Below, piece after piece: positions 1 through 64,000 of a stretch of 64,000 nucleotides of DNA. Source of the stretch: a virus; the IMG/VR virus record IMGVR_UViG_3300034073_005389, positions 62,001-126,000 of that record. One strand, written 5' to 3'. The notes below the pieces were generated by a model that was given only the letters and a program-made list of their open reading frames with translations, was not told the DNA's origin and did no database searches. Numbering within the stretch: position 1 is the stretch's first letter; each line of letters begins with the position of its first letter. Position numbers and translations under genes: made by a program.

Positions 1-235
1 AACCATCTAGAATATCTTTACTAAAATTAGCACTTAAATTAGGCTTTAATATACCTGGAGGTAGTAATAATTGCAGTTTTCCTAATACATCTAATAAATC
101 CTCTGGGAATCCTTCAGGAAAAGTAGTGATATTAGGAATATTTAAAGCAAATGGAACTCCAAACCCCGGAATGGCTGGACCACTAGGCGCGTCTGGAATA
201 GGAATTGATACATCATTAGGAGAGCAAGGGCACAT
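1..235 (-). CDS. Conserved phage protein, N-terminal part (runs off the left edge)
   Basis: An open frame begins with ATG at 235 and stays open for 78 codons to the window edge. The visible part is rich in proline and glycine (PSGPAIPGFGVPFALNIPN, then FPEDLLDVLGKLQLLLPPG). It follows the 257-616 gene by 21 bases in the same direction, so it belongs to the end of the baseplate cluster. The style (Pro-rich N-terminus followed by an amphipathic LLDVLGKLQLL helix) fits a small virion or baseplate protein, but no function can be assigned. A TATAAGTA box lies just upstream of the start. Confidence 0.65.
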   Translation of the reverse strand, partial: MCPCSPNDVSIPIPDAPSGPAIPGFGVPFALNIPNITTFPEGFPEDLLDVLGKLQLLLPPGILKPNLSANFSKDILDG

Positions 236-256
236 TGTGTTACTTATATATCACTA

Positions 257-616
257 TTATTTAGATTCACCTAACAACTTAGGCTCTTTGGGACCCTTTA
301 CATCTTCTACATCTAAAGCTTCTTCTAAATCTTCAATAAAGTTAGAAACTAAAGAATCAATTACTTTAGATAACTTTTCAACTCTTACATTTTCTACATC
401 ATAATATTTAGCTACTTTAGAAGCTAGTTCCCATAATCCTTGATAAATATCCCTATTCAAATCATCATAAGAATATTGATGCTCATGTTTCTCTAAACTT
501 TCTGGAGCATGTATTGCAAACATAATAGCATCAGCTAAAGCCGTCATCCCTTGTTCTCTAGCTTCTTCTGCTTGCAATAATAAACGATTGTGGGCTATTT
601 TATTTAATTTTGCCAT
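257..616 (-). CDS. Small helical hypothetical protein (119 aa)
   Basis: The protein is acidic and mostly alpha-helical. Near its N-terminus it has a short hairpin-like segment (LLLQAEEAREQGMTALADAI) that resembles the helical hairpins in the small head proteins at 55068-56534. It ends in a charged, Pro/Lys-containing tail. It lies 8 bases downstream of the spike-like gene and is probably cotranscribed with the baseplate genes. No catalytic motif is visible and the function is unknown; a baseplate or tail accessory protein is the contextual guess. Confidence 0.7.
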   Translation of the reverse strand: MAKLNKIAHNRLLLQAEEAREQGMTALADAIMFAIHAPESLEKHEHQYSYDDLNRDIYQGLWELASKVAKYYDVENVRVEKLSKVIDSLVSNFIEDLEEALDVEDVKGPKEPKLLGESK

Positions 617-624
617 AATTATCC

Positions 625-2697
625 TTATATTGATCCGCCAAAAACTTTTTTAACTAATCTTCCTTGAATAGTACAATTTTCTACATCTATTTCTAAATCA
701 GAGCCAGCAATTTTTATTTGCTTTGCAGCATATATATTTAAATTACCAGGAGTCATTAAAGTAACTCCATTATTATCTACTCTAAACATAGTTACTGTTT
801 TTCCATCGTTAAATACACGTAAATCTAACACGGCTCCAATCTGACCATTTACTTGTTTAACAAATCTGCTATCTCCAACTACACCTAGCCCGCCAACTTG
901 AATAAATACGTCTCCATTCATAGACATAGCTGCGCTCATATTTTTATTATCTCTACCAATGTTAGCTACAATGCCTCCAGCAGTATCTAACCATAAAGAC
1001 TGTCTATCTATAGTATTAGCTCCAACACTCATTTCAATTGATCCATCAAAATTTATTGAGCCGCTACGACCACCGGCATTTGCAGTAGAACCTCCTACTT
1101 GAATAGTATCTGTCACTACGTTTTTTAGTAGTGGAAATTCTTCTACATTGACAAATGGTTTAGAAGGATCTGTATATTGATATTTAACAAAATTATAACT
1201 TTGATGTGCGTAGCAAGTAGATAAAATATCGTGATAAGCCGTTCCATGCAACATATTTGCATTATATCTTCTATCCTTAGGAGTAGCTTCCGCTAAGCCA
1301 TCTTTTACATTGATAGATCCTGGCAAACTATTATAAACTAGTGTATTTAAATCTAACTTAGGAGCGGCAAAAGAATCTTGTAAAATATCAATTAAATCAT
1401 TATCGGGCAATAATTTATCTGGGTTTTCATTATCATCAGGACTTATATTGCAAAAATTTTCATATCTTGTTAAAAGAGCAATATTTCCTTTTTCTGAAGA
1501 AGCCGGGACATTTAATTTAAATTGCCCTTCTTTATCAATGTCAAAGAAAAATCTACTGCGAAGTCTACCATAGTCTGAGTTTGGAAACTTATTATCATAA
1601 CCAAATACATCTACAATATTGTTAGTTGGCTCATCTTCTCCACCAGAAATAGAGGCGCCCAACACATTGGTATTGCTAAAATCTTTTCTAGCATTTAATT
1701 CAAAATGAAAAGCAATTCCTTTTCTTTGTAATGCTCTTATTTTTTTGTAAGACTCTACTCTATCAATAGATATATTACTGTTAATTGTGTTTTGATCTTG
1801 TCCAATAGGAATTGGATATCGATTTATATCCAGAAAATTACCAAAAATATCTACAGCAGTGCCTTTTACTGTCTCCATCAAATAATTTGGAGATTCTAAT
1901 GTTAAGCTAAAAGTGTCTGCCTTACTTTTTCTTCTATTAGGTAAAGAATAAATAGTATTAGTTCCACCAGAAGAACTATAAATTAAAGATTCAGTAGTCT
2001 CATCTCTTACCTCTGCTAAATCTTGAAATTCATACAATATTTCTCTGCTCTCTACAAATGGAGGGTTTTTATTTGATCCGCCTAATCTAGGAGGTAAAGA
2101 AGGATCTAGAGAGATAACTGTATAATTAGGATCATACTTATCATTAGTAAGCCTACTATTTAAGTCCCAATCTGGATTAGTTCCTTTGTATAAAGTAGGC
2201 TTATCTCTTCTAATAATTCCATTAATATATTTTGAAGCCTGAGTATAATGTTGTTGATCTGCAAAGTTAGTAGTAAATAAACTTCTAACCGCATTTAAAT
2301 GCATTTTATTATTTTCAGAACCAATATAAGTACTAGAACTAATACTATCTAATCTAATTTGATTTTGATTATTGGCTGAAACTAATATTTCATCTTCGTT
2401 AACACTAGGAATTTGTTTTATATTCTCTGGTAAAAAACAAACAAAATAATATTTATTACCTGCTCCTTGACCTAAAATCACAGGAGTTCCTGGTTTAGGT
2501 CTTGCTCCAATAAATAACTTATTGGTCATAGTAAGAGGATAACTAACAGAAACTCTAACTGGCGCACTTTTTGCGCCAATTGATGCACTATTAGCTAATT
2601 CAACATACATTACATTAGTAGCAGGATCAAAGCTAGTAATCGCGCCTCTAATAAATAAACCAACAGGTTGATTAAAAATATGTGGGTTATTAGGCAT
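625..2697 (-). CDS. Baseplate spike-like structural protein
   Basis: The protein has 690 residues. The first ~110 residues look like a beta-rich OB-type domain (VGLFIRGAITSFDPATNVMY, then PGTPVILGQGAGNKYYFVCF). The C-terminal ~150 residues are repetitive short beta strands (GSIEMSVGANTIDRQSLWLD, VFIQVGG, VTLMTPGNLNIYAAKQIKI) like the beta-helix or prism of gp5/VgrG-type tail spikes. The stop is two bases from the next gene, the giant hub-like protein, which supports a hub-spike pair. No lysozyme domain is recognised. The role as central spike is inferred from architecture and position. Confidence 0.6.
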   Translation of the reverse strand: MPNNPHIFNQPVGLFIRGAITSFDPATNVMYVELANSASIGAKSAPVRVSVSYPLTMTNKLFIGARPKPGTPVILGQGAGNKYYFVCFLPENIKQIPSVNEDEILVSANNQNQIRLDSISSSTYIGSENNKMHLNAVRSLFTTNFADQQHYTQASKYINGIIRRDKPTLYKGTNPDWDLNSRLTNDKYDPNYTVISLDPSLPPRLGGSNKNPPFVESREILYEFQDLAEVRDETTESLIYSSSGGTNTIYSLPNRRKSKADTFSLTLESPNYLMETVKGTAVDIFGNFLDINRYPIPIGQDQNTINSNISIDRVESYKKIRALQRKGIAFHFELNARKDFSNTNVLGASISGGEDEPTNNIVDVFGYDNKFPNSDYGRLRSRFFFDIDKEGQFKLNVPASSEKGNIALLTRYENFCNISPDDNENPDKLLPDNDLIDILQDSFAAPKLDLNTLVYNSLPGSINVKDGLAEATPKDRRYNANMLHGTAYHDILSTCYAHQSYNFVKYQYTDPSKPFVNVEEFPLLKNVVTDTIQVGGSTANAGGRSGSINFDGSIEMSVGANTIDRQSLWLDTAGGIVANIGRDNKNMSAAMSMNGDVFIQVGGLGVVGDSRFVKQVNGQIGAVLDLRVFNDGKTVTMFRVDNNGVTLMTPGNLNIYAAKQIKIAGSDLEIDVENCTIQGRLVKKVFGGSI

Positions 2698-2699
2698 GA

Positions 2700-5600
2700 T
2701 TAAGTCCCCGTGGTTGGAGCGGTAGGCTGGGTAGTTGTTTGTGGTGGTTGTACATTTAATTTAACCCAACAATCTACTACATATGAAAATAGTGCTTTTC
2801 TTTGTTTATCTACTTCTACGCTTTTTCTAGGATCTGGGTTAATGGCATTGGCTCCAGCATTTGTATTTTCTTTATATTGTCTGTTGGCTAAAGACTGCTC
2901 TTTTTCTATTAATAATCCAGCTTGAGTGGTCAAATCTCTACTAATTGAAATAGCTTTTGCCGATGGAGAGCGATGATCTTCTTTAGAAGATACATCTACT
3001 TCTATAACTTGTACAGATTCTGGTGGGAACTGTATATTATTAATATTATTGTTAGATGCATCTTGTTGATTGAAAGTTGAATTACCACATAATATATCTT
3101 TAATATAATTAGCAAAGTTAACTAAATTTGTACTAGCAAATTTAGTTTTTTTACTATCATAATAAATTCTTAATTCAATTTTACTATTAACATTAGTTCC
3201 TTTTGCATTTTGAGTATAAATTAAATAAGAAGCATTATTTAATATATTATTTATTATTGTAGCATTAGCTGGACCATAATTAGGACCTCCAATATTTCCA
3301 TCTTTAGGAGGTTGAAAAGTCTCAGACTTATCATTTGGATCATACATAATGGCTCCATAACTAGATTCATTAAATGAGCTATTTTGCCTTTGTACTTGTA
3401 AAGACCCTGTTTCTTTATTATTAAATAATAATTTTCCAACTATATCTAAAGTAGTAGGAATATACTCTCCTGGAGCATGACCATAAGTAAGTGTTAGTGA
3501 AGTAGTAAAGCTTCTTCCTGAAGTATAGTTATGGCTAACAGAATCAACATAAAATAATAAGCCTTTGTCTTCTATAAATACTACTTCACCAGGTTGGTAG
3601 TACTCATTGCCAGATACTGTAACACTTCCTCTAATAATATTATTTCTAGCACGACTTAATAAACTAACAGCATAAGGAGCACATTGAGTATTTGGATCTC
3701 TTAAAAATGGAACAACTACTGGAGAGTTAGTTCCCAATAAACCATAATTTCTCCACAAATCATAATCAATTGCTTTTGCAGTAACTAATGCATTTCCATT
3801 AGCAGGAAATGAATTTAATCCTGAAGGTAAAGCATCAGGAGCCTCGCTAATTAAGGTTCCTTGAACTTCTACTGTTGTATACTCTGGAAAATTTTCTGAA
3901 AAATTATAATTAAGAATCTGACTATTTTTAATTACATATCTTTTACCCGCATCAGGACCATAATCATCATATGTCTCATCCTCAATCATGTGTTCAAAAA
4001 CTTCAGGAATATTATCATTTGCAAAAGCACCAGACACTAATAAACTATTAGTTACGGAAGAATCAGCATCTAGTGACTTATATTCTTTTGCATTTACCAA
4101 AGCACTAGCAAATATTTTAATTAATCTTTGTCTTTCTGATAATTTAGAAGCTAAATCTTTAGTTACTTTAAATACATCTACTTTAATACTAGCATTAGCG
4201 TCGCCTTGATTATTAGTAATATTTAAAGCTCCTGACCCATTAACTATATAAGCTATAGAGCTAAGAGAAACTTTTTGACCCGACTTATTTTCTATTCTAG
4301 TTTTTAACAAACTTAATAAATTGTTAGTTTCAAAATTAACAGAATCATCAATATTAAAAGAGCTATCTGCTAGTGTAGGATTTTTAGTAGTTTTTTCTAA
4401 TACTTGATTGATAAAAGAATATCTTTGTGCATTAGTAAAAATATCTTTAGTACTACTAGCTTGTCGCTGAATGGCATTAAATCCTGGAAATTGTTGACCG
4501 CTTTGACCTAAATTGACATCAGGATCTTTTTGAGTAACTAGTTGAGTGATATCTGCAATAAATCCATCTGAGTTAGATACAAAGGCAAATGCTTCGCCAG
4601 AACCGTTTGCAGATGGTCCATTTATAAATTTTTGAGCAGATACATCATCAAAATATTTTAGTATTGCACAGTCCAAACGAATATAATCTTCTATTATCTC
4701 TAATCGCTCTCGCAATGTAGTTAACTGTTCATTAAACAAATCTTCTAAAAATTGAGGAAAAATTTGTATACCAAAAGCTTTTTTCTGATACATCATCTTA
4801 TAGAAAACAGAGCTTGGCATTCTATTATACTGCGGCGGTCGCACTCTAATATGACCTTGAGAATCACAAAACACTTCTAAATTTAATAAGTTAGCAGCTG
4901 TTTTTATTTTTTGATCTACAGATAAAAATTGATTTTTATATAATTCCATCTGAGAAGCTAAAGCAGAATTAAATGCTGCAATATCATAATCTTTATCATA
5001 AAAATCATCTACAATAAATAAGTTTTTATCTTCGTTAGATCGAACAGCATATGACATTCTTCTAGTCAAAAAATTAACTTGTCTACGCAAAAACCTTCTT
5101 GTTTTTGGCATAACACTTTTTTCATCTTCTTTATAATAAAATTCATCAGAGTTAAAAGAAATAGTATCTCCTACTTGTACAAAAGCTTGAGTATTATCTT
5201 TTTTAACTTGATTCATTAAATCATTAATTTCTTTATTTAACTGCTGTCTAGCATTAGAAATTATTTGAGCTTGGTCAGAATCCACGCCCAATCCTAAAGC
5301 CTTGGCTTGATCAGTAGTAGCATATGTGCCTATTAATACGGCTTTGTCATTTAATTCTGCTAATCTTTTTAATTTTTCATTAACTTGTCGATTTGTATCT
5401 TCAATTCTTGCTAAAGTAAAAATAGCTTGTTTGTATTCAGCCTCATTGACGCTTAATGTTTTAAAAGGAATAAAATTTCCCCATAACATATTTCTTTTTT
5501 GCAAATCATTTTGTAATGAAGTAAAAAATGAGCGAGCAGGATCTTCTTGCGACTGAGGATCTCTACCAAAACCATTTAATTTTGTCACTGCATTCCAATA

Positions 5601-7766
5601 AGTAGCAAAATTATAAGGAACTCCTGTAATTGACAAAGAAATAACATTAATTACATCTTGTCCAGCAAAAGCCTCTTGCGTTAAAGAAGGTATTCCAACA
5701 TTATTTGGACTATTTAAATCAAATGAACTTCCAAATTGAACAAAAGCCCCAATACCTTCTTTCCACTTATAAACCAATCCATCAGGAGCATAAAAAGTTC
5801 TTGTAAATCTTTTTGTAATAGGATCTACAGTTTTGTCTTGTATATAATTATCTTTAGTAACAGTTCTACCCGCATTAGGTCCTGATTTAGCCTTTAAATA
5901 TGAACCTGTACCATCTGATTTAAATCCTAAGATAACTTGATTTTCTTCTAATAGTTCTGGAGTTTCATTTTTAAAATTACTGGAAACAGTATCAAATCTA
6001 CTTTTAAAAGGAGTCAAAGGATCATAAAATATTCCATTCCAAGCATCTACTGACGGGTTAAAATTAACGCTACCTAATGTTAGGTATTTAAAATTGTCTG
6101 AACCATTAATAGAAACATCATATACTCCGCTAGAATAGCTAGAATCTGCCGATTGCACTAAACCAGCAAATACATGAGTTCCTTCTTTTTCCGTAACAAA
6201 TTGAGTTCTAAGTAAAGACCATAAATAGCTGGGAAACTCTGGTCCTACAAATGCAGATTTTTCTACCATGGTAGTTAAATCAGAAGGCTTAAATAACTCT
6301 ACGCCCTGCTTTCTAATATCAGTGAAGGCTCCACCAACAGCTTGTAAAAAGTTTACTCCAGTAAACATAGTTTTTAAGCCGCTCAACAATTTATTATCAT
6401 ATTTAGACTTAGAATTTATATAAATATGAATAGGATCAAAAGGCTGTATTAATAATTTGCCTAAGAAATTAAATCTTAATTTTCTTCTAGCATAATTAGT
6501 ATCTTTGTTACCTTGTTGAAAAGCATTCTGAGAATTTGTATCTAAATCAATTTTAGAATAAATAGTATAAACTAATTGCTGAAATAATTCTAATTCAGAT
6601 ACTGGAAAAAATCTAGGATCTCCATTTACTGTTTTTACTTTTTCAACAGATAATCCATCATATCCTGCAACCGCTCCACCTTGTAAATACTCCTCTGTGA
6701 CAAGAACAGATGGATTTTCAAAAAATTGATACTCAAATCGTAATTCTGTACCAGTACTTTCTATTATTGCTGTCACCCTACGAGACAATAATGTTTCTGG
6801 ATTAATTTTAAATGTAATAGGGCTGGCTTGCCTGGCACTACGTAATGTATTTAATTTTTCATTAAAACCATTAATAGCCTGCTCTGCCGCTTCTTTACCA
6901 AATTGAAATGATTTGTGATTAGCAAACAAATTACTAGCATCACTTATTGCCTTTTCAATATCATACTCTGTAATCACCATCATATTATACGGATCAGTAA
7001 TGCTTAAATTAAAGCTACCGGATCCATTTAAATTAGTAGTAGTCCTTAATCTGGTAAAATTAGTAATTTCAATTACACCAGTACCTTCCCCAAACTGAGA
7101 TTGAAATAAATTAGAGCTATCTGTAATCCAGTTAGTAGTAAATGAGGGAGAATTAAAAGAATATAGTCTTCTTACTCTGCCCATTACTTCTTGAAAAGAT
7201 CCCATAGAAGTATTAGTGCTACCGCCGCTATTTGTAAAATTATTGCTCTCTGTAACCACAGAGTTAGCAGTTGGAGTAGTACTAAACTGGTCTGATAAAG
7301 TAAATAAAATAGGCATTAACTGATCATCTACTTGACCAGTAATAGCACTAATTTTTTGTATTTTTGATAACTTTTCTAAGGCAGCAATTTGTCTACATTT
7401 ATTTTGAAACAATACTTTCATGGACTTATAATATAGTCTTTCATCTTTGTCCATGTATTCAGGTCTATAGTTTTCTCCTAATGAAGAAAGCATTCTTTTT
7501 TTAACTAAAATAGTAGCAGAAGGCTCTTGCATTAGTATTTCAAATTGCTTAGTATCTACATTAGCAGAATCTCTTCTTAAGAACCCGTTTTCTAAATATT
7601 TTCTTTCTGCAGACTGATTTATTTTGGAAGCAAAATCTCCTAATGCACCATATTTAACAGTTTGCCCATCAATTACTTTGTCTAAACTATGAGTAGTATT
7701 CTCCCCTAAAGAGAACTGACTTTGTAATTGATTGGCAAGTGGTCCTAAAAAATCATTTTCTGACAT
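2700..7766 (-). CDS. Giant baseplate hub-like protein (1688 aa)
   Basis: This is a very long structural protein. Around residue 1390 it contains a segment (PGEVVFIEDKGLLFYVDSVS, then HNYTSG and FTTSLTLTYGHAPGEY) typical of hub proteins of the gp27/late-control-D kind. An N-terminal stretch (FNLSITDPYNMMVITEYD) and a FEYQFFENPSVLVTEEYL segment also fit baseplate folds. The C-terminal 40 residues are Thr/Pro/Gln rich. It sits between the spike-like gene and the 7771-8706 tail gene with gaps of 2 and 4 bases, implying translational coupling. No endonuclease, intein or peptidase motif was found. Exact role is inferred. Confidence 0.6.
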   Translation of the reverse strand: MSENDFLGPLANQLQSQFSLGENTTHSLDKVIDGQTVKYGALGDFASKINQSAERKYLENGFLRRDSANVDTKQFEILMQEPSATILVKKRMLSSLGENYRPEYMDKDERLYYKSMKVLFQNKCRQIAALEKLSKIQKISAITGQVDDQLMPILFTLSDQFSTTPTANSVVTESNNFTNSGGSTNTSMGSFQEVMGRVRRLYSFNSPSFTTNWITDSSNLFQSQFGEGTGVIEITNFTRLRTTTNLNGSGSFNLSITDPYNMMVITEYDIEKAISDASNLFANHKSFQFGKEAAEQAINGFNEKLNTLRSARQASPITFKINPETLLSRRVTAIIESTGTELRFEYQFFENPSVLVTEEYLQGGAVAGYDGLSVEKVKTVNGDPRFFPVSELELFQQLVYTIYSKIDLDTNSQNAFQQGNKDTNYARRKLRFNFLGKLLIQPFDPIHIYINSKSKYDNKLLSGLKTMFTGVNFLQAVGGAFTDIRKQGVELFKPSDLTTMVEKSAFVGPEFPSYLWSLLRTQFVTEKEGTHVFAGLVQSADSSYSSGVYDVSINGSDNFKYLTLGSVNFNPSVDAWNGIFYDPLTPFKSRFDTVSSNFKNETPELLEENQVILGFKSDGTGSYLKAKSGPNAGRTVTKDNYIQDKTVDPITKRFTRTFYAPDGLVYKWKEGIGAFVQFGSSFDLNSPNNVGIPSLTQEAFAGQDVINVISLSITGVPYNFATYWNAVTKLNGFGRDPQSQEDPARSFFTSLQNDLQKRNMLWGNFIPFKTLSVNEAEYKQAIFTLARIEDTNRQVNEKLKRLAELNDKAVLIGTYATTDQAKALGLGVDSDQAQIISNARQQLNKEINDLMNQVKKDNTQAFVQVGDTISFNSDEFYYKEDEKSVMPKTRRFLRRQVNFLTRRMSYAVRSNEDKNLFIVDDFYDKDYDIAAFNSALASQMELYKNQFLSVDQKIKTAANLLNLEVFCDSQGHIRVRPPQYNRMPSSVFYKMMYQKKAFGIQIFPQFLEDLFNEQLTTLRERLEIIEDYIRLDCAILKYFDDVSAQKFINGPSANGSGEAFAFVSNSDGFIADITQLVTQKDPDVNLGQSGQQFPGFNAIQRQASSTKDIFTNAQRYSFINQVLEKTTKNPTLADSSFNIDDSVNFETNNLLSLLKTRIENKSGQKVSLSSIAYIVNGSGALNITNNQGDANASIKVDVFKVTKDLASKLSERQRLIKIFASALVNAKEYKSLDADSSVTNSLLVSGAFANDNIPEVFEHMIEDETYDDYGPDAGKRYVIKNSQILNYNFSENFPEYTTVEVQGTLISEAPDALPSGLNSFPANGNALVTAKAIDYDLWRNYGLLGTNSPVVVPFLRDPNTQCAPYAVSLLSRARNNIIRGSVTVSGNEYYQPGEVVFIEDKGLLFYVDSVSHNYTSGRSFTTSLTLTYGHAPGEYIPTTLDIVGKLLFNNKETGSLQVQRQNSSFNESSYGAIMYDPNDKSETFQPPKDGNIGGPNYGPANATIINNILNNASYLIYTQNAKGTNVNSKIELRIYYDSKKTKFASTNLVNFANYIKDILCGNSTFNQQDASNNNINNIQFPPESVQVIEVDVSSKEDHRSPSAKAISISRDLTTQAGLLIEKEQSLANRQYKENTNAGANAINPDPRKSVEVDKQRKALFSYVVDCWVKLNVQPPQTTTQPTAPTTGT

Positions 7767-7770
7767 ATGA

Positions 7771-8706
7771 TTACCTATTTGTTCTAGTTCCTGGATCTCC
7801 TAATGTGGCGTATCCGGAGAAAGAAGATGGTGTAGTGTATTGGCTGGGTCCATTGGCAGGATTCTTGTGCCATGGGAAGTAATTGGTTCTGTATCCACGA
7901 CGCTGTGTTACAGTAAAACTCATATTATAATTCCAAATAAATTCTGTAGTTTCTGCAAAATCAAAACCAGTAAAGTATCCTCTATATACCCAACCATCAT
8001 AATACATTTCTACAGTAAATGCAAGTTGTGCCAAAGAAGTGTAATTACTAGCTGCCAAAGAATTTGTTGGAGTATTTAATCCAAATAATCCTCCTACTAC
8101 TCCAGCATTTTGTACTGTATTGCCCGCAGATGTTGTAGCCGTACCACCAAACAACAATCCGCCAATGCTACCACCAATTGCGTTTCCAATAGCATTAAAA
8201 CCATCAGTGGCTAAATTTTGAGCAGCGTTATTAGCAGAGATAACTAATCCTGTAGTATCAAAAGCATATTGTTCAGCCCTATATATTTCATATAAAACGT
8301 TAATTCCTTCAACTCCAGCACTGCCAGTGGTACCGCTAATAGATAAAGTAGGAAGCTCTTCTCCCCAATATTGTAATGTATAACCTCCTTTGGTCATAGA
8401 TGTATTAATTAATTTTCTAAAATTATATCTAATTTGATTAGGATTAATATACATTCTAACTGTGCCAAATTCTGGAACAAACCAAGTAATAGTATTTCTT
8501 CTTAATTTAGCATCTCTATAAGTAGGAACTTTTGTGTTAGGAAGACCATTGCCATCGGCTGAAAAAGTAGCAGGAATTAAAAAACCATCTGCTTTAAATT
8601 TTTCTTCTGAATTTTGAGTTAATGGACTAGACTGATTTAATATATCTTGCGCATCTTTAACAAATTGCAAAGCATCTTTTAAATCATTATTAGTATATTC
8701 AGCCAT
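7771..8706 (-). CDS. Baseplate/tail component (311 aa)
   Basis: The beta-rich protein contains ITWFVPEFGTVRMYINPNQI followed by KGGYTLQYWGEELPTLSISG, a pattern seen in tail proteins that sit between the tape measure and the hub (LysM-tail or gp53-like adaptors in myophages). The C-terminal half has MYYDGWVYRGYFTGFDFAET and FTVTQRRGYRTN. A Gly/Ala-rich low-complexity linker lies in the middle. It starts 18 bases after the tape measure gene. The adaptor role is an inference from order and overall pattern. Confidence 0.6.
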   Translation of the reverse strand: MAEYTNNDLKDALQFVKDAQDILNQSSPLTQNSEEKFKADGFLIPATFSADGNGLPNTKVPTYRDAKLRRNTITWFVPEFGTVRMYINPNQIRYNFRKLINTSMTKGGYTLQYWGEELPTLSISGTTGSAGVEGINVLYEIYRAEQYAFDTTGLVISANNAAQNLATDGFNAIGNAIGGSIGGLLFGGTATTSAGNTVQNAGVVGGLFGLNTPTNSLAASNYTSLAQLAFTVEMYYDGWVYRGYFTGFDFAETTEFIWNYNMSFTVTQRRGYRTNYFPWHKNPANGPSQYTTPSSFSGYATLGDPGTRTNR

Positions 8707-8724
8707 GTGGTTCCTTTAAAATAA

Positions 8725-10821
8725 TTATTGATTTCCAGTATTTACTACTCTAGAGTGACTTGTTTCTAAAGAATTCTTACAATGCATACAAATAGCAGTT
8801 ACTTTTAAATCTACTTTTGATTCTACTGGCTTTGTACGCTGATCTTGTTGAGTGGCGGTTGCCGGTTTAGCGGCTGTAGCAGCAGGAGCTGCAGTAACTC
8901 TAACTGCCTCTCTTGTTTCTTGTTGCAATGTTCTATCTCTTCCTGCTCTAGCTAAATCTCTATTTAATTCTTCTCTTTGTCTTTCTTCACTAATAGCTGG
9001 TTTAGTAAATCCAAAAATACCTTTAACAGTATCAGCCATAGCAGCTCCAAAATTTAATACCGATTTAGGAACGTCTTTAAAATCTTCATATAATTTAAAC
9101 TGCTGCTGTCCAGTAACTGACTCTGCTGGTTTTGTGCTTAATTGTAATTTATTTATATCTGTTGCAAATTCAGAATATCTTTTGCTAAAATCAGTTAAAC
9201 TTCTTCTTTGTTGTTCCTGAGCCTCTGTATCTGCCGTTTCAAATCCTGCAGCTGCAGTCCCAGTTCTTTGCATCATTCCTAGTGATGGTAAATCTCTAGA
9301 AGATTGAGCTTGTTCCATTAAAATTCTCATTTTTTGTAATTCACCAAAAGATTGCATTTGAATATCGTTGCCTTTATTCATAGTATCTTTTAATATTCCT
9401 TCTTTTAATTCAGCAGGAGCGCCTTTACCTTCTTGCATACCCTTTAGTCCTTCTAGTAGCCTCATAGCATCTTGATCTGTTTTTGCCATACCTCCTAAAG
9501 GACCTTGTTTTAAAATCATTATCTGCCTGGTAAGCTGCGCGGCTGCAGCCTCGCTAGAAGCGGCTTCTTGTACTGTTACAATTTTACCTAATTGACCTTC
9601 CATTTGCTTTCTTACTTTATCCATCACGCCTTCAATATCACCTTCTCTCATCATTTGTTCTATTTGAAAAGCGCCACGCAATCCACCTGCGCCACCTGTT
9701 TGGGCAGATAAAAATCCTTTTTGTGCTAATGTTAAATTTTTAACTTGAGTTTCCATATTAGTTAATATGCTAATTGCATCTTGACCAGTTAATCCTGTTT
9801 CTTTTAATGCGCCAACATATTGATTAAAAATTTTAGCTGCTCCTTCTGCCATTCTATTAGCAGCTTCTCCAGTATCTGCTAATCCTTTAAAAGCTTGCGC
9901 TGTAGCTAAAATACCCGCCCTAACATCTTCCATTCTAATTTTAAGATTACTAGATAACTCGCTAATTCTAGCAGTAAAAGTTAAAGCTTTTTCGCCAGTT
10001 AAGCCATAATTTGTAAAAGCTGAATTTAAATCAGTTACTACTCCTGTAAAATCTTGACCAGTACCACGAGCTACATTAATAGCTCCTTGTAACATAGTCA
10101 TACCACGAGCCGTACCATCTAGTCCTGTTACAGTTTCTTTTAATCCACCCGGTAACTTGCCAATTTCCATATAATATTTTTCTACTTCACCAATGCTATG
10201 GTTAGTAGCTGCAGCCACTGAGTCAATCATGGCTCTTTGTTCAGACATAACTGCATTTAAGTTTTTAAATCCATCACCACTTCTAGTAAAAATTTCTCCT
10301 AGCTCACCTGACTTTGCACCAAGACTAAGATAACTTCTTTCTAGCTTAATAGCATTATCAGCATGTTCCATCATAGTCTTACCGACCGATTTAATATGAC
10401 TAGATAGTGCTTGAATTGTAGTAAATTGACTAGGATCTAAATTTATTCCTATTTTTTCTTTAGCAAATTTTAATAATTTACCAAATCCACCTTCACCCTC
10501 ACTAGTTATTTTATTTATTTCAGATTCAATAACAGTAAAAGACTCTTTAAAAGAACCAACTCCTTCAAAAGCAAATCCTTGAAAAGCTTGACGTGCTCCT
10601 AAAACATTAGCTGATAATAAGCTTATTGCTTGTGATTGATTTTCTGTCAGCTGCCTATTTTTATTTATTGAATCATTGGTAGACTCAAGAGCCTTATCTA
10701 CATTAGAAAAAATTCCAATTAAACTTTCAAATCCAGCTTGTAAAAAACCAGTTTTTTCAGTTGTATCTGTTAAAGCTTCAGAAGTTTCTTTTAGTTTTTT
10801 AGGGTCTATTGAATCAACCAT
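8725..10821 (-). CDS. Tail tape measure protein
   Basis: The 698-residue protein is almost entirely alpha-helical, with long amphipathic segments, Ala/Gly-rich hydrophobic patches (GLRGAFQIEQMMREGDIEGV) and coiled-coil character. It lies immediately downstream of the frameshifted tail-assembly chaperone pair, the standard position for a tape measure gene. The C-terminus has a CMHCKN cysteine pair. It would set tail length and occupy the tube lumen before ejection. At 698 residues it is short for a large myophage, suggesting a modest tail, or that other tail proteins contribute to length control. Confidence 0.75.
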   Translation of the reverse strand: MVDSIDPKKLKETSEALTDTTEKTGFLQAGFESLIGIFSNVDKALESTNDSINKNRQLTENQSQAISLLSANVLGARQAFQGFAFEGVGSFKESFTVIESEINKITSEGEGGFGKLLKFAKEKIGINLDPSQFTTIQALSSHIKSVGKTMMEHADNAIKLERSYLSLGAKSGELGEIFTRSGDGFKNLNAVMSEQRAMIDSVAAATNHSIGEVEKYYMEIGKLPGGLKETVTGLDGTARGMTMLQGAINVARGTGQDFTGVVTDLNSAFTNYGLTGEKALTFTARISELSSNLKIRMEDVRAGILATAQAFKGLADTGEAANRMAEGAAKIFNQYVGALKETGLTGQDAISILTNMETQVKNLTLAQKGFLSAQTGGAGGLRGAFQIEQMMREGDIEGVMDKVRKQMEGQLGKIVTVQEAASSEAAAAQLTRQIMILKQGPLGGMAKTDQDAMRLLEGLKGMQEGKGAPAELKEGILKDTMNKGNDIQMQSFGELQKMRILMEQAQSSRDLPSLGMMQRTGTAAAGFETADTEAQEQQRRSLTDFSKRYSEFATDINKLQLSTKPAESVTGQQQFKLYEDFKDVPKSVLNFGAAMADTVKGIFGFTKPAISEERQREELNRDLARAGRDRTLQQETREAVRVTAAPAATAAKPATATQQDQRTKPVESKVDLKVTAICMHCKNSLETSHSRVVNTGNQ

Positions 10822-10822
10822 A

Positions 10823-11191
10823 TTAGTCCTTTATAATTCTTCTTTTTCTTTTTCTTACTTCTTTATTTTGTGTTAAAATTGGATTTTTTGACAATATACT
10901 AAAAGTTTGCTCTCTTACCATTTTGCTAGACTCTTCAAAATCATCTTCAGTAGAAGTAAATTTGTTACCAGAATCTAATAATTCTTTAACGGCATCTGGA
11001 TTAGTAAATGATCCTATTAGATATGCGTGATTTTTAGCTAATTCTATTTGTTCTTTTTGATCAACTTGCCAATTTTGAAACATCCATATTTTTAGAACCG
11101 GATCCATCTCAGTAATAAATGGATCATCTGGTAAAACTTTATATGTTGTACATAAAAACCAGATAAATCTATGATCCGGTTCATTTTCTAT
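10823..11191 (-). CDS. Tail-assembly chaperone, frameshifted C-terminal part
   Basis: The frame is open from the slippery site at 11191 to the stop at 10823 (122 codons), reading KIENEPDHRFIWFLCTTYKV into MDPVLKIWMFQNW. There is an internal ATG at 11107, but the sequence upstream of it is open and protein-like all the way to the slippery run, so the part before the ATG is probably translated only after a -1 shift. The C-terminus is very basic (RKRKRR). This matches the gpG-T arrangement found just upstream of tape measure genes. The stop lies two bases from the tape measure start. Confidence 0.75.
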   Translation of the reverse strand: MENEPDHRFIWFLCTTYKVLPDDPFITEMDPVLKIWMFQNWQVDQKEQIELAKNHAYLIGSFTNPDAVKELLDSGNKFTSTEDDFEESSKMVREQTFSILSKNPILTQNKEVRKRKRRIIKD

Positions 11192-11199
11192 TTTTTTAA
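11188..11199 (-). other. Programmed -1 ribosomal frameshift site
   Basis: On the minus strand the sequence TTAAAAAAATAG contains the slippery heptamer A AAA AAA in the zero-frame phase, directly before the TAG stop. The -1 frame is open from here through the downstream chaperone part. This matches the known programmed shift in tail-assembly chaperone genes of many phages. Confidence 0.75.
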
Positions 11200-11835
11200 G
11201 TCTTCCAAAACCTCTTTCACTTCGTCATCATTTTTAACTGCATATTTGTTTCTAGCTTCGGCTGATAATACAGTGTATTCCATATAAAGTCTAGTTAATA
11301 CTGGATCATCTAACTCATCAATAAAATCTAGCCTGCTTTGTAATGTATTTGAGCTAATAAATTGTTCTATTTCTACACCAGCTACATGCGTCAATGATCT
11401 TGCTAACAATTGTCTTCTAATTTCATATGGAGCTTGTGTAGTCCCATCTACTTTAGAAACTTCAAAAATAGCATCGCTCATTTCTTTTGATTTTAATGTT
11501 CTTAATACAAAAATATTTCCACTAATATCTACATCACGAGTAACTCTTGTCATGCCAAGTAGCATTTCTATTCTGCGTTTGGCTCCATCTGACATTTTTT
11601 CTCTGCCAAGTCTTTTAGCTTCTCTAGCTGCACGAATTTCTTTTTCTATTTCCGCCTCACTTTTCTGAGGTTGCATAAAAGGATCTCTTGCATGATATTC
11701 TCTAGCAAAATTTTCCTCAACAAAATTTTGTTGGGGAAGTCCTGCGTCATATTCTGATTCATCTGGAACTTCAAAATTTCTCATTGTATTAGAAGCAAAT
11801 TTTCTACCACCAATTGGACTTTCAAAATTAGGCAT
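11188..11835 (-). CDS. Tail-assembly chaperone, unshifted form (215 aa)
   Basis: The start chosen is the ATG at 11835, preceded by a GGAGA ribosome site; an upstream in-frame ATG at 11904 lies in the terminator region and is unlikely. The protein is charged and helical, ending in KEVLEDLKK. It lies between the tube gene and the tape measure gene, where tail-assembly chaperones occur. The final codons TTA AAA AAA TAG contain an A AAA AAA heptamer in the correct phase for a -1 shift, giving a predicted 337-residue fusion. Together the two forms would bind the tape measure during tube assembly. Confidence 0.8.
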   Translation of the reverse strand: MPNFESPIGGRKFASNTMRNFEVPDESEYDAGLPQQNFVEENFAREYHARDPFMQPQKSEAEIEKEIRAAREAKRLGREKMSDGAKRRIEMLLGMTRVTRDVDISGNIFVLRTLKSKEMSDAIFEVSKVDGTTQAPYEIRRQLLARSLTHVAGVEIEQFISSNTLQSRLDFIDELDDPVLTRLYMEYTVLSAEARNKYAVKNDDEVKEVLEDLKK

Positions 11836-11895
11836 GTTTTCTCCATATATAAAAGTGACTATTTTATATATATCTTTTGTTTTATTTTTAAAATA

Positions 11896-11926
11896 AAAAA
11901 GCATTTGGCGATAACCAAATGCTTTT
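11896..11926 (-). terminator. Rho-independent terminator after the tail tube gene
   Basis: A stem of 13 pairs (AAAAAGCATTTGG with CCAAATGCTTTTT, loop of 5 bases) is followed on the minus strand by a T-rich run. It lies between the tube gene and the chaperone gene, so it would reduce chaperone expression relative to tube and sheath. Confidence 0.75.
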
Positions 11927-11948
11927 TATAATTATTACTTTACATTGA

Positions 11949-12680
11949 TTAGAACAAGTTGCCGCTATCACCAATATCGATTAAGCCTGCGGCATCAAGT
12001 GATCCTCTTCTACCATTGCTGCCTGTGTCAACCAATTGCTCAATGTTGTTAGCATTACCATTGTCGCCCATGAGAATAGTACCGATACCATTCTTGCCAG
12101 CGCCAAAGTGCTGAATACCACGTTCTCCACCCACTGCAACAGGTACGCCACCAGGAATTGGAGAGCTTCCACCATTAAGAATGCTAAAGATAGTTTCAGC
12201 TTTATAATTCATTTGATCTGAAAGCACCCAATCACCAGCACTGTATGTATAGCTAATAGACTCTATCCATACATTTTTAATAATTGTAGATATTTGATTA
12301 CTTTGATCTCTTTTTTGTTTATCTAAAATAACAATATCAAAAGGATAAACTTGAGAAGCTACGTGAATAAACCCACGACCAAATGCCTCAGCAATTCTTA
12401 AACGATCAAATCTAATTCTAGTGCAGCTGCCACCAATTGTAGTAGAAGCACTTGGAACAGAGTCAATATTACCATCTGTACCAACTTCATTAATCATTTT
12501 AATTTGCCTATTTTCATTTACTGACAAAGATTGTACTGCACCAACAGCAGTACCGTTAACTAAAATTAAAATATTAGTTGATAGCGCAGTGCTGGTTTTG
12601 TTAATACCAGAATTTAACGCTAATGTTGATCCTGTATTGGGGGCTGCTACTGCGCCTGGTGCTACTGGTCCGAAAGCCAT
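11949..12680 (-). CDS. Tail tube protein
   Basis: The 243-residue protein has a gp19-like tube pattern: an Ala/Thr-rich N-terminus, ILILVNGTAVGAVQSLSVNE, a beta-rich centre ending in YTYSAGDWVLSDQMNYKAET, and a Gly-rich C-terminal tail. It lies downstream of the tail sheath gene, separated only by an HNH gene, and upstream of the chaperones, as expected for the tube. Its own terminator follows at once. The Gly/Asn-rich tail (GIQHFGAGKNGIGTILMGD) is an unusual extra that may be surface exposed or flexible. Confidence 0.75.
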   Translation of the reverse strand: MAFGPVAPGAVAAPNTGSTLALNSGINKTSTALSTNILILVNGTAVGAVQSLSVNENRQIKMINEVGTDGNIDSVPSASTTIGGSCTRIRFDRLRIAEAFGRGFIHVASQVYPFDIVILDKQKRDQSNQISTIIKNVWIESISYTYSAGDWVLSDQMNYKAETIFSILNGGSSPIPGGVPVAVGGERGIQHFGAGKNGIGTILMGDNGNANNIEQLVDTGSNGRRGSLDAAGLIDIGDSGNLF

Positions 12681-12715
12681 GGATATCTCCCTAATTTATA
12701 ACAATATATTAAACA

Positions 12716-13489
12716 TTACTTAATATGCCTGGTTTTACTAACGCCTTCTAATAAATTTTGCTTAGAACTTAAAGGTCTTAAATTTGATAAAGACCAAGAT
12801 AGTAAAAAGTTATTTTCATTCATTGAAGAATATGGCAAAATAGATTGTGGAACTATATGATCTATTTGCCAAGTCCAAGTAGACACATCATTATCATCCC
12901 ACTTGCCTTTTTTATAAGAACCATAATTATCCCATCTCATCCAATAATCAAACTGCTTCTCTAAATGTACTTTTAACTCTTCAATAGAATATGGTAAATA
13001 TTCTAAACAAGATTTATTATTTTTACTATTATTGTTTTTAATTAAAGCTTTGTTTATGGCAGAAGAAACTACAGTTCTTAATGAATAAGCAATATCAAAC
13101 TTTCTTTTATTTTTATTATAAATTTTATGATTATTTATAATCCTATCTTTATTTAAAAGATAATATTGCTTATCATACTCTTTCTTTTTATCTTTATTAT
13201 TTTGATAATAAATTTTTGATTTATTATTTATTTTTTCTTTATTTTTATTTCTATATATTTTGTCTTTTATCTTATTTTTAACAATATTAGAAAGTCTTTT
13301 TAATTTTCTACAATTTTTACATTCTGACCTTAGTCCATCTTTAGATGCTTTGCGCTTGTCAAAATAACAAGCACAAAGCTCTTGACTGCAATTGCAACAA
13401 ACTTTACTTATCAGATTTGACCCAAGGCAACTTTGATATAAATAAAGTTTACTGGATATGTTGGCTGAACTCTTACAGTTATGTTCCAT
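12716..13489 (-). CDS. HNH homing endonuclease between tube and sheath genes
   Basis: The N-terminus has a zinc-finger-like set of cysteines (CCNCSQELCACYFDKR, then CKNCRK), followed by a long Lys/Asn-rich helical linker. The C-terminal HNH core is WQIDHIVPQSILPYSSM with LSWSLSNLRPLSSKQN. It is a clear paralogue of the HNH gene at 16203-16805 on the other side of the sheath gene. The ATG at 13489 lies 79 bases inside the sheath gene; the conserved part begins only at the sheath stop (13411), where no ATG, GTG or TTG is available, so the start is uncertain. It may be translated by coupling. Free-standing, with no intron signature around it. Confidence 0.75.
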   Translation of the reverse strand: MEHNCKSSANISSKLYLYQSCLGSNLISKVCCNCSQELCACYFDKRKASKDGLRSECKNCRKLKRLSNIVKNKIKDKIYRNKNKEKINNKSKIYYQNNKDKKKEYDKQYYLLNKDRIINNHKIYNKNKRKFDIAYSLRTVVSSAINKALIKNNNSKNNKSCLEYLPYSIEELKVHLEKQFDYWMRWDNYGSYKKGKWDDNDVSTWTWQIDHIVPQSILPYSSMNENNFLLSWSLSNLRPLSSKQNLLEGVSKTRHIK

Positions 13490-16188
13490 TGTCTTGGATC
13501 CACTGAATCTCTTACTACTGACAAATCCGCAAAATTAGTGATTAATCCTTGTGAAACCAATGCATTTAACAAGATAACTGCACGAGTGTTAAGAATAGAT
13601 CCAGTGTCAGGTGTTTCGGGTTGACCAATGTAACCTACGAATCCAGCACGAAGTGCTTTTGCTACTCTATCTCTGATAAAGACAATTGATATCTCTTGCT
13701 CTTCAGGGAATCCACTTTGTGAGGTAGTTATACCCCAAACTACTCTACCTCCACCAGCTACTGGCTGCAATGTACAAACACCTGCTGCAGCCAATGACTC
13801 TAGAGTTAATGTAGAAAATTGTTTGTTGCGAAGAATTGTAAATCCACTGATTACTTTATTAGTCAATGGATTTTCAATTCTGGTATCAGCAGATTCATAA
13901 CCTGCCGCTGCTGCTGCTAAGTAGAAACCATCTATTAATAGATTTTGTCCGCTAGCCTGAACTACAATCTGATCAGGGTAGAAGTATACACATCTAAAGG
14001 TATTGCCGAATGAATCAGGTACAGAGTAATTAGCTAAGTCTTCGATATTGCCTGAAAGAACCTCAGTAACGTTATCTCCTTGAATTCCTTCTAGAATACC
14101 AATATCTTCTACTGCAGCTAAGCTAGCACCTGTAACATTATTAGGAGTTAATCCTGAAATAGCTCCTATAAACAATACTCTTTCTTTCTTATTGCGGATA
14201 TTGCTCATGGTCTTACAATGTTGTAATGCATTCTGGAACACTACAGAAATTGTTTGTCTTGGAAGTGGTACTACAATATCACATTCAACAGTTTCTAGTG
14301 AGGCTAGAGCATTGATCCAGCCAGCATCATAGAACGATGCATCTCTTGAATCAATAATGCTTACTCTTAATGCATATCCATTAGGAACTACGTTTTTGTT
14401 GATAACTACATAATTGCTAGTATCAGTAGGATCTAATACTTCATATCTCATGTTGCTTTCATTCACAATTGACATCTGTAATGTTACAGTGTTAGTTAAT
14501 GCATTAAAAGCAACGATATCGTATAAGCCATTGTTATCTAATGTAGACCCGGTTATTTTAACTCTGCGAGTTAAAATATTAGAAATTGTAGAGAAATCTA
14601 CGCCTGTTACTGTGTTGCTGTCAAAGCTGGCAGTAGTGCCTAACCCAGGTACTACGCTACCATCTGTACCGCTAGCAAGTGGTAAATCAGTATCTACATC
14701 AATTACTTGGAAAGCTACGTTACCAGTGTTTTCTAGTGTAAAGTCAGGTAATGGAGGTACATCTAATGTAACTGATAGTTTACCACCAGAAACACCAGTA
14801 ACAGTATAAGTACCTCTGTTACCTCTATTAACAGTATCAATTATTTTTAATTGTTTGCCTACATAAGTAGAATCAAAGACAATTGATGAGCTGAATACAC
14901 CCTGATCATAGAAAGCTAGATTTCTGCCGATATATCCATCAAATCCAGTAGCAATGGTAGCGATACTTTGTATTACTGTATAGTAATAAGAGTATCCACC
15001 AGGAGCAGGAGTATTATCATAAATAAACTGAGAAACAGTTGGGAATCCAGCCGTACCAAGTTTGTAGTACTCTAGTTTATTTGGTAATATCTGAGTTTCT
15101 ACGTTAGTAGCATTATTGGTAATAAAGAAGTGTATATTTGAATTAAAATCAGGCACTACGCCTAATGGAAGTGGGAAGATAAAATCATCATTATCTGTAG
15201 ATATTGCATCTACTGATTCTGCTAATAGATATGATGTTCTTCTTGGTAAGGCAGGAGCAGCTTGTACAGTAATGACTGCAGGGGCATTATTAGCAAAAGC
15301 TAATTGAGCGCCTAATGATAAGTTATTTGTTAAGCTAGGAAACCCATGTCTATTAACTACATCTAACATGCCTTGCATTAATAAAGGATCATTTAAAAAT
15401 GAAGAGGGTATGTAATTAGCTGTTAATGTATCATTTGTTATTAGTACGCCGCTAGAAACAATAATTGTAAATGCATCACCTTCTCTAAATGGAGAGAGTG
15501 TTACGGCTCCTACCTTAGTCTCATATATTGCAAAGCTGAGTACTCCATTGGTAACAGTTTGTCCATTAGCCACCCAGACAATAGGATTACCGTTGGCATC
15601 TAATTTAGCTCCAGATACAGAGCCAATAGCAATAAACTTAGCAGTTCCTGCGATAGGTTGATTTAATGGATTTCTTTGAACGGCAATACATCTAATTGTC
15701 CATATTTCTGGGGGAGTATTAGGATCTTGTAATGTTAAATTGCTTAAATATCCATCACCAACATTGCTAGTTAATGGTACATAAAAAGAACCGCCCTGAT
15801 CTAATAGATGGGCTTGTTGTAATTCTATTCTGCCGTTGGTGATATCAATTCTATAATCATATTTAAAATTAAAAGGATTTCCATCAATAGCGGCTTCTAA
15901 GCCTACTAATGGTATTCCATTTTTAAATAATGTAGTTCTATTAGAAATAAGTGGAAAATTAGTGGTGACGAAATGTCTACCATCTGCGCCGCTAGTTGAT
16001 GTATAACTGGGGTTAAGACCATCTTGTCCTCCACCTAAAGCTTGAGCGACAATAACTTCATCAGTGGAACCCTCGCCAATAATCGCCGCTAACCGAGCGC
16101 CTCCTGGAATTGCGACTCCACGAGTTTGAGTAATTACGTCGGTAAAAACTCCTGGTAAAACATTTGTTGATCCTGGTATATTAGCCAT
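13411..16188 (-). CDS. Contractile tail sheath protein
   Basis: The 925-residue protein begins with a typical sheath N-terminus (PGSTNVLPGVFTDVITQTRG). Its C-terminal third has RVAKALRAGFVGYIGQPETP and a final VNFIYIKVALGQI, matching the conserved sheath C-terminal domain that polymerises around the tube. The middle, beta-rich 450 residues probably form variable outward-facing domains, which would explain the length, roughly one third longer than T4 gp18. Two DGY tripeptides occur in it. HNH genes flank it on both sides. The gene establishes the phage as a myovirus-type. Confidence 0.85.
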   Translation of the reverse strand: MANIPGSTNVLPGVFTDVITQTRGVAIPGGARLAAIIGEGSTDEVIVAQALGGGQDGLNPSYTSTSGADGRHFVTTNFPLISNRTTLFKNGIPLVGLEAAIDGNPFNFKYDYRIDITNGRIELQQAHLLDQGGSFYVPLTSNVGDGYLSNLTLQDPNTPPEIWTIRCIAVQRNPLNQPIAGTAKFIAIGSVSGAKLDANGNPIVWVANGQTVTNGVLSFAIYETKVGAVTLSPFREGDAFTIIVSSGVLITNDTLTANYIPSSFLNDPLLMQGMLDVVNRHGFPSLTNNLSLGAQLAFANNAPAVITVQAAPALPRRTSYLLAESVDAISTDNDDFIFPLPLGVVPDFNSNIHFFITNNATNVETQILPNKLEYYKLGTAGFPTVSQFIYDNTPAPGGYSYYYTVIQSIATIATGFDGYIGRNLAFYDQGVFSSSIVFDSTYVGKQLKIIDTVNRGNRGTYTVTGVSGGKLSVTLDVPPLPDFTLENTGNVAFQVIDVDTDLPLASGTDGSVVPGLGTTASFDSNTVTGVDFSTISNILTRRVKITGSTLDNNGLYDIVAFNALTNTVTLQMSIVNESNMRYEVLDPTDTSNYVVINKNVVPNGYALRVSIIDSRDASFYDAGWINALASLETVECDIVVPLPRQTISVVFQNALQHCKTMSNIRNKKERVLFIGAISGLTPNNVTGASLAAVEDIGILEGIQGDNVTEVLSGNIEDLANYSVPDSFGNTFRCVYFYPDQIVVQASGQNLLIDGFYLAAAAAGYESADTRIENPLTNKVISGFTILRNKQFSTLTLESLAAAGVCTLQPVAGGGRVVWGITTSQSGFPEEQEISIVFIRDRVAKALRAGFVGYIGQPETPDTGSILNTRAVILLNALVSQGLITNFADLSVVRDSVDPRQWNITVRVQPTYPVNFIYIKVALGQI

Positions 16189-16202
16189 ATAAAATTACTC
16201 CA

Positions 16203-16805
16203 TTAACAATTATTATTTATTTTATGCCGTACTCTAGTTGCTCCATCTAGAATATTTGTCTTAGCATCTAAAGGTCTTAAATTTGAAAGGCACCAACATT
16301 TTTTAAAATTATCATCACTCATACTTGTATATGGTAGGCATGACTGAGGAACTATATGATCGATATGCCAATAAATGCCATAATTTTCCCAGGTCATTTT
16401 ACTATCGAACTGAATTTCTAAATGATTTTTTAGATCATTAATAGAGTACCCTAAAAATTGTAAAATACTTTGATTAAATTTCTGGCTATTATTGTTTTTT
16501 AAAACTTTACTTACTCTACCAGAAATATTTTTTCTGATTCTGAAAACAATATCATTTTTCAGTTTATTTCTATATTTTTCATTTATTTTGTCTCTATTTT
16601 GTTCGATATACTTTTTTTTATATATTTTAAATTTTAATTTTTGTTGTGATGTTAATCCGTGCTCTTTTACACGTTGCATTTGGGCTTGCGACTCACACTT
16701 TTTACATATTGATTTATAATAAATTTTTCCATTTTTATACTTACATTGACGATATTGATCAATTTCTTTATTATAATAGCATTTATTACAACTTTTTAAA
16801 TACAT
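16203..16805 (-). CDS. HNH homing endonuclease upstream of the sheath gene
   Basis: The 200-residue protein starts with a CxxC zinc-binding pair (KSCNKCYY, then CKKCES), continues with a basic linker, and ends in an HNH core (WHIDHIVPQSCLPYTSM, with CWCLSNLRPLDAKTNILDGA). It closely resembles the HNH gene at 12716-13489; together they bracket the sheath gene. Codon use is strongly AT-biased and Lys/Asn-rich, unlike the sheath. It lies 14 bases before the sheath start, so it is probably expressed late with the tail genes, perhaps from the TATAAATA box at 16883. Confidence 0.85.
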   Translation of the reverse strand: MYLKSCNKCYYNKEIDQYRQCKYKNGKIYYKSICKKCESQAQMQRVKEHGLTSQQKLKFKIYKKKYIEQNRDKINEKYRNKLKNDIVFRIRKNISGRVSKVLKNNNSQKFNQSILQFLGYSINDLKNHLEIQFDSKMTWENYGIYWHIDHIVPQSCLPYTSMSDDNFKKCWCLSNLRPLDAKTNILDGATRVRHKINNNC

Positions 16806-16882
16806 ATAAAATGTTACCTAACAAGACAGATTGTATCACTAAAATATATTAATATTGCTATTCAAACACAATATAAAATATT

Positions 16883-16890
16883 TATTTATA
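16883..16890 (-). promoter_or_regulatory. Candidate late promoter box TATAAATA
   Basis: On the minus strand TATAAATA overlaps the stop codon of the 16886-17713 gene and lies about 78 bases before the HNH start, in the 80-base gap ahead of the HNH and sheath genes. It matches the T4 late-promoter consensus. In AT-rich DNA such matches also arise by chance. Confidence 0.3.
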
Positions 16891-17713
16891 TTTGAAGTAA
16901 TAAATCTGTAATACTGACTTCTGTATTAATGGCTAAATTTTGTGGTACAGGGGCGGCAGGATTATCTATGTTTTGGAAAGTAACAGCAAAAACAATTGTA
17001 TCAATCAAATTTCCTACAGGAATCTCTCTTCTCCACTCTGTTCTAATGTCTAAATTAATACTTTGTCTAAATAATTTATCATTTCTATCATCAGATTCTG
17101 AGGGAGCGCCAATACTAATTGGTTTTATTACAATACCTACATCTACTAAAGATTCAAAACTAATTTCTGTTAAACAAATACCAATTAATTCTACTAAATC
17201 ATCTCTGGCACGCAAACTTCTAGATAATACATCAATACTAATTGAAGTATCCCAAACACCTGCAGTAATAAATGAGACAGGTCTTCTAATTAAACTTTGA
17301 TTTCCATACCCATCTTCAAAAATAGTAGTATCATACTGTATACCACCTTTCTCTCTATTAATAGAGATAGGTACGTATTTGCTATTACCACTTTTTATTA
17401 AAATAGCCGGATAATGTATGCCGTCATATCTATAATTTTCACCTATAAATACTCTAGTGCTTAAATTACTAGTTAAGCTAAGGTCTGGATTAGCGCCAGG
17501 ACCATATGGTAAATCCGCTCCTGGAGGCAAATCTGTATGATCTACAGTATTAGCAAATCCCCATTGATCTTTAGAGTAATGATAATAGCTGTCCTTAGAA
17601 AAATAATCACGTAAAGTAGCAATTATTATTTCTTTAGGATACACTAACATCGAAGACTGTATGACGTTATGTATTTTGTATAAATCTGAGGTAAATATAT
17701 TATTAGTTGACAT
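16886..17713 (-). CDS. Neck/tail-terminator-like structural protein (275 aa)
   Basis: The mixed alpha/beta protein has MLVYPKEIIIATLRDYFSKD near the N-terminus and RSVSF-like beta strands leading to FRQSINLDIRTEWRREIPVG and DTIVFAVTFQN at the C-terminus. Proteins of this kind lie just upstream of sheath genes in large myophages and act in tail termination or sheath capping. One DGY (EDGYGNQS) is present. It starts 4 bases after the giant fibre gene. The assignment rests on position and general pattern only. Confidence 0.5.
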   Translation of the reverse strand: MSTNNIFTSDLYKIHNVIQSSMLVYPKEIIIATLRDYFSKDSYYHYSKDQWGFANTVDHTDLPPGADLPYGPGANPDLSLTSNLSTRVFIGENYRYDGIHYPAILIKSGNSKYVPISINREKGGIQYDTTIFEDGYGNQSLIRRPVSFITAGVWDTSISIDVLSRSLRARDDLVELIGICLTEISFESLVDVGIVIKPISIGAPSESDDRNDKLFRQSINLDIRTEWRREIPVGNLIDTIVFAVTFQNIDNPAAPVPQNLAINTEVSITDLLLQI

Positions 17714-17716
17714 ATT

Positions 17717-20700
17717 TTACCATCTATATTTAACTACTATTGGAGATAGTAAAAATTCAAACGGACCACCTGCATTTCTCTGTACAAAAATAAATCCAGA
17801 AACGCTTAATGGATATCTTTGAGATGTTTTATAATTTTTTGTAACATCTGTAGTTCCAGGTCCACCAGTCGTAGTATCAATACTTGTTAAATCAATATCA
17901 AGATATTGGGTAAATGTGCTTGTATTTATATTTGCGGCAGTAATCAAATCAAATGGGGCAGTGTTAGTGCCTCCTGTACCAATTACGTTAGTATCGCCAG
18001 AACCTGCAGTAGCAAAATTATCTAAACTAGGATATGCTGTACTAGAATTAACTTCATTATATTTATTAAGAACTATTTTAACATAACTATTAGGATCTAC
18101 AGTATATCCAAATTTTCTAATACCTAATTTAATATTTATAACTTTTACATTGTTAGGTAAATATTTAGTTAAATTTTCTTGATATGCTATTGCAAATTGA
18201 GTGGCAGCAACTGCATTATCTACAAGTCTTAAAACAAAAGATCTGCCTTCATTTAATAAACCCGGATTCAGTGTGTTTGCTGCAAGCATAGATGCATCTG
18301 TTGGAGTTACAAAATATTGAAAACCAACATTGCTAGATCCATCCCAATAAGGCTGTAAACCATTTGTTAACGGAACTGTGCCATAACCTGTTTGATTTTT
18401 ATTTCTTTCAATTACCCAATCTTTTGCATTTGGGAAAGAAGAAAAATCAATAACACTTTCATCTAATGTAGTGCTATCAATATAAGGAGTATCTAGAATA
18501 TTATCTACAACTAACCCATAAGTTTCTGATCCATCCCAAGCTGGAGATTCAAAATTTCTATAAGCAATATAAGATCCTATTGATGCATCTTTTCTATATA
18601 TTTTGTTACCAGTAATTGTATTAGATAATCCACTAACCATTACCAATCTCTTAAAGGTACTTGAACCAGTTAGACTTATTCCTTTTAATGTATTATTTGA
18701 AATAATACTGCTAGCTTGACAATTAATGTAACCTAAATTATAATAATATATAGAAGGTAAGAAAGTGGTTGGTTGTAGCCAATATCCTGTACATACACTA
18801 TTTCCTTGTATTAGACAAGCAACATCATTTCCTTCTGGTGGGGAAGAGGTTGGAACAATAGCATGTTTGTTAGACCCTACGTAAATTGCATACCCTATAG
18901 TATATATATTTGATATTAAGTAAGTACTTGATACCGAAGTTGAATATGCTGTTAAATAATTATTTATTATTTGTAAATACGAACTCTCTTCATAAGTAAT
19001 AGCTGTTGTAATAAAATTACATTTATTATTCTGTATAGTTACTACGCCAGAAGGATAAGCGCATCTATTTACAGTAGCTCCACCAGAAGTGCCTACAACT
19101 GCAAAGTAAATGCCAGTACTACTAGCGGAATAAATTAGATGACAATTATTTCCAGTAATATTTAATCCAGATTCCTTATCAGAATATTGGTTTACAACAG
19201 TAGAATTATCTATTTTATTTGGAGTAGCAGTCCAATAACCAATTGCGCCACAAGTATTGTTATTTACAAAACAATTTTGTGGTACTAAACCTGGATAAAC
19301 CATATTTCCAGAACTAGTTTGTGATGTTATTGCAAATAATTGCTTACTATTGCAATAATTATTGCTAATATTTACATTAAACAATGTAGGTTGTGGCTGT
19401 GAAGATATGCCTGCAGCAGAACTATTAATAATACCAATAGCAGCTCTTACATCTAAAACAGTTGAAGCTAAAGTATGATTAAAATTACAATTAGTAATTT
19501 TTAAATTTTTAAGAGCACTATTGCTAGTAGATAATTGGAAGTTAATAAAGCTAAATCTATTATCACTAGAAGTAGTAGGACTATAATTAAAAATACAATT
19601 ATCAATTGTAAAATTAGATAAAGTCCCTGGAACAATAGAGTAAATATAGCCTCTACCCGTATTCACATAATCTGATACAGAATAGGTAACAACTGGTAAA
19701 CCATCAGCTATGCCTAATGGATCAGTAGTAGCGTCATACACATCTGGAGATAAAGCAGAAAATGGATCATAACTAGAAGTTATTGACAAATTTTGTAAAA
19801 AAGTACCATCAGAATTGGTATTTCTTAAAAATTGATTGTAATAACCTGTAAAAGTAGAATTGGTAATATTTACATTGGGGCAGTTATTAATTGTAAAAAT
19901 ATCTCCTGGCACATAACCATCTATGGCTGGAGAATTGTATGTAACAGTAAAATTACTCTCTGTTACATCAAAGTTAGTGGCATTTGCTAATCTAAATACT
20001 GCCCCACCAGTAGCCGTAGGAGAAGTAGTATAGTCAACAGTTAAAGAACAATTGTTTATTTTAAAATTATCTGAAGAAGCAACGTTAAAAATAACATTGT
20101 TAGCTGGAGACGCTACAGTTGGTGTATTAATGGTAATATCACAATTATCAAACATAACATTATTTAATGTTGTATTGCAAGCAATTCCTCCATTAAATTC
20201 TAATGTAACATTTTTAAATGTAATATTAGACCCAAAAGTTACCAAACCATTAAAAGTAAGCAATGCACTATTTAAACCATCAATTATTACATTTGAATTA
20301 AAATCTAATAAAATATTTTGATTTATAACTCCAGTAATTGCATCTGCACCCTTAACAACTGCCGTTCCATTAAAAGAATTATTATATTTAATCCAATTAA
20401 ATATTGAACTAATATTTTTAAAATTACCTTGAGCATTAGCAGAAGTTAATTTTAAAATTAAGTTAGTATCTACATCATTTACATATCTACGAGCATCATT
20501 TGCTTGTAAAGTAATTGTTACTGGAACTAGTGTAACTGTAGATGCTACAACGTACAGTATAGCTAAGTCTTTACGATTATTTATAATATTTGAAAATGTA
20601 ACTGCATCTAAATTATATGTAGTGGCATTTACAGGATTATATGCTGTAAATATTCTATTAGGATTAGAAGGAGTATTCAATACTGGGTCATAGTCTAATA

Positions 20701-23700
20701 AAGGAATTGTCTCATATTCTCCTTTATCATTTACACACAACGCCCAATTTATATTGCTAGCAGGTGATTCTTTTAGCGTAGGTACAACTACAGTTGTATC
20801 ATTCATGGCAATAAACTTACCATTTACTAATGCTAAGCCACCAGTTAAATATATTTGACCATCATTAGGATTAGGATCTACTCCTTTATCTTCTAAATCA
20901 AATCCTCTAATTACTCCATTACCATGTAAATACTTCTCTCCTAAAGCAATATAATTAAGAGCTGAAGTAGTTAAATCTTTTTCACTAGTATTTCCAAATT
21001 GCCTTTCATCTCGTAAATGAGTTACTTTGTTGGTAACACCATTAACTTGACATGTGCCTAATAACATAATCTCTTGATCTAGAGATAATGTAGGGAATAA
21101 TTGAAAATCAATTAAACCGTCTACTACAGGTGATACTGTCAAGTTAACATCAAAAATAATGTCTATGTAATCTACGTTTGTTTCATCATAGAATCTAACA
21201 ACATCACCTAGCCTGCCAAAAGTAAGAGGTCCTTGTTGTGTATAATTAGATCCGTCATAAGAACATAAATATCCGTTAAATAAACCATTTGCGGTTACAC
21301 TTAACATTCTTAATGTTATTTTGTTTACTGTACCAAATTGATAGCCTCTTAATTTAGGAGATATTTTAATAATATTAAGCTTAGCTAATTCAGTATTAGT
21401 AAATAAAGTGGTAGCTCCATTTACAGTAAAATTTCCTCCACTAATATTAATTCTGCCACGCTCTTGTGTAAATGTTTTACCATTTTGGTCTACATATACT
21501 TCAAAATGACGTTTGAATGGTCCCACTACAGAGAAATCTGAGGCATTTTCTCCATTAAAAGTAACAGAATCAGAGTTAAAGTAAATTGCTACTTGATATC
21601 CATCATAGCCATCTAATGATACTGGTGGCGATAAGCCATTACCATGAATAGCATCATATACAGTAATTTCAGTAGATGGATTTGGAGGGCAAGTAACGCA
21701 TAAACTTTCAATAATAAATCTACCATAATTTATTAAACCTAAATTTTCAATAGGCTGAACTACAAGAGTTTTACCTACTGCCAATCCAGAAGTTTCTAAA
21801 TCATATGGTATACGATATGTAGTTTGAACTCTTCCATTGGGACCTGGGACTATATTTCTGTTTACAATCGTAGCTGTCCAATATCCATCACCATAAGTAT
21901 CTAGTACTTGATCTGGCTCTAGTGCTAGTTTGTCTTTTTCAACTCCATTTACATAATAATTATTTCTTTTTAATGGAACAAATAATTTTGTAGGTAATTG
22001 TGCAGATTCTGGAGAGGCATAAGTTGCGGAATATGGGGGGCTAGCTATATTTGATCCTCCTACACCAAAACCCAAGGGATCTACAGGAGAAAATGTGGCA
22101 GCCGCAAATAAACCTACTACGTTATTAGGAAAATTTAAAGCTGTAGCTGCTGGATCGTATACTCCTATAGAATCTACAATCCCACTAAGTATAGAGAAAG
22201 ATGCATTATTATAAGGATCTGCTAAAGCAATTCCAAATTCTCCTTGATATTGGAAAGCTACAAATCTATAATTATATCCATTTTGTCTAAATGCGTTATT
22301 TGTTGCCTCTACAATAGAATCTAAGGTATATTTACCAGGACTAGCACCTGCATTACCAGTCACGTCAATAGCTGGTAGAATAGTATATCCATCATCTGGA
22401 TTACCAGTAGGATACAAAGCTAAATAAAGAGAGTAGTGAGAGTTATCAAAAACGTCTGGATTAAATCCTAAACCTAATGCCATTGCCCCTGTAGGATTAG
22501 AAACAATTAAACTAGGCATGGCATTAAATTGATTATTAGCAGCAGAAAGTGCCAATGCCCCATATTTATTTATGTTAAATAAAGGCTTGTCAATTCTAGC
22601 ATAACCATCAGTAGTATACTTTAAGTTCTTACCATTAACTCTCACTACATATTTTTTATTGCCAACGCTTTGAATATATTTCTTTTCTTTGATAATAAAC
22701 GGAACTTCTACTGTTCCATAGTTAACTCTAACTATATCTCCTATTTTAACTGCCGCAAACTGAGCATCAAAAGCATTTGAGCTAACTAAATTTGATGCTG
22801 GAGTAAATTCAATAATATCATCACCATTATTAATATTATCTACTGGTGCGCTAGCAGTTCCATTATTAAGCAAATATGTAGTAACTTGAGTAACAGGAAC
22901 AATAGGCTGACCATAACCATCTTGTAATAAGCTAGAAGATCTAGAAACCCTAGAAATACCATTAGAATATAAATTCTGTATTCTAGTCCCTAATAAGAAA
23001 ATACTAGCACTATCAATATACTCCGCAAACTGCTGTAAATCCGTGGCTGTTTGTGGAATTGTTGAAAATCTAGTAGTATTTAAATAAATACCGCTAGAAA
23101 CGTGAGCATGAGTAGCTGGATAAGTAGAGCCGTCATTAGTAATTACTAATGTGGCTGGAACTGTAGGAGATCCATCAGCAAATTGATGCTCCAACAATTC
23201 AGTGTTCATGTCATTAATAACGGCATAACCGCTAGCATTATTTCTATCTGTTCTAAATTTATTTTTTAATAATTGAGCAGGATCATTTGTTACATCAATT
23301 TGGCTTAAAGTGTGGCGATAAATCATGCCAAGTAAATGTGGCTCTAGTTTAGAACCGGAAACTCCAATCCATCCTAAAGCACTATTCACCCCATTAGATA
23401 AGTCAGTAATATAGTTAAATAAATCTTGAGTTCTATGATCTAGTCTTAATTTAGACTCTGGAATCTCTGCATTAACAGAAATTTGGTCATTAGTAATAGG
23501 TAAAGTAACTAATCCTAAGCTAGTTAATGCTGATGACTTTATAGTCCCATCTGGATTTAAAGAAATACCTAGCCTGGCAGATATAGATGAAGTGGTTCCA
23601 TCTCCATCTAATCCTAGATATTGCTCAATATTAAAAACCGCATCTCTAACTGCATTAATTGCCTCTCCGCCAATTTCTGTTAAATTGTCATTAACAATTG

Positions 23701-23743
23701 GCAAAGTAGCATCATCATCAAAAGATATAGGAAAGTTACTCAT
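17717..23743 (-). CDS. Giant beta-helix tail fibre or tailspike (2008 aa)
   Basis: The N-terminus (FPISFDDDATLPIVNDNLTE, then AVRDAVFNIEQYLGL) is a virion-attachment domain common to phage appendage proteins. Residues roughly 1130-1700 consist of repeated short rungs with Asn ladders (NVMFDNCDITIN, FKINNCSLTVDY, LKITNCNFNHTL), indicating a right-handed parallel beta-helix of the pectate-lyase type. The C-terminus ends in strand-rich segments (FEFLLSPIVVKYRW). Seven DGY tripeptides, including a double DGYDGY, lie mainly before the helix. It probably binds or degrades a surface polysaccharide; active-site residues cannot be placed. It may be encoded with the neck protein in one operon. Confidence 0.75.
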   Translation of the reverse strand: MSNFPISFDDDATLPIVNDNLTEIGGEAINAVRDAVFNIEQYLGLDGDGTTSSISARLGISLNPDGTIKSSALTSLGLVTLPITNDQISVNAEIPESKLRLDHRTQDLFNYITDLSNGVNSALGWIGVSGSKLEPHLLGMIYRHTLSQIDVTNDPAQLLKNKFRTDRNNASGYAVINDMNTELLEHQFADGSPTVPATLVITNDGSTYPATHAHVSSGIYLNTTRFSTIPQTATDLQQFAEYIDSASIFLLGTRIQNLYSNGISRVSRSSSLLQDGYGQPIVPVTQVTTYLLNNGTASAPVDNINNGDDIIEFTPASNLVSSNAFDAQFAAVKIGDIVRVNYGTVEVPFIIKEKKYIQSVGNKKYVVRVNGKNLKYTTDGYARIDKPLFNINKYGALALSAANNQFNAMPSLIVSNPTGAMALGLGFNPDVFDNSHYSLYLALYPTGNPDDGYTILPAIDVTGNAGASPGKYTLDSIVEATNNAFRQNGYNYRFVAFQYQGEFGIALADPYNNASFSILSGIVDSIGVYDPAATALNFPNNVVGLFAAATFSPVDPLGFGVGGSNIASPPYSATYASPESAQLPTKLFVPLKRNNYYVNGVEKDKLALEPDQVLDTYGDGYWTATIVNRNIVPGPNGRVQTTYRIPYDLETSGLAVGKTLVVQPIENLGLINYGRFIIESLCVTCPPNPSTEITVYDAIHGNGLSPPVSLDGYDGYQVAIYFNSDSVTFNGENASDFSVVGPFKRHFEVYVDQNGKTFTQERGRINISGGNFTVNGATTLFTNTELAKLNIIKISPKLRGYQFGTVNKITLRMLSVTANGLFNGYLCSYDGSNYTQQGPLTFGRLGDVVRFYDETNVDYIDIIFDVNLTVSPVVDGLIDFQLFPTLSLDQEIMLLGTCQVNGVTNKVTHLRDERQFGNTSEKDLTTSALNYIALGEKYLHGNGVIRGFDLEDKGVDPNPNDGQIYLTGGLALVNGKFIAMNDTTVVVPTLKESPASNINWALCVNDKGEYETIPLLDYDPVLNTPSNPNRIFTAYNPVNATTYNLDAVTFSNIINNRKDLAILYVVASTVTLVPVTITLQANDARRYVNDVDTNLILKLTSANAQGNFKNISSIFNWIKYNNSFNGTAVVKGADAITGVINQNILLDFNSNVIIDGLNSALLTFNGLVTFGSNITFKNVTLEFNGGIACNTTLNNVMFDNCDITINTPTVASPANNVIFNVASSDNFKINNCSLTVDYTTSPTATGGAVFRLANATNFDVTESNFTVTYNSPAIDGYVPGDIFTINNCPNVNITNSTFTGYYNQFLRNTNSDGTFLQNLSITSSYDPFSALSPDVYDATTDPLGIADGLPVVTYSVSDYVNTGRGYIYSIVPGTLSNFTIDNCIFNYSPTTSSDNRFSFINFQLSTSNSALKNLKITNCNFNHTLASTVLDVRAAIGIINSSAAGISSQPQPTLFNVNISNNYCNSKQLFAITSQTSSGNMVYPGLVPQNCFVNNNTCGAIGYWTATPNKIDNSTVVNQYSDKESGLNITGNNCHLIYSASSTGIYFAVVGTSGGATVNRCAYPSGVVTIQNNKCNFITTAITYEESSYLQIINNYLTAYSTSVSSTYLISNIYTIGYAIYVGSNKHAIVPTSSPPEGNDVACLIQGNSVCTGYWLQPTTFLPSIYYYNLGYINCQASSIISNNTLKGISLTGSSTFKRLVMVSGLSNTITGNKIYRKDASIGSYIAYRNFESPAWDGSETYGLVVDNILDTPYIDSTTLDESVIDFSSFPNAKDWVIERNKNQTGYGTVPLTNGLQPYWDGSSNVGFQYFVTPTDASMLAANTLNPGLLNEGRSFVLRLVDNAVAATQFAIAYQENLTKYLPNNVKVINIKLGIRKFGYTVDPNSYVKIVLNKYNEVNSSTAYPSLDNFATAGSGDTNVIGTGGTNTAPFDLITAANINTSTFTQYLDIDLTSIDTTTGGPGTTDVTKNYKTSQRYPLSVSGFIFVQRNAGGPFEFLLSPIVVKYRW

Positions 23744-23784
23744 TATTTCACCGTTATATTATATACCTATTATTTACTATTTAA

Positions 23785-24150
23785 TTATTCTTTGTTTTTT
23801 TCGTTTAATGATGACAATTTACTAGCCACCAAAGACTTGATTATTCTATAAAATAATCCTGACATTAAACCAGCTACTAAACCAAAAACAAATCTACTAC
23901 CAGCTGTAGTTAAATCATTAGGATAAGGAAAAGTTGATATTAATAAAGCTCCACCTGAACCTAATAACATAGGCAAAATAGGAAGTATTAAATCTGACCA
24001 CAATTTATATGTTTTAGATTCTTTATCTAATTTAAAATAAGTATTTAAAAAATATTCTATAAATTTTCTAAATACAAACAAAGCTGCCGCAACAGCTAAA
24101 CCAAATACAATAAATTGCCAACTTAAAAGCGTATTTAATATGGGTTCCAT
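23785..24150 (-). CDS. Small membrane protein, holin-like
   Basis: The 121-residue protein has three probable membrane segments: about residues 10-32 (WQFIVFGLAVAAALFVF), 50-72 (LILPILPMLLGSGGALLI) and 85-108 (FVFGLVAGLMSGLFYRI), with a charged C-terminus (LNEKNKE). It lies among fibre genes and has a GGAG ribosome site. Size and topology fit a class I holin, but no endolysin is seen nearby, so a different membrane role is possible. Confidence 0.5.
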   Translation of the reverse strand: MEPILNTLLSWQFIVFGLAVAAALFVFRKFIEYFLNTYFKLDKESKTYKLWSDLILPILPMLLGSGGALLISTFPYPNDLTTAGSRFVFGLVAGLMSGLFYRIIKSLVASKLSSLNEKNKE

Positions 24151-24223
24151 ATTATCTCCTTTTAATTAATATGAAGAGTCAATATATTGCTTTTTTATGC
24201 AGTCTTAATTTAATAAATATTTA

Positions 24224-25228
24224 CTATGTAGGAGTTATAGCGATAGAATCTTGTAAACTGGTAGCGTAACATTCACCATCTGTAAAGTATTGTGCATATA
24301 ACATCCACCTACCACCAACCGTAAATGTATTACCTGGTACATATAAAGATGCTACCCCATTTATTGGAATAGCAGTTCCTAAACTAAATACATAGCCATC
24401 TTCTGCCAGAAACTCTACATATCCGTCTGACGGATTATCTAAATTAGTGGCAGTAACTGTACCTACAACCATAATTGGATCTTCTTCTGGAAATACTGTA
24501 CCTCCATCTACACTAATTACAATGCTAGTCGGATCATTTTCAGTAGGAAAAACTAATAAACCAGACATTCCAGTAGGAGTTCGGCTAATATTATAACACT
24601 CAAACCCTTCATAAGTAGCTTGCAAATAATTAGATCTAGTTGCCAATGTAGTATAAGGAGGTATTTGTCCAACTGCCATACCATAACCGTCTAAAGGCTC
24701 AGATCCTAAATCTATGTATTCTGTATTGCTAGTATACAATTTAAAATTTACACTTCCTACAGTTACTGGAACAGCCCTACCAGTAGTAACTTCGGCTGTT
24801 ACTCTTTGAGTATACGCATAACAATAATATGAACCAATAGTAGGAGAAATAATATTAATTGATGTATTTTCTGGTTGTAAACCATATCTGATACTAGATG
24901 TTTGACTGGGAGCAAAAGAATTACTTACTCCTAAATATCTAGCAAATAATCTAACTGGACCAAATACCAAAGTAGCTACTGCAATTCCGACTCCTCTAGC
25001 TCCCAATGTGCCTGTGGCTAAAATATTATTTGTATTTTGGTCTACTATTTCAAAATCTCCAGTAGGATCTGGACCTCCAACAGTATTATTAGTTACTGTA
25101 ACTGAAAAAGTAACTACATCTCCGCAATAAGCAGGAGAAGGAGAAATGCTATCTAGCACAATTGTTGTGCTAGATAAATTTACTGGAGGAACTAACATTA
25201 ATCCAAAACCAATTGGCATATTACCCAC
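24224..25228 (-). CDS. Ig-like repeat virion surface protein
   Basis: The 334-residue protein holds about three tandem Ig-like (Big_3-type) beta-sandwich domains, recognisable from SPAYCGDVVTFSVTVTNN, RVTAEVTTGRAVPVTVGSVN and DPIMVVGTVTATNLDNPSDG. Each domain follows the pattern of short strands ending in YLGVS, YLQATYEG or LYAQYFTDG. Such domains decorate phage tails and capsids and bind carbohydrate weakly. Three DGY tripeptides are present, two of them ten residues apart. The start overlaps the end of the next fibre gene by 8 bases, showing translational coupling. Confidence 0.65.
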   Translation of the reverse strand: MGNMPIGFGLMLVPPVNLSSTTIVLDSISPSPAYCGDVVTFSVTVTNNTVGGPDPTGDFEIVDQNTNNILATGTLGARGVGIAVATLVFGPVRLFARYLGVSNSFAPSQTSSIRYGLQPENTSINIISPTIGSYYCYAYTQRVTAEVTTGRAVPVTVGSVNFKLYTSNTEYIDLGSEPLDGYGMAVGQIPPYTTLATRSNYLQATYEGFECYNISRTPTGMSGLLVFPTENDPTSIVISVDGGTVFPEEDPIMVVGTVTATNLDNPSDGYVEFLAEDGYVFSLGTAIPINGVASLYVPGNTFTVGGRWMLYAQYFTDGECYATSLQDSIAITPT

Positions 25229-26552
25229 AAACAGTTAATTGAACTACTACTAACCAGTTAATATTTGTCGCTGCAAGCGCTCCAGTATTAATAGAAAGAG
25301 TAGTACCTACGTTAGTAATACTGGGCGGAGTAATACCTCCTAAACCAGCACTTTGAGTATCAAAATACTGAGTAGCGCTCAATGCAGCTACTGTTCCAGT
25401 AGAATCAATAGTAAAACCTCTAGACATATTTGTTTGGTATGCTTCATTCACAGCTGGATTAGTATTTTTACCAACAATTAATATATCTGCTTTTACAATT
25501 GTACTGTTAGGCATTACATAGCTAAAAGCTACTGCCGGAGTAGCATTTGTAGTTAAAGTTGTTGCCCTATAGCTATAAACATATCTAGTGCCTCCACCCC
25601 AAATACTTGGATTTGGAATACTTCCAATAGCAAAATTATCACCATCTGATTGTTTTATATATAATTTTCCAGTACTAGCATAAAGTATAGCTCCGCCAGA
25701 TGGAACTCCTGCTCCTGGGTCAGTGGCTGCATTTTTAATATAAATAACACCGCTTCCAGTATTAGCAGGCATTTGTATATTAGTAATAGGAACAGTATTA
25801 CATAAACTTAATACTAATTGATTTTGAACTACTTCTGCTAATTCTACTAATGTAGTATTAACCCCGCCAGTAGATAACTGAACAGCTCCTTTTAATCCAG
25901 TGCCTCCTCCAGCATTCCCTCCTGAAAGAACTAAAGCTGCGCCATTAAAATTTACATCTGTAGTTGATTGGGCTGTAATATAAAATGAGCCAGCCGGACC
26001 AACATCCATATCATCTTGGGTAATAAACGCTTGTTGAGTTTTTTCAAAAGTTAATTTAGGTCCAAGTATTGTAACATAATTAAAAATTGGATCTCCAGAT
26101 AAATTTTGTACAAATTGATTTGTACTAGTCCCATATAAATCACTACCAGCTGTAAAGGCATTAGTTGCATTATCAGGATACCACCCAATACCATCCCAGG
26201 TTAATACTTGACCTACGGCTGAAGGAATAATTGGCTGTATAGGACTTCCCTGTAGTGCACTAACGGTAACGCTAGTCGCTGTACCAGAAATATCTCCAGA
26301 TAATTGTATAATACCTTTACTAGTAGTAGTAGCATCTGGTACGACAGGCGCTGTTACATAAGTGCTTAATATTTGTAAAGCACTTTGTACTGTAGTTTCT
26401 GTATATCCGTCAAAAGTTATGGCAGGGGACAAATCAATCTGAGTAGCATCATGTCTAAAGCTATATCCATCAATATGGTCTTGAAAATCATATCGATCTG
26501 TAACTAATCTACCTACACCTTTTACATAATTTGGTACTAAAGGATTACTCAT
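25221..26552 (-). CDS. Tail fibre protein (443 aa)
   Basis: The N-terminal 75 residues (RYDFQDHIDGYSFRHDATQI, then FDGYTETTVQSALQIL) match the attachment region found in many fibres, where a FDG...TTVQxAL motif precedes a trimeric shaft. The middle has a glycine-rich collagen-like or repetitive strand region and an SGGNAGGGTGLKGAVQLSTG stretch, and the C-terminal ~130 residues form a compact beta domain likely to be the receptor-binding tip. Two DGY tripeptides occur, one within the FDGYTETT motif. It is cotranscribed with the Ig-like gene. Confidence 0.65.
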   Translation of the reverse strand: MSNPLVPNYVKGVGRLVTDRYDFQDHIDGYSFRHDATQIDLSPAITFDGYTETTVQSALQILSTYVTAPVVPDATTTSKGIIQLSGDISGTATSVTVSALQGSPIQPIIPSAVGQVLTWDGIGWYPDNATNAFTAGSDLYGTSTNQFVQNLSGDPIFNYVTILGPKLTFEKTQQAFITQDDMDVGPAGSFYITAQSTTDVNFNGAALVLSGGNAGGGTGLKGAVQLSTGGVNTTLVELAEVVQNQLVLSLCNTVPITNIQMPANTGSGVIYIKNAATDPGAGVPSGGAILYASTGKLYIKQSDGDNFAIGSIPNPSIWGGGTRYVYSYRATTLTTNATPAVAFSYVMPNSTIVKADILIVGKNTNPAVNEAYQTNMSRGFTIDSTGTVAALSATQYFDTQSAGLGGITPPSITNVGTTLSINTGALAATNINWLVVVQLTVCG

Positions 26553-26588
26553 ATTATTCTCTCAACATAGTATGCAGGTTTATTAGCT

Positions 26589-28196
26589 TTATAATAAAAC
26601 GATCTCATGGGTATGCCCTAAAGCTTCCATTACTACTAACTGACCATTCTGAACAATTACTGGATGATTATGACCCTGCGAAACAGCGGTAGTTTGAGAC
26701 CAAGTTCCAGGATCTTTTTCGTTTCTAGTAACAGTATGTGTATGTGGGGGAATACCAGTAGTCATTCCAATTGTAGTATTTATTTTACTTGGGAACATAG
26801 ATGTATTTCTAAACACTCTAATTTGATAAGCTGGGTCAAATTTTCTAATTCTTTGTACCCTTAGTTTTTGACCACCTTGCAATTCTACAACTGTATTATT
26901 TCTAGTAACGCCTGCCACCTCATACCTAAACTCTTCATTATCATCCATATCAAACATAACAATAATATCTCTATTTTTAATAGTAGGTACTGTTAATGTC
27001 CATAAATCCATATTGAACTCAGACTCTAATCCAGCTTCTTGCATCTTTAAATTTTCTTCAGCAGGTCCAGGACGAACCATAATTCTTCCATCTGATCTTC
27101 TTGGATTAAAAAACTGCTGATAACCATACACAAATCCAGATCCATAACAATATGGACATCTATCTTGCTGATATTCTCTAGATGGAAGATAGCAATTACA
27201 ACGAATACCTGTTCTCATTCTTTGTATTAAAACAGCAGGTCTACCTGTCACACTTAATAATATTTCTTGTCTTTGATTATTATGGTCTTGTAAATTTAAA
27301 CCACGTAAAATATTCATATTTCCGTAGCCATCTATACATCCCATCTCCCCGCCAATGTAACTACCTACACAAGCTCCTGTTAATAATAATACTGGGTCAG
27401 TTCTATGATACCCGGCATAGTCATACATAGGAAATCCAGTATTAAATTGATCGCTAGCTGCTAAATCAGTGCTCAATAAATCTTTAGTTACTTGTTTGTA
27501 ACCATCTAATAATGTAGATGAGTAATTTGGATATTCAAATCTACATTGACCCATAAAAATACGATCAAATTCTGCTGACTCATATGGAGTAAAAAATACT
27601 ACTTCTGGATTCCAATTATAATATCCATCATATCCACCAACTGTATGACTTCTTGCATCAGTACCTAAAAACCCACGCTGATTAATATCCATTAATACTA
27701 AATTTTTATTTATAGTATCTATAAAAGAATACTCTACTAGCTCTACGCCTATTTTTACAATTCCATAAGAAGGGAAACCTTCTACATCCAATAATGGTAT
27801 TATTAAATCTGTCGAAGAAATATCTTGTCTTAAAATACTGTAAGGATAGGCACGCAAATCATCGTACGCAACTGGTAAAATACTATCTAAATTTAATAAA
27901 TTTGGATTATATTCTACAGGTCTAATTGAGAAAAAATATAACTGTCCAGGTATTAAATCAATAATGTTTGCCTGAGTGCTGCCGTTCAATGAAACGTATT
28001 TAACCCCCTCGGTAAATACATTTTCTTTTATTGTAGAGTAATATATATGATACGCAATCTTGTACCCATCGGCGTACCCATCTGTGTACGCCGGAAACCA
28101 TTTTAAATTAATGGTATAGCCATCTCCTAATGCCGTCACAGCATCGAGACCAACTCTTACTGGGTTAGTATAATTAATATTTGCATAATTAATCAT
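26589..28196 (-). CDS. Fn3-like, zinc-binding virion structural protein
   Basis: Residues 15-110 look like a fibronectin-III domain (LKWFPAYTDG, KIAYHIYYSTIKENVF, IDLIPGQLYFFSIRPVEYNP). About residue 345 there is a CNCYLPSREYQQDRCPYCYG motif that should bind zinc. The C-terminus carries three His pairs (PPHTHTV, GHNHPV, LGHTHEIVLL) that look like metal-binding turns of a trimeric tip. Six DGY tripeptides include TDGYADGYK in the first domain, encoded with unusually GC-rich GGG TAC codons. Probably a baseplate or fibre-base protein; the exact position in the virion is unknown. Confidence 0.55.
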   Translation of the reverse strand: MINYANINYTNPVRVGLDAVTALGDGYTINLKWFPAYTDGYADGYKIAYHIYYSTIKENVFTEGVKYVSLNGSTQANIIDLIPGQLYFFSIRPVEYNPNLLNLDSILPVAYDDLRAYPYSILRQDISSTDLIIPLLDVEGFPSYGIVKIGVELVEYSFIDTINKNLVLMDINQRGFLGTDARSHTVGGYDGYYNWNPEVVFFTPYESAEFDRIFMGQCRFEYPNYSSTLLDGYKQVTKDLLSTDLAASDQFNTGFPMYDYAGYHRTDPVLLLTGACVGSYIGGEMGCIDGYGNMNILRGLNLQDHNNQRQEILLSVTGRPAVLIQRMRTGIRCNCYLPSREYQQDRCPYCYGSGFVYGYQQFFNPRRSDGRIMVRPGPAEENLKMQEAGLESEFNMDLWTLTVPTIKNRDIIVMFDMDDNEEFRYEVAGVTRNNTVVELQGGQKLRVQRIRKFDPAYQIRVFRNTSMFPSKINTTIGMTTGIPPHTHTVTRNEKDPGTWSQTTAVSQGHNHPVIVQNGQLVVMEALGHTHEIVLL

Positions 28197-28314
28197 ACTA
28201 TAATTAGTATTTATTAGCTTCTTTCTAATTAAATATTATAGAAAATATTTTTAAGTACAGATCTCGACAAATTGGAGAGGATATATTATAGGAGTAGTAT
28301 CTACTATGATCTTA

Positions 28315-28842
28315 TTACTCTACTTTCTTAAGTAGTACAGACTCTAGTTCATCTTGTTTAGATTTGCTTTTTATGTCATGATGCTCTAATAAACCTTCTA
28401 CATATTCTTCAGCATCATCTTCTCCAAAATGATGAGCAATATACTCTAATTGATTTTGAAATCCTTCTTGCTCATATTTATTATCTAAATAACTTCCATT
28501 ATCTGAACTTTGTGTTGGTTTTTCTCCAAAACATTGCTGAAACCAATGAGTGTATTCATGAATTAAATATGAATAATCTGTAAAAAATTCTCCATCAGAT
28601 AAAACTTTGTAATTTATAATTACAACTCCATGATGAGTTTTGGCGCTAACGTCTAAATCACTAAACATAGTAGGAATATGATCAATAATATCTGGTTTGT
28701 GACCAAAGTCTTGACAAACCTTTTTCCATATCTTATCTTTTTTTAAATATTTTTTAGCTCTATCTATTAATTTTAATAATACAGATGGAGAAGTAGCTTT
28801 TACCCTAGATAAAGGTATCTTTTTTGTTTTTTTATGATGCAT
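28315..28842 (-). CDS. Putative zinc metallopeptidase
   Basis: The 175-residue protein contains an HExxH zinc-metallopeptidase motif (LIHEYTHWFQQ; His95, Glu96, His99) and a downstream Glu-rich helix (YEQEGFQNQLEYIAHHFGE, about residues 123-141) able to give the third zinc ligand. The N-terminus is basic. It has its own upstream TATAAATA box and sits in an accessory island, so it is probably not part of the virion. Substrates are unknown; it could process a host or phage protein. Active-site presence is seen; the function is inferred. Confidence 0.7.
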   Translation of the reverse strand: MHHKKTKKIPLSRVKATSPSVLLKLIDRAKKYLKKDKIWKKVCQDFGHKPDIIDHIPTMFSDLDVSAKTHHGVVIINYKVLSDGEFFTDYSYLIHEYTHWFQQCFGEKPTQSSDNGSYLDNKYEQEGFQNQLEYIAHHFGEDDAEEYVEGLLEHHDIKSKSKQDELESVLLKKVE

Positions 28843-28863
28843 ACTTTTATAAGTAAATAGTCA

Positions 28864-28871
28864 TATTTATA
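28864..28871 (-). promoter_or_regulatory. Candidate late promoter box TATAAATA for the metallopeptidase
   Basis: On the minus strand TATAAATA lies about 22 bases before the metallopeptidase start, in a 41-base gap between that gene and the divergent SET-domain gene. Distance and sequence fit a T4-type late promoter. Confidence 0.4.
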
Positions 28872-28883
28872 TATTTTACGTAT

Positions 28884-29246
28884 ATGAAAAAATATTATGT
28901 CTCTAAATCAAAAATTCATGGATTAGGTATTCATGCGGCAGAAGATTTTAAAAAAGATGAAGAAATTGGTCATGTAGTAGATGCTGTTTCTAAAAAAAAG
29001 AAAAATCATGAGTATTTTACTACAAAAATGTCTAAACAATTAGGCACTTTTATAGAAAGAACAGAATTAGAAAGATATTTAAATCACAGTAAAAAACCAA
29101 ACGCCGTCTGCATAGCAAAAGATAATAAAGTTTATTTATACGCCCTTAAAAATATAGATGAAGGTGAAGAAATAACCGTAAATTATAAAGATGCCTACAA
29201 TACTTTAGATGAGGCTCAAATTATTGCTAATGTAGAAAAAAGATGA
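28884..29246 (+). CDS. SET-domain protein (putative lysine methyltransferase)
   Basis: The 120-residue protein has the SET core: SKIHGLGIHAAEDFKKDEEI at the N-terminus (SET-N), YLNHSKKPNA (the NHS pseudoknot motif that binds S-adenosylmethionine), and LKNIDEGEEITVNYKD (the ELTYDY-like motif, with the catalytic Tyr). This is a minimal SET domain without pre- or post-SET cysteines. Known proteins of this kind methylate lysine in proteins; here the target is unknown and could be a host nucleoid or ribosomal protein, or a virion protein. It is divergent from the metallopeptidase and stands alone on the plus strand. Confidence 0.8.
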   Translation: MKKYYVSKSKIHGLGIHAAEDFKKDEEIGHVVDAVSKKKKNHEYFTTKMSKQLGTFIERTELERYLNHSKKPNAVCIAKDNKVYLYALKNIDEGEEITVNYKDAYNTLDEAQIIANVEKR

Positions 29247-29261
29247 GCCTAGACAGTAAAA

Positions 29262-30161
29262 TCAGATGAGTCTGCGAGCCCGCAAATGTCTGAGCCTAGC
29301 AAAAGCCGGGTTTATTGCACTGTTCATGCTAAAGACACCAAGTCCTTTAGGAGCAGGGCGCAATGAGTTCTTAATATATTTTAATTTATCATAATATTGT
29401 GTTAATAAACCAGAATATTGAGTATTCATTAAATCGCTGACAGTAGGAGGATTAAAACTTAATCCGTTATCAGTAATTTGAAACTCTCTACCACGCTCAA
29501 TTAAAGCTTTAGAGGCTAAAGAATAGAGAGTGGCTCCTTCTACCAATATTTCTCCAAATTGTTCTACGAAATTATCATCATCAAATTGAAAAAAAGTAAA
29601 GTATGGAACTTGATTAAAATCCCACAATGCTGTAGCAATAAAAGTCACTAACATGTCTACTGAGAAAATATCACAGTCTACATAAATTACGTTTCCATAA
29701 CCATCTACTGATTTAGCTTTACCAGCACTGTTTAATCTTCCGCGTAATGATTTAATTAATTTATTAATATTTTTAATTGCAGCTTGTGAATAATTAAACC
29801 CAGGATCGTCTCCAAGAGCAACATAGCCATCTGTATTAATAGCTGGCATTTGAGTATGAGCCACCACAAAATTAAAAGTAGTTTCTACTCTAAACCCATT
29901 AATATATCCAGTCCAAACATCATTAAATACCCCATAAGGACCGTTATAAGGAACTGTAAAAATATAAGAGTATTTACCATCAGCTACTTGAGCCACACCT
30001 ACAGAAGTAGGCGCTAGTAATACTAATCCGCTTGGTTGTATGATAGATATTTGGGGGTATGAGTCGGTGTTGACAGGGTTACCAGATCCATCTTTAAACT
30101 GGACAACTAAATTTATTTGTTCTGTAACATCAACAAATTCGCCTCTAGCTTTTATAGTCAT
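29262..30161 (-). CDS. Conserved virion protein with N-terminal Ig-like domain
   Basis: The first ~105 residues form a beta domain (VVQFKDGSGNPVNTDSYPQI, YSYIFTVPYNGPYGVFND, FRVETTFNFVV) homologous in layout to the 31019-31360 protein. The remaining ~190 residues are mainly helical (INKLIKSLRGRLNSAGKA, YYDKLKYIKNSLRPAP) and end in a very basic LRHLRARRLI. The arrangement suggests a head-tail connector or appendage-base protein. A plus-strand LAGLIDADG gene separates it from the related 31019 gene. Two DGY tripeptides occur. Function is inferred from context. Confidence 0.55.
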   Translation of the reverse strand: MTIKARGEFVDVTEQINLVVQFKDGSGNPVNTDSYPQISIIQPSGLVLLAPTSVGVAQVADGKYSYIFTVPYNGPYGVFNDVWTGYINGFRVETTFNFVVAHTQMPAINTDGYVALGDDPGFNYSQAAIKNINKLIKSLRGRLNSAGKAKSVDGYGNVIYVDCDIFSVDMLVTFIATALWDFNQVPYFTFFQFDDDNFVEQFGEILVEGATLYSLASKALIERGREFQITDNGLSFNPPTVSDLMNTQYSGLLTQYYDKLKYIKNSLRPAPKGLGVFSMNSAINPAFARLRHLRARRLI

Positions 30162-30187
30162 GGATTATCCTTTGTACTAACACCATT

Positions 30188-31033
30188 ATGGTATTGATTA
30201 TTATGAACAAAATAAATTTAAAAAAATTATCTAAAGAAATACTAGAATATGAATATAAAAGCTGTGGAAGTATGCAAAAAATGGCTGATAAACTAAATGT
30301 GTCAATTGATAGTATTTATAAATATATGAAACTATATAATGTAGATTATGAAATAAAGTATAAAGGAATTTATTATTGCAATAATAATTTTTTTAAAAAT
30401 GAATCTCCAGAATCTTTCTATTTAGCTGGGTTTATTGCCGCCGATGGGTCTGTTCAATATAGGAAATATTCTAAAATATTAAAGATAACATTATCTAAAA
30501 AAGATTTAGAACATCTGGAAAAAATAAAAAAACTATTAGAAAGTAATCATCCTATAAAAGAATATCAAGTTAAAAAAAATAAATTAGTTACTTCTGACAA
30601 AGAATGCGTAGAATTACAAATAGCAAATAAAAATATAGTAGATGATTTAAAAAAATTTAATATTATTCCAAATAAAACGAAAACATATGAAATGCCGGAA
30701 TGGCTGTTATCTCATAAATTTTTAAATCATTTTATGAGAGGATATTTTGATGGCGACGGAACAATTACTCATTGTGGTTTAAATAAAGGCAGAAAAATAA
30801 TACAGTTAAATTTTTCTATTTTAGGTACAAAAAAATTTATACAACAATATAAAGATATTTTATTAAAAAATTGTAAAACAAATGATGCCAAAGTAATAGA
30901 TCATCATTCTATTTACAAAATAAGTTATAGTGGAAATAATGTAGTTAAAAATATATATGATTTTTTATATAAAAATCAAAATATATGCTTGCAAAGAAAA
31001 TATGCAAAATTTAAAACATTATATGGCGACTGA
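30188..31033 (+). CDS. LAGLIDADG homing endonuclease (free-standing, plus strand)
   Basis: The 281-residue protein starts with a helix-turn-helix domain (SMQKMADKLNVSIDSIYKYM), followed by two LAGLIDADG motifs (YLAGFIAADGSVQ near residue 80 and MRGYFDGDGTI near residue 183). Both keep the catalytic acidic residue. A second in-frame ATG is at 30203 and could be the real start; no clear ribosome site favours either. It is inserted, in the opposite direction, between two related Ig-domain virion genes, and its last 15 bases overlap the end of the 31019 gene. Confidence 0.85.
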   Translation: MVLIIMNKINLKKLSKEILEYEYKSCGSMQKMADKLNVSIDSIYKYMKLYNVDYEIKYKGIYYCNNNFFKNESPESFYLAGFIAADGSVQYRKYSKILKITLSKKDLEHLEKIKKLLESNHPIKEYQVKKNKLVTSDKECVELQIANKNIVDDLKKFNIIPNKTKTYEMPEWLLSHKFLNHFMRGYFDGDGTITHCGLNKGRKIIQLNFSILGTKKFIQQYKDILLKNCKTNDAKVIDHHSIYKISYSGNNVVKNIYDFLYKNQNICLQRKYAKFKTLYGD

Positions 31034-31360
31034 AGCAGAGTAATTACCAAAGGGAGCAGAAACAATAATTTGGTATATTTCTGAATTAACTGCATTGTTT
31101 ACTGGGTTGATATAGCTTACATCAGCTAAGTAGCTGCCTACTGCCGTAGCTCCAGAAGGAAGAATAAATTCATAGTAATATAATCCAGTATCTAGTTTAA
31201 CCATAGGTTGTGGATATCCTGCAGCTAGAGTAAGAGATGGAAAAATAATTCTAGACACAAAGGGAATGGATGGAGAATCAGTTCTGGTACCATAACCATC
31301 TTTTGTTTCTAAGAAGAAACTAGCTTTTTGACCTGGAAAAAAATTTAGTGTTTGTGCCAT
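31019..31360 (-). CDS. Small Ig-like virion protein (113 aa)
   Basis: The protein is a single beta domain (QKASFFLETKDGYGTRTDSP, ITFP-like strands, GLYYYEFILPSGATAVGSYL) with the same layout as the N-terminal domain of the 29262-30161 protein. It may have arisen by duplication and probably occupies a related position in the virion. One DGY is present in the first turn. Its 3' end overlaps the convergent LAGLIDADG gene by 15 bases, which may reflect where that gene landed. Confidence 0.55.
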   Translation of the reverse strand: MAQTLNFFPGQKASFFLETKDGYGTRTDSPSIPFVSRIIFPSLTLAAGYPQPMVKLDTGLYYYEFILPSGATAVGSYLADVSYINPVNNAVNSEIYQIIVSAPFGNYSASVAI

Positions 31361-31400
31361 ACTATTATATATAATTATGCTAATTTAATTATATTAATTT

Positions 31401-31754
31401 GTGGCAAAGAAAAAATGTTTTTGGATAACTAATATGTGTAACAGAAATGTTAGTTTATCTGATTTAAATTTAACAGTAAAAGCTTTTTCTTCTATTAATT
31501 TATTAGATAAAAAGCATTATTACTATACTTTATCACAACTAGAAAAGTCTGCCAAAAGTGGATCTTTATATAAAAAAAGACATTTAATTTCAGTAAGAGT
31601 TGTAGAGCCAATTGTTTTAAAAATGGACATTCCTTTTAGGAAAGAAACTTATATTGATTCTAGAGAAAGATCAGTATTAGAGATTAAAGAAGAAAGTTAC
31701 GAGGAATTAAATTTAAGTGATGAGCAATTTGCCGCTGAAAATTCTGAACTATAG
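31401..31754 (+). CDS. Conserved hypothetical protein (117 aa, GTG start)
   Basis: The frame begins with GTG followed by a lysine-rich MAKKKCFWITN-type N-terminus with two cysteines, then NLTVKAFSSINLLDKKHYYY. The C-terminus is acidic (DEQFAAENSEL). It resembles small phage proteins built around a single beta domain with a polar tail. It heads a three-gene plus-strand run with the 31763 and 31944 genes, spaced by 8 and 7 bases. No function can be assigned. Confidence 0.65.
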   Translation: MAKKKCFWITNMCNRNVSLSDLNLTVKAFSSINLLDKKHYYYTLSQLEKSAKSGSLYKKRHLISVRVVEPIVLKMDIPFRKETYIDSRERSVLEIKEESYEELNLSDEQFAAENSEL

Positions 31755-31762
31755 GAATAAAT

Positions 31763-31936
31763 ATGACAAACAATATTAATAAAAATATTAATAATGAAAA
31801 AATTGCCAAATCAGAAGTTTCAGAGGAAATAATAGATCCTGAAACAATTATTAAATATAATCAATTAAATGAAAAATGTGATAAAGTTATTTGGAAAGTA
31901 AAAGTTAGAAAATCTAAAATTAAAAATGTAGCATGA
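31763..31936 (+). CDS. Small hypothetical protein (57 aa)
   Basis: An ATG follows an AGGAATAA ribosome-site-like stretch. The frame encodes an Asn/Lys-rich 57-residue protein (NEKIAKSEVSEEIIDPETII, then CDKVIWKVKVRKSKIKNVA). It fits exactly between the two neighbouring plus-strand genes with gaps of 8 and 7 bases, which supports it as a real gene. No motif is visible. Confidence 0.55.
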   Translation: MTNNINKNINNEKIAKSEVSEEIIDPETIIKYNQLNEKCDKVIWKVKVRKSKIKNVA

Positions 31937-31943
31937 GGTTAAA

Positions 31944-32237
31944 ATGGCTGAAAGAGTCTCTCTTAATGACATAGTAAATAAGAAAGACCTAGACTTAATA
32001 TTAGAAGTTAATAGAAAAGCTATTGAAATTGAAACTACTGTAGCAGAACAAAACGAAGAAATGACTGGTCTGCTAAATAAATGTAGAGAAAAACAAGATA
32101 AAACAGACGAAAAAGTAGATAAAATATTAAGACAAACTGAAGATTTAAATAAAGATATATTTAAATTACAAGTATTGTTTATATCTGGACTACTAAGTTT
32201 AGTAATCCAGATAGTACAAATTTTTATAAAAAAATAA
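31944..32237 (+). CDS. Small coiled-coil membrane protein (XhlA/holin-accessory-like)
   Basis: The 97-residue protein has an acidic helical coiled-coil region (residues ~15-70) followed by one C-terminal membrane segment (LFISGLLSLVIQIVQIFI) and a KK end. This layout is like XhlA-type hemolysin/holin-accessory proteins, which act with holins in lysis. It ends one base before the convergent cold-shock gene. The role in lysis is an inference from layout only. Confidence 0.55.
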   Translation: MAERVSLNDIVNKKDLDLILEVNRKAIEIETTVAEQNEEMTGLLNKCREKQDKTDEKVDKILRQTEDLNKDIFKLQVLFISGLLSLVIQIVQIFIKK

Positions 32238-32238
32238 A

Positions 32239-32472
32239 TTAAGCCACTACGATTGGAGCTACCTCTGTTGCCTTAGGTACTCCATTTTTATTTTGACCTA
32301 AAGAAAATTCTACTTTTTGACCTTTATTAACAGTTTTAAATCCTTCTACGCTAATATCTGAAAAATGTAAAAATAAATCTTTTTGCTTTACCCCATTTTT
32401 ATCCCAAGAAATAAAACCATATCCGCGACGGGCGTCAAACCAAACTACTTCACCTACAAATTTATCTGACAT
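32239..32472 (-). CDS. Cold-shock domain protein
   Basis: The 77-residue protein is a full cold-shock domain, with RNP-1 (GYGFISW) and RNP-2 (LFLHFSDI) motifs and the EGFKTVNKGQKVEFSLG segment. Such proteins bind single-stranded RNA or DNA and unwind RNA structures; a phage copy may protect late mRNA or influence host translation. It ends against the plus-strand membrane gene, and lies 9 bases after the 32482 gene, so it is probably expressed with the minus-strand virion genes. Confidence 0.85.
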   Translation of the reverse strand: MSDKFVGEVVWFDARRGYGFISWDKNGVKQKDLFLHFSDISVEGFKTVNKGQKVEFSLGQNKNGVPKATEVAPIVVA

Positions 32473-32481
32473 AATTTTTCC

Positions 32482-32808
32482 TTATCTATCTTTGCAAACT
32501 AATTGACCATCTACGTAAAGTTCTCCCCCACCACCTAAAAGACGATATGTCTCATACGCCCCCAGTTTTCCAATATCAGATCTTTCTTTTTCATTAGTAC
32601 AATTTCTTAATAAATTATCATATTTTTTAAATAATAATAACATATCTTTTTCGCAACCAACTAGCCTAGCATGGCTTAGTAGCCTGCGACGAGTCTCTTG
32701 CTCAGGTAATACCTTATTACTAAGATTATCTGGATTAGTCGCATCAATAGAAATATCACCTATTGACAGGCTTTTAATAATCTCTATATTCTCATCATTC
32801 TTGCTCAT
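32482..32808 (-). CDS. Conserved phage hypothetical protein (108 aa)
   Basis: The ATG at 32808, preceded by AAGGAAGAC, is the likely start; the longer frame to 32865 has no ribosome site. The protein is helical, with RRRLLSHARLVGCEKDMLLL near the middle and GKLGAYETYRLLGGGGELYV near the C-terminus. Its start overlaps the end of the HNH gene by 14 bases. It lacks catalytic motifs. Its position after fibre genes suggests a virion-assembly or regulatory role; unknown. Confidence 0.65.
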   Translation of the reverse strand: MSKNDENIEIIKSLSIGDISIDATNPDNLSNKVLPEQETRRRLLSHARLVGCEKDMLLLFKKYDNLLRNCTNEKERSDIGKLGAYETYRLLGGGGELYVDGQLVCKDR

Positions 32809-33133
32809 GTCTTCCTTTATGAATTTTAAATGCCTTATTTTTAAAATTAAAATATGAAGTATCAATACCCTCTATATTTCTTTTGCCATCTAACTCATAT
32901 ACTAAAATTCTTTTGTTAGGTAATTTAGTAGATGGATAAACTCCAATAATCTTTAACTTGTTACTATGAGTCAATGCATGACAATTGGCACATAATATTG
33001 CTAAATTATAATCATGATTATTGGTATTTACTTCTGTTCTCTCTATAATATGATGTAAATGTAATAGATTAGGGTCAGTTATGTTGCAAGTTTCTATTTC
33101 ACATTTATTTTTAATTAACTTACTTTTTTTCAT
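32795..33133 (-). CDS. Small HNH endonuclease
   Basis: The 112-residue protein contains the HNH core LHLHHIIERTEVNTNNHDYN followed by LAILCANCHALTHS, with an upstream CEIETCN pair completing the zinc site. The start at 33133 forms a TGATG overlap with the fibre gene stop, showing coupling. The C-terminal ~45 residues (after the HNH fold) look like a DNA-binding extension. It overlaps the next gene by 14 bases. It is the shortest endonuclease in the window. Confidence 0.8.
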   Translation of the reverse strand: MKKSKLIKNKCEIETCNITDPNLLHLHHIIERTEVNTNNHDYNLAILCANCHALTHSNKLKIIGVYPSTKLPNKRILVYELDGKRNIEGIDTSYFNFKNKAFKIHKGRHEQE

Positions 33134-35136
33134 CAACTAAATTCTTTCCAAACGAACGAAGCAATAAAGTTATCAGTACCATTTCCTATTTTTTGTACTG
33201 CTAATACCAACTCATCTCTTGTCCCCGTAATAGATGCTCCTAGAGAATAAGTTCCTTGAATAATACTGCTAATTGGAGCTGCTTTTTGATTTCCATACCC
33301 TGAAGCAATAATATATCCTCCAGTTAAATAATTTGTTAATGTTCTAGAAACATCATATTCAGCATCACTACCAGTAATAGGTGTCCAAGATGCGGCATCT
33401 ACTCCATTAATGGTGGGATTTACAACTAATGCCCACCTAAAGTTAGAATTTGAGCTAGTGCATAAAATATCAATAGCTTCTGGTCTAATTACTACGCCAT
33501 CACTTGTAGATATCGTTCTTAAAGAAATTAAAGGATATAATTGAAGATTATTTACACCAGTTAATGAAGTAACCCCTCTGTCTGCGGCATAGGAAAGTCC
33601 TGGATTTTCATACCCTCCTTCTGACAGAATTGAACAGCAAATTTGCTCTAAAGATGATGCTCCTCCAGAAATATTCTCTATTTCTGCTCTTATTGGCAAA
33701 TTAGGAGTTGACATATAAACTGAATTAATGATGTTTGCATGATCAAATTTATGAACATAGTAAAAAGCACCATTAATTACAAATCCACAACGAACAGTTC
33801 CTACTCCTAACCACTCCACATCAATAACAAATATTTGAGCTTTTGTTACATCTAAAGTAAGTCCGCTAGGACCAGTACCATCTAAACGATCAATATTCCA
33901 GTTAGCTTGTAAAGCTGTATTTTCAACTACTACTCCAGTTACCTTGCTTCTAATAACGATACTGTTGGTAGAACCATTATTTTGAAAATAAATGCCGTTA
34001 TCTTCATCAAAATAACCTATTTTTTTAGAAACTCCAGCAGAAGGAGTTCCCATAACAAAAGTATTTAATATTAAAAAGCTAAGACCAGCTTGATAATTAA
34101 ATCTAGTTCTAGTTTGATGAATAGCTTTATCACCAGGATTAGTTACCGTTAAAGTAGTAGATGCTCTATTTTGAGAATAAGTAGATCCACCACCTGCTGT
34201 TAAAGCAGTGTCCCAAATAAGTACTTGAGCATTATGTATTTGCTTACTTTCAAAGATAGTAAATGGAGTAGATACTCTAATTCTACCAAAAGCATCTAAT
34301 GCAGCATATCCATCTAAAGAAAGTGGAGCGCTTCCATTTGCATTTAAAATATTTACGTCTAATGCTTGATGATTTGCATTTATGCTAGTACTAGTCACAT
34401 CAGCAGCAGTTGTAGTTCCTTTTGCGCCGCCTCTTACAATAGCTTTTTGTGTACCACCAGTTAAAGTAGCATCTAACGCTAATCCATTAGTAGTACCAAT
34501 ATTAGCAGTAACTGTACCATCTACAGTTAGAGATCCACCATTATCAGTTACTGGTTGAGCGGTGGTGCCTGTAGGGTCAATACGTAATGGTCTAGCAGCT
34601 ATACCAGTCTCTACTGAGCCTCCAGGCGCACTGGCTCTTAATACGGTTCCTAATACATATTGTGCGCCGCCATTGGTATCTGCATCAAAGACCCTGGCAC
34701 CTTGCATATTGGTGCCATCATTGAATCCAGCAGCTGTGCCTAAGGCTGGAAAAAAATCATTAAAAGTAGAAGATGTTCCACCAATAGATCCTACATTTAA
34801 AGTAACAGCATTACTGGTTGTGACAGCATCATTTTGCACGCTAATAGTAGATGGTGCACCTGCCTTTAATCTAAACCAAACTTTTACAATACTAGGATCA
34901 GTAACAACAAGATTACTAGTTCCGGTGTTAATATTTAATTCTGCGTGTACAGAAATACCATTAAATGAGAGTTCTACTACACCTGGACCTTGATTAACAA
35001 ATAATAAAGAATTTTTACTTGTTAAAGTAACGGCTATATCTGCATTAGTTCCGAAATTTGGTGCAGAAACTACTAATTTTTGAAAAAAGAATTTTTCTTT
35101 ACCAAAATTAATAGGTCCTAATGGATTACTAATCAT
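33133..35136 (-). CDS. Tail fibre or surface protein (667 aa)
   Basis: The N-terminal ~120 residues form a beta domain (LTSKNSLLFVNQGPGVVELS, VKVWFRLKAGAPSTISVQND) shared with the small 35145-35504 protein. A repetitive shaft with short strands follows (GGTQKAIVRGGAKGTTTAAD). From about residue 285 there is a large C-terminal domain starting DAFGRIRVSTPFTIFESKQI, a module found in several phage appendage proteins. One DGY lies at the junction (LSLDGYAALDAFG). Probably an adhesin bound through the shared N-terminal domain. Confidence 0.65.
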   Translation of the reverse strand: MISNPLGPINFGKEKFFFQKLVVSAPNFGTNADIAVTLTSKNSLLFVNQGPGVVELSFNGISVHAELNINTGTSNLVVTDPSIVKVWFRLKAGAPSTISVQNDAVTTSNAVTLNVGSIGGTSSTFNDFFPALGTAAGFNDGTNMQGARVFDADTNGGAQYVLGTVLRASAPGGSVETGIAARPLRIDPTGTTAQPVTDNGGSLTVDGTVTANIGTTNGLALDATLTGGTQKAIVRGGAKGTTTAADVTSTSINANHQALDVNILNANGSAPLSLDGYAALDAFGRIRVSTPFTIFESKQIHNAQVLIWDTALTAGGGSTYSQNRASTTLTVTNPGDKAIHQTRTRFNYQAGLSFLILNTFVMGTPSAGVSKKIGYFDEDNGIYFQNNGSTNSIVIRSKVTGVVVENTALQANWNIDRLDGTGPSGLTLDVTKAQIFVIDVEWLGVGTVRCGFVINGAFYYVHKFDHANIINSVYMSTPNLPIRAEIENISGGASSLEQICCSILSEGGYENPGLSYAADRGVTSLTGVNNLQLYPLISLRTISTSDGVVIRPEAIDILCTSSNSNFRWALVVNPTINGVDAASWTPITGSDAEYDVSRTLTNYLTGGYIIASGYGNQKAAPISSIIQGTYSLGASITGTRDELVLAVQKIGNGTDNFIASFVWKEFS

Positions 35137-35144
35137 AATTTCCC

Positions 35145-35504
35145 CTAGTCTTTACCCCATGCCTCTATTCTGATATCAACTGGACCAGTAGATCCAGCTT
35201 TTAATCTAAACCATATTAAACATACAGTTCTAAAATCAAAAACTAAGGCAGATGAGGCAGTGCCTGGAATCATTTCTCCGTGCACTGTAGTGCCGTTAAA
35301 AGAATATTCTATTGAATTAGTAGCACCAGTACCGTAATTAATAAATGATACGCCCTGAGTTGGGAAAGTAATAACAACATCAGGACCATATCCGTTTTGT
35401 ATAGTATATCCGTCAGGAGCGCCAAAATGCGTCCAATTCACAGGTAAAACTTGGAAAAAATTGAAATCTCTTCCTTGTTTTTTAGTAATATTTTTATAAG
35501 CCAT
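35145..35504 (-). CDS. Small surface protein, paralogue of the fibre N-terminal domain
   Basis: The 119-residue protein is a single beta domain (GVSFINYGTGATNSIEYSFN, then VCLIWFRLKAGSTGPVDIRI) clearly related to the first 120 residues of the 33133-35136 fibre. It may compete for, or share, the fibre attachment site, or be a stand-alone decoration. One DGY (APDGYTIQNGYG) is present. It is followed after 8 bases by the fibre gene. Confidence 0.6.
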   Translation of the reverse strand: MAYKNITKKQGRDFNFFQVLPVNWTHFGAPDGYTIQNGYGPDVVITFPTQGVSFINYGTGATNSIEYSFNGTTVHGEMIPGTASSALVFDFRTVCLIWFRLKAGSTGPVDIRIEAWGKD

Positions 35505-35550
35505 ATTTTGCTCCTGAAATAATGATATTTTATTATTATATAAAATAAAA

Positions 35551-35574
35551 AAAGCCAGAATAAATTCTGGCTTT
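35551..35574 (-). terminator. Rho-independent terminator after the collagen-like fibre gene
   Basis: The stem AAAGCCAGAA pairs with TTCTGGCTTT around a 4-base loop, followed on the minus strand by a TTTTTATTTTA run. It separates the chimeric fibre gene from the 35145-35504 gene. Confidence 0.75.
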
Positions 35575-35599
35575 AAAATAATACTATAATAATTGTATT

Positions 35600-36904
35600 C
35601 TACACTGCTTGTACTCGAAGGCGTCGAAACGTCATGGTGCCGCCGCCGCCGTGCGCCGCGACCAGCGAGAGGGGGCGCCCGAGAGGGTTAGATCCCTGCG
35701 TAAATGGAGCCTCGTAGCCGGTAGGCTTCAGCGCACTGTACAGCCATCGCAAGGTAGAGGTCCACGCAGAACTGTACGTTCCGAAATACTGACTAATCAT
35801 GCCAGAGGCAGTCAGACAGCCCACCGCCACATCGTTTCCGCTTCTGGCCAGGTAACGAGCAGCCCCTCCGCTGGATTGGGATTGCTCGGCAACACACAGA
35901 TCGCTTTGAGACTGTATGTAAGTATTCGCTACTCCACCTGTTCCGGCTAGATTGACGGTGCTCGGAAATCCGTTTTGACCGACGATCGGTCCTTCCGTAT
36001 CCCACCGAAAGTAGAAGCCGACCTGCGGGTTGCCGCTTCCGCTGAAGGTGCATTGAGCCCAGAAGATGAGGGTTTGGAAAGGGTTGGTGATGCCGAGCTG
36101 AGCAAACGTGGCGTATAGCTGCATGGTGCCAAAGCCGGAGCCTGTGAACACGAGCCCCGTTCCATTGACGATTGACAAAGTGGTCTGCGTCGGCTGGTTC
36201 AGGTTGCTCGTGAAGGTGGCGCTCCCGGTCGAACCGGCGAACGTGACCGTCTGCCCGGTCGTGATGGACTGGGTTGGAAGGCTCGCGAAGTCCACCTCGT
36301 ACACGGTTTGAGGACCGCCGCCGCTTGCGATCAGCGTACTCGAAGAAAGCGTCAATCCAGAGCCTACTGTAACCGCTGAACCATCTCCAGCAGTCAATTG
36401 AGAAGATGTACCAGAAAAAGTAGCTGCTGGTCCTGTAGCGCCTGTAGGTCCAATATCACCTGTAGCTCCTGTAGGTCCTGTAGGTCCAGTTATACCTATA
36501 GAACCTCTAGCGCCTGTAGCGCCTGTAGGTCCAGTGGCGCCAGTAGCGCCCGTAGGTCCTTGAGGTCCAGTAGGTCCAGGTTCAGGTAATATGCCAGGAG
36601 GAGGCAATGCCGGACTTTCTAAAGCTCCAACAATAAATGATTCTTGTTGAGGATCAAATTGCTCTAAATCTATGGAGCTAGATACTATTCTGATATCTCC
36701 CACTCTTATCTTATTAGCTACTTCTCCTTTTATTAAAGAACTTCTAATATCAGACTCCCCAATTCCTTCTATATTTAATAAATCGTATGTTTGCAAATAT
36801 TCTATTGGAGTATTAAATATAGTAATACGTTTTCTTTGTCTAGATATATTTTGAACAGTAAAATTAATAGATGTAAGTTTAGGATATAAATCAGTAGCTG
36901 CCAT
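35600..36904 (-). CDS. Chimeric collagen-like tail fibre with GC-rich C-terminal domain
   Basis: Residues 1-105 are an ordinary AT-rich virion-anchoring domain. Residues ~106-165 are a collagen-like Gly-X-Y stretch ([20 protein letters not shown] and repeats), interrupted once by RGSIGI. Residues ~185-434 are a beta-rich receptor-binding-type domain ([36 protein letters not shown]). The DNA for this last part is strikingly GC-rich compared with everything around it. The collagen stretch forms a trimeric shaft; the tip is probably a newly acquired host-recognition module. It has a TATAAATA box upstream and its own terminator. Confidence 0.8.
35607..36365 (-). other. GC-rich acquired segment within the fibre gene
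   Basis: From about 35607 to 36365 the sequence switches abruptly from AT-rich to strongly GC-rich (many GCC, GGC, CGG and CGC codons), then back. Both edges lie within or at the end of one reading frame, so the segment encodes exactly the C-terminal domain of the fibre and its stop region. The composition indicates recent transfer from a GC-rich genome. Confidence 0.8.
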
Positions 36905-36918
36905 ATAATCTCCTATAT

Positions 36919-36935
36919 TATTTATATTATAAATA
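36919..36935 (-). promoter_or_regulatory. Inverted pair of TATAAATA boxes before the chimeric fibre gene
   Basis: TATTTATA and TATAAATA are arranged as a near-perfect inverted repeat 15 bases before the fibre start. The minus-strand copy is well placed as a late promoter; the plus-strand copy has no gene in front of it. Confidence 0.4.
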
Positions 36936-36975
36936 ATTTATAATACTATGTAAAAATATTAACTTAATTATAAAA

Positions 36976-36997
36976 AAGCCAGGCATCAACCTGGCTT
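36976..36997 (-). terminator. Rho-independent terminator after the zinc-ribbon nuclease gene
   Basis: Stem AAGCCAGG with CCTGGCTT and a 6-base loop, followed by a TTTTTTATAATT run on the minus strand. It closes the selfish cassette at 37025-40340. Confidence 0.7.
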
Positions 36998-37024
36998 CAT
37001 TAGTTTGTATATCTAAAAATATTT

Positions 37025-38206
37025 TTATAATTTTTTATTAATCTCTATCCATTCATTTTCCCAAATAAAAACAAAATTGTATCCATTAGATCTAAATATT
37101 TTTTCTTTTTCAATTGTTCTACTATATAATTCTTTAAATGTTTTTTTACAAGTTTTATTATAATCATCTAAATTATAAATTTTAGGATTTCCATGATAAT
37201 AATCTCCCCAAAACTCATAAATTGTATTCGTCTCAGGAACATATGCATCTACTAAATATCTTTTTCCATTAATATATATTTTATGTTGTCGATATTTTTC
37301 ATCTATCTTTAGATAATTCAGCCACTCTATCTCTACTTTAGATATTCTATGAGAACAATAAGGACAATCACTACCCTTACTCCTAGCCCTCATATTAATC
37401 GATGCACTCCAACTATGACCCCTATTCTTACATATCCACCAAACTTTGTACCTACTACCACTTCCCGCAGTATACTCCTCCGGTCTTTTAACGTTTTTAC
37501 TATAATCCCATTCTACACATATCTCAGGATGAGTTACCAATAAATTATTCCTACTGTTTACACGCTTCCCAGCACAAAATGGACATCCTGTCTTACCATC
37601 TTTATAACTATTAACTACTCGATAAATTCTAGAATTAAAAACCTCATCACATTTTTTACATCTCCACTTCCCAATTTTAGCACTATAACTGCTTACCTGA
37701 TAAGCAAAAGGATGTAATAAATATCTAGATAACTCCGGATAATTTGACTCTAAACTATTTATCAAACTTACTTTTTTACTAGTACAATATGGACACCCTA
37801 TCTTATAAATAGTGCGGTTACATATTTTTTGATTAAAAAATAAATTGCACTTAGAACACTTCCACTCTACAACCTTGTCACTACCATAATTTAATAAATT
37901 ATAATCTTCTATGTTATTCTTTGACCACTCTAATATTAAATCAGGAGAATGCTGCGCTAAACTAGTTTTTAACTTAGCACTCCTAACTTGATTGGCAGGA
38001 TAATGCCTACATATCTTGGATTCATGAGATTTACGACGAAACCAATCCTTTAAAGAAATATAATACTCCTTCCCATTACATCGATTGCAATTAAAATAAT
38101 ATTTAATTTTTGAATATAATGTAATATTATCAGGAATAGGTCCGTTTTTAATAACATCCCACTCCAACTCCAATAAAGGATATTTAGCTAATAACTCACT
38201 TTTCAT
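37025..38206 (-). CDS. Zinc-ribbon repeat nuclease of the EDxHD (Vsr-like) homing type
   Basis: The 393-residue protein contains four or five tandem zinc-ribbon repeats (WKCSKCNLFF...CPYCTSKK, WRCKKCDEVF...CPFCAGKR, WWICKNRGHSW...CPYCSHR), each of about 70 residues. The C-terminal ~110 residues are a Vsr/EDxHD-like nuclease domain, with Glu in KVEIEWLNYL, Asp in YLVDAYVPETNT and FWGDYYHGNP carrying the conserved Asp/His. Such proteins (I-Bth0305I type) are homing endonucleases. It starts inside the last codons of the LAGLIDADG-methyltransferase gene (11-base overlap), so the two are probably coupled and act as a unit. Confidence 0.8.
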   Translation of the reverse strand: MKSELLAKYPLLELEWDVIKNGPIPDNITLYSKIKYYFNCNRCNGKEYYISLKDWFRRKSHESKICRHYPANQVRSAKLKTSLAQHSPDLILEWSKNNIEDYNLLNYGSDKVVEWKCSKCNLFFNQKICNRTIYKIGCPYCTSKKVSLINSLESNYPELSRYLLHPFAYQVSSYSAKIGKWRCKKCDEVFNSRIYRVVNSYKDGKTGCPFCAGKRVNSRNNLLVTHPEICVEWDYSKNVKRPEEYTAGSGSRYKVWWICKNRGHSWSASINMRARSKGSDCPYCSHRISKVEIEWLNYLKIDEKYRQHKIYINGKRYLVDAYVPETNTIYEFWGDYYHGNPKIYNLDDYNKTCKKTFKELYSRTIEKEKIFRSNGYNFVFIWENEWIEINKKL

Positions 38207-40340
38207 TTTTAAATATATAAACTAATTCACTCTTGGTGACCCCAGCCGTCTTAGTCAAATGCGACCTAACAGTCCTTAGGCTCACTTCTTCTACCACATT
38301 TCCAAATACCTCTGCCGCCATATTTACCATTCTAGGATAATTCTTCACGTTCAATCCAAAGTATTTCCCAGCTTTTAACATATATTTCGCATTCTCTAAG
38401 GTATTCTTCCAATATACATTGTAAAAATAATCCTCTCCCTTACTATACGCTTGACGATTATCTAAACAATAGACCTCTTGGGAATAATATGGTGGCGAAC
38501 TAAATACAAAATCTACACTATTCTCCCCTAACTTTACATTCTCCGATCCATCATTAATCAATGTCACATTCTCTAAACCTAATCCATCTTTCATCACTTC
38601 TAACTCATCTGTGGTCCATGGATCAACTCCAATATACTTTCTTCCACAACTAGCTGCCCCTAACATTCTACCTCCCCAACCAGCCGAGTAATCAAATACT
38701 GTCTCTCCCTTTCCGCTGTATTTCATATACAGGTATTTTGCAATTCCTGGCTTAAAAATAGAAATGCTAGGAACTACTCTAGATGATCTCATTCCCTGAA
38801 TTAACATCCTAAATGAAATATTAAATGTCTCTGTATTGTTAGGATCCTTCCAATCTAATCCTAACCTATTTTGAATAAGTTTGCGTAACTTATCATCATT
38901 ATTAAATATGTCTTTCATAGTAGGTTGCTTGTATTCTGTAGCATCATAAAACTTATGACAATAATATTTGCAAATATCTGTAGCCAATGAATCATTGTTA
39001 AATAACTCATTTACCGATAAATCAGGAGCATACTCTACTAGTTCTTTCCAACTTTTCTTTACTTCTGATAAATTATTTGGATACTGCCAGCCCAATGCCC
39101 TAAAGTGCTGAAATAATGGCTCAATTAATTCAAATCGCTCATCTCTGCTCAATGTCTTAACATAACTAGCTGTCAACAATTTTCCATTTATTTCTACAAT
39201 TTTATCGTAGTTAGTTCTATTATTGTTAGTGGTGCTTTTAATAGGATGATATTTATTATCACTGACTATTTTAGATACTGTTCTAGGATGTACTTGATGT
39301 TGTTTAGCTACTTCAACCAATTTAGCTCCATCCTCTACTTTATTAAGTATACTAATTTTAGCATCTTCTGATACTTTGTATTCTGTTCTAGAGAATCTAC
39401 GATTACCTTGTTGCTCTGCTAACTCTAGCATTCTTGTATATTTACGATCTAATCTAGTACTTTCTGTAGAGTCTTGGTATAGCCAAGTAGCTAATTTTAG
39501 TACTTTCTCATTGCCATTAGACTCTAATTCATAAGTATTATTGCCTGTTTTAGAAATACAACTTAAATTAACAATTAAATCTAATTCTTTTAAGATGATA
39601 CGTTGAATGGCTTCTCCACATTCTTTGGTGGTAGCTAAAGACCATTTCCATTCATTGTTGGAGCGATGTGCTAAACTACCATCTCCATCAAACATACCTC
39701 TTATAAATGGAACTGTAAATTGATTATCTAGCCATTGGGGATAGGTGATAATAAAGCTTTTGGCTCTAGGAACGCCCAAAGTTTTCATTTTTTCACATAA
39801 ATGTTTGCTGTATAGTCTAATACAACAAGTAGGATATTTTTTATCATTTAAATCAGATAAATATCTTTTTACTTTAGAATTTGGCAACCCAACAAAATTT
39901 GATAATTTAATTAAATGATTATAATCTTCGTCTTTTAAAGTAACACTAAAAGTACTTGTAATATCAGAATTATACGCATCTGCATAAAAAAAGCCTAACC
40001 AGTATGCTTTTTCTTGCGTATCAATAATGTCAAAAATATTCTCATTAAATTGAGTAAATCTGTGAGAAGAAGACTTGTCTCTCAATGCTCCCTTTTGATC
40101 TACCCATTTTTGAACTCGTCTTTTGTCAATATTGTATTTCATACCAAGAGATTTGGCGCTTACTCCTTGTTGATAAAGATCAACAATAAAAGGTATTTTA
40201 TCTTCAGTAAATTCCTCTCTAACTAAACAATAATTATTATCTTTAATTATTTGTTTTACTTCTTTTTCTTCCATATTTAATAATATAGAAATTCTTTTTG
40301 CCGCCAATCCATTCTCTGCCATCTCTTTTATTGTATTCAT
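38196..40340 (-). CDS. LAGLIDADG endonuclease fused to a DNA methyltransferase
   Basis: The 714-residue protein has an N-terminal helix-turn-helix region (residues ~1-85), a LAGLIDADG domain with two motifs (YWLGFFYADAYNS at ~113-125, FIRGMFDGDGSL at ~212-223), a second helix-turn-helix (~325-365), and a full methyltransferase from ~385. The methyltransferase keeps motif I (FDYSAGWGGRMLGA, ~549-562) and motif IV (SSPPYYSQE, ~614-622), an SPPY variant of the amino-methyltransferase DPPY. No splicing motifs of an intein are present. The architecture suggests one protein that can both cut and modify DNA; it is coupled to the downstream nuclease. Function beyond domain identity is inferred. Confidence 0.8.
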   Translation of the reverse strand: MNTIKEMAENGLAAKRISILLNMEEKEVKQIIKDNNYCLVREEFTEDKIPFIVDLYQQGVSAKSLGMKYNIDKRRVQKWVDQKGALRDKSSSHRFTQFNENIFDIIDTQEKAYWLGFFYADAYNSDITSTFSVTLKDEDYNHLIKLSNFVGLPNSKVKRYLSDLNDKKYPTCCIRLYSKHLCEKMKTLGVPRAKSFIITYPQWLDNQFTVPFIRGMFDGDGSLAHRSNNEWKWSLATTKECGEAIQRIILKELDLIVNLSCISKTGNNTYELESNGNEKVLKLATWLYQDSTESTRLDRKYTRMLELAEQQGNRRFSRTEYKVSEDAKISILNKVEDGAKLVEVAKQHQVHPRTVSKIVSDNKYHPIKSTTNNNRTNYDKIVEINGKLLTASYVKTLSRDERFELIEPLFQHFRALGWQYPNNLSEVKKSWKELVEYAPDLSVNELFNNDSLATDICKYYCHKFYDATEYKQPTMKDIFNNDDKLRKLIQNRLGLDWKDPNNTETFNISFRMLIQGMRSSRVVPSISIFKPGIAKYLYMKYSGKGETVFDYSAGWGGRMLGAASCGRKYIGVDPWTTDELEVMKDGLGLENVTLINDGSENVKLGENSVDFVFSSPPYYSQEVYCLDNRQAYSKGEDYFYNVYWKNTLENAKYMLKAGKYFGLNVKNYPRMVNMAAEVFGNVVEEVSLRTVRSHLTKTAGVTKSELVYIFKNEK

Positions 40341-40388
40341 ATTTTATAACCTTTGTAACAGTGAGTCCATCTCTAATATAGAGATATA

Positions 40389-40967
40389 TCACATATTGTC
40401 AAGGTTCATTTTTAATTTTATATTTAAATATATTTTTTCTATAAAATTTATAAATTGATCATGGCTCATGGTTCTTTTGCACATATTACATGTTTTGCAG
40501 CAAACAACTACATTATCGATGGTATGAGGTTTAAATTGATTTATTCTATCTAGACCATTATAAATAAAGAATCCATTTTCTTTTGCATCTTTAGATCTTC
40601 GCGCGTCATAAAAAGATTCATTATATTTACCATTGGGTTCACTATTGCAATAATAACAATTTAAAGAAGATAATGTTAAAAACATTTCAAAAGAAATATC
40701 TCCATCTGAATATCTATTTTTATATATTTTTCTAGCAGAAGCTTCTTGTGGAGAATATTTTTTCCTAGCTTGTGTCATTTTTTTAATTCTATTTTTTCTT
40801 TGCTCTATATTTAAACATCCACAAGATTTAACTCTACCAGATCTTAATTTGTTAGTTGTTACTATTTTGTTTGTACCACAATCACATCGACAAAGCCACT
40901 TTGATTTAGCTTCTTCTATTACTTCTAATCTAGTAAATTTTATTCCAATAAGATTAATTTTTTTCAT
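40389..40967 (-). CDS. HNH homing endonuclease downstream of the capsid gene
   Basis: The 192-residue protein has an N-terminal DNA-binding zinc motif (WLCRCDCGTNKIVTTNKLRS, then KSCGCLN) and a C-terminal HNH core (NCYYCNSEPNG, FFIYNGLDRINQ, VVVCCKTCNMCKRTM). It is a single-domain relative of the double-HNH protein at 43509-44678. The two flank the capsid gene. Sequence matching CAAGGTTCAT occurs inside its 3' end (40397) and again upstream of its start (41047), forming imperfect direct repeats around the gene. Confidence 0.85.
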   Translation of the reverse strand: MKKINLIGIKFTRLEVIEEAKSKWLCRCDCGTNKIVTTNKLRSGRVKSCGCLNIEQRKNRIKKMTQARKKYSPQEASARKIYKNRYSDGDISFEMFLTLSSLNCYYCNSEPNGKYNESFYDARRSKDAKENGFFIYNGLDRINQFKPHTIDNVVVCCKTCNMCKRTMSHDQFINFIEKIYLNIKLKMNLDNM

Positions 40968-41090
40968 ATTATTATAATATACCAGTACTCAAAACAAAAT
41001 AAATTTAAAATTTTAACAAAATACTGTCTTGGCTCACATAAAATGCTGACAAGGTTCATGTATAAAAATACATGTTGTACAGGTAAAATA

Positions 41091-41120
41091 AAAAGAGCTG
41101 CGATTGCTCGCAGCTCTTTT
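41091..41120 (-). terminator. Strong terminator after the major capsid gene
   Basis: A 13-pair stem (AAAAGAGCTGCGA with TCGCAGCTCTTTT, loop TTGC) lies 26 bases after the capsid stop, followed on the minus strand by TTTTATTTTACC. This is the strongest hairpin in the window and suits a highly expressed gene. Confidence 0.9.
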
Positions 41121-41145
41121 ACAAGCTTTTTAAGCTGTTTTAGTA

Positions 41146-41879
41146 TCAGGCGCCGATTACTACTGACTTGCGACCAGCAGCAACACCACGAGGATTGACG
41201 ATACCGATACCGATGATTTCGCTAACTACCCATCCTAATTTAAGCTGTTTTGGTTCGTCAGCAGGAAGTACTTCGATGTCTTGGCGCACGGGCATGACAC
41301 CGACGAATTCAGGATCAGCACAACCATAGATAGTGCCTGGGGGAACGATCTTTGATACCATGATATCGGTGCCCCAGATATGAGCGTAGAGACCGGTTTG
41401 TAGTACTTCACGCATGGTGACGGGATCGAAATCACCGCCGCCTACGCCTTGACCACCACCTGAACCCCACTTGAGGATATCGGTAAATTCATTGATGTTC
41501 ATGAAGTATTTGGTGGTTACGAGGTCCCAGCGATCAATTTGTTGTTTGATTTCTACTAAGTCTCTCTTGAGTAGACCAGCGTCAGCAATATCTGTTACGG
41601 TGTTTTCTACTGAAGCGGCGGCATCGAGGGCGGCGAAGACGTTGGCATCTTCTTGAGCCATGATTTCTTGACGAGCCTTCTGGACTGCACGGTCGATGAC
41701 GTTGAAGCGGCGACGCTTAACTTCAGCGATACGTACTGTGGGGTTGGCGTAGATTTCGAATTCAGGAACTACAACGCGATCACCGAATACGCGGCTTTCA
41801 GGACCGGTACCGTTGCTGCTGATTACTACAGCGGCAACATCGATATCACGATCATAGGTGGGCATGGTGCCTTGGGGTA
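41146..41879 (-). CDS. Major capsid protein, exon 2
   Basis: The second exon begins with TACCCC and joins exon 1 to read DPLPQGTMPTYDRDIDVAAV, restoring an unbroken 337-residue capsid protein. It encodes the main HK97-type shell part: FEIYANPTVRIAEVKRRRFN, AVQKARQEIMAQEDANVFAA, WDLVTTKYFMNINEFTDILK, and a C-terminus of PVRQDIEVLPADEPKQLKLG. Codon use is more GC-rich than in neighbours, as expected for the most abundant virion protein. The apparent start at 41865 is an internal Met, not the true start. Confidence 0.85.
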
Positions 41880-43069
41880 CATAGGCAGTTGTTAAAATTA
41901 ACGTTAGTTAATTTGATAAGTCATTTCTGCTTATCTCTTCATATCTCTATGAAGGTCAGACTGTATCACCATCACTTTTTTGTGACGATTGGCATTCTAG
42001 TCGTTGAGGATTGTGGCATTAATTTATACTGCATACATTCTACGACATGGGGTCTAATGATGTCGCTGAGTTTTTGAGTATTTTCTTTATTTATATTTAT
42101 CTGAGAGTATTCTTTATTTTTATAAGTATATTTCATAACATTTGAATTAATGTCAAAACATCTTTTTAAATAATCTCTTAAAATATAATTTTCTTCTTCT
42201 GTAAAGCCCATTGTTGCTAACCTGGCATTAACACCAGATTTTAAATTTCCATCATCTTGAAACCAAACAGCTAAACAAAGCGGAGTCATATATATGTCTA
42301 AATTTTTTGGCACATGTTTAACTCTTGAAGAGTCATAAAACATATTTGCAAAATAATTTAAATCTTTATGACAAATTGTTGCGGTTTGTAGCATGGTAGA
42401 ATTACCTCTTTTATCTTCATACTCTCTATGAGTATTGATAAAAGGATCTAACATAGCTATTTTCCAAAAAAAATATGGAGATTGTGCTTTACAGTGGCTG
42501 AAAGATAATTTAAAATTTCCATTAGGACTATCTTTATGTAAACAACCATCTCCTAACAGTGTACCAACAATAATTTGTTTTTGTATACTATTAATAGGCG
42601 TTTCTCTTAAGATATCATATTTTCTGGAAGATGAGACTGGTTCTCTATTATTTGCTTTTAATATCCTAGATATTGCGGGAGCAGATATCTCATACCAATT
42701 AGCAATATTTTTAATAGTTTCGCCATTATCAAATTTATTAACTATATCTTTTATTTGATCTTGAGTAAAATCAGAAACATATTTTTTTCTAAATTTTACT
42801 TTTTGATTTTTTAAAATTTGCCTTGTTTTTTCATAAGAAATATGAAGCTTTTCGGCAATTTCTTTAATAGTTAATCCAGATTCATAGAAATTAGAAATCT
42901 CTTTTTCCATTATGCCACTCTTTCCTGCTGATTGTCTATATCATCTTAATTCTGTTACTATAACTATTTTGAAATTAACTTCTGTGTATAATTTATAGAG
43001 TGTTATAGTGATTAAGCTTTTAGAGTTTCCAGCATATAGCCAATTTTTAGATCCACTACCCTCAGTTTA
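41880..43069 (-). other. Group I intron in the major capsid gene
   Basis: The 1190-nt intron interrupts the capsid frame after DPL. The 5' exon end GATCCAT pairs with GTGGATC in the intron (P1, with the terminal U-G pair), and GGGTA just before it pairs with TACCC at the start of exon 2 (P10). Other core parts are visible: GCTGGAAACTCT with AGACAATCAGCAGG (P4/P6 side, P-Q), and CCTCAACGACTAG (R) with ACAGTCTGA (S). The intron ends in G. Together these show a group IA-like intron. It carries a LAGLIDADG gene whose 3' end overlaps the R element. Confidence 0.9.
41972..42910 (-). CDS. Intron-encoded LAGLIDADG homing endonuclease
   Basis: The 312-residue protein has two helix-turn-helix segments at the N-terminus (LTIKEIAEKLHISYEKTRQI and ETIKNIANWYEISAPAISRI), then two LAGLIDADG motifs (IVGTLLGDGCLHK and LAVWFQDDGNLKS). 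It is inside the capsid-gene intron, beginning just after the P4-P6 strand and ending across the R element, so its last codons are also ribozyme structure. It should cut intron-less capsid genes at the exon junction and so spread the intron. Confidence 0.9.
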   Translation of the reverse strand: MEKEISNFYESGLTIKEIAEKLHISYEKTRQILKNQKVKFRKKYVSDFTQDQIKDIVNKFDNGETIKNIANWYEISAPAISRILKANNREPVSSSRKYDILRETPINSIQKQIIVGTLLGDGCLHKDSPNGNFKLSFSHCKAQSPYFFWKIAMLDPFINTHREYEDKRGNSTMLQTATICHKDLNYFANMFYDSSRVKHVPKNLDIYMTPLCLAVWFQDDGNLKSGVNARLATMGFTEEENYILRDYLKRCFDINSNVMKYTYKNKEYSQININKENTQKLSDIIRPHVVECMQYKLMPQSSTTRMPIVTKK

Positions 43070-43349
43070 ATGGATCGACTACAAGGGCGCGACGTGCAAT
43101 TCCATGATAGTCTAAGTTTCTGCGGATAGGATTGGCCATTGCTTGAGCCAAAGCAATTTTGCCGTCTTGTGTCTGGATGGCGCGAGAAATTAATTCGTCG
43201 CGTTTTTCATCTGACAATGAGGGTTGACCAGCTAATCCCATGTTTGAGGGGGTGTTTTCTTCTAAAATACTAGCGTATTTTACTAATGTATGAAGCGCAT
43301 CCTTTAGCGATGATGCGTTCATTTCGCCTTTGCTATTGAACATATTCAT
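43070..43349 (-). CDS. Major capsid protein, exon 1
   Basis: The start is the ATG at 43349 (MNMFNSKGEMNASS), preceded by GGAGATCTCGA; an upstream in-frame Met has no ribosome site. The exon encodes the N-terminal, helical part (LKDALHTLVKYASILEENTP, RRNLDYHGIARRALVVDPL). Reading through the 5' splice site gives Asn and a stop, so the unspliced message yields only a 94-residue fragment. The 5' leader (43350-43450) holds a small CATGCA-TGCATG hairpin and a TATAAGTA box. Confidence 0.85.
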
Positions 43350-43508
43350 TCGAGATCTCCGAGTTGTAAAAGAATTGTTTGCCAGCATTCGCCAGCTGAC
43401 ATGCAAAAATGCATGTTCTTATATCTAATAATTTAATATTACTTATATTAATTTCTATTATAAAAATGCATATTACGATATATGCTTGACAGCATCTTTG
43501 AGGAAATA

Positions 43509-44678
43509 ATGAATAATAAAGATCTTATTGGGATAAAATTTAATAAATTAACAGTACAGTCTAAAGCAGAGAGTATACTTGGAGGAAAGAAAGTAAAAAG
43601 ATATTGGACAGCATATAATTGTAATTGTGAATGTGGGAATAAAATTATTGTAAAAACAGCTCATTTATTAAGAGGGCAAGTTAAATCATGTGGCTGTATA
43701 AATAAGAATGGTAGGTCTATTAAGCCTGGAGATAAATACAATAAATTAACTGCCTTAACATATAAAAAAGGAAGTAAATGGTTATGTCAATGTGATTGTG
43801 GAGAAATAGTAGAAATTAATACAGAAAGTATAATTAATGGCAATACAAAATCTTGTGGATGTTTAAAGTCTGAAATATCTTCTAAAAATTCTAATAAGTT
43901 AATAGAAGGTAGGAGAAAAAATGATCCTAGAATAGCTTCAGCTAGAAGAATTTGGCAAAGTTATTGTTACAATGACAAGATGTGCGAGATAGATTTTGAA
44001 AATTTTTATAAATTATCTCAACAAGATTGTTATTATTGTGGATTGAAGCCCAATAGAGAGTACAATTATTTTTTAACTAAATCATCTAATAGTTCTGAGA
44101 AGGCTAAAAAAGAAGGATTATTTATTTATAATGGGTTAGACAGAATAGATAGTAATAAATATCATACAATAGAAAATGTAGTATCATGTTGCAATGATTG
44201 TAATAGATGTAAGAATAATAGACCGGTTAATGATTTTTTAATTTGGATACAGAATATAAAAGAGAATAATAATAAAATAATAATTAGTAGTAGAGAAATA
44301 CCTAAAGGATCATTAGGAACATCGATTAAATGTATATTTTATAATTACAAGAAAGATACAGATTTAAAGATTGAGGAGTTTTATAATATTTCGCAGATGA
44401 ATTGTTATTATTGTGGATCATTACCGAACAATGTATTTAATAGGGCGAAGACAGATAAAAAAGCTTCTAAGAAAGCAAAGTTAGAAGGAGATTATATTTA
44501 TAATGGATTGGACAGGATTGATTCTAATTTAGGTCATGTTCGTGGGAATGTAGTACCATGTTGTAAGTATTGTAATTTTGGTAAGAGCAAATTAAGTATA
44601 GTTGAGTTTTATAATTGGGCTAATAGAGTTAAAAAGTATCAAAAAAAAGAGTCGGGAAAAAATCCCGACTCTTTATAG
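43509..44678 (+). CDS. Double-HNH homing endonuclease (plus strand)
   Basis: The ATG at 43509 follows GAGGAAAT and is preferred to an upstream ATG at 43482. The protein has two zinc-containing DNA-binding motifs at the N-terminus (CNCECGNK...SCGCIN and WLCQCDCGEI...SCGCLK), then two complete HNH domains: DCYYCGLKP with FIYNGLDRIDSNKYHTIENV, and NCYYCGSLP with YIYNGLDRIDSNLGHVRGNV. The duplication is unusual. It may bind and cut as an internal dimer. It lies opposite and adjacent to the capsid gene, and its last codons lie inside the terminator at 44646-44674. Confidence 0.85.
   Translation: MNNKDLIGIKFNKLTVQSKAESILGGKKVKRYWTAYNCNCECGNKIIVKTAHLLRGQVKSCGCINKNGRSIKPGDKYNKLTALTYKKGSKWLCQCDCGEIVEINTESIINGNTKSCGCLKSEISSKNSNKLIEGRRKNDPRIASARRIWQSYCYNDKMCEIDFENFYKLSQQDCYYCGLKPNREYNYFLTKSSNSSEKAKKEGLFIYNGLDRIDSNKYHTIENVVSCCNDCNRCKNNRPVNDFLIWIQNIKENNNKIIISSREIPKGSLGTSIKCIFYNYKKDTDLKIEEFYNISQMNCYYCGSLPNNVFNRAKTDKKASKKAKLEGDYIYNGLDRIDSNLGHVRGNVVPCCKYCNFGKSKLSIVEFYNWANRVKKYQKKESGKNPDSL
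44646..44674. terminator. Bidirectional terminator between HNH and decoration genes
   Basis: The stem AAAGAGTCGGGA pairs with TCCCGACTCTTT around a 5-base A-loop. It is placed to end the minus-strand 44700-45383 gene and also lies within the last ten codons of the plus-strand HNH gene. Confidence 0.8.
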
Positions 44679-44699
44679 AGTACGTAATGCTAGATACTA

Positions 44700-45383
44700 T
44701 CAGGGTCCAACGGGTGGGTTGAAATAGAAGGTAACGAAGGTAAATTGACGTGGTGAAGCGCCTAAGCCTGAGGGGCTGTTTAGAGCGCTGACGAGGTAGC
44801 TAGGAGTATTGACTAATGAGCCATTGGTCTCGAAGTCAATTAAAGTAGCTACTACTGGAGCGCCACCTACTGCAGCAGGTGAGCCTACTGGAGTTAATTG
44901 TCCTGTTGAGGTATAGGTAAGGGGAGCGCCAGCTGATAGACCTACGTTGGTGGGTTGTAGACCGGTAGCAACAGCGGTATCAACTGCATCAAGTGATACA
45001 GCGTATACGCCGGGTTGGTGCCAGCAGGTTACTTTGCCTGAACCTGTAGCGGTGTTTGGTCCTAATACAACGCCTGAGGTAACTTTACCAACTGTACCAC
45101 CTACTACTGAACCGAAGAGGGTGCCGTAACCAGCAATACCTTCGTCAGCTAACATAAGAGGACGTGAAGTTGAAAGAAGATCAAAAGTTACAACTGTGCG
45201 CTTAGCAGTGCCTGATGGATTGACGTAACCGTCAAATACGTCAGCTGCAGCTAAATCAGGTGAGCTTAGGTTTAATGAAACAAAAGTTACTACTTCGCCA
45301 CCGAGGTAGCTGTTGATTTGTGTATCGTAACCGTCGAATTGACCGAGTGGGTTACCAGCTTGATTTACTAGTTTAAGAGCCAT
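44700..45383 (-). CDS. Putative capsid decoration protein (227 aa)
   Basis: The protein is beta-rich, Gly/Val/Thr-rich and has almost no charged residues in its second half (LSAGAPLTYTSTGQLTPVGS, then FTFVTFYFNPPVGP). Its codon use is enriched in GC like the neighbouring capsid gene, which indicates high expression. It lies immediately upstream of the capsid gene, separated by the HNH gene, the usual place for head-decoration or head-stabilising proteins. Two DGY tripeptides (FDGYDTQ, VFDGYVN) occur near the N-terminus. The role is inferred. Confidence 0.55.
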   Translation of the reverse strand: MALKLVNQAGNPLGQFDGYDTQINSYLGGEVVTFVSLNLSSPDLAAADVFDGYVNPSGTAKRTVVTFDLLSTSRPLMLADEGIAGYGTLFGSVVGGTVGKVTSGVVLGPNTATGSGKVTCWHQPGVYAVSLDAVDTAVATGLQPTNVGLSAGAPLTYTSTGQLTPVGSPAAVGGAPVVATLIDFETNGSLVNTPSYLVSALNSPSGLGASPRQFTFVTFYFNPPVGP

Positions 45384-45489
45384 TGTGATTTCCTTTTTTT
45401 ATGCTACTATGAGCATGTCTTACATCTTAACTTACTTTTATACCTAATTAAGGTATAATCTTATAATTTATTATTAGTAGGTTAGTATA

Positions 45490-46716
45490 TTAAATTTCTG
45501 GAAGATCTGAAGATTGAGGGATTGTTGGTTTAACTTCTTGTTTAGGCTGTTCTTGTCTTCTTGACATACGTTCATTTACTTTATTTTTAACTTCTTGACC
45601 TTTTTCTAATAATTTAATAATTCTTTCTACTGAAGCTATATATGGATCCATTAATCTAATAATATTTTCTACTGCGGAATTAAATGGTGCCCAGCCACCT
45701 TCAATTGGCAATAGATCTGTAACTGAAGATCCAAGTCCTTTGTCTTCAAAACTTCTTTTTTCTGTATCAAATATTTCTATTCTTGTTTTGCCGCCAGCTG
45801 AAGTATATGTCTTTTCAAGAGATTTTTTAATATCTTTTATATCTAATAATTTTGCAAAAATTTCTTTTGCAGCTTCATCTCTGCCTCTAATATCTTCAAC
45901 ATTTTGATTTTTAGCAGCATCAACAGGATTTGTTTTTATTTGCGCTTGATCAATATTTTCTATTAATTTTTTAAATTTTAAATAAGATTCATCTAGCTCA
46001 ACAACCTTATCTGCTAAATAATTTAATTGTTCTTTAAATTGCAAACTTGGTTTTGCAGCAAAAAAAGATTGAAGCCAGCTTGGATTTGTCAATTTATTAA
46101 GCTCATCCATTAGTGCGCTATAATTTTTTTCATATCCTTCATCAGCAGCTGGTAATTTATTGGCTACATAAGCAGCACCCACTAAAGAAGCCAGTAATCC
46201 TGATATAACTTTTGTTCTTAATTTAAGAGCTTCTTTTTTAAGAGATTTTTTAGATTCTACTTCTTGTGCAACTGATTGTAAACAATTATCTGCTAATTTT
46301 CTTAATTTTTCTTTATTTCTATTATCTAAATCATTAGCTACTCTAACCAAAGATAATAAAAATTGTTTTTCAGCATATTTGCGTTGAGTTAGTAATCCAT
46401 CTGGATTTTTATTTACAATGCGTAAATTAATATTTTGTCTTTCAATGTTGTTTTCAACTAATCCATTTAATCTATCATAAGCAGGAGAAAGTACTACAGG
46501 CTCTTTATGAGCAATTTCCATAATATTATTTTTATATTTCATATCTGGAATTGTTTCTGGTTTTACTCCATACAATGCAGCTATAGCAGAAACATCTAAA
46601 GAATCTGCTCTAGGATTGTTTTCTAATGCTTTGAAACTTTTTTCAGAATCATTTGAAATAAGTTTTCTATCTTGAGCAATTTTAACAAATTCTTCAAAAA
46701 TGTCACTGCGTCTCAT
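45490..46716 (-). CDS. Helical, probably internal head protein (408 aa)
   Basis: The protein starts RRSDIFEEFVKIAQDRKLIS, a pattern shared by several neighbouring genes (helix ending in KIA or KYAD). It is almost all helical, with one hydrophobic segment (ISGLLASLVGAAYVANKL, about residues 180-200) able to cross a membrane. The C-terminus is Gln/Pro rich. The content fits a minor virion protein, perhaps one ejected with DNA; not certain. It has TATAAGTA boxes in an inverted repeat upstream. Confidence 0.55.
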   Translation of the reverse strand: MRRSDIFEEFVKIAQDRKLISNDSEKSFKALENNPRADSLDVSAIAALYGVKPETIPDMKYKNNIMEIAHKEPVVLSPAYDRLNGLVENNIERQNINLRIVNKNPDGLLTQRKYAEKQFLLSLVRVANDLDNRNKEKLRKLADNCLQSVAQEVESKKSLKKEALKLRTKVISGLLASLVGAAYVANKLPAADEGYEKNYSALMDELNKLTNPSWLQSFFAAKPSLQFKEQLNYLADKVVELDESYLKFKKLIENIDQAQIKTNPVDAAKNQNVEDIRGRDEAAKEIFAKLLDIKDIKKSLEKTYTSAGGKTRIEIFDTEKRSFEDKGLGSSVTDLLPIEGGWAPFNSAVENIIRLMDPYIASVERIIKLLEKGQEVKNKVNERMSRRQEQPKQEVKPTIPQSSDLPEI

Positions 46717-46746
46717 AGGTTTTCCATTGTATAATTAAATTGTTAC

Positions 46747-46772
46747 TATAAGTATAGCATAATATACTTATA
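46747..46772 (-). promoter_or_regulatory. Inverted repeat with TATAAGTA boxes
   Basis: A perfect 10-base inverted repeat (TATAAGTATA and TATACTTATA around GCATAA) fills the space between the stop of the 46774 gene and the start of the 45490 gene. Each arm carries TATAAGTA, one base from the T4 late consensus. It has no T-run and little GC, so a promoter or regulator site is more likely than a terminator. Confidence 0.35.
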
Positions 46773-46773
46773 T

Positions 46774-47862
46774 TCATGCTTCTTTAGCTACATCATCAAT
46801 AAATTGATCTACTATTTCTTTTTTAGAATGATACATGCTTGGTATTAGTAATACATTACTACCTAAATTTCCCTGATTATAATTTAATATATTTTCTGCA
46901 ATAATATTAAATTTAGGAGATCTTCTTATAATAAAGTCTAAATTCTCTAATCCATTATATGTTTCTTTTGCAAATTCTACTAACAAATCTTTTATAGTAG
47001 AATCTGTAACATATATTCCTTTTATAGTCCAACTACTAGTAGAAGTATTGTATATATCTTTATCATAGTTAGGATTTAAAGGAAACTTCTTTTGAGTAGA
47101 AGTACTTGTAGCAGGAGTAGTAGATATATGCCTTTTTAAACTTTTATCTAATTCGTTTGGTTTACCCACTAATTTGCTAACTACACTACCAGCCGTTAGT
47201 AAACCAGCAGTAGTTAAAATAGTTTTAATTAACCAAGTTATTATTTTAATAACAGATCCAATAAATTTTCCTTGTTTAGGAACTAAAGCAGCCGCAGCAG
47301 CTGCTGCTGCCCCTGCCGCCCCTGCCGCCCCTGCCGGACCTGCTACTTTAATTAAACTTGTTTCATTGCGATATTGTATAAAAGCAAGCTTCATCATTCT
47401 AGCATCAAGTAAGGTAAATGATTCTGTTGCTAAAGATGAGGGATCTGATCCTGTCATAGCTTGTGTACTATCTTTTACTGCAGATGTAACTCTACTTTCA
47501 ATAGAATCCATTGAAATTTCTTTATTATCTTTAATATCTCCTATAATAGAAGATGATACTTTGTCTAATGCATTTTTAATATCAACTTTAAATACAGCAG
47601 CCCCAATAGATAAAATCCATTTTAACCATTTAAACCCCATACCATCTAAAATTTTATAGAGTGCGGCAGGTGCTAGCATAGAAATTACGCTAGTAGTTTT
47701 ATTATTAGGATCTATGTTTTGATCTACAAAATCTTTTACATATCCAATTAAAGAAGATAATAAAGCTCCTTGAGCCGATTTTTTAATCGGCTTATCTGTG
47801 ATTAATGATTCTACAATTAATCCATCCATGTAATATTTAATTTGACTGTTTCTTTTTTTCAT
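46774..47862 (-). CDS. Membrane-associated virion-type protein (362 aa)
   Basis: The start at 47862 follows AAGGTAAT and touches the stop of the 47864 gene; the longer frame to 47910 overlaps it. The protein has a helical N-terminal half with one hydrophobic stretch (PAALYKILDGMGFKWLKW), an Ala-run (PAGAAGAAGAAAAAAAA, about residue 190) and a strongly hydrophobic helix following it (VIKIITWLIKTILTTAGLLT). This fits a protein that can insert into a membrane, perhaps during DNA ejection. The function is unknown. Confidence 0.6.
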   Translation of the reverse strand: MKKRNSQIKYYMDGLIVESLITDKPIKKSAQGALLSSLIGYVKDFVDQNIDPNNKTTSVISMLAPAALYKILDGMGFKWLKWILSIGAAVFKVDIKNALDKVSSSIIGDIKDNKEISMDSIESRVTSAVKDSTQAMTGSDPSSLATESFTLLDARMMKLAFIQYRNETSLIKVAGPAGAAGAAGAAAAAAAALVPKQGKFIGSVIKIITWLIKTILTTAGLLTAGSVVSKLVGKPNELDKSLKRHISTTPATSTSTQKKFPLNPNYDKDIYNTSTSSWTIKGIYVTDSTIKDLLVEFAKETYNGLENLDFIIRRSPKFNIIAENILNYNQGNLGSNVLLIPSMYHSKKEIVDQFIDDVAKEA

Positions 47863-47863
47863 A

Positions 47864-49606
47864 TTACCTTGCTGGAGGTTTAGATTCTGCTTTCCAATTG
47901 CTAATTGCATTGGTTAATAAACTGTCGTTTGTTCTAGCAAAACTAATTTGACCCTTCATAGCATTATCTGAATCCCTATTAACAGGATCTTCAAAATATG
48001 AATTATATACTTCCATAATTCTATAAATTAAATCAGATAAATGTTTATTTAGTTTTTTCAAGGCGTAAAAGTAATTAAATAAGTTAGATTGAACATTCTT
48101 AATATCTGTCTTAAAATTATCCAAATCCACTCTTAAATTAAAGTTTTTCTTTGCAGGATCTAATAATAGTTTTTCTAAATTATTTATCGATTCTTCAATC
48201 TTAGGATTAGAATAAGCATACTCGTTTGGTAGTAATTTTTCTACTACGTCTAAAAAGTTTGCTATAGCAATTAAATCAATGGTCCCAGGTCTTAATGGTC
48301 TAGCACGAATTAATTCTGTTATACCAGCACCACCAACTCCCATAGCGCCACCAGCACCTCTACCGCCCCTTCCTCCTGCTCCTCCTGCACCACCGGGACC
48401 ACCACCGGCACCACCGGCACCACCACCGGCACCACCGGCACCACCACCGGCACCACCGGCTCCTGCTCCAGCACCACCACCACCGCCAGCACCTACTCCA
48501 ACACCAGTTTGCCCAACTGCACCTGTAGTAGTGCCTGGACCTGTAACAGAACAAGGCTTGTCATCAGCTCCCATAATCTGAGAGCCATATTGTTGAATAG
48601 ATTTTAAATATAAATCTACAATTTTATCATAATCTGGAGCTATTCTCTTATCATACATCGCTGCTTTGTTTTTTAAATAAGAAGCCCTTTTGTACAAAAT
48701 ATGTACTGCTAAGCAAGGATCCGATTTAGGAGCTAACACTGGAGAAGTTACAATCATTTTATCAGGAGTCTTATATTTAATCATCATATCCTTTAACCAA
48801 TTGAAAAAGGCTGATTGATCTGCTAAATCTTTAACAGTTAATTGTACAGGTAAACCAGTAAAAGTAGGCGCTCTCTCTAATCCATTTTCCCAAGTCTCTA
48901 TAGATAATTCTTTAGATGGGAAAGCATCTACCAATGCATCTTGATTTAAAGTAGATTTAGCCGCTTCAGGACCTGCTTTAGATGCAATTGGCTCTCCAGT
49001 TAATTTGCTGTTAATTTCTTCAATAATTGCTTTTAACATGACCTCTAGTACTTTATTACTACGAGCATCATTGTCTCTTAAATATGATAAATATCCTTTT
49101 AATGGATCTTTTAAAGCATATACATCTATTTTATTAATATCCCTACTAACAGGATCTCTGTCTTTTCTATCTCTAGGAAAACTATTAAACTCTAAAGCAC
49201 CAGCATCAATAGCCGCTTGTTTTTCATCGGCTTTCCAAGCAAAACGATTTCCTTGCCAAGTTAATTTGTTCTCTGCTGCCCATTGAATAAAATCACCTAA
49301 TGTTCTAAAATCTTGCACATTGGCAACTGGAGCAGGCTTAGTAGGATCTGTTCCTAATGGAATTCCTTTGAACTCTGGAGGTGCGTTTTTAGGATCAATT
49401 ATTCTTTGTAAATTAACTAATAATGGCTTAGCTGCACGATAAGCATTTAAATCTACAGCCGGTCCTGTAGTAGTGGTTTGAGTAAAAGATGTTACTGCAG
49501 GGGCTGCCGCAGGAGGTTGTGCTAGAGCTGATTTTTTTAATTGATCACCACCAGCTATATTGAATAATTGTTCTAATAAATTTCGATCTCTATATAAAAA
49601 AGACAT
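47864..49606 (-). CDS. Large head-module protein with Gly/Ala low-complexity run (580 aa)
   Basis: Residues ~1-340 are mixed helical with a Thr/Ala/Pro-rich N-terminus (KKSALAQPPAAAPAVTSF). Residues ~370-430 are a nearly pure Gly/Ala run (GAGAGAGGAGGGAGGAGGGA and similar) encoded by short tandem DNA repeats. The last ~145 residues are helical (FKTDIKNVQSNLFNYFYALK). The run probably makes a flexible linker. It starts with AAGGATTTAT before the ATG. Position in the head-protein run suggests a virion or assembly protein. Confidence 0.6.
   Translation of the reverse strand: MSFLYRDRNLLEQLFNIAGGDQLKKSALAQPPAAAPAVTSFTQTTTTGPAVDLNAYRAAKPLLVNLQRIIDPKNAPPEFKGIPLGTDPTKPAPVANVQDFRTLGDFIQWAAENKLTWQGNRFAWKADEKQAAIDAGALEFNSFPRDRKDRDPVSRDINKIDVYALKDPLKGYLSYLRDNDARSNKVLEVMLKAIIEEINSKLTGEPIASKAGPEAAKSTLNQDALVDAFPSKELSIETWENGLERAPTFTGLPVQLTVKDLADQSAFFNWLKDMMIKYKTPDKMIVTSPVLAPKSDPCLAVHILYKRASYLKNKAAMYDKRIAPDYDKIVDLYLKSIQQYGSQIMGADDKPCSVTGPGTTTGAVGQTGVGVGAGGGGGAGAGAGGAGGGAGGAGGGAGGAGGGPGGAGGAGGRGGRGAGGAMGVGGAGITELIRARPLRPGTIDLIAIANFLDVVEKLLPNEYAYSNPKIEESINNLEKLLLDPAKKNFNLRVDLDNFKTDIKNVQSNLFNYFYALKKLNKHLSDLIYRIMEVYNSYFEDPVNRDSDNAMKGQISFARTNDSLLTNAISNWKAESKPPAR
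48370..48490. repeat. GC-rich short tandem repeat encoding the Gly/Ala linker
   Basis: Units related to CACCACCGGCAC are repeated many times on the plus strand (codons GGT GGT GCC and GGT GCC GGT on the coding strand). It encodes the Gly/Ala run and differs sharply in composition from the AT-rich surroundings. Copy number may vary by replication slippage. Confidence 0.75.
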
Positions 49607-49614
49607 ATAAATCC

Positions 49615-50619
49615 TTAAGCATTAGGAGATACTGCATTAACGTGAGCTAAAAAGGCTTGCAATACTACATTTTGTTTTTCTTTGTTTTGAGCATCTTGTA
49701 TTGGATAGCCTAAAAATAACATTAGCTTTTCTAATTCTCCCACACTCTTTAATGCATCAATAGATACTGGAGAAAATAATTTTGGACCAGTAGGAGTGGG
49801 TAATGTTACATTTATGAGAGCTAACGCATGAGGCTTCTTTAATATATCTACTAAATCATCAGGTACTTTTCCTGGATCTACTCCGCCTGGTTTAGCAGTT
49901 AATAAAGGCTTGTCTTGCTTAATATAAGAAGCATATTCAGGAGATTGAATAATTGAATTATAGTAAGCTGAATAAAAACGATCTAATTTTTCTACCAATG
50001 GAGCAATTTTCTTAGCATGCTCAATTTTCTTTTTTTGATCATATTTAGCTATGTCATTAGTCTTAGGAATTTCATTGGCTAATTCTTGTAAATCAGATCT
50101 AGTAAAATTGTCTCTTAATTTAGAACCAAAGTCTTCAGTTACTCTTACTAATGCATCGGCTACTGCCCATACGTTTTTAACTGCATTTTGAGTGCGCCAA
50201 TCCCACATACCATCTTGCATGGCTTCTGAACTGCCTGGTCCAATTCTGCGTAATCCATCAATTACGTTGTCTAACTCAATAATGCCAGTTGGTAACTTTT
50301 GTTCTTTTTTAGTGGCTTTTACGTCAGTGGTCCATTCTTCTCCACGAATAGATGAACCAGCAGAATATTGCTCCGCTAAGAAATCATTAAAGTCTTTTCT
50401 TTTATCAGTTACATCTACGACTTCTTTAAATTTACCAGGAGCTGATGGATCTGGAACTCTTTTGGTATTGTACTTAGCCATGTTGCTAGCAAAATTCTTA
50501 ATGGCTCGCTGCATGTTGACAATATCAGGCTGTGGTGGAGCTACTGGATCTTTATCAGACAAAACATCAGCATATTTTTTAATATAGTCAACTAAATATT
50601 TATTACGATAGTTTATCAT
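49615..50619 (-). CDS. Hypothetical head-module protein (334 aa)
   Basis: The protein begins NKYLVDYIKKYADVLSDKDP, the KYAD pattern seen in other proteins of this run. A helical body follows (AKKIAPLVEKLDRFYSAYYN, then ALKSVGELEKLMLFLGYPIQ), with FTRSDLQELANEIPKT in the middle. No membrane segment or catalytic motif is visible. It lies 8 bases upstream of the Gly/Ala-linker gene. Function unknown; a minor head or internal protein is the contextual guess. Confidence 0.6.
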   Translation of the reverse strand: MINYRNKYLVDYIKKYADVLSDKDPVAPPQPDIVNMQRAIKNFASNMAKYNTKRVPDPSAPGKFKEVVDVTDKRKDFNDFLAEQYSAGSSIRGEEWTTDVKATKKEQKLPTGIIELDNVIDGLRRIGPGSSEAMQDGMWDWRTQNAVKNVWAVADALVRVTEDFGSKLRDNFTRSDLQELANEIPKTNDIAKYDQKKKIEHAKKIAPLVEKLDRFYSAYYNSIIQSPEYASYIKQDKPLLTAKPGGVDPGKVPDDLVDILKKPHALALINVTLPTPTGPKLFSPVSIDALKSVGELEKLMLFLGYPIQDAQNKEKQNVVLQAFLAHVNAVSPNA

Positions 50620-50641
50620 TTTATTTCCTATATTCTATGCC

Positions 50642-52192
50642 TTATTTAGGTGTGCTAGCGCCCGATTTTTTATTTTTTATTTCTTGATTATGTCTTAGAA
50701 CGTTAGCTTTAGATGCTTCAAAATCAGATTGAATACTTGTTATTGTAGCTGCTAAATTAGTGTTAATTTGTTTTGCCTCTTCTATAAGGTCATTAATTTC
50801 ACTTTCAGTAGATTCATCAGTTACTCTAGAAGTTATTTTTAATAATTCAGATTTTGCTTTTGCAATTTCAGAATTAATTTTTGCCATTTGCCCATTAAAA
50901 TATCCTCGCCTCATACTTTGTTTTGCAATAAAATCTTCACCCATAATATTAGGAGATTTATTAAAAGAATCAATCTCATCTTTTAATGCATTCATTCTTG
51001 AAATGTTAGACGTTAAAATATTATTTAATGCATTTTTCTTTTTAATAATTTTTCTTTTTTTAGATTCTTCTATTGCTGCAGGATTGCCTTGGACTGTGTA
51101 GCCATATAATTCTTTATCTGTAGCAACAGAAAAATCATTATTTTCAAGTTTCTCTAATCTTGCATCTTCTGCAGTTTCTTTTCTTTCCTCTTCAGCCTCT
51201 TCTCTTTCCCGTTTTTTTTCATTTCTTAAAGTTTTTCTTTCTTCTCTTTTTAATTGTCTTTCCTTTTGTCTTATTTCAGCCGCTCTATCTGCAGTTAATG
51301 GAACCTTTTTAATTGCAGTATCTGGGACTTCTCCCGTAAGCTCTACTGCCTTAATTGCATTTAATTTTTCTATTGCAGAACTAATAATTGCAACACAAGC
51401 GTCATATTCTGACTTATATTTATCCCAATCTTCAGAACTAAACCCTGAATACAATGACAAAAAACCCAGACTACTTGGTCGAGCCTCTTCTTTAGCATCC
51501 ATAACCTCCTCTTTAAGAGTATATAATGCTTCTACTGTCGGATTTGCCGAATCTACCCCCGAAACTGCTGTTTGAAGCCTTGTATGATCACTAGATCCGG
51601 TCAAGAGTGTTTTCCCTCTATCAGCTATAACGGTAGCTCTTGCTTTTGCATCTTTTGTAAATTTTATAGCCTCATTTTTTAAAGAAGCCACATACTCATT
51701 TAGATTCATCTTTATGATCTCTTCAGCAGCAAATATTCTCTTCACCGCTTGTATCGCCTCCGCCACCGATAACTTGCCAGTAGGCTCCTTGCTTAAAGTC
51801 CTCTTAATCGCTTCCTGACGCTCTGTTACCGTCATCACCTTGTGCTTGCCCTCCACATCCTTAAGCACATGACCACCTTCAGGATGAGCAAAATCAATTA
51901 AATCCTCTCCAGTCTCCTTAGATGTCTCATACAATGTCTGAGCCTTCTTATAATGTACATAATTCTTCTCAATGTCCTCTGCGTGCTTGTGCAATCCCTC
52001 TCTGCGTAATCCCGCACATAATTTAATTATGCTCTCCGATAAATTAACGCCAGGTGTTAAATCACGCCCCATCATTAAATGCTCCGCAGATTTAATAGTA
52101 GGTGATCCCTTAACTAATCCCTTGTCAATTGCGATCTTCTCCAAAGAACGAAGTACTGCTGAATCATCAAATTTGCCATGTTTAAAAGTCAT
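50642..52192 (-). CDS. Helical coiled-coil head-module protein (516 aa)
   Basis: The ATG at 52192 follows GAGGCGTGTA; a TTG twelve bases upstream is less likely. The protein is mostly helical with a long charged coiled coil near residues 300-350 (RQKERQLKREERKTLRNEKK, then REEAEEERKETAEDARLEKL) and another at the C-terminus. The N-terminus has ALRSLEKIA-type sequence (VLRSLEKIAIDKGLVKGSP) like its neighbours. A structural or scaffolding role is possible. DNA at 51700-52190 is visibly less AT-biased than the rest of the gene. Confidence 0.6.
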   Translation of the reverse strand: MTFKHGKFDDSAVLRSLEKIAIDKGLVKGSPTIKSAEHLMMGRDLTPGVNLSESIIKLCAGLRREGLHKHAEDIEKNYVHYKKAQTLYETSKETGEDLIDFAHPEGGHVLKDVEGKHKVMTVTERQEAIKRTLSKEPTGKLSVAEAIQAVKRIFAAEEIIKMNLNEYVASLKNEAIKFTKDAKARATVIADRGKTLLTGSSDHTRLQTAVSGVDSANPTVEALYTLKEEVMDAKEEARPSSLGFLSLYSGFSSEDWDKYKSEYDACVAIISSAIEKLNAIKAVELTGEVPDTAIKKVPLTADRAAEIRQKERQLKREERKTLRNEKKREREEAEEERKETAEDARLEKLENNDFSVATDKELYGYTVQGNPAAIEESKKRKIIKKKNALNNILTSNISRMNALKDEIDSFNKSPNIMGEDFIAKQSMRRGYFNGQMAKINSEIAKAKSELLKITSRVTDESTESEINDLIEEAKQINTNLAATITSIQSDFEASKANVLRHNQEIKNKKSGASTPK

Positions 52193-52262
52193 TACACGCC
52201 TCAATAAGTTAAATTATTTCTATAATATACCAAATTATAGAAAGAGTCTATTAAATAAATGT

Positions 52263-53435
52263 TTATGCAGATAATTTATTTTTATATTCTTTTCTTATCC
52301 TACATATTACTTTTCTTCCTATCCCCATCACCCTGCTCAACTCCATAATAGATCTACTATCATTTACTATCATATCCATCTGCTCTTGCGTTAAACTCGC
52401 TTTGTTGTGCGGTATCCTGCCACAACCCTTACCCTTTCTATTCTCACTTATCTTTTTCCTAGTCTCATCCGTCACCAATACCGGCTTCTTCGGTAATACC
52501 TCTAATATCCCATTTCTAAGCAATCTAGATCCATGTACGGTACAATATCTAACATTATTAACAATCTTATATTTTGCTCTTCCAGCTACCATGCAACCAT
52601 CAGCATGACAATAAATTTCTTCTGTTGCATACCTAATTGCAGCCTTCTTTTCCCAAGTAGCCTTAATCCCAGCTGCCATTTTTTCCAATTGCTCTTTAGG
52701 TATTTTTTTTCCTTTATGAGATTCTGACATCTTCTTGCGAACCTCTTCCGTATAAATAGAATCTTTATTCAAAGAAGATCTCCATTTAGAATATCTTTCC
52801 TTCTGCTCATCAGTCCATTTGTGACCCTGCGCCGGATGACCCTTTGTCATAATTTGCTTTTTAGTCGCCTCAGATAACTTTCTTTTTAATTCTTGTCGCT
52901 GCTCGTCAGATAGTGATTTCCAACGATTGCTTAAATTTTTTTTCCAAGCTTCAGATTTAGGAGCGTTATATCCTCCCAATGTAGCATTGTATCCCTTACC
53001 ATTTTGGATATAACTATCATATTTAGTAACAAATTTTGTTTCTAATTCATTGGCAGCATCTGTATTATTGCAAGAATCTATAATATCAAATTTAAAATTA
53101 TTTGCCCCATGTTTTTTTATAGCTAAATGAAATGGTAAGTCAGAATTTTCAGAACTTTTTATATGAGCCTGCCACCTAGCAATAGGATTTACAGATTGAC
53201 CAATATAAATTTTGTTGTTTATTAAACATTTTGCACGATAAATATAAATTGTTCTATCTTCTTTATTAGTATTAGATCTTTTTTCTTCTCTAATTTTTTT
53301 TGCCACATCTTTAGGACTAATTAAAATTACATCCTCTATTGCAGCAACTTCTACTGCGTTAATTTCTAATGAATTAACCTCTGCGTTTTGATTTTCTAAA
53401 TTTTTATTATCAGTTGGTTGAATTTCTTGAGTCAT
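52263..53435 (-). CDS. GIY-YIG homing endonuclease with NUMOD-type repeats
   Basis: The start chosen at 53435 follows GGAGGAAC, a strong ribosome site; earlier Met codons lack one. About residue 60 begins a GIY-YIG nuclease domain (RTIYIYRAKCLINNKIYIGQ, then ARWQAHIKSS), with Tyr and Arg catalytic residues visible. NUMOD3-like repeats follow (KNLSNRWKSLSDEQRQELKR, RKKMSESHKGKKIP, TRKKISENRKGKG), and the C-terminus has a Cys/His zinc-like segment (EIYCHADGCMVAG) plus a helix-turn-helix. It lies next to the 53476 structural gene. Confidence 0.85.
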   Translation of the reverse strand: MTQEIQPTDNKNLENQNAEVNSLEINAVEVAAIEDVILISPKDVAKKIREEKRSNTNKEDRTIYIYRAKCLINNKIYIGQSVNPIARWQAHIKSSENSDLPFHLAIKKHGANNFKFDIIDSCNNTDAANELETKFVTKYDSYIQNGKGYNATLGGYNAPKSEAWKKNLSNRWKSLSDEQRQELKRKLSEATKKQIMTKGHPAQGHKWTDEQKERYSKWRSSLNKDSIYTEEVRKKMSESHKGKKIPKEQLEKMAAGIKATWEKKAAIRYATEEIYCHADGCMVAGRAKYKIVNNVRYCTVHGSRLLRNGILEVLPKKPVLVTDETRKKISENRKGKGCGRIPHNKASLTQEQMDMIVNDSRSIMELSRVMGIGRKVICRIRKEYKNKLSA

Positions 53436-53475
53436 ATGTTCCTCCAACTTCATATATATCATCAAAATCAAAATT

Positions 53476-54165
53476 CTAAAGCCATAAAAATTCTAGAGAT
53501 ACATTGAGCGGAGAAGGTGGGGCGGTAACCATAGCTACAGCTGGGTGGATACTACTAGGTCTTCTAGTGGTTAAGAAGCCATATTCGCTGACGTACAAAT
53601 TAGCTCTAACGGGATATTGTTGATTTGTTTCGTACTGATCGGTTTGGGCGAACATTCTATTAAACCACACGGTCATTCTACCGGATCCTTGGGTACTATC
53701 ATCACCTGGGATATTGGCGACTTGGTAGGTATAGTTAACGATAGTACGGATGGCATTAGGTTTACCTGAGCCGGTGAGGTCGAAGTTAAGAGGAGTACCT
53801 GCGACGAAGGTAATTACGCCATTTACGGGGTTAAGGACAACGTTAACGGTGGAGGTAAAGCTATTGGCTATGATATTAGGTTTACGCAATTCTGCTTTAA
53901 TATCTATGGGTGTGACGAGATATCCATCTGGACCTGGGACACCGACAGCGGGAACAATAACGACTTCGTTCCAGGAGACGTTGGTGAAGGCACGAGTTTT
54001 GATATCATCGATAATACCTAAAGGTGCGGTACCATTGGAGACGGTTGCCATAACTTGATTACCGATGACGGTGAGTTCGGCTATCATGCCAGGTTGAAAT
54101 TCTGCCGAAGGGTCACAAATAAAGCTGGCTGGCAAGGCATTAGAGACTTGTACTAAGCGTAACAT
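53476..54165 (-). CDS. Conserved virion structural protein, probably head (229 aa)
   Basis: The protein is beta-rich (MIAELTVIGNQVMATVSNGT, STVNVVLNPVNGVITFVAGT, RMTVWFNRMFAQTDQYETNQ, VRANLYVSEYGFLTTRRPSS). Codon use is GC-enriched like the capsid gene, suggesting abundance. It is bracketed by a GIY-YIG gene on one side and a LAGLIDADG gene on the other, as often happens to conserved essential genes. One DGY (GPDGYLV) is present. A head decoration or vertex role is plausible, not shown. Confidence 0.6.
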   Translation of the reverse strand: MLRLVQVSNALPASFICDPSAEFQPGMIAELTVIGNQVMATVSNGTAPLGIIDDIKTRAFTNVSWNEVVIVPAVGVPGPDGYLVTPIDIKAELRKPNIIANSFTSTVNVVLNPVNGVITFVAGTPLNFDLTGSGKPNAIRTIVNYTYQVANIPGDDSTQGSGRMTVWFNRMFAQTDQYETNQQYPVRANLYVSEYGFLTTRRPSSIHPAVAMVTAPPSPLNVSLEFLWL

Positions 54166-54212
54166 TCTAGCTCCAAAAAATAATAGACGACGTTCTTGTT
54201 ATATATAAATTT

Positions 54213-55040
54213 ATGCAGAAAACAAAAAGAAACCACCAAATTGATCAAGAAATAATTTCTTTGTACAATAGTGGTTTAACGACATATGAGGTTGGAGAAA
54301 AAGTAAAATGTTCTCAAACATGTGTTTTAAATTGTTTGAAAGAGAATAACATTTGTAGAAGATCTACTTCTTCATATAATACTAAGTATATAACCAACTT
54401 ATATTTTTTTAATAAAATAGATAATGAGGCGAAGGCATATTTTCTTGGATTATTATATGCAGATGGAAATAATTATGTGAGGAGGAAGCATAGTTATGAG
54501 GTATCTATTAAGTTAAAGGCAGAAGATAAATACATATTAGAAAAGTTAAGAGATTATTTATGTCCTGAGATGAGTTTAAAAGAAGTAGTAGATAAGAGAA
54601 CGGGCAATTTGCATTATTTATTAAAAATAAATAGCAAAGAATTATCTGAGCAATTATTTAAATTAGGGTGTATACCGAATAAAAGTTTGATATTAAAATT
54701 TCCTATGATTGAGGAGGATTTAATATCTCATTTTGTACGTGGATATTTTGATGGGGATGGGAGTTTATATAGTAGAAAGGCTAATAAGAGTGGGCATATA
54801 AATTATATTTGGCAGATTACATCTACTAGATTTTTTTGTGAATATTTAAAAAATTATTTATTGAATAAATATAAAATAAATGGGACTATGAAATTGGCGT
54901 GTAGGAAAAGTAATTTAATAACTACGACATTATCGGTGGGAGGCAATAAGCAGGTAGAAAAGTTATTAGTTTGGATGTATGGTGGGGCGAGTTTGTATTT
55001 AGATAGAAAATATAAAAAGCCTCTGTTAAGAGGCTTTTAA
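54213..55040 (+). CDS. LAGLIDADG homing endonuclease (plus strand)
   Basis: The 275-residue protein starts with a helix-turn-helix (SLYNSGLTTYEVGEKVKCSQ) and has two LAGLIDADG motifs (YFLGLLYADGNNY and VRGYFDGDGSLY). Both acidic residues are kept. The frame ends KPLLRGF, and these codons form part of the terminator at 55014-55037. It is transcribed opposite to the neighbouring structural genes, within a short gap upstream of the 53476 gene. Confidence 0.85.
   Translation: MQKTKRNHQIDQEIISLYNSGLTTYEVGEKVKCSQTCVLNCLKENNICRRSTSSYNTKYITNLYFFNKIDNEAKAYFLGLLYADGNNYVRRKHSYEVSIKLKAEDKYILEKLRDYLCPEMSLKEVVDKRTGNLHYLLKINSKELSEQLFKLGCIPNKSLILKFPMIEEDLISHFVRGYFDGDGSLYSRKANKSGHINYIWQITSTRFFCEYLKNYLLNKYKINGTMKLACRKSNLITTTLSVGGNKQVEKLLVWMYGGASLYLDRKYKKPLLRGF
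55014..55037. terminator. Bidirectional terminator overlapping the LAGLIDADG gene end
   Basis: Stem AAAAGCCTCT with AGAGGCTTTT and a GTTA loop. It would stop both the plus-strand homing gene and the minus-strand 55068-55445 transcript. The last codons of the homing gene lie inside it. Confidence 0.75.
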
Positions 55041-55067
55041 AGTAAAGTAAGTTAAGATAAGTTAAGA

Positions 55068-55445
55068 TCAAGGTTCTTCTTCGAAGACTTCTTGGAAGAC
55101 ATCTTCGACTAAAATATCATCTGCCATATTTATGTCTGGCATATTAAATACGGTTCCATGATTTTTTAAATTTTTAACCATTTTATCAGAAGTTAATTTT
55201 TTAGTATGACTATCTGATACTTTGGTGGGATTTTTAGGTTTACGGTGTTTGGTGGCAATTTTGTGTAAAATATGTAGTAATTGATCTGCATGAGCGGTGA
55301 AGCCACTGGTTTCTAGCACATCGATAGCAGAGTTAACATAATCTACAGCTTGAGTAATGTCAGATAAATCTTGATTACTGGCTTTTTTAACTAATTGTTG
55401 ATGCATGAGTTCAACAATTTCATTTTCTAATTTTGGTTTTAGCAT
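55068..55445 (-). CDS. Small helical head-module protein (125 aa)
   Basis: The first ~75 residues form two helices (NEIVELMHQQLVKKASNQDL, then YVNSAIDVLETSGFTAHADQ leading to LLHILHKIA) and the rest is charged, ending in a very acidic tail (VFQEVFEEEP). The helical part is related to the 55466-55693 protein and to a segment of the 55872-56534 protein. The tail may mimic nucleic acid or act as a scaffold-like peptide. Function unknown. It is followed by the bidirectional terminator. Confidence 0.6.
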   Translation of the reverse strand: MLKPKLENEIVELMHQQLVKKASNQDLSDITQAVDYVNSAIDVLETSGFTAHADQLLHILHKIATKHRKPKNPTKVSDSHTKKLTSDKMVKNLKNHGTVFNMPDINMADDILVEDVFQEVFEEEP

Positions 55446-55465
55446 ATTACCTTTATTTTTAATAA

Positions 55466-55693
55466 TTAAAACTTTTTTAATTTAGAAGCAAAGCTAGTTA
55501 TTACTTGAGTAATTTCATTTGCTTCTTGGTTCATTCCGGCTTTGTCAAAAATATCGGCAGCTTTATGCAAATAATCAATTGTTCTGGCAAATTTATTAAA
55601 AGCATATTTATTTTCTAGTTGGTTATTAACTAGTTGTTTTTCCATTGTGCGATAAAGTTCGTTGGAAATATCTTTTTCATCATCGTAAAACAT
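55466..55693 (-). CDS. Small helical head-module protein (75 aa)
   Basis: The protein consists almost only of a helical hairpin (NKFARTIDYLHKAADIFDKA, then GMNQEANEITQVITSFASKL) related to the neighbouring 55068-55445 protein. It ends KLKKF. It lies 40 bases downstream of a terminator, so it probably has its own promoter, although none stands out. Function unknown. Confidence 0.6.
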   Translation of the reverse strand: MFYDDEKDISNELYRTMEKQLVNNQLENKYAFNKFARTIDYLHKAADIFDKAGMNQEANEITQVITSFASKLKKF

Positions 55694-55732
55694 AAAACCT
55701 CAGTATTATGTAATAATAAACATAGAAAAAAC

Positions 55733-55768
55733 AAAAGTGCTATAAGAAATATTTCTTATAGCACTTTT
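55733..55768 (-). terminator. Terminator after the 55872-56534 gene
   Basis: An 18-pair inverted repeat (AAAAGTGCTATAAGAAAT with ATTTCTTATAGCACTTTT) lies 12 bases after the end of the -1 frame extension of the upstream gene. Very strong hairpin, with T-runs on both sides. Confidence 0.85.
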
Positions 55769-55779
55769 TTTATACTACA

Positions 55780-55878
55780 TCATTTTTTAAATTGAGCTTT
55801 AAAATCGACTGCAGTAATTTTATTGTCTCCGCCTACATTTCTTTCATGCATTTGTTTAAAATCTTTAGACGTTAGACT
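55780..55878 (-). other. Possible -1 frameshift extension of the zinc-finger head protein
   Basis: The upstream gene ends GGT then nine A's then GTC TAA. A -1 slip on the A-run enters a frame that stays open for 32 codons (SLTSKDFKQMHERNVGGDNK, then ITAVDFKAQFKK) and stops at 55780, right before the terminator. Alternatively, the gene suffered a one-base indel in the run, or a 23-codon stand-alone peptide from ATG 55851 is made. Confidence 0.45.
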
Positions 55879-56534
55879 TTTTTTTTACCGTTTGAGCTAC
55901 CTGAGCCATTTGATTTGCCTTTCATAGCAGGCTTACCCTTCATGGCTGGTTTTTTCTTAGATTTTTCTTCTTCTTCTTTTTCTTCTTGTTTTTTAGCTTT
56001 TTTAGCTTCAACAATTAAGGATGCTAATTTTAAGCTAACGCTAGAGCTATTTTCCATTCCAACTGCATCTAAAGCTGCTGAAGCGGTTAATAAGCTGTCA
56101 ATGGCTACATCAAAAGCGGCGGTAGCTGATAAATCTTCTACCATATCTGTGTCTAATTCATCAAGATCAAGATCAAGATCAAGATCATCTGACATTCCAT
56201 AATCATCTGACATAGCATCATCGCTTGACATGCCGTCGTATGACATAAGATCATCATATACTAATCCAGTGTCTTGCATACCCATATCTTCAGTATGCAT
56301 CTTGTCTTTGGAATGCATCTTGTCTTTGGCATACATTTTATCACCACATTGACAGCTATCCATCATGGCTGAATCCATGACTTTATTGCAATCTGGGCAT
56401 TTTTGTTTGCCTTTAGCTTGATTCATATCTTGAGCATATTTATAGTGACCATTAAATAATGATTTGTGTTCTTTGCTGTTTAACACTGCATCCATTGTTG
56501 CAGCAACAAAATCTGATACGCTTTTATTATTCAT
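55872..56534 (-). CDS. Acidic zinc-finger-like head-module protein (220 aa)
   Basis: Residues ~40-65 hold CPDCNKVMDSAMMDSCQCGD, a plausible zinc-binding pair of CxxC/CxCG motifs. Then come a Met/His/Lys-rich repeat (DKMYAKDKMHSKDKMHTEDM), a highly acidic Asp-rich stretch (DLDLDLDELDTDMVED, encoded by GATCTT-type repeats), and a helical segment related to the 55466 protein (ALDAVGMENSSSVSLKLASL). The C-terminus is Lys/Gly/Ser-rich. The layout suggests a nucleic-acid- or core-interacting head protein. The end of the frame has an A9 run with a possible -1 extension. Confidence 0.65.
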   Translation of the reverse strand: MNNKSVSDFVAATMDAVLNSKEHKSLFNGHYKYAQDMNQAKGKQKCPDCNKVMDSAMMDSCQCGDKMYAKDKMHSKDKMHTEDMGMQDTGLVYDDLMSYDGMSSDDAMSDDYGMSDDLDLDLDLDELDTDMVEDLSATAAFDVAIDSLLTASAALDAVGMENSSSVSLKLASLIVEAKKAKKQEEKEEEEKSKKKPAMKGKPAMKGKSNGSGSSNGKKKV

Positions 56535-56553
56535 AATATCCCTCTATGTAAGA

Positions 56554-59500
56554 TCAGAACATTCTCTTTGAAGTCTTAGCGAATGCTGCAGACAATTGTG
56601 ACCAATCATCAGATTGTGCGGTGTTGACTTCACCTGAACCAATCATACCTACTTGTGGCATACGTCCAGCTTCTTTTTGTAGAGTTGGTGCATGTTTAGC
56701 TACTACTCTCTTTAATGACTGGAATGACTCATCATTAAACTTCATGATTTCGTCTACTTGAGCTGAGACAGCATAGCTATCATTGACGCAAAGACCACGA
56801 TCTACCATTTCATGAGCTAATTCATAGGCTCTAGCTAATTTAACACGATAACCATTTAATTCATCTTCTACTTGAGCTTTGACGTGTTCTTTTACTAATT
56901 CGCTAGCAAATTCTGAACCACCGTCTACTTGACCGTAGTATTGCTTGTAGTACTTAACTGCGGCAGGATCTAAGCCTTCTGCTACTAAAGCGGGGAAGTC
57001 AGCAGTATCAAGCTTGCCTTCGCTAACTAAACGAGCAATTGCTTCTGCTTCTTTGCGAACTTTAACTGGAGCAGTAGCAACGTCCATCATCTTACGGCTT
57101 CTTTGTTCGACTGTTTCTACTAGACCTAATTCATCGCTAGGCTTGACATCAAGTTTAGTTTGACCATTGGTAAGTCTGTGTGCTTGATCTAACATATCGC
57201 TAAATTCTGCTTTTGACATATCGTGTAATTCTCCATCATCCATCTTACCAAGGGCGTCTGCAGCAAGTTTGGCGCGAAGAGCAGAGCGACCACTCTTGGT
57301 GTCAAATGCAGTGGCTTTCTTAACTGCAACTGTTTTGCCAGGATTTGCACTCATTGCATCATTTACCTTTGATGCATCATCTACATAAACCATATCGCTA
57401 TCCATATCGTTAGTATCACCGTCATCATCGTATGACATGAGGTCATCGGCGCTGCTTTCATCTGACGTGAATAAATTTTCATTTAAGCCAGAACCCAATG
57501 GCATATTTAATAAGTCTGCAAGATCTGATTCGGAACCTTGAGCAGATTTCTTTAGAGCTGCTTTTCTACGTTGTGCTGTCTTTTTCAATGAAGCCTCCAT
57601 TTGTGCACGTTTGACAAGAGCCTTGGTGCCACGAGCATATTTAACAAAGGCTGTCATTAATTTTAAACCATCAGCGATAGCTGTTTTAGCTTCTGCAAAA
57701 GCATCTGAAGCTAATGTATTTACTAATTCTTTATTAGCTCTGTTTACGCTACCATTTTTGTGAATAGTAGATAGCATGCCTAATTCTTGATAGTGATCAT
57801 TTAATTCTGCAATTGATTCTTTCATAGCGCGAGTTAATGCGCCATTTAATTCTTTGCGAAGTGTGTTGAGAGTAGATACGCTAAAGCTAGATGCTGCTGT
57901 AGCTAATTCTCCACCAGCTTCTGCACCGGCTTCAGGAACTTCTGCGCCAGCTTCAGGGGCTTCTTTGCCTAATTCTTCAATGGCTCCCATTTCAGCTTTT
58001 TCACCAGTAAGGGCTCTTACTGCCTCTACTAGATCTGAGCTAAGGTCTCTTACCTTTTCAGATAGTCTAAGAGCTGTTTCTTTAGGATCACCTTTCATAC
58101 CCTCATCTTCTACATCCTCTTCGCCAGCAGCTGGTGCGGCAGGAGCAGCTGCGCCCATATCAGCAGGTGGTGCAGCAGGAGCAGCAGCAGCAGGAGGAGC
58201 GGCTGGGGCAGGAGGAGCAGGAAGAGCAGGAGGAGCAGCTTGAGCTTGTCTTACTAGTGTGCGAACTCCATCAGGACCATATGATTTTACTTTATCAAGT
58301 AATCTGGCTCCAAAGTCTTTTGTAGCAATAGAATCATACATCATATTAGTATTGCCACCAGATAATTCACGAACTGATGCTGTAAGTAATAGTTTATCTC
58401 CAAGAAGAACTTGCCAACCGCTGTTTTCAAAATTAGTAGTACCGTCTAAGTTAGCTGCTTTTACAAATCTTGCTTTTAGACCTGCGCGAGCTAACATCTG
58501 CTTGCGCTTTAGTTCATTTGCCTCATCAGAAGAAGCAGGTGAAGGGTGTAAACTATTTACATCACCAACGCCAGGAAATGGCTTCTGTCCTACCATTTGC
58601 TTGTCTTCTGAACGAGCATCCATATTTAATGAATCAACTGGATATTTAACTTTTCCAGGGGTGGGTTCATTTACACCACCGCCACCTTGATAATAAGCTC
58701 TTTTATCTTCTAATGCTTGTTTTGCCATGTTGACAATAGCAGTACGACGCATAGCGCGCTCTTCAGCTTCTGCACGAGCTAACATCTTTTTACGCTGTAA
58801 CTCATCAGACTCATCAGATGAAGCAGGTGATGGATGTAATCCTGTTACGTCGCCAACTCCAGGGAATGGTGATTGACCTACCATTTGCTTGTCACCATTC
58901 ATTCTCATATCCTCATTTAAAGGATCTTTTGTATACTTGGCTTGACCTGGGGTAGGCTCATTAACGCCACCGCCACCTTGAAAATAACCTCTTTTATCAA
59001 AATTTGATCCAGACATATGTTGTTCCTCTTGTATGTTTGATGTATTTGCTAACTTATTCAATTTGTTTTTCATTAATTGTAACTTCGTTTCAATAGCAGC
59101 GGTAACTTCACGAAGTTCATTAATAGAATTTAAATCTGTAATGTCTTCTAAATTATTAGAAGCATATCTTGCATTTTGCGGGATACCCGGAGGCATCATG
59201 TTGTTAGAATCTTGAGTATCTGTTTTTAATGCTCCATTATTAGCATTTTCTTTCATTTGTTTTACTTGAGATAAAATATTCTGTATTTCTTGCTCAAAAC
59301 CATCTAAAGTATTTGACTCACATGTGAAATTAGCTGTATCACCAGGCTGATCTCCTTGAGTGGAAATACTAGCATGGAATACATCGGCAAATTTATTTAA
59401 CTCATTAGATTTATTTTCTACATAAGTATTTAATGTGTTAGCTGCTGCAATAATATGCTTTATATGAGCTTTTGGATCTGCCCCATTAACTACAATTGAT

Positions 59501-61302
59501 AATTCAATTGGAGCCAAATCAATATTAATTTCTCCGTAACAAGTTTTTTTGCGCATATGGTCACAAAAATCATGTTCTGCTTTAGCTACTCTTCCACAGT
59601 CGCTACAAATGGCTCGACCTACTGCCGTACCCATTGACACACTGGTTTGCATCATAGATGCGACCTTCTTAGCTAAATCTGGATAATTTGCCTTGTCTAG
59701 GGCGCATAAAGCAACTACTCTTTTTAAATTGCGATCATAATATGTATCTACAATAAAACCACGAGTATGATCTACTGAACTAGATTTATGATCAATGCAC
59801 AATGGCTTATGTACCCATTTTTTATGGGCTTTTATTAGCTCTTCTTCAGGGAAAATATCGCCGTTGCAGTTAGAAACTACAATCCAGTTAGCTACATAAG
59901 AATTGTCTTCCTCTACTTCTAAATTATAAACATCGCCACTATAAAATACTTTTTCTACTCCTAAAATAGAGTGAATACAGTATTGATCAATAAATTTATT
60001 TAAATTTTTATTTTTAGAAGTTTTATTAAGATTTAATTTTTCTGAGTTTTTAATGATCTTTTGACCATTAGTAGAATTAATTCTTATTCTAAATACATTA
60101 TGCTTACCATTTATCTCTCTTCCATTAATTTGAGAAGATGAGGGAGGTGTTTCATAAATAGTATTATGAACTCCTAAGCTATATAACATTAATCTAACTT
60201 GAGAAGCTAAATTAGGAGAAATAGTAGTTCCAGTGATTCTAGCGGTATCTTTTCCTATGCTTCCATCACCTTCTAACCAGCCTAAAATAAATTGTTGTTT
60301 TACTTCATCTGAACCGAATACTAATTCAGGGCTGAGTGTCTTAGTAAGGCTATATTCTCCTACATGATTTAAAAAGAACTTATAAATATCTTTTTGATAA
60401 GCAGTTACTGTACATTTATGATTTTTCTCATCTACCTTAACAGTAACATTTACATTATTAAATTCTGACTGTAATAGTTGCTTAGTAAGTAAACCAAGTG
60501 TATTGTATTCATCAGCCGAATATGTAAAACAAACAACATTTCTGTGTTTGTTATGAGTTTTGTTTAAACTACCTTCTGCGGCGTATAAGCCTAATAATCT
60601 AGCTTGATTCGGCGTAAGATCTGAATCTACTTTTTTATTTAAATTAATAGATAATAGAAAATCTTTTAAATTTAAATCTTTGGCGGAAACAAATGAAAAT
60701 TCTTTATTTGTATTTTTTTGATTCCATATTCTAAATTTAGAAGTAGTAGATTTCCATTTATTGTTAGAAACTTGTAAACGATAAAGTGGATGATTATCAG
60801 TAGTAGACAATTTAATATTGTTATTAACATTAAATTGAAGTAAGTTGTCATGATGAGGAGTAATAAACTTTCTTAATACTTTTTTGGCTCTACCTTTATG
60901 GGTAATAACCATATCTCCTGGCTCTACATCTTCTATGTTTTTAACTGCTCCATTTTCTAAAAGAATTTTGGTTCTTGGAGGAAAACAATTTTTATATGGT
61001 TTGATATTTGGATCATTTGTTTGCCAACGCCAAGTATTACCAGTTTTATCCCAACCTACTTGAACTGCTTCTCCTTTAACATTTAATTTAGGAGTGCCAT
61101 CTTCATTTAAAGCAGCAGCTTCGGCAGCATGCATCATAACAGCTGAGAAATAAAGAAAATCATTTGCTTTAGGAGCAATCTTTTTTAAAGCAGATGCAGT
61201 TTTTTTAAAACTATCAAGCATTTCTTGATTTACAGCAGGAATACAAGAATCTGCATTCTCGATTCTGCTAATTTCGTGAGTTTCGCCTATTTTGATAAAC
61301 AT
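56554..61302 (-). CDS. Prohead protease/scaffold-like protein interrupted by an intein
   Basis: After removal of the intein the extein reads PYKN-CNGDIFPEEELIKAHK, then PLCIDHKSSSVDHTRGFIVD, MMQTSVSMGTAVGRAICSDC and NIDLAPIELSIVVNGADP, which match phage prohead maturation proteases (family with the conserved His and Ser region). The mature protein has about 1209 residues, far longer than a protease alone. The second half contains two tandem GGGGVNEPTPG repeats, an Ala/Pro-rich linker (APPAPAAPPAAAAPAAPPAD) and long helices, as in a scaffold or core protein. It may be a fused protease-scaffold, self-processed in the prohead. The assignment of the second half is inferred. Confidence 0.75.
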   Translation of the reverse strand: MFIKIGETHEISRIENADSCIPAVNQEMLDSFKKTASALKKIAPKANDFLYFSAVMMHAAEAAALNEDGTPKLNVKGEAVQVGWDKTGNTWRWQTNDPNIKPYKNCFPPRTKILLENGAVKNIEDVEPGDMVITHKGRAKKVLRKFITPHHDNLLQFNVNNNIKLSTTDNHPLYRLQVSNNKWKSTTSKFRIWNQKNTNKEFSFVSAKDLNLKDFLLSINLNKKVDSDLTPNQARLLGLYAAEGSLNKTHNKHRNVVCFTYSADEYNTLGLLTKQLLQSEFNNVNVTVKVDEKNHKCTVTAYQKDIYKFFLNHVGEYSLTKTLSPELVFGSDEVKQQFILGWLEGDGSIGKDTARITGTTISPNLASQVRLMLYSLGVHNTIYETPPSSSQINGREINGKHNVFRIRINSTNGQKIIKNSEKLNLNKTSKNKNLNKFIDQYCIHSILGVEKVFYSGDVYNLEVEEDNSYVANWIVVSNCNGDIFPEEELIKAHKKWVHKPLCIDHKSSSVDHTRGFIVDTYYDRNLKRVVALCALDKANYPDLAKKVASMMQTSVSMGTAVGRAICSDCGRVAKAEHDFCDHMRKKTCYGEINIDLAPIELSIVVNGADPKAHIKHIIAAANTLNTYVENKSNELNKFADVFHASISTQGDQPGDTANFTCESNTLDGFEQEIQNILSQVKQMKENANNGALKTDTQDSNNMMPPGIPQNARYASNNLEDITDLNSINELREVTAAIETKLQLMKNKLNKLANTSNIQEEQHMSGSNFDKRGYFQGGGGVNEPTPGQAKYTKDPLNEDMRMNGDKQMVGQSPFPGVGDVTGLHPSPASSDESDELQRKKMLARAEAEERAMRRTAIVNMAKQALEDKRAYYQGGGGVNEPTPGKVKYPVDSLNMDARSEDKQMVGQKPFPGVGDVNSLHPSPASSDEANELKRKQMLARAGLKARFVKAANLDGTTNFENSGWQVLLGDKLLLTASVRELSGGNTNMMYDSIATKDFGARLLDKVKSYGPDGVRTLVRQAQAAPPALPAPPAPAAPPAAAAPAAPPADMGAAAPAAPAAGEEDVEDEGMKGDPKETALRLSEKVRDLSSDLVEAVRALTGEKAEMGAIEELGKEAPEAGAEVPEAGAEAGGELATAASSFSVSTLNTLRKELNGALTRAMKESIAELNDHYQELGMLSTIHKNGSVNRANKELVNTLASDAFAEAKTAIADGLKLMTAFVKYARGTKALVKRAQMEASLKKTAQRRKAALKKSAQGSESDLADLLNMPLGSGLNENLFTSDESSADDLMSYDDDGDTNDMDSDMVYVDDASKVNDAMSANPGKTVAVKKATAFDTKSGRSALRAKLAADALGKMDDGELHDMSKAEFSDMLDQAHRLTNGQTKLDVKPSDELGLVETVEQRSRKMMDVATAPVKVRKEAEAIARLVSEGKLDTADFPALVAEGLDPAAVKYYKQYYGQVDGGSEFASELVKEHVKAQVEDELNGYRVKLARAYELAHEMVDRGLCVNDSYAVSAQVDEIMKFNDESFQSLKRVVAKHAPTLQKEAGRMPQVGMIGSGEVNTAQSDDWSQLSAAFAKTSKRMF
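58490..58995 (-). repeat. Tandem duplication in the protease/scaffold gene
   Basis: Two ~80-codon units follow one another: the first (upstream) runs RGYFQGGGGVNEPTPGQAKY to HPSPASSDESDELQRKKMLA, the second RAYYQGGGGVNEPTPGKVKY to HPSPASSDEANELKRKQMLA. Identity is high at protein and DNA level, indicating a recent internal duplication. Confidence 0.8.
59869..60987 (-). mobile_element. LAGLIDADG intein in the prohead protease (373 aa)
   Basis: The intein starts with Cys (CFPPRTKILLENGAV, block A) and has TTDNHPLYRL (block B), two LAGLIDADG motifs (LLGLYAAEGSLN and ILGWLEGDGSIG), SGDVYNLEVEEDNSYVANW (block F) and ends VVSN before a +1 Cys. Splicing removes 373 residues and restores the conserved NCNGDIFPEEE site of the extein. 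The penultimate residue is Ser, not the usual His. It is inserted exactly at a conserved part of the protease, typical of inteins. Confidence 0.9.
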
Positions 61303-61309
61303 TATTCAC

Positions 61310-61909
61310 CTATAATATGAGGTTTCTATTTATAATAGATAAAAATTCTTCTGAAGTTTTAGTGCCTTTTTGTAAATTGCAAGAGGCGCAAGATGGCACT
61401 AAATTACTAATACAATGATTTCCGCCTCTACTTAATGGAACTTTATGATCTAAATGCAGATTTATTCCTCGTTTAACAAAAATTTTACAATAAAAACATT
61501 GATTGTTATTATTAATTAATAAATTATTAATTTCTATTTGACTGATATTTTCTGCATTAATTAACTTTTTTCTTTTATTATTTTTTAATAAAATATATTC
61601 TTTATTATTTTCTCTATACTTTTTGTTTTTATTTTTAAAATATTCTTTATTGTTTTGATAATAAATTCTTTGTTTTTGCAATCTTTCTTCTCTATGTAAA
61701 GCATGTGATTTCTTACAACTATCTCTACATTTATCTATATTTTTTATATATTGTTGTTTGCGCAATTGCTTAATATGTTCTTTATTTTTTTGAGCATATT
61801 CTTTTACACATTGCTTGCATCTTATTGCATGATCATCTAAATAAGATTTATTTTTAGAAAATTCTTGTAATTGTTTTAATAAATTACAAGTGCAACATAT
61901 TTTTTGCAT
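61310..61909 (-). CDS. HNH homing endonuclease next to the protease gene
   Basis: The 199-residue protein starts QKICCTCNLLKQLQEFSKNK with a CxxC pair, then CKQCVK, a long Lys/Asn-rich linker, and a C-terminal HNH core (NQCFYCKIFVKRGINLHLDH, KVPLSRGGNHCISNLVPSCA, SCNLQKGTKT). The start overlaps the stop of the 61909 gene (TAATG). It lies 7 bases upstream of the intein-containing protease gene, adding a second selfish element to that locus. Confidence 0.85.
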   Translation of the reverse strand: MQKICCTCNLLKQLQEFSKNKSYLDDHAIRCKQCVKEYAQKNKEHIKQLRKQQYIKNIDKCRDSCKKSHALHREERLQKQRIYYQNNKEYFKNKNKKYRENNKEYILLKNNKRKKLINAENISQIEINNLLINNNNQCFYCKIFVKRGINLHLDHKVPLSRGGNHCISNLVPSCASCNLQKGTKTSEEFLSIINRNLIL

Positions 61910-62061
61910 TAGTTTTTTAAATTTTTAGAGTTATTTTCTGATTCTTTTGATTTTTCAGCAAGCAAAGAAGCTTCTTTTAAAGCTTTCTTTTGTTCTTCTG
62001 TTAATTGTTCTGGTTCAACTACTGAGAGTATTTTACCATCGCCATGTTTAATAAAAGCCAT
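61909..62061 (-). CDS. Small hypothetical protein (50 aa)
   Basis: An ATG at 62061 opens a 50-codon frame (AFIKHGDGKILSVVEPEQLT, EEQKKALKEASLLAEKSKES) that ends in TAATG, overlapping the HNH start by one base. It is only 11 bases from the upstream gene, and fills an otherwise empty gap, which supports it as real. Its second half is helical and charged. Function unknown. Confidence 0.65.
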   Translation of the reverse strand: MAFIKHGDGKILSVVEPEQLTEEQKKALKEASLLAEKSKESENNSKNLKN

Positions 62062-62072
62062 ATAAACCTCGA

Positions 62073-62726
62073 CTATCCTTGCACTAAGTTATTACGTTCT
62101 TTAATAGTATCATTTAATTGATCTTCTCTTCTATTAAATAATTCTAATATTAATGGTTTTTTGTGTTCTAATTTCATATTTAATTCATCGCCAACGGCAT
62201 CTACCCAGCTGCTAGCTAAAATGTTTTCTTGAACATATGAAATAATTCTTTCTTCTACTAATTTATCTATTTCTTCAGATTTGTCTTGAATTTTTTCAAT
62301 GGAAGAGACAATGTTTTTAGTAAATTCTTTAGAATTTAAATCATCAAATAAATCTACGAAATCATTTACAGCTTCTTCTAGTTCATCTACTGAATTAATA
62401 TATGATTTCATTATTTTAATAATTTGAGTATCAGAGCCGAAAGTTTGCATAACTTTTACACATTTAAAAGCGACTTGTTTAAAGTCGTTAAAGTTTTTAA
62501 CAGACTCATCACGATATCTTCTAATAGCGGCTCTGGTTTTAATAATTTCTTCAGTAGGAACTTCTGGGTTATCTTTAAAAGATGTTTTCATGATATTCAA
62601 ATGATCACTTGCTTTTTTCAATTTTTTATTAGCATAATTAAAGCAAATAATAGCATTTTTTGCCTGATGCTTTTCAGCAACAGTCACGTCATAGCTCATT
62701 TGAACAGAAGCGGCATTTTTTTTCAT
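62073..62726 (-). CDS. Helical hypothetical protein (217 aa)
   Basis: The protein is alpha-helical throughout, with likely coiled coils (VDELEEAVNDFVDLFDDLNS, KIQDKSEEIDKLVEERIISY). No membrane segment or catalytic motif is seen. Its place just upstream of the protease gene, among head genes, fits a core or minor head protein; unproven. Confidence 0.6.
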   Translation of the reverse strand: MKKNAASVQMSYDVTVAEKHQAKNAIICFNYANKKLKKASDHLNIMKTSFKDNPEVPTEEIIKTRAAIRRYRDESVKNFNDFKQVAFKCVKVMQTFGSDTQIIKIMKSYINSVDELEEAVNDFVDLFDDLNSKEFTKNIVSSIEKIQDKSEEIDKLVEERIISYVQENILASSWVDAVGDELNMKLEHKKPLILELFNRREDQLNDTIKERNNLVQG

Positions 62727-62746
62727 AATAATATTGTGTTTTATGC

Positions 62747-63520
62747 CTAATCATAAAAGAAGCCAGAGTAGTTTTCTACTGGACCTACTCCACGAATTCC
62801 TGCATCGTTATTAAATAATCCTACTAAAGGTACTATATCTTTGTTTTCAGCAGGTTGTACAGGTCTATTATAATTTTCTCTAGTAGGAGATTGATCATTT
62901 ATATACACATACAATGCATCCATAGGATATTGCCTTGTAGGAGTTAAATATGGGGCGAATGATCCTCGTCTGCCTTCATCTAAAAAAGTGTCTCTATTAT
63001 CTGAAATATATTCTCTTTGATTAGATACAATATTAGATCCATCTAATTTAGACATTAAATTATCTTTTTCTAATTTAGAGTTTCTAATTAATTTTTTAAA
63101 CAAAGTAACGACTTTAGGATCTAAACCAACTCCAAATCCTAATGAAACGGCTTCATTAATAGCATCTTCTGGGTCCATTCCTAAATATTTTGTTTTAAAT
63201 AATCCAATTAATAATCCAGTGCGGTCTTTTCCTGCATGACAATGTACGAAAGTAGGAGCATTATCTAATAAAAGTTCTTTTAGATTAAATTTTAATAATT
63301 TGAAAATATCTTCATATAAAGAATCAAATTCAATTGGAATAATAACTTGTTCAATATCTAATAGTTTACAAGCTCTTGAAATTCTATCAGCATCTAGTTG
63401 ATCTAAGCTAATAATTTTATTAATTTTTAACTTTTCTTTTAATAAACGAACATCGTCAGGGCTAGGAGCACTGCCTCGAAATAATAAATTAGGGATTACT
63501 TCTACAAAGCGATGTATCAT
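62747..63520 (-). CDS. Dual-specificity-type protein phosphatase
   Basis: The first ~150 residues form a phosphatase domain with the Cx5R loop FVHCHAGKDRTGLLIGLF (Cys94, Arg100) and LRRVPNLLFRGSAPS-like N-terminus (VIPNLLFRGSAPSPDDVRLL). Asp near IPIEFDSLYED may be the general acid. The C-terminal ~100 residues are Asn/Pro/Arg-rich and not recognisable (PTRENYNRPVQPAENK). It overlaps the 63517 gene by 4 bases, so it is cotranscribed with head genes. The target could be a phosphorylated protein, or a lipid or nucleotide; unknown. Confidence 0.8.
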   Translation of the reverse strand: MIHRFVEVIPNLLFRGSAPSPDDVRLLKEKLKINKIISLDQLDADRISRACKLLDIEQVIIPIEFDSLYEDIFKLLKFNLKELLLDNAPTFVHCHAGKDRTGLLIGLFKTKYLGMDPEDAINEAVSLGFGVGLDPKVVTLFKKLIRNSKLEKDNLMSKLDGSNIVSNQREYISDNRDTFLDEGRRGSFAPYLTPTRQYPMDALYVYINDQSPTRENYNRPVQPAENKDIVPLVGLFNNDAGIRGVGPVENYSGFFYD

Positions 63521-63981
63521 AAATACCTAACTAAGTTGTTAAGTACTTCTCTAATATACCTAGGATTATGGTTGAAAAGTACAGTTTTAACGAAGGTGAT
63601 TGATTGCCCTAAAGAAGATGAGGCGGGCATTTTTTTAGAACCTAGCTCATTTTCATTTAAATAATAAAATTTTTGTTTTAGTCTATTAATAGATTTTTGT
63701 CTTTTTGCTGGAGAGATTCTATTTAGGATAAATTTAACAATATTAGCTAAATAGTTGCCAACTGTTTTTGGATCACCTAAACTAGGTAGGGAGGCGGCTA
63801 CTTTGACTAATTTATTTTTTATTTTAATTTTATATAATTTTTTAAACTTTTTTAAAGCATGATCTAAGGCAACATTAGGAACATTCTTCATTTTGCTTTT
63901 AACAGCTTGATCAAAATAAAATTTATATTCTTTTATAAACTCATTAGCAATATCGGGATCAATTTTGTTTAATTCTCTCAT
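63517..63981 (-). CDS. Basic hypothetical protein (154 aa)
   Basis: The protein is Lys-rich (KKFKKLYKIKIKNKLVKVAA, then ISPAKRQKSINRLKQKFYYL) and mainly helical. Its start lies 19 bases from the right edge and its stop overlaps the phosphatase start (ATGATAC-type overlap). The charge suggests nucleic-acid contact, for example in the packaged head. Function unknown. Confidence 0.6.
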   Translation of the reverse strand: MRELNKIDPDIANEFIKEYKFYFDQAVKSKMKNVPNVALDHALKKFKKLYKIKIKNKLVKVAASLPSLGDPKTVGNYLANIVKFILNRISPAKRQKSINRLKQKFYYLNENELGSKKMPASSSLGQSITFVKTVLFNHNPRYIREVLNNLVRYL

Positions 63982-64000
63982 GATAGCAGATAAAGAAAAG

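Follow-up and report, generated by a model that had tools for sequence, protein, structure and literature searches.

The window analysed here is a stretch of 64,000 nucleotides from a virus (positions 62,001 to 126,000 of IMG/VR record IMGVR_UViG_3300034073_005389). On its minus strand, positions 38196-40340 hold one uninterrupted ORF of 714 codons, with an ATG at 40340, whose product joins an endonuclease to a methyltransferase (MTase) (Table 1). The single 714-residue frame reported in a first-pass annotation, which left the strand unstated, is intact. The locus of this homing endonuclease gene (HEG) starts immediately past the hairpin (41091..41119) of the major capsid protein (MCP) gene, and a hairpin with a T-run past the MCP stop codon is general among relatives. 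The MCP gene is itself split by an intron that holds a LAGLIDADG_2 ORF separate from the fusion. A weak group I intron match was found at 41937-42069, and Rfam gave no match over the window at gathering threshold. The HNH-type gene (40389..40967) upstream of the fusion gene is lacking in L001, used for comparison. The DUF4379/phrog_559 gene shares 11 bp with the 3' end of the fusion gene, and the same gene pair occurs in L004.

Table 1. Features of the fusion gene and its surroundings (window positions)
Feature	Position	Strand	Evidence
DUF4379/phrog_559 endonuclease gene	37025..38206	-	PF14311 2e-35, phrog_559 7e-18
Fusion gene, 714 aa, HTH-LAGLIDADG-HTH-amino-methyltransferase	38196..40340	-	single ORF; domain matches; AlphaFold pLDDT 90.9; 18 distinct complete fusions
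MTase half, residues 379-714: motifs X (528-536), I (548-558), IV (614-619)	38199..39206	-	profile, motif and fold matches; start of free-standing homologues
Linker HTH (HTH_23), residues 323-360	39261..39374	-	Pfam HTH_23 E 2e-7; alignment
Endonuclease half (residues 1-308), comprising HTHs at the N terminus (1-85) and a LAGLIDADG domain with two motifs (about 98-308; acids D121 and D220)	39417..40340	-	phrog_4645 E 7e-45; Foldseek; motifs
Sigma70-like promoter of fusion gene	TTGACA 40402-40397, TATATT 40380-40375	-	read directly
HNH-type endonuclease gene, between boxes upstream of fusion gene	40389..40967	-	phrog_374 4e-16, phrog_1035 3e-14
Box TGAACCTTGACAA, overlapping -35 of fusion gene promoter	40396..40408	-	read directly
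Third box copy TGAGCCAAGACAG	41024..41036	-	read directly
Second box copy TGAACCTTGTCAG, past MCP terminator	41046..41058	-	read directly
Intrinsic terminator-like hairpin of MCP gene (AAAGAGCTGCGAGCAATCGCAGCTCTTTT)	41091..41119	-	read directly
MCP, C-terminal exon (residues 99-337)	41146..41865	-	phrog_2522 E 2e-59; MCP HMM exon boundaries
LAGLIDADG_2 endonuclease ORF in MCP intron, separate from fusion	41972..42910	-	PF03161 E 9e-33
MCP, N-terminal exon (residues 1-94)	43062..43406	-	phrog_2522 E 2e-11; MCP HMM exon boundaries

Residues 15-307 of the fusion protein match the phage HTH-LAGLIDADG_3 endonucleases of phrog_4645 (E 7e-45), a family whose model has no MTase, unlike our protein; the Pfam LAGLIDADG_3 match to the same residues (E 7e-4) falls narrowly below the Pfam cut-off. 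Both acid-bearing motifs of LAGLIDADG homing endonucleases are present, P1 'AYWLGFFYADAYN' (D121) and P2 'FIRGMFDGDGS' (D220), and the predicted fold has their alpha-beta-beta-alpha-beta-beta-alpha order, with Foldseek matches to I-Tsp061I (2dch), I-AniI (3eh8) and 2ab5. The first-pass annotation had described this domain as complete. AlphaFold modelling reached a pLDDT of 90.9 with a 47-row alignment (57.7 with 7 rows). Two HTH regions had been noted, and Pfam finds HTH_28 (residues 52-82) and HTH_23; the predicted structure has three HTH-like units, at about 14-35, 62-82 and 325-362. The linker HTH is absent from the alignment of some relatives (L008, L009).

The C-terminal half carries MTase motifs X 'FKPGIAKY', I 'FDYSAGWGGR' and IV 'SSPPYY', the last two as in the first-pass annotation, in the order X-I-IV. 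With these motifs, a predicted Rossmann-like fold and matches to Type II MTase models (6e-8 to 3e-12), it has the features of an amino (N4-cytosine/N6-adenine) MTase. Further matches were obtained with mad2 (1e-11) and, within residues 523-659, with phrog_12517 (1e-11) and the DNA methyltransferase family phrog_498 (4e-9), so that the suggested HMM search of each domain returned endonuclease, HTH and MTase profiles alike. PF01555 is below cut-off in the fusion protein and above it in free-standing homologues (up to 1e-10). Over the whole phage genome PF01555 gave no match, which is no proof of a single MTase, since the model misses the window copy too, which has diverged too far from it. In GTDB genomes, a search with the MTase profile yielded 35 pattern matches and no relative.

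Family evidence favours DNA as the MTase substrate, although a tRNA MTase gives the closest match by fold in the PDB. Action on RNA or another substrate, with the HEG joined to the MTase outside any restriction-modification (RM) logic, would fit the Foldseek matches of the predicted MTase half, which are led by tRNA MTases (Trm11, 6zxv, at the top; m1A58), and its motif order, which differs from that of 8s9n, an N4-cytosine MTase retrieved by profile match. However, the SSPPYY motif, the DNA-related profile matches just listed and the resemblance in fold to pithovirus N4-cytosine MTases make this reading very improbable.

Free-standing MTase homologues (L010, L085, L099) start at the boundary equal to residue 379; they share their N-terminal 150 aa with the fused MTase and have no HEG half. 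Because the MTase is complete from this residue onwards, the endonuclease must have been joined ahead of it rather than inserted into it. An intein, already discounted in the first-pass annotation, is rejected on the same grounds.

In IMG/VR giant-phage contigs, the suggested search for the same domain order retrieved 18 distinct complete LAGLIDADG_3-MTase fusions, window copy included, with identities to the latter down to 35%. Both halves are under purifying selection, with dN/dS values of 0.15-0.23 in the LAGLIDADG half and 0.05-0.25 in the MTase half, and in most pairs the MTase half is the better conserved. The HEG and MTase genes are separate, overlapping neighbours in L099 and others, which might suggest that an assembly or sequencing artefact, or a chance join of neighbouring genes, united them here. 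Given 18 complete fusions from different metagenomes and selection on both halves, we rejected a frameshift or assembly join and regard the possibility as negligible; the fear that the halves are always separate and were joined by error is thereby removed. Loss of catalytic residues, also raised at the outset, is limited to one copy. Among the 19 fused HEGs scored (the 18 complete fusions and one copy ending at a contig end), the catalytic acid is present in 19/19 for P1 and 18/19 for P2, and 18/18 complete fusions have motifs I and IV of the MTase. The exception is L092, whose HEG is devoid of the second LAGLIDADG acid while its MTase is intact.

Other nucleases, too, are joined to MTases of this wider family: LAGLIDADG_2 in three proteins (L111, L148, L150) and a Vsr-like nuclease in two (L138, LR756508.1). 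The pairing of nuclease and MTase arose several times. The trees of the two halves conflict, the L114 MTase grouping with the window clade and the L114 HEG with L088; therefore, the halves re-associate. Where the MTase stands alone, it is adjoined by a gene of about 250 aa that we considered as a candidate restriction enzyme and rejected, as Pfam assigns it to a PF09924-like GNAT fold (no PHROG match). This GNAT is accompanied by an MTase of the fusion type in 19/19 loci, and the HEG of the LAGLIDADG_3-MTase type is fused to it twice (L163/L328 and L326). It gave no match in the genome of the window, a weak negative.

Wherever the flank of a LAGLIDADG_3-MTase fusion is available, the fusion is found at the 3' end of an MCP gene. 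MCP loci number 213 in all; among the matches listed, 47 unique loci with 3.5 kb downstream were sampled regardless of HEG or MTase presence, and of these 8 have the MTase, 11 the HEG and 35 neither. HEG and MTase co-occur at these loci (both, HEG only, MTase only and neither: 7/4/1/35; Fisher p = 4e-5), and the patchy presence at one site in related genomes that marks HEGs is seen there. Some MCP-adjacent HEGs have no MTase inside 3.5 kb (L035, L044, L050, L083), and free-standing MTases are found near MCP genes with no LAGLIDADG_3 gene close by (L090/L101, L105). Away from MCP loci, 80/80 related phage MTases among the matches listed are unfused, and 0/55 weaker LAGLIDADG homologues are fused; we therefore rejected a general habit of either family to fuse. 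The closest deposited MCP is gp27 of Bacillus phage G (52.6% identity to the L001 orthologue). A nuclease-like zinc-finger gene, gp28, is likewise found directly 3' of it, but it encodes neither a LAGLIDADG nor an MTase domain.

The box that overlaps the -35 element of the fusion gene tracks the HEG lineage of the fusion. It was found downstream of MCP in 9/14 fused loci and at the free HEG of L099, often with further copies, versus 1/52 MCP loci without a HEG. Together with the three HTH units, the broken HEG of L092 and the lack, in the MTase, of a large domain separating motif I from IV or following IV, this distribution is compatible with a LAGLIDADG/HTH half that now mainly targets DNA or regulates, steering the MTase and controlling its own gene through the TGAACC boxes, with cutting secondary or lost. 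We consider this improbable: both acids are kept in nearly all HEGs, as expected of a nuclease, and MTases with the same N-terminal region exist without the HEG half.

The first-pass annotation knew of no standard family with this architecture. For an N-terminal fusion this is a fair statement, and our search of the open-access literature found no description of such a fusion; nevertheless, a LAGLIDADG inside a phage DNA methylase has been published. In Taj_79 and its relatives, from cluster F actinophages, a 139-aa LAGLIDADG domain is inserted within a DNA methylase and was interpreted as having invaded the methylase gene (PMC9957025). Both cases have an endonuclease and a methylase as separate domains of one polypeptide. 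However, the fusion has a full HTH-LAGLIDADG HEG ahead of a complete MTase, resides at the MCP locus of giant phages and, unlike the Taj_79 type, recurs with other nuclease families and GNAT; a Taj/ShiLan-type interruption of a methylase frame or domain was not found. Jumbo phages also encode Mom (GNAT)-REase fusions, predicted modification-restriction units that would protect their own DNA and cut that of others (Iyer et al. 2021, PMC7824862). They provide a precedent for the RM-like idea, with a nuclease fused to a base-modifying enzyme, but they combine a REase-fold nuclease with Mom, whereas the present group has a LAGLIDADG or Vsr-like nuclease with an N4/N6-type MTase (or a PF09924 GNAT), and is linked to a single locus and to nucleases of the homing type. 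Neither a Mom-family GNAT nor a REase-fold domain is present in the fusion protein, which is thus not such a unit.

An endonuclease and an MTase also share a single chain in the fused Eco29kI R-M protein, according to PMC3039593. The fusion has this property of single-chain Type IIG/IIC enzymes, but the known Type II nuclease themes are mostly PD-(D/E)XK, HNH and GIY-YIG, with LAGLIDADG not among them (PMC4081073); since its nuclease is a LAGLIDADG_3, we did not file it as a Type IIG/IIC member. Free-standing phage HEGs (T4 Seg/F-Tev type; ICP1 and relatives, PMC10448857) similarly adjoin capsid and other essential genes, sharing with the fusion the position next to a conserved structural gene, but no modification enzyme is described with them in PMC10448857, in which 'methyl' occurs 0 times.

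The first-pass annotation proposed either that the gene is a mobile RM-like unit or that a homing gene captured a modification gene. Comparison supports these proposals in part: several independent nuclease-MTase fusions, HEG-GNAT fusions and statistical co-occurrence, almost all of them 3' of the MCP gene, speak for a real and recurrent partnership of HEG and modification enzyme, and both catalytic centres are kept, but comparison does not separate 'cut rivals, protect self' from hitchhiking. Hitchhiking is the main rival and a serious possibility. The MTase would be an ordinary, useful anti-restriction enzyme and the HEG, fused to it in frame, would gain permanence because its deletion would damage the MTase gene, the two activities addressing unrelated sites. 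Related standalone phage MTases are indeed common (e.g. Vibrio phage 2.058.O), HEG insertions in phage methylases are already known (PMC9957025, PMC11855218), and the stronger conservation of the MTase half and the L092 copy point the same way. Hitchhiking alone, however, does not explain why fusion has occurred repeatedly and with several nuclease families, why HEG-GNAT fusions exist and why all listed related MTases elsewhere are unfused.

We lean, tentatively and with somewhat less than even confidence, towards a free-standing homing element that has its own modification enzyme and works like a mobile RM unit. We infer the cleavage, its target, the methylation, the shared specificity and the protection. 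The element, with nuclease and DNA modifier in one polypeptide, would reside directly behind the MCP gene of giant, phage G-like phages. Its HTH and LAGLIDADG half would recognize and cut a long site in or near the MCP gene of a co-infecting, element-free phage, and repair would copy the element into the cut locus (homing with marker exclusion). The MTase half would methylate an exocyclic amino group (N4-C or N6-A) of the carrier DNA, whose MCP locus would be spared. Since the element lies beside its target gene and not inside it, it may need a protective mark; methylation may then replace the site disruption on which an intron or intein relies. The HEGs without a nearby MTase imply that such protection is not obligatory. 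Besides these HEGs, three observations speak against the RM-like model: the L092 HEG with an intact MTase, the MTases near MCP genes without a close LAGLIDADG_3 gene, and the Trm11 match of the predicted fold, by which the substrate could be RNA. The broader proposal of a LAGLIDADG-based, self-propagating RM unit, in which base modification by MTase or GNAT repeatedly evolved as the 'immunity' of free-standing homing genes and shields by methylation the carrier's uninterrupted target beside the giant-phage capsid gene, is possible but rather unlikely.

Homing endonucleases and RM systems alike cut DNA selfishly and, although they have long been compared with each other, have been kept apart. 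Homing genes avoid self-cutting by destruction or divergence of the site, and RM systems by methylation. If the model is true, LAGLIDADG becomes a nuclease class of RM-like systems, a rare-cutting nuclease comes supplied with its matching protective methylase, and the presence of a free-standing homing gene beside an intact target is explained. A fusion of HEG and modification enzyme that recurs at a single locus would form a natural intermediate between homing genes and RM, and it allows a direct test of whether cutting drives competition at the giant-phage capsid locus.

We confirmed the 714-residue frame reported in the first-pass annotation as an uninterrupted ATG-to-stop ORF without internal stops, in a virus record of 361,490 bp of which the window is positions 62001-126000. 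HMM searches likewise bore out the reading of a LAGLIDADG domain joined to a methyltransferase (MTase). The AlphaFold model of the fusion (47 rows) has a pLDDT of 90.9 and a pTM of 0.60; thus, the domains are well modelled and their mutual placement is uncertain. Using Foldseek, the endonuclease half matched the homing endonucleases I-Tsp061I and I-AniI, and the MTase half matched Trm11 and other Rossmann MTases; among viral models, the matches were LAGLIDADG endonucleases of phages and N4-cytosine MTases of pithoviruses. By sequence, the PDB entry that the MTase profile matches best is the N4-cytosine DNA MTase 8s9n (E 4e-4), whose motif order is the other way round.

The LAGLIDADG_3-MTase fusion is real and conserved. 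The search for the same domain order that the first-pass annotation had proposed, in 2.9 million viral contigs, yielded full-length relatives with 83%, 82%, 61-63%, 40% and 37% identity, and later scans added more. Altogether, 18 distinct complete fusions were collected, 17 of them besides that of the window, plus one ended by a contig edge (L164). The catalytic Asp of the first LAGLIDADG motif (P1) is retained in 19/19 fusions and that of the second (P2) in 18/19, the exception being contig L092 (FDGKG). All 18 complete fusions have MTase motifs I and IV and a recognisable motif X. Hence, the initial concern that the halves might otherwise always be separate genes does not stand, and that of catalytic loss holds for P2 of L092, the acids being mostly kept. 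For pairs with measurable dS, NG86 dN/dS ranges from 0.15 to 0.23 for the LAGLIDADG half and from 0.05 to 0.25 for the MTase half, values that are rough where dS exceeds 1.5 (several pairs).

Every fusion with its flank present is found in the 3' flank of the major capsid protein (MCP) gene, mostly some tens to a few hundred bases past its terminator and in the same orientation. One extra homing endonuclease gene (HEG) separates the two in some loci (e.g. L088, L092, L160), and the fusion is convergent with the MCP gene in L141 and L143. As the MCP profile recognises one family alone, all statements on MCP adjacency are limited to that family. The MCPs of the fusion phages share 82-92% identity with that of L001, and the fusions only 35-82% with that of the window. 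Among deposited phages, Bacillus phage G has the MCP nearest to that of the window (52.6% identity, measured on the L001 orthologue). A scan by MCP alone gave, among the best 80 of 213 matches, 47 unique loci whose downstream sequence spans 3.5 kb or more. Seven harbour both LAGLIDADG_3 and MTase, four LAGLIDADG_3 only, one MTase only and 35 neither, a significant co-occurrence at these loci (Fisher p = 4e-5; 6e-5 with similar loci collapsed). In phage G, a zinc-finger, nuclease-like gene (gp28) immediately follows the major capsid gene, and the MCP 3' flank may therefore be a hot spot for nucleases in that phage as well.

The structural module of the window phage is densely invaded by apparent homing-type genes (LAGLIDADG, HNH-like and GIY-YIG-like, recognised by eye), found between structural genes. 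Its MCP gene is split, the gap holding a LAGLIDADG_2 ORF and a low-scoring match to a group I intron; the L003 MCP is split at the same place, and that of L010/L137 elsewhere. A 1582-aa ORF apparently contains an intein: its N-terminal part is followed by 'CFPPRTKILLENGAVKNIEDVEPGDMVITHKG ... YVANWIVVSN' and then by the remainder of the phage protein. A tail-fibre-like protein is encoded downstream of the HEG cluster.

A box, TGAACCTTGACAA, that includes the -35 hexamer of a sigma70-like promoter is located ~54 bp upstream of the start codon in several fusion genes, and 68 bp upstream in the window. First spotted by eye and counted afterwards, it occurs in relaxed form downstream of the MCP gene in 9/14 fused loci and in L099, which has a free HEG, versus 1/52 loci without HEG. 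An HNH gene is inserted between the three copies of the window; L001 has three boxes in tandem and no HNH gene. The box is a candidate operator of this HEG lineage.

Free-standing MTases (340-359 aa) begin at the boundary corresponding to residue 379 of the window fusion and mostly adjoin a gene for a ~250-aa protein of GNAT (acetyltransferase) fold (PF09924). The MTase is present in 19/19 loci found with the GNAT profile, and MCP in the flank of 17/19. This GNAT-fold family has no PHROG match and no member in 50,697 phage records; together with the accompanying MTase, it possibly represents a new DNA base-modification pair. In L099, HEG, GNAT and MTase are three consecutive overlapping genes behind MCP. 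L163/L328 and L326 carry a HEG-GNAT fusion near the MCP 3' end, with a separate MTase gene. LAGLIDADG_2 is fused to MTases of the wider family in L148, L150 and LR745208.1 (L111), all immediately behind MCP, and a Vsr-like nuclease in L138 (behind MCP) and LR756508.1 (no MCP in the 12 kb read). The LR756508.1 gene adjoins a 570-aa homing endonuclease gene (phrog_3339, 1e-94).

Features of the window and of related viral loci (L numbers; positions without an L number are in the window)
Feature	Position	Strand	Remarks
LAGLIDADG-MTase fusion	38196-40340	-	714 aa
HTH-LAGLIDADG endonuclease	fusion residues 15-307		phrog_4645, E 7e-45 (HMM search)
HTH_23	fusion residues 323-360		HMM search
Amino-methyltransferase	last third of fusion		phrog_12517, 1e-11; phrog_498 DNA methyltransferase, 4e-9; PADLOC Type II MTase, 6e-8; mad2, 1e-11
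Box copies	40408, 41036, 41058	-	
Split MCP gene	41146-43406	-	
LAGLIDADG_2 ORF	41972-42910		in MCP gap
Group I intron match	41937-42069		weak; below gathering score (25.6 against 50 bits)
Intein-containing ORF (apparent)	56554-61302	-	1582 aa
Apparent homing-type genes	30188-31033, 54213-55040, 43482-44678, 12716-13489, 16203-16805, 52263-53471, 61310-61909		by eye
Tail-fibre-like protein	35600-36904	-	collagen-like repeat
Other complete LAGLIDADG_3-MTase fusions	L001/L002, L003, L004/5/7, L006, L008, L009, L067/68, L088, L092, L104, L107, L123, L141, L143, L144, L160, L162		
GNAT-fold genes (~250 aa)	L098 6056-6814, L099 2574-3326, L010 4192-4932, others		PF09924-like
LAGLIDADG-GNAT fusions	L163 3968-5716; L326 3882-5747		582 aa; 621 aa
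LR756508.1 fusion	L312 4540-6474		644 aa; MucR/C2H2 zinc fingers + NUMOD3 + Vsr-like nuclease + MTase
Phage G gp28	L151 5259-6191		

The MTase tree requires six or more changes of the LAGLIDADG_3-fused state, three of which well-supported branches make unavoidable. Free and fused MCP-adjacent HEGs are intermixed in the HEG tree (seven changes, four forced). L114 carries the unfused MTase nearest the window clade, and its HEG is a separate, inverted gene whose closest kin is that of L088. Thus, the two halves have partly separate histories and were repeatedly joined. Among 80 related phage MTases collected with a second profile, 0/80 are fused and 0/80 have such an MCP nearby. Of 78 LAGLIDADG loci, the 23 strongest (score >=264) include 22 with MCP in the flank, the remaining contig beginning too close to tell; none of the 55 weaker ones (score <264) is fused or MCP-adjacent.

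A LAGLIDADG domain within a phage DNA methylase is on record for Taj_79 and relatives (PMC9957025), and that methylase family also harbours a concealed HNH element that homes (PMC11855218). Fusions of Mom-type GNATs with REase domains in jumbo phages have been proposed as modification-restriction units (PMC7824862), and phage HEGs commonly adjoin capsid and other essential genes (PMC10448857). The fusion combines the themes of Taj_79-type methylases, Mom-REase units and capsid-adjacent HEGs. We found no description of its architecture in the open-access literature, in line with the first-pass view that no standard family has it, a view to be qualified by the published Taj_79-type methylases. 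The nuclease class, which was tested, is none of those known for Type II RM systems, and a specificity shared by the two halves is putative; the fusion is therefore not classed among them.

The recurrence of such joining at a single locus, with different nucleases and two kinds of putative modifying enzymes, argues for functional coupling over accident, as does the lack of any such fusion among the relatives of either half found elsewhere. Nevertheless, HEGs at the same site do without MTase, and in one fusion the HEG half lacks a catalytic acid and the MTase half is intact, which calls for caution. The strongest rival, in our estimation only somewhat less probable, is that fusion to a useful anti-restriction MTase shields the HEG from being lost. 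The best-supported model, tentative as it is, remains that the fusion would be a free-standing homing element bearing its own modification enzyme, both activities being putative.
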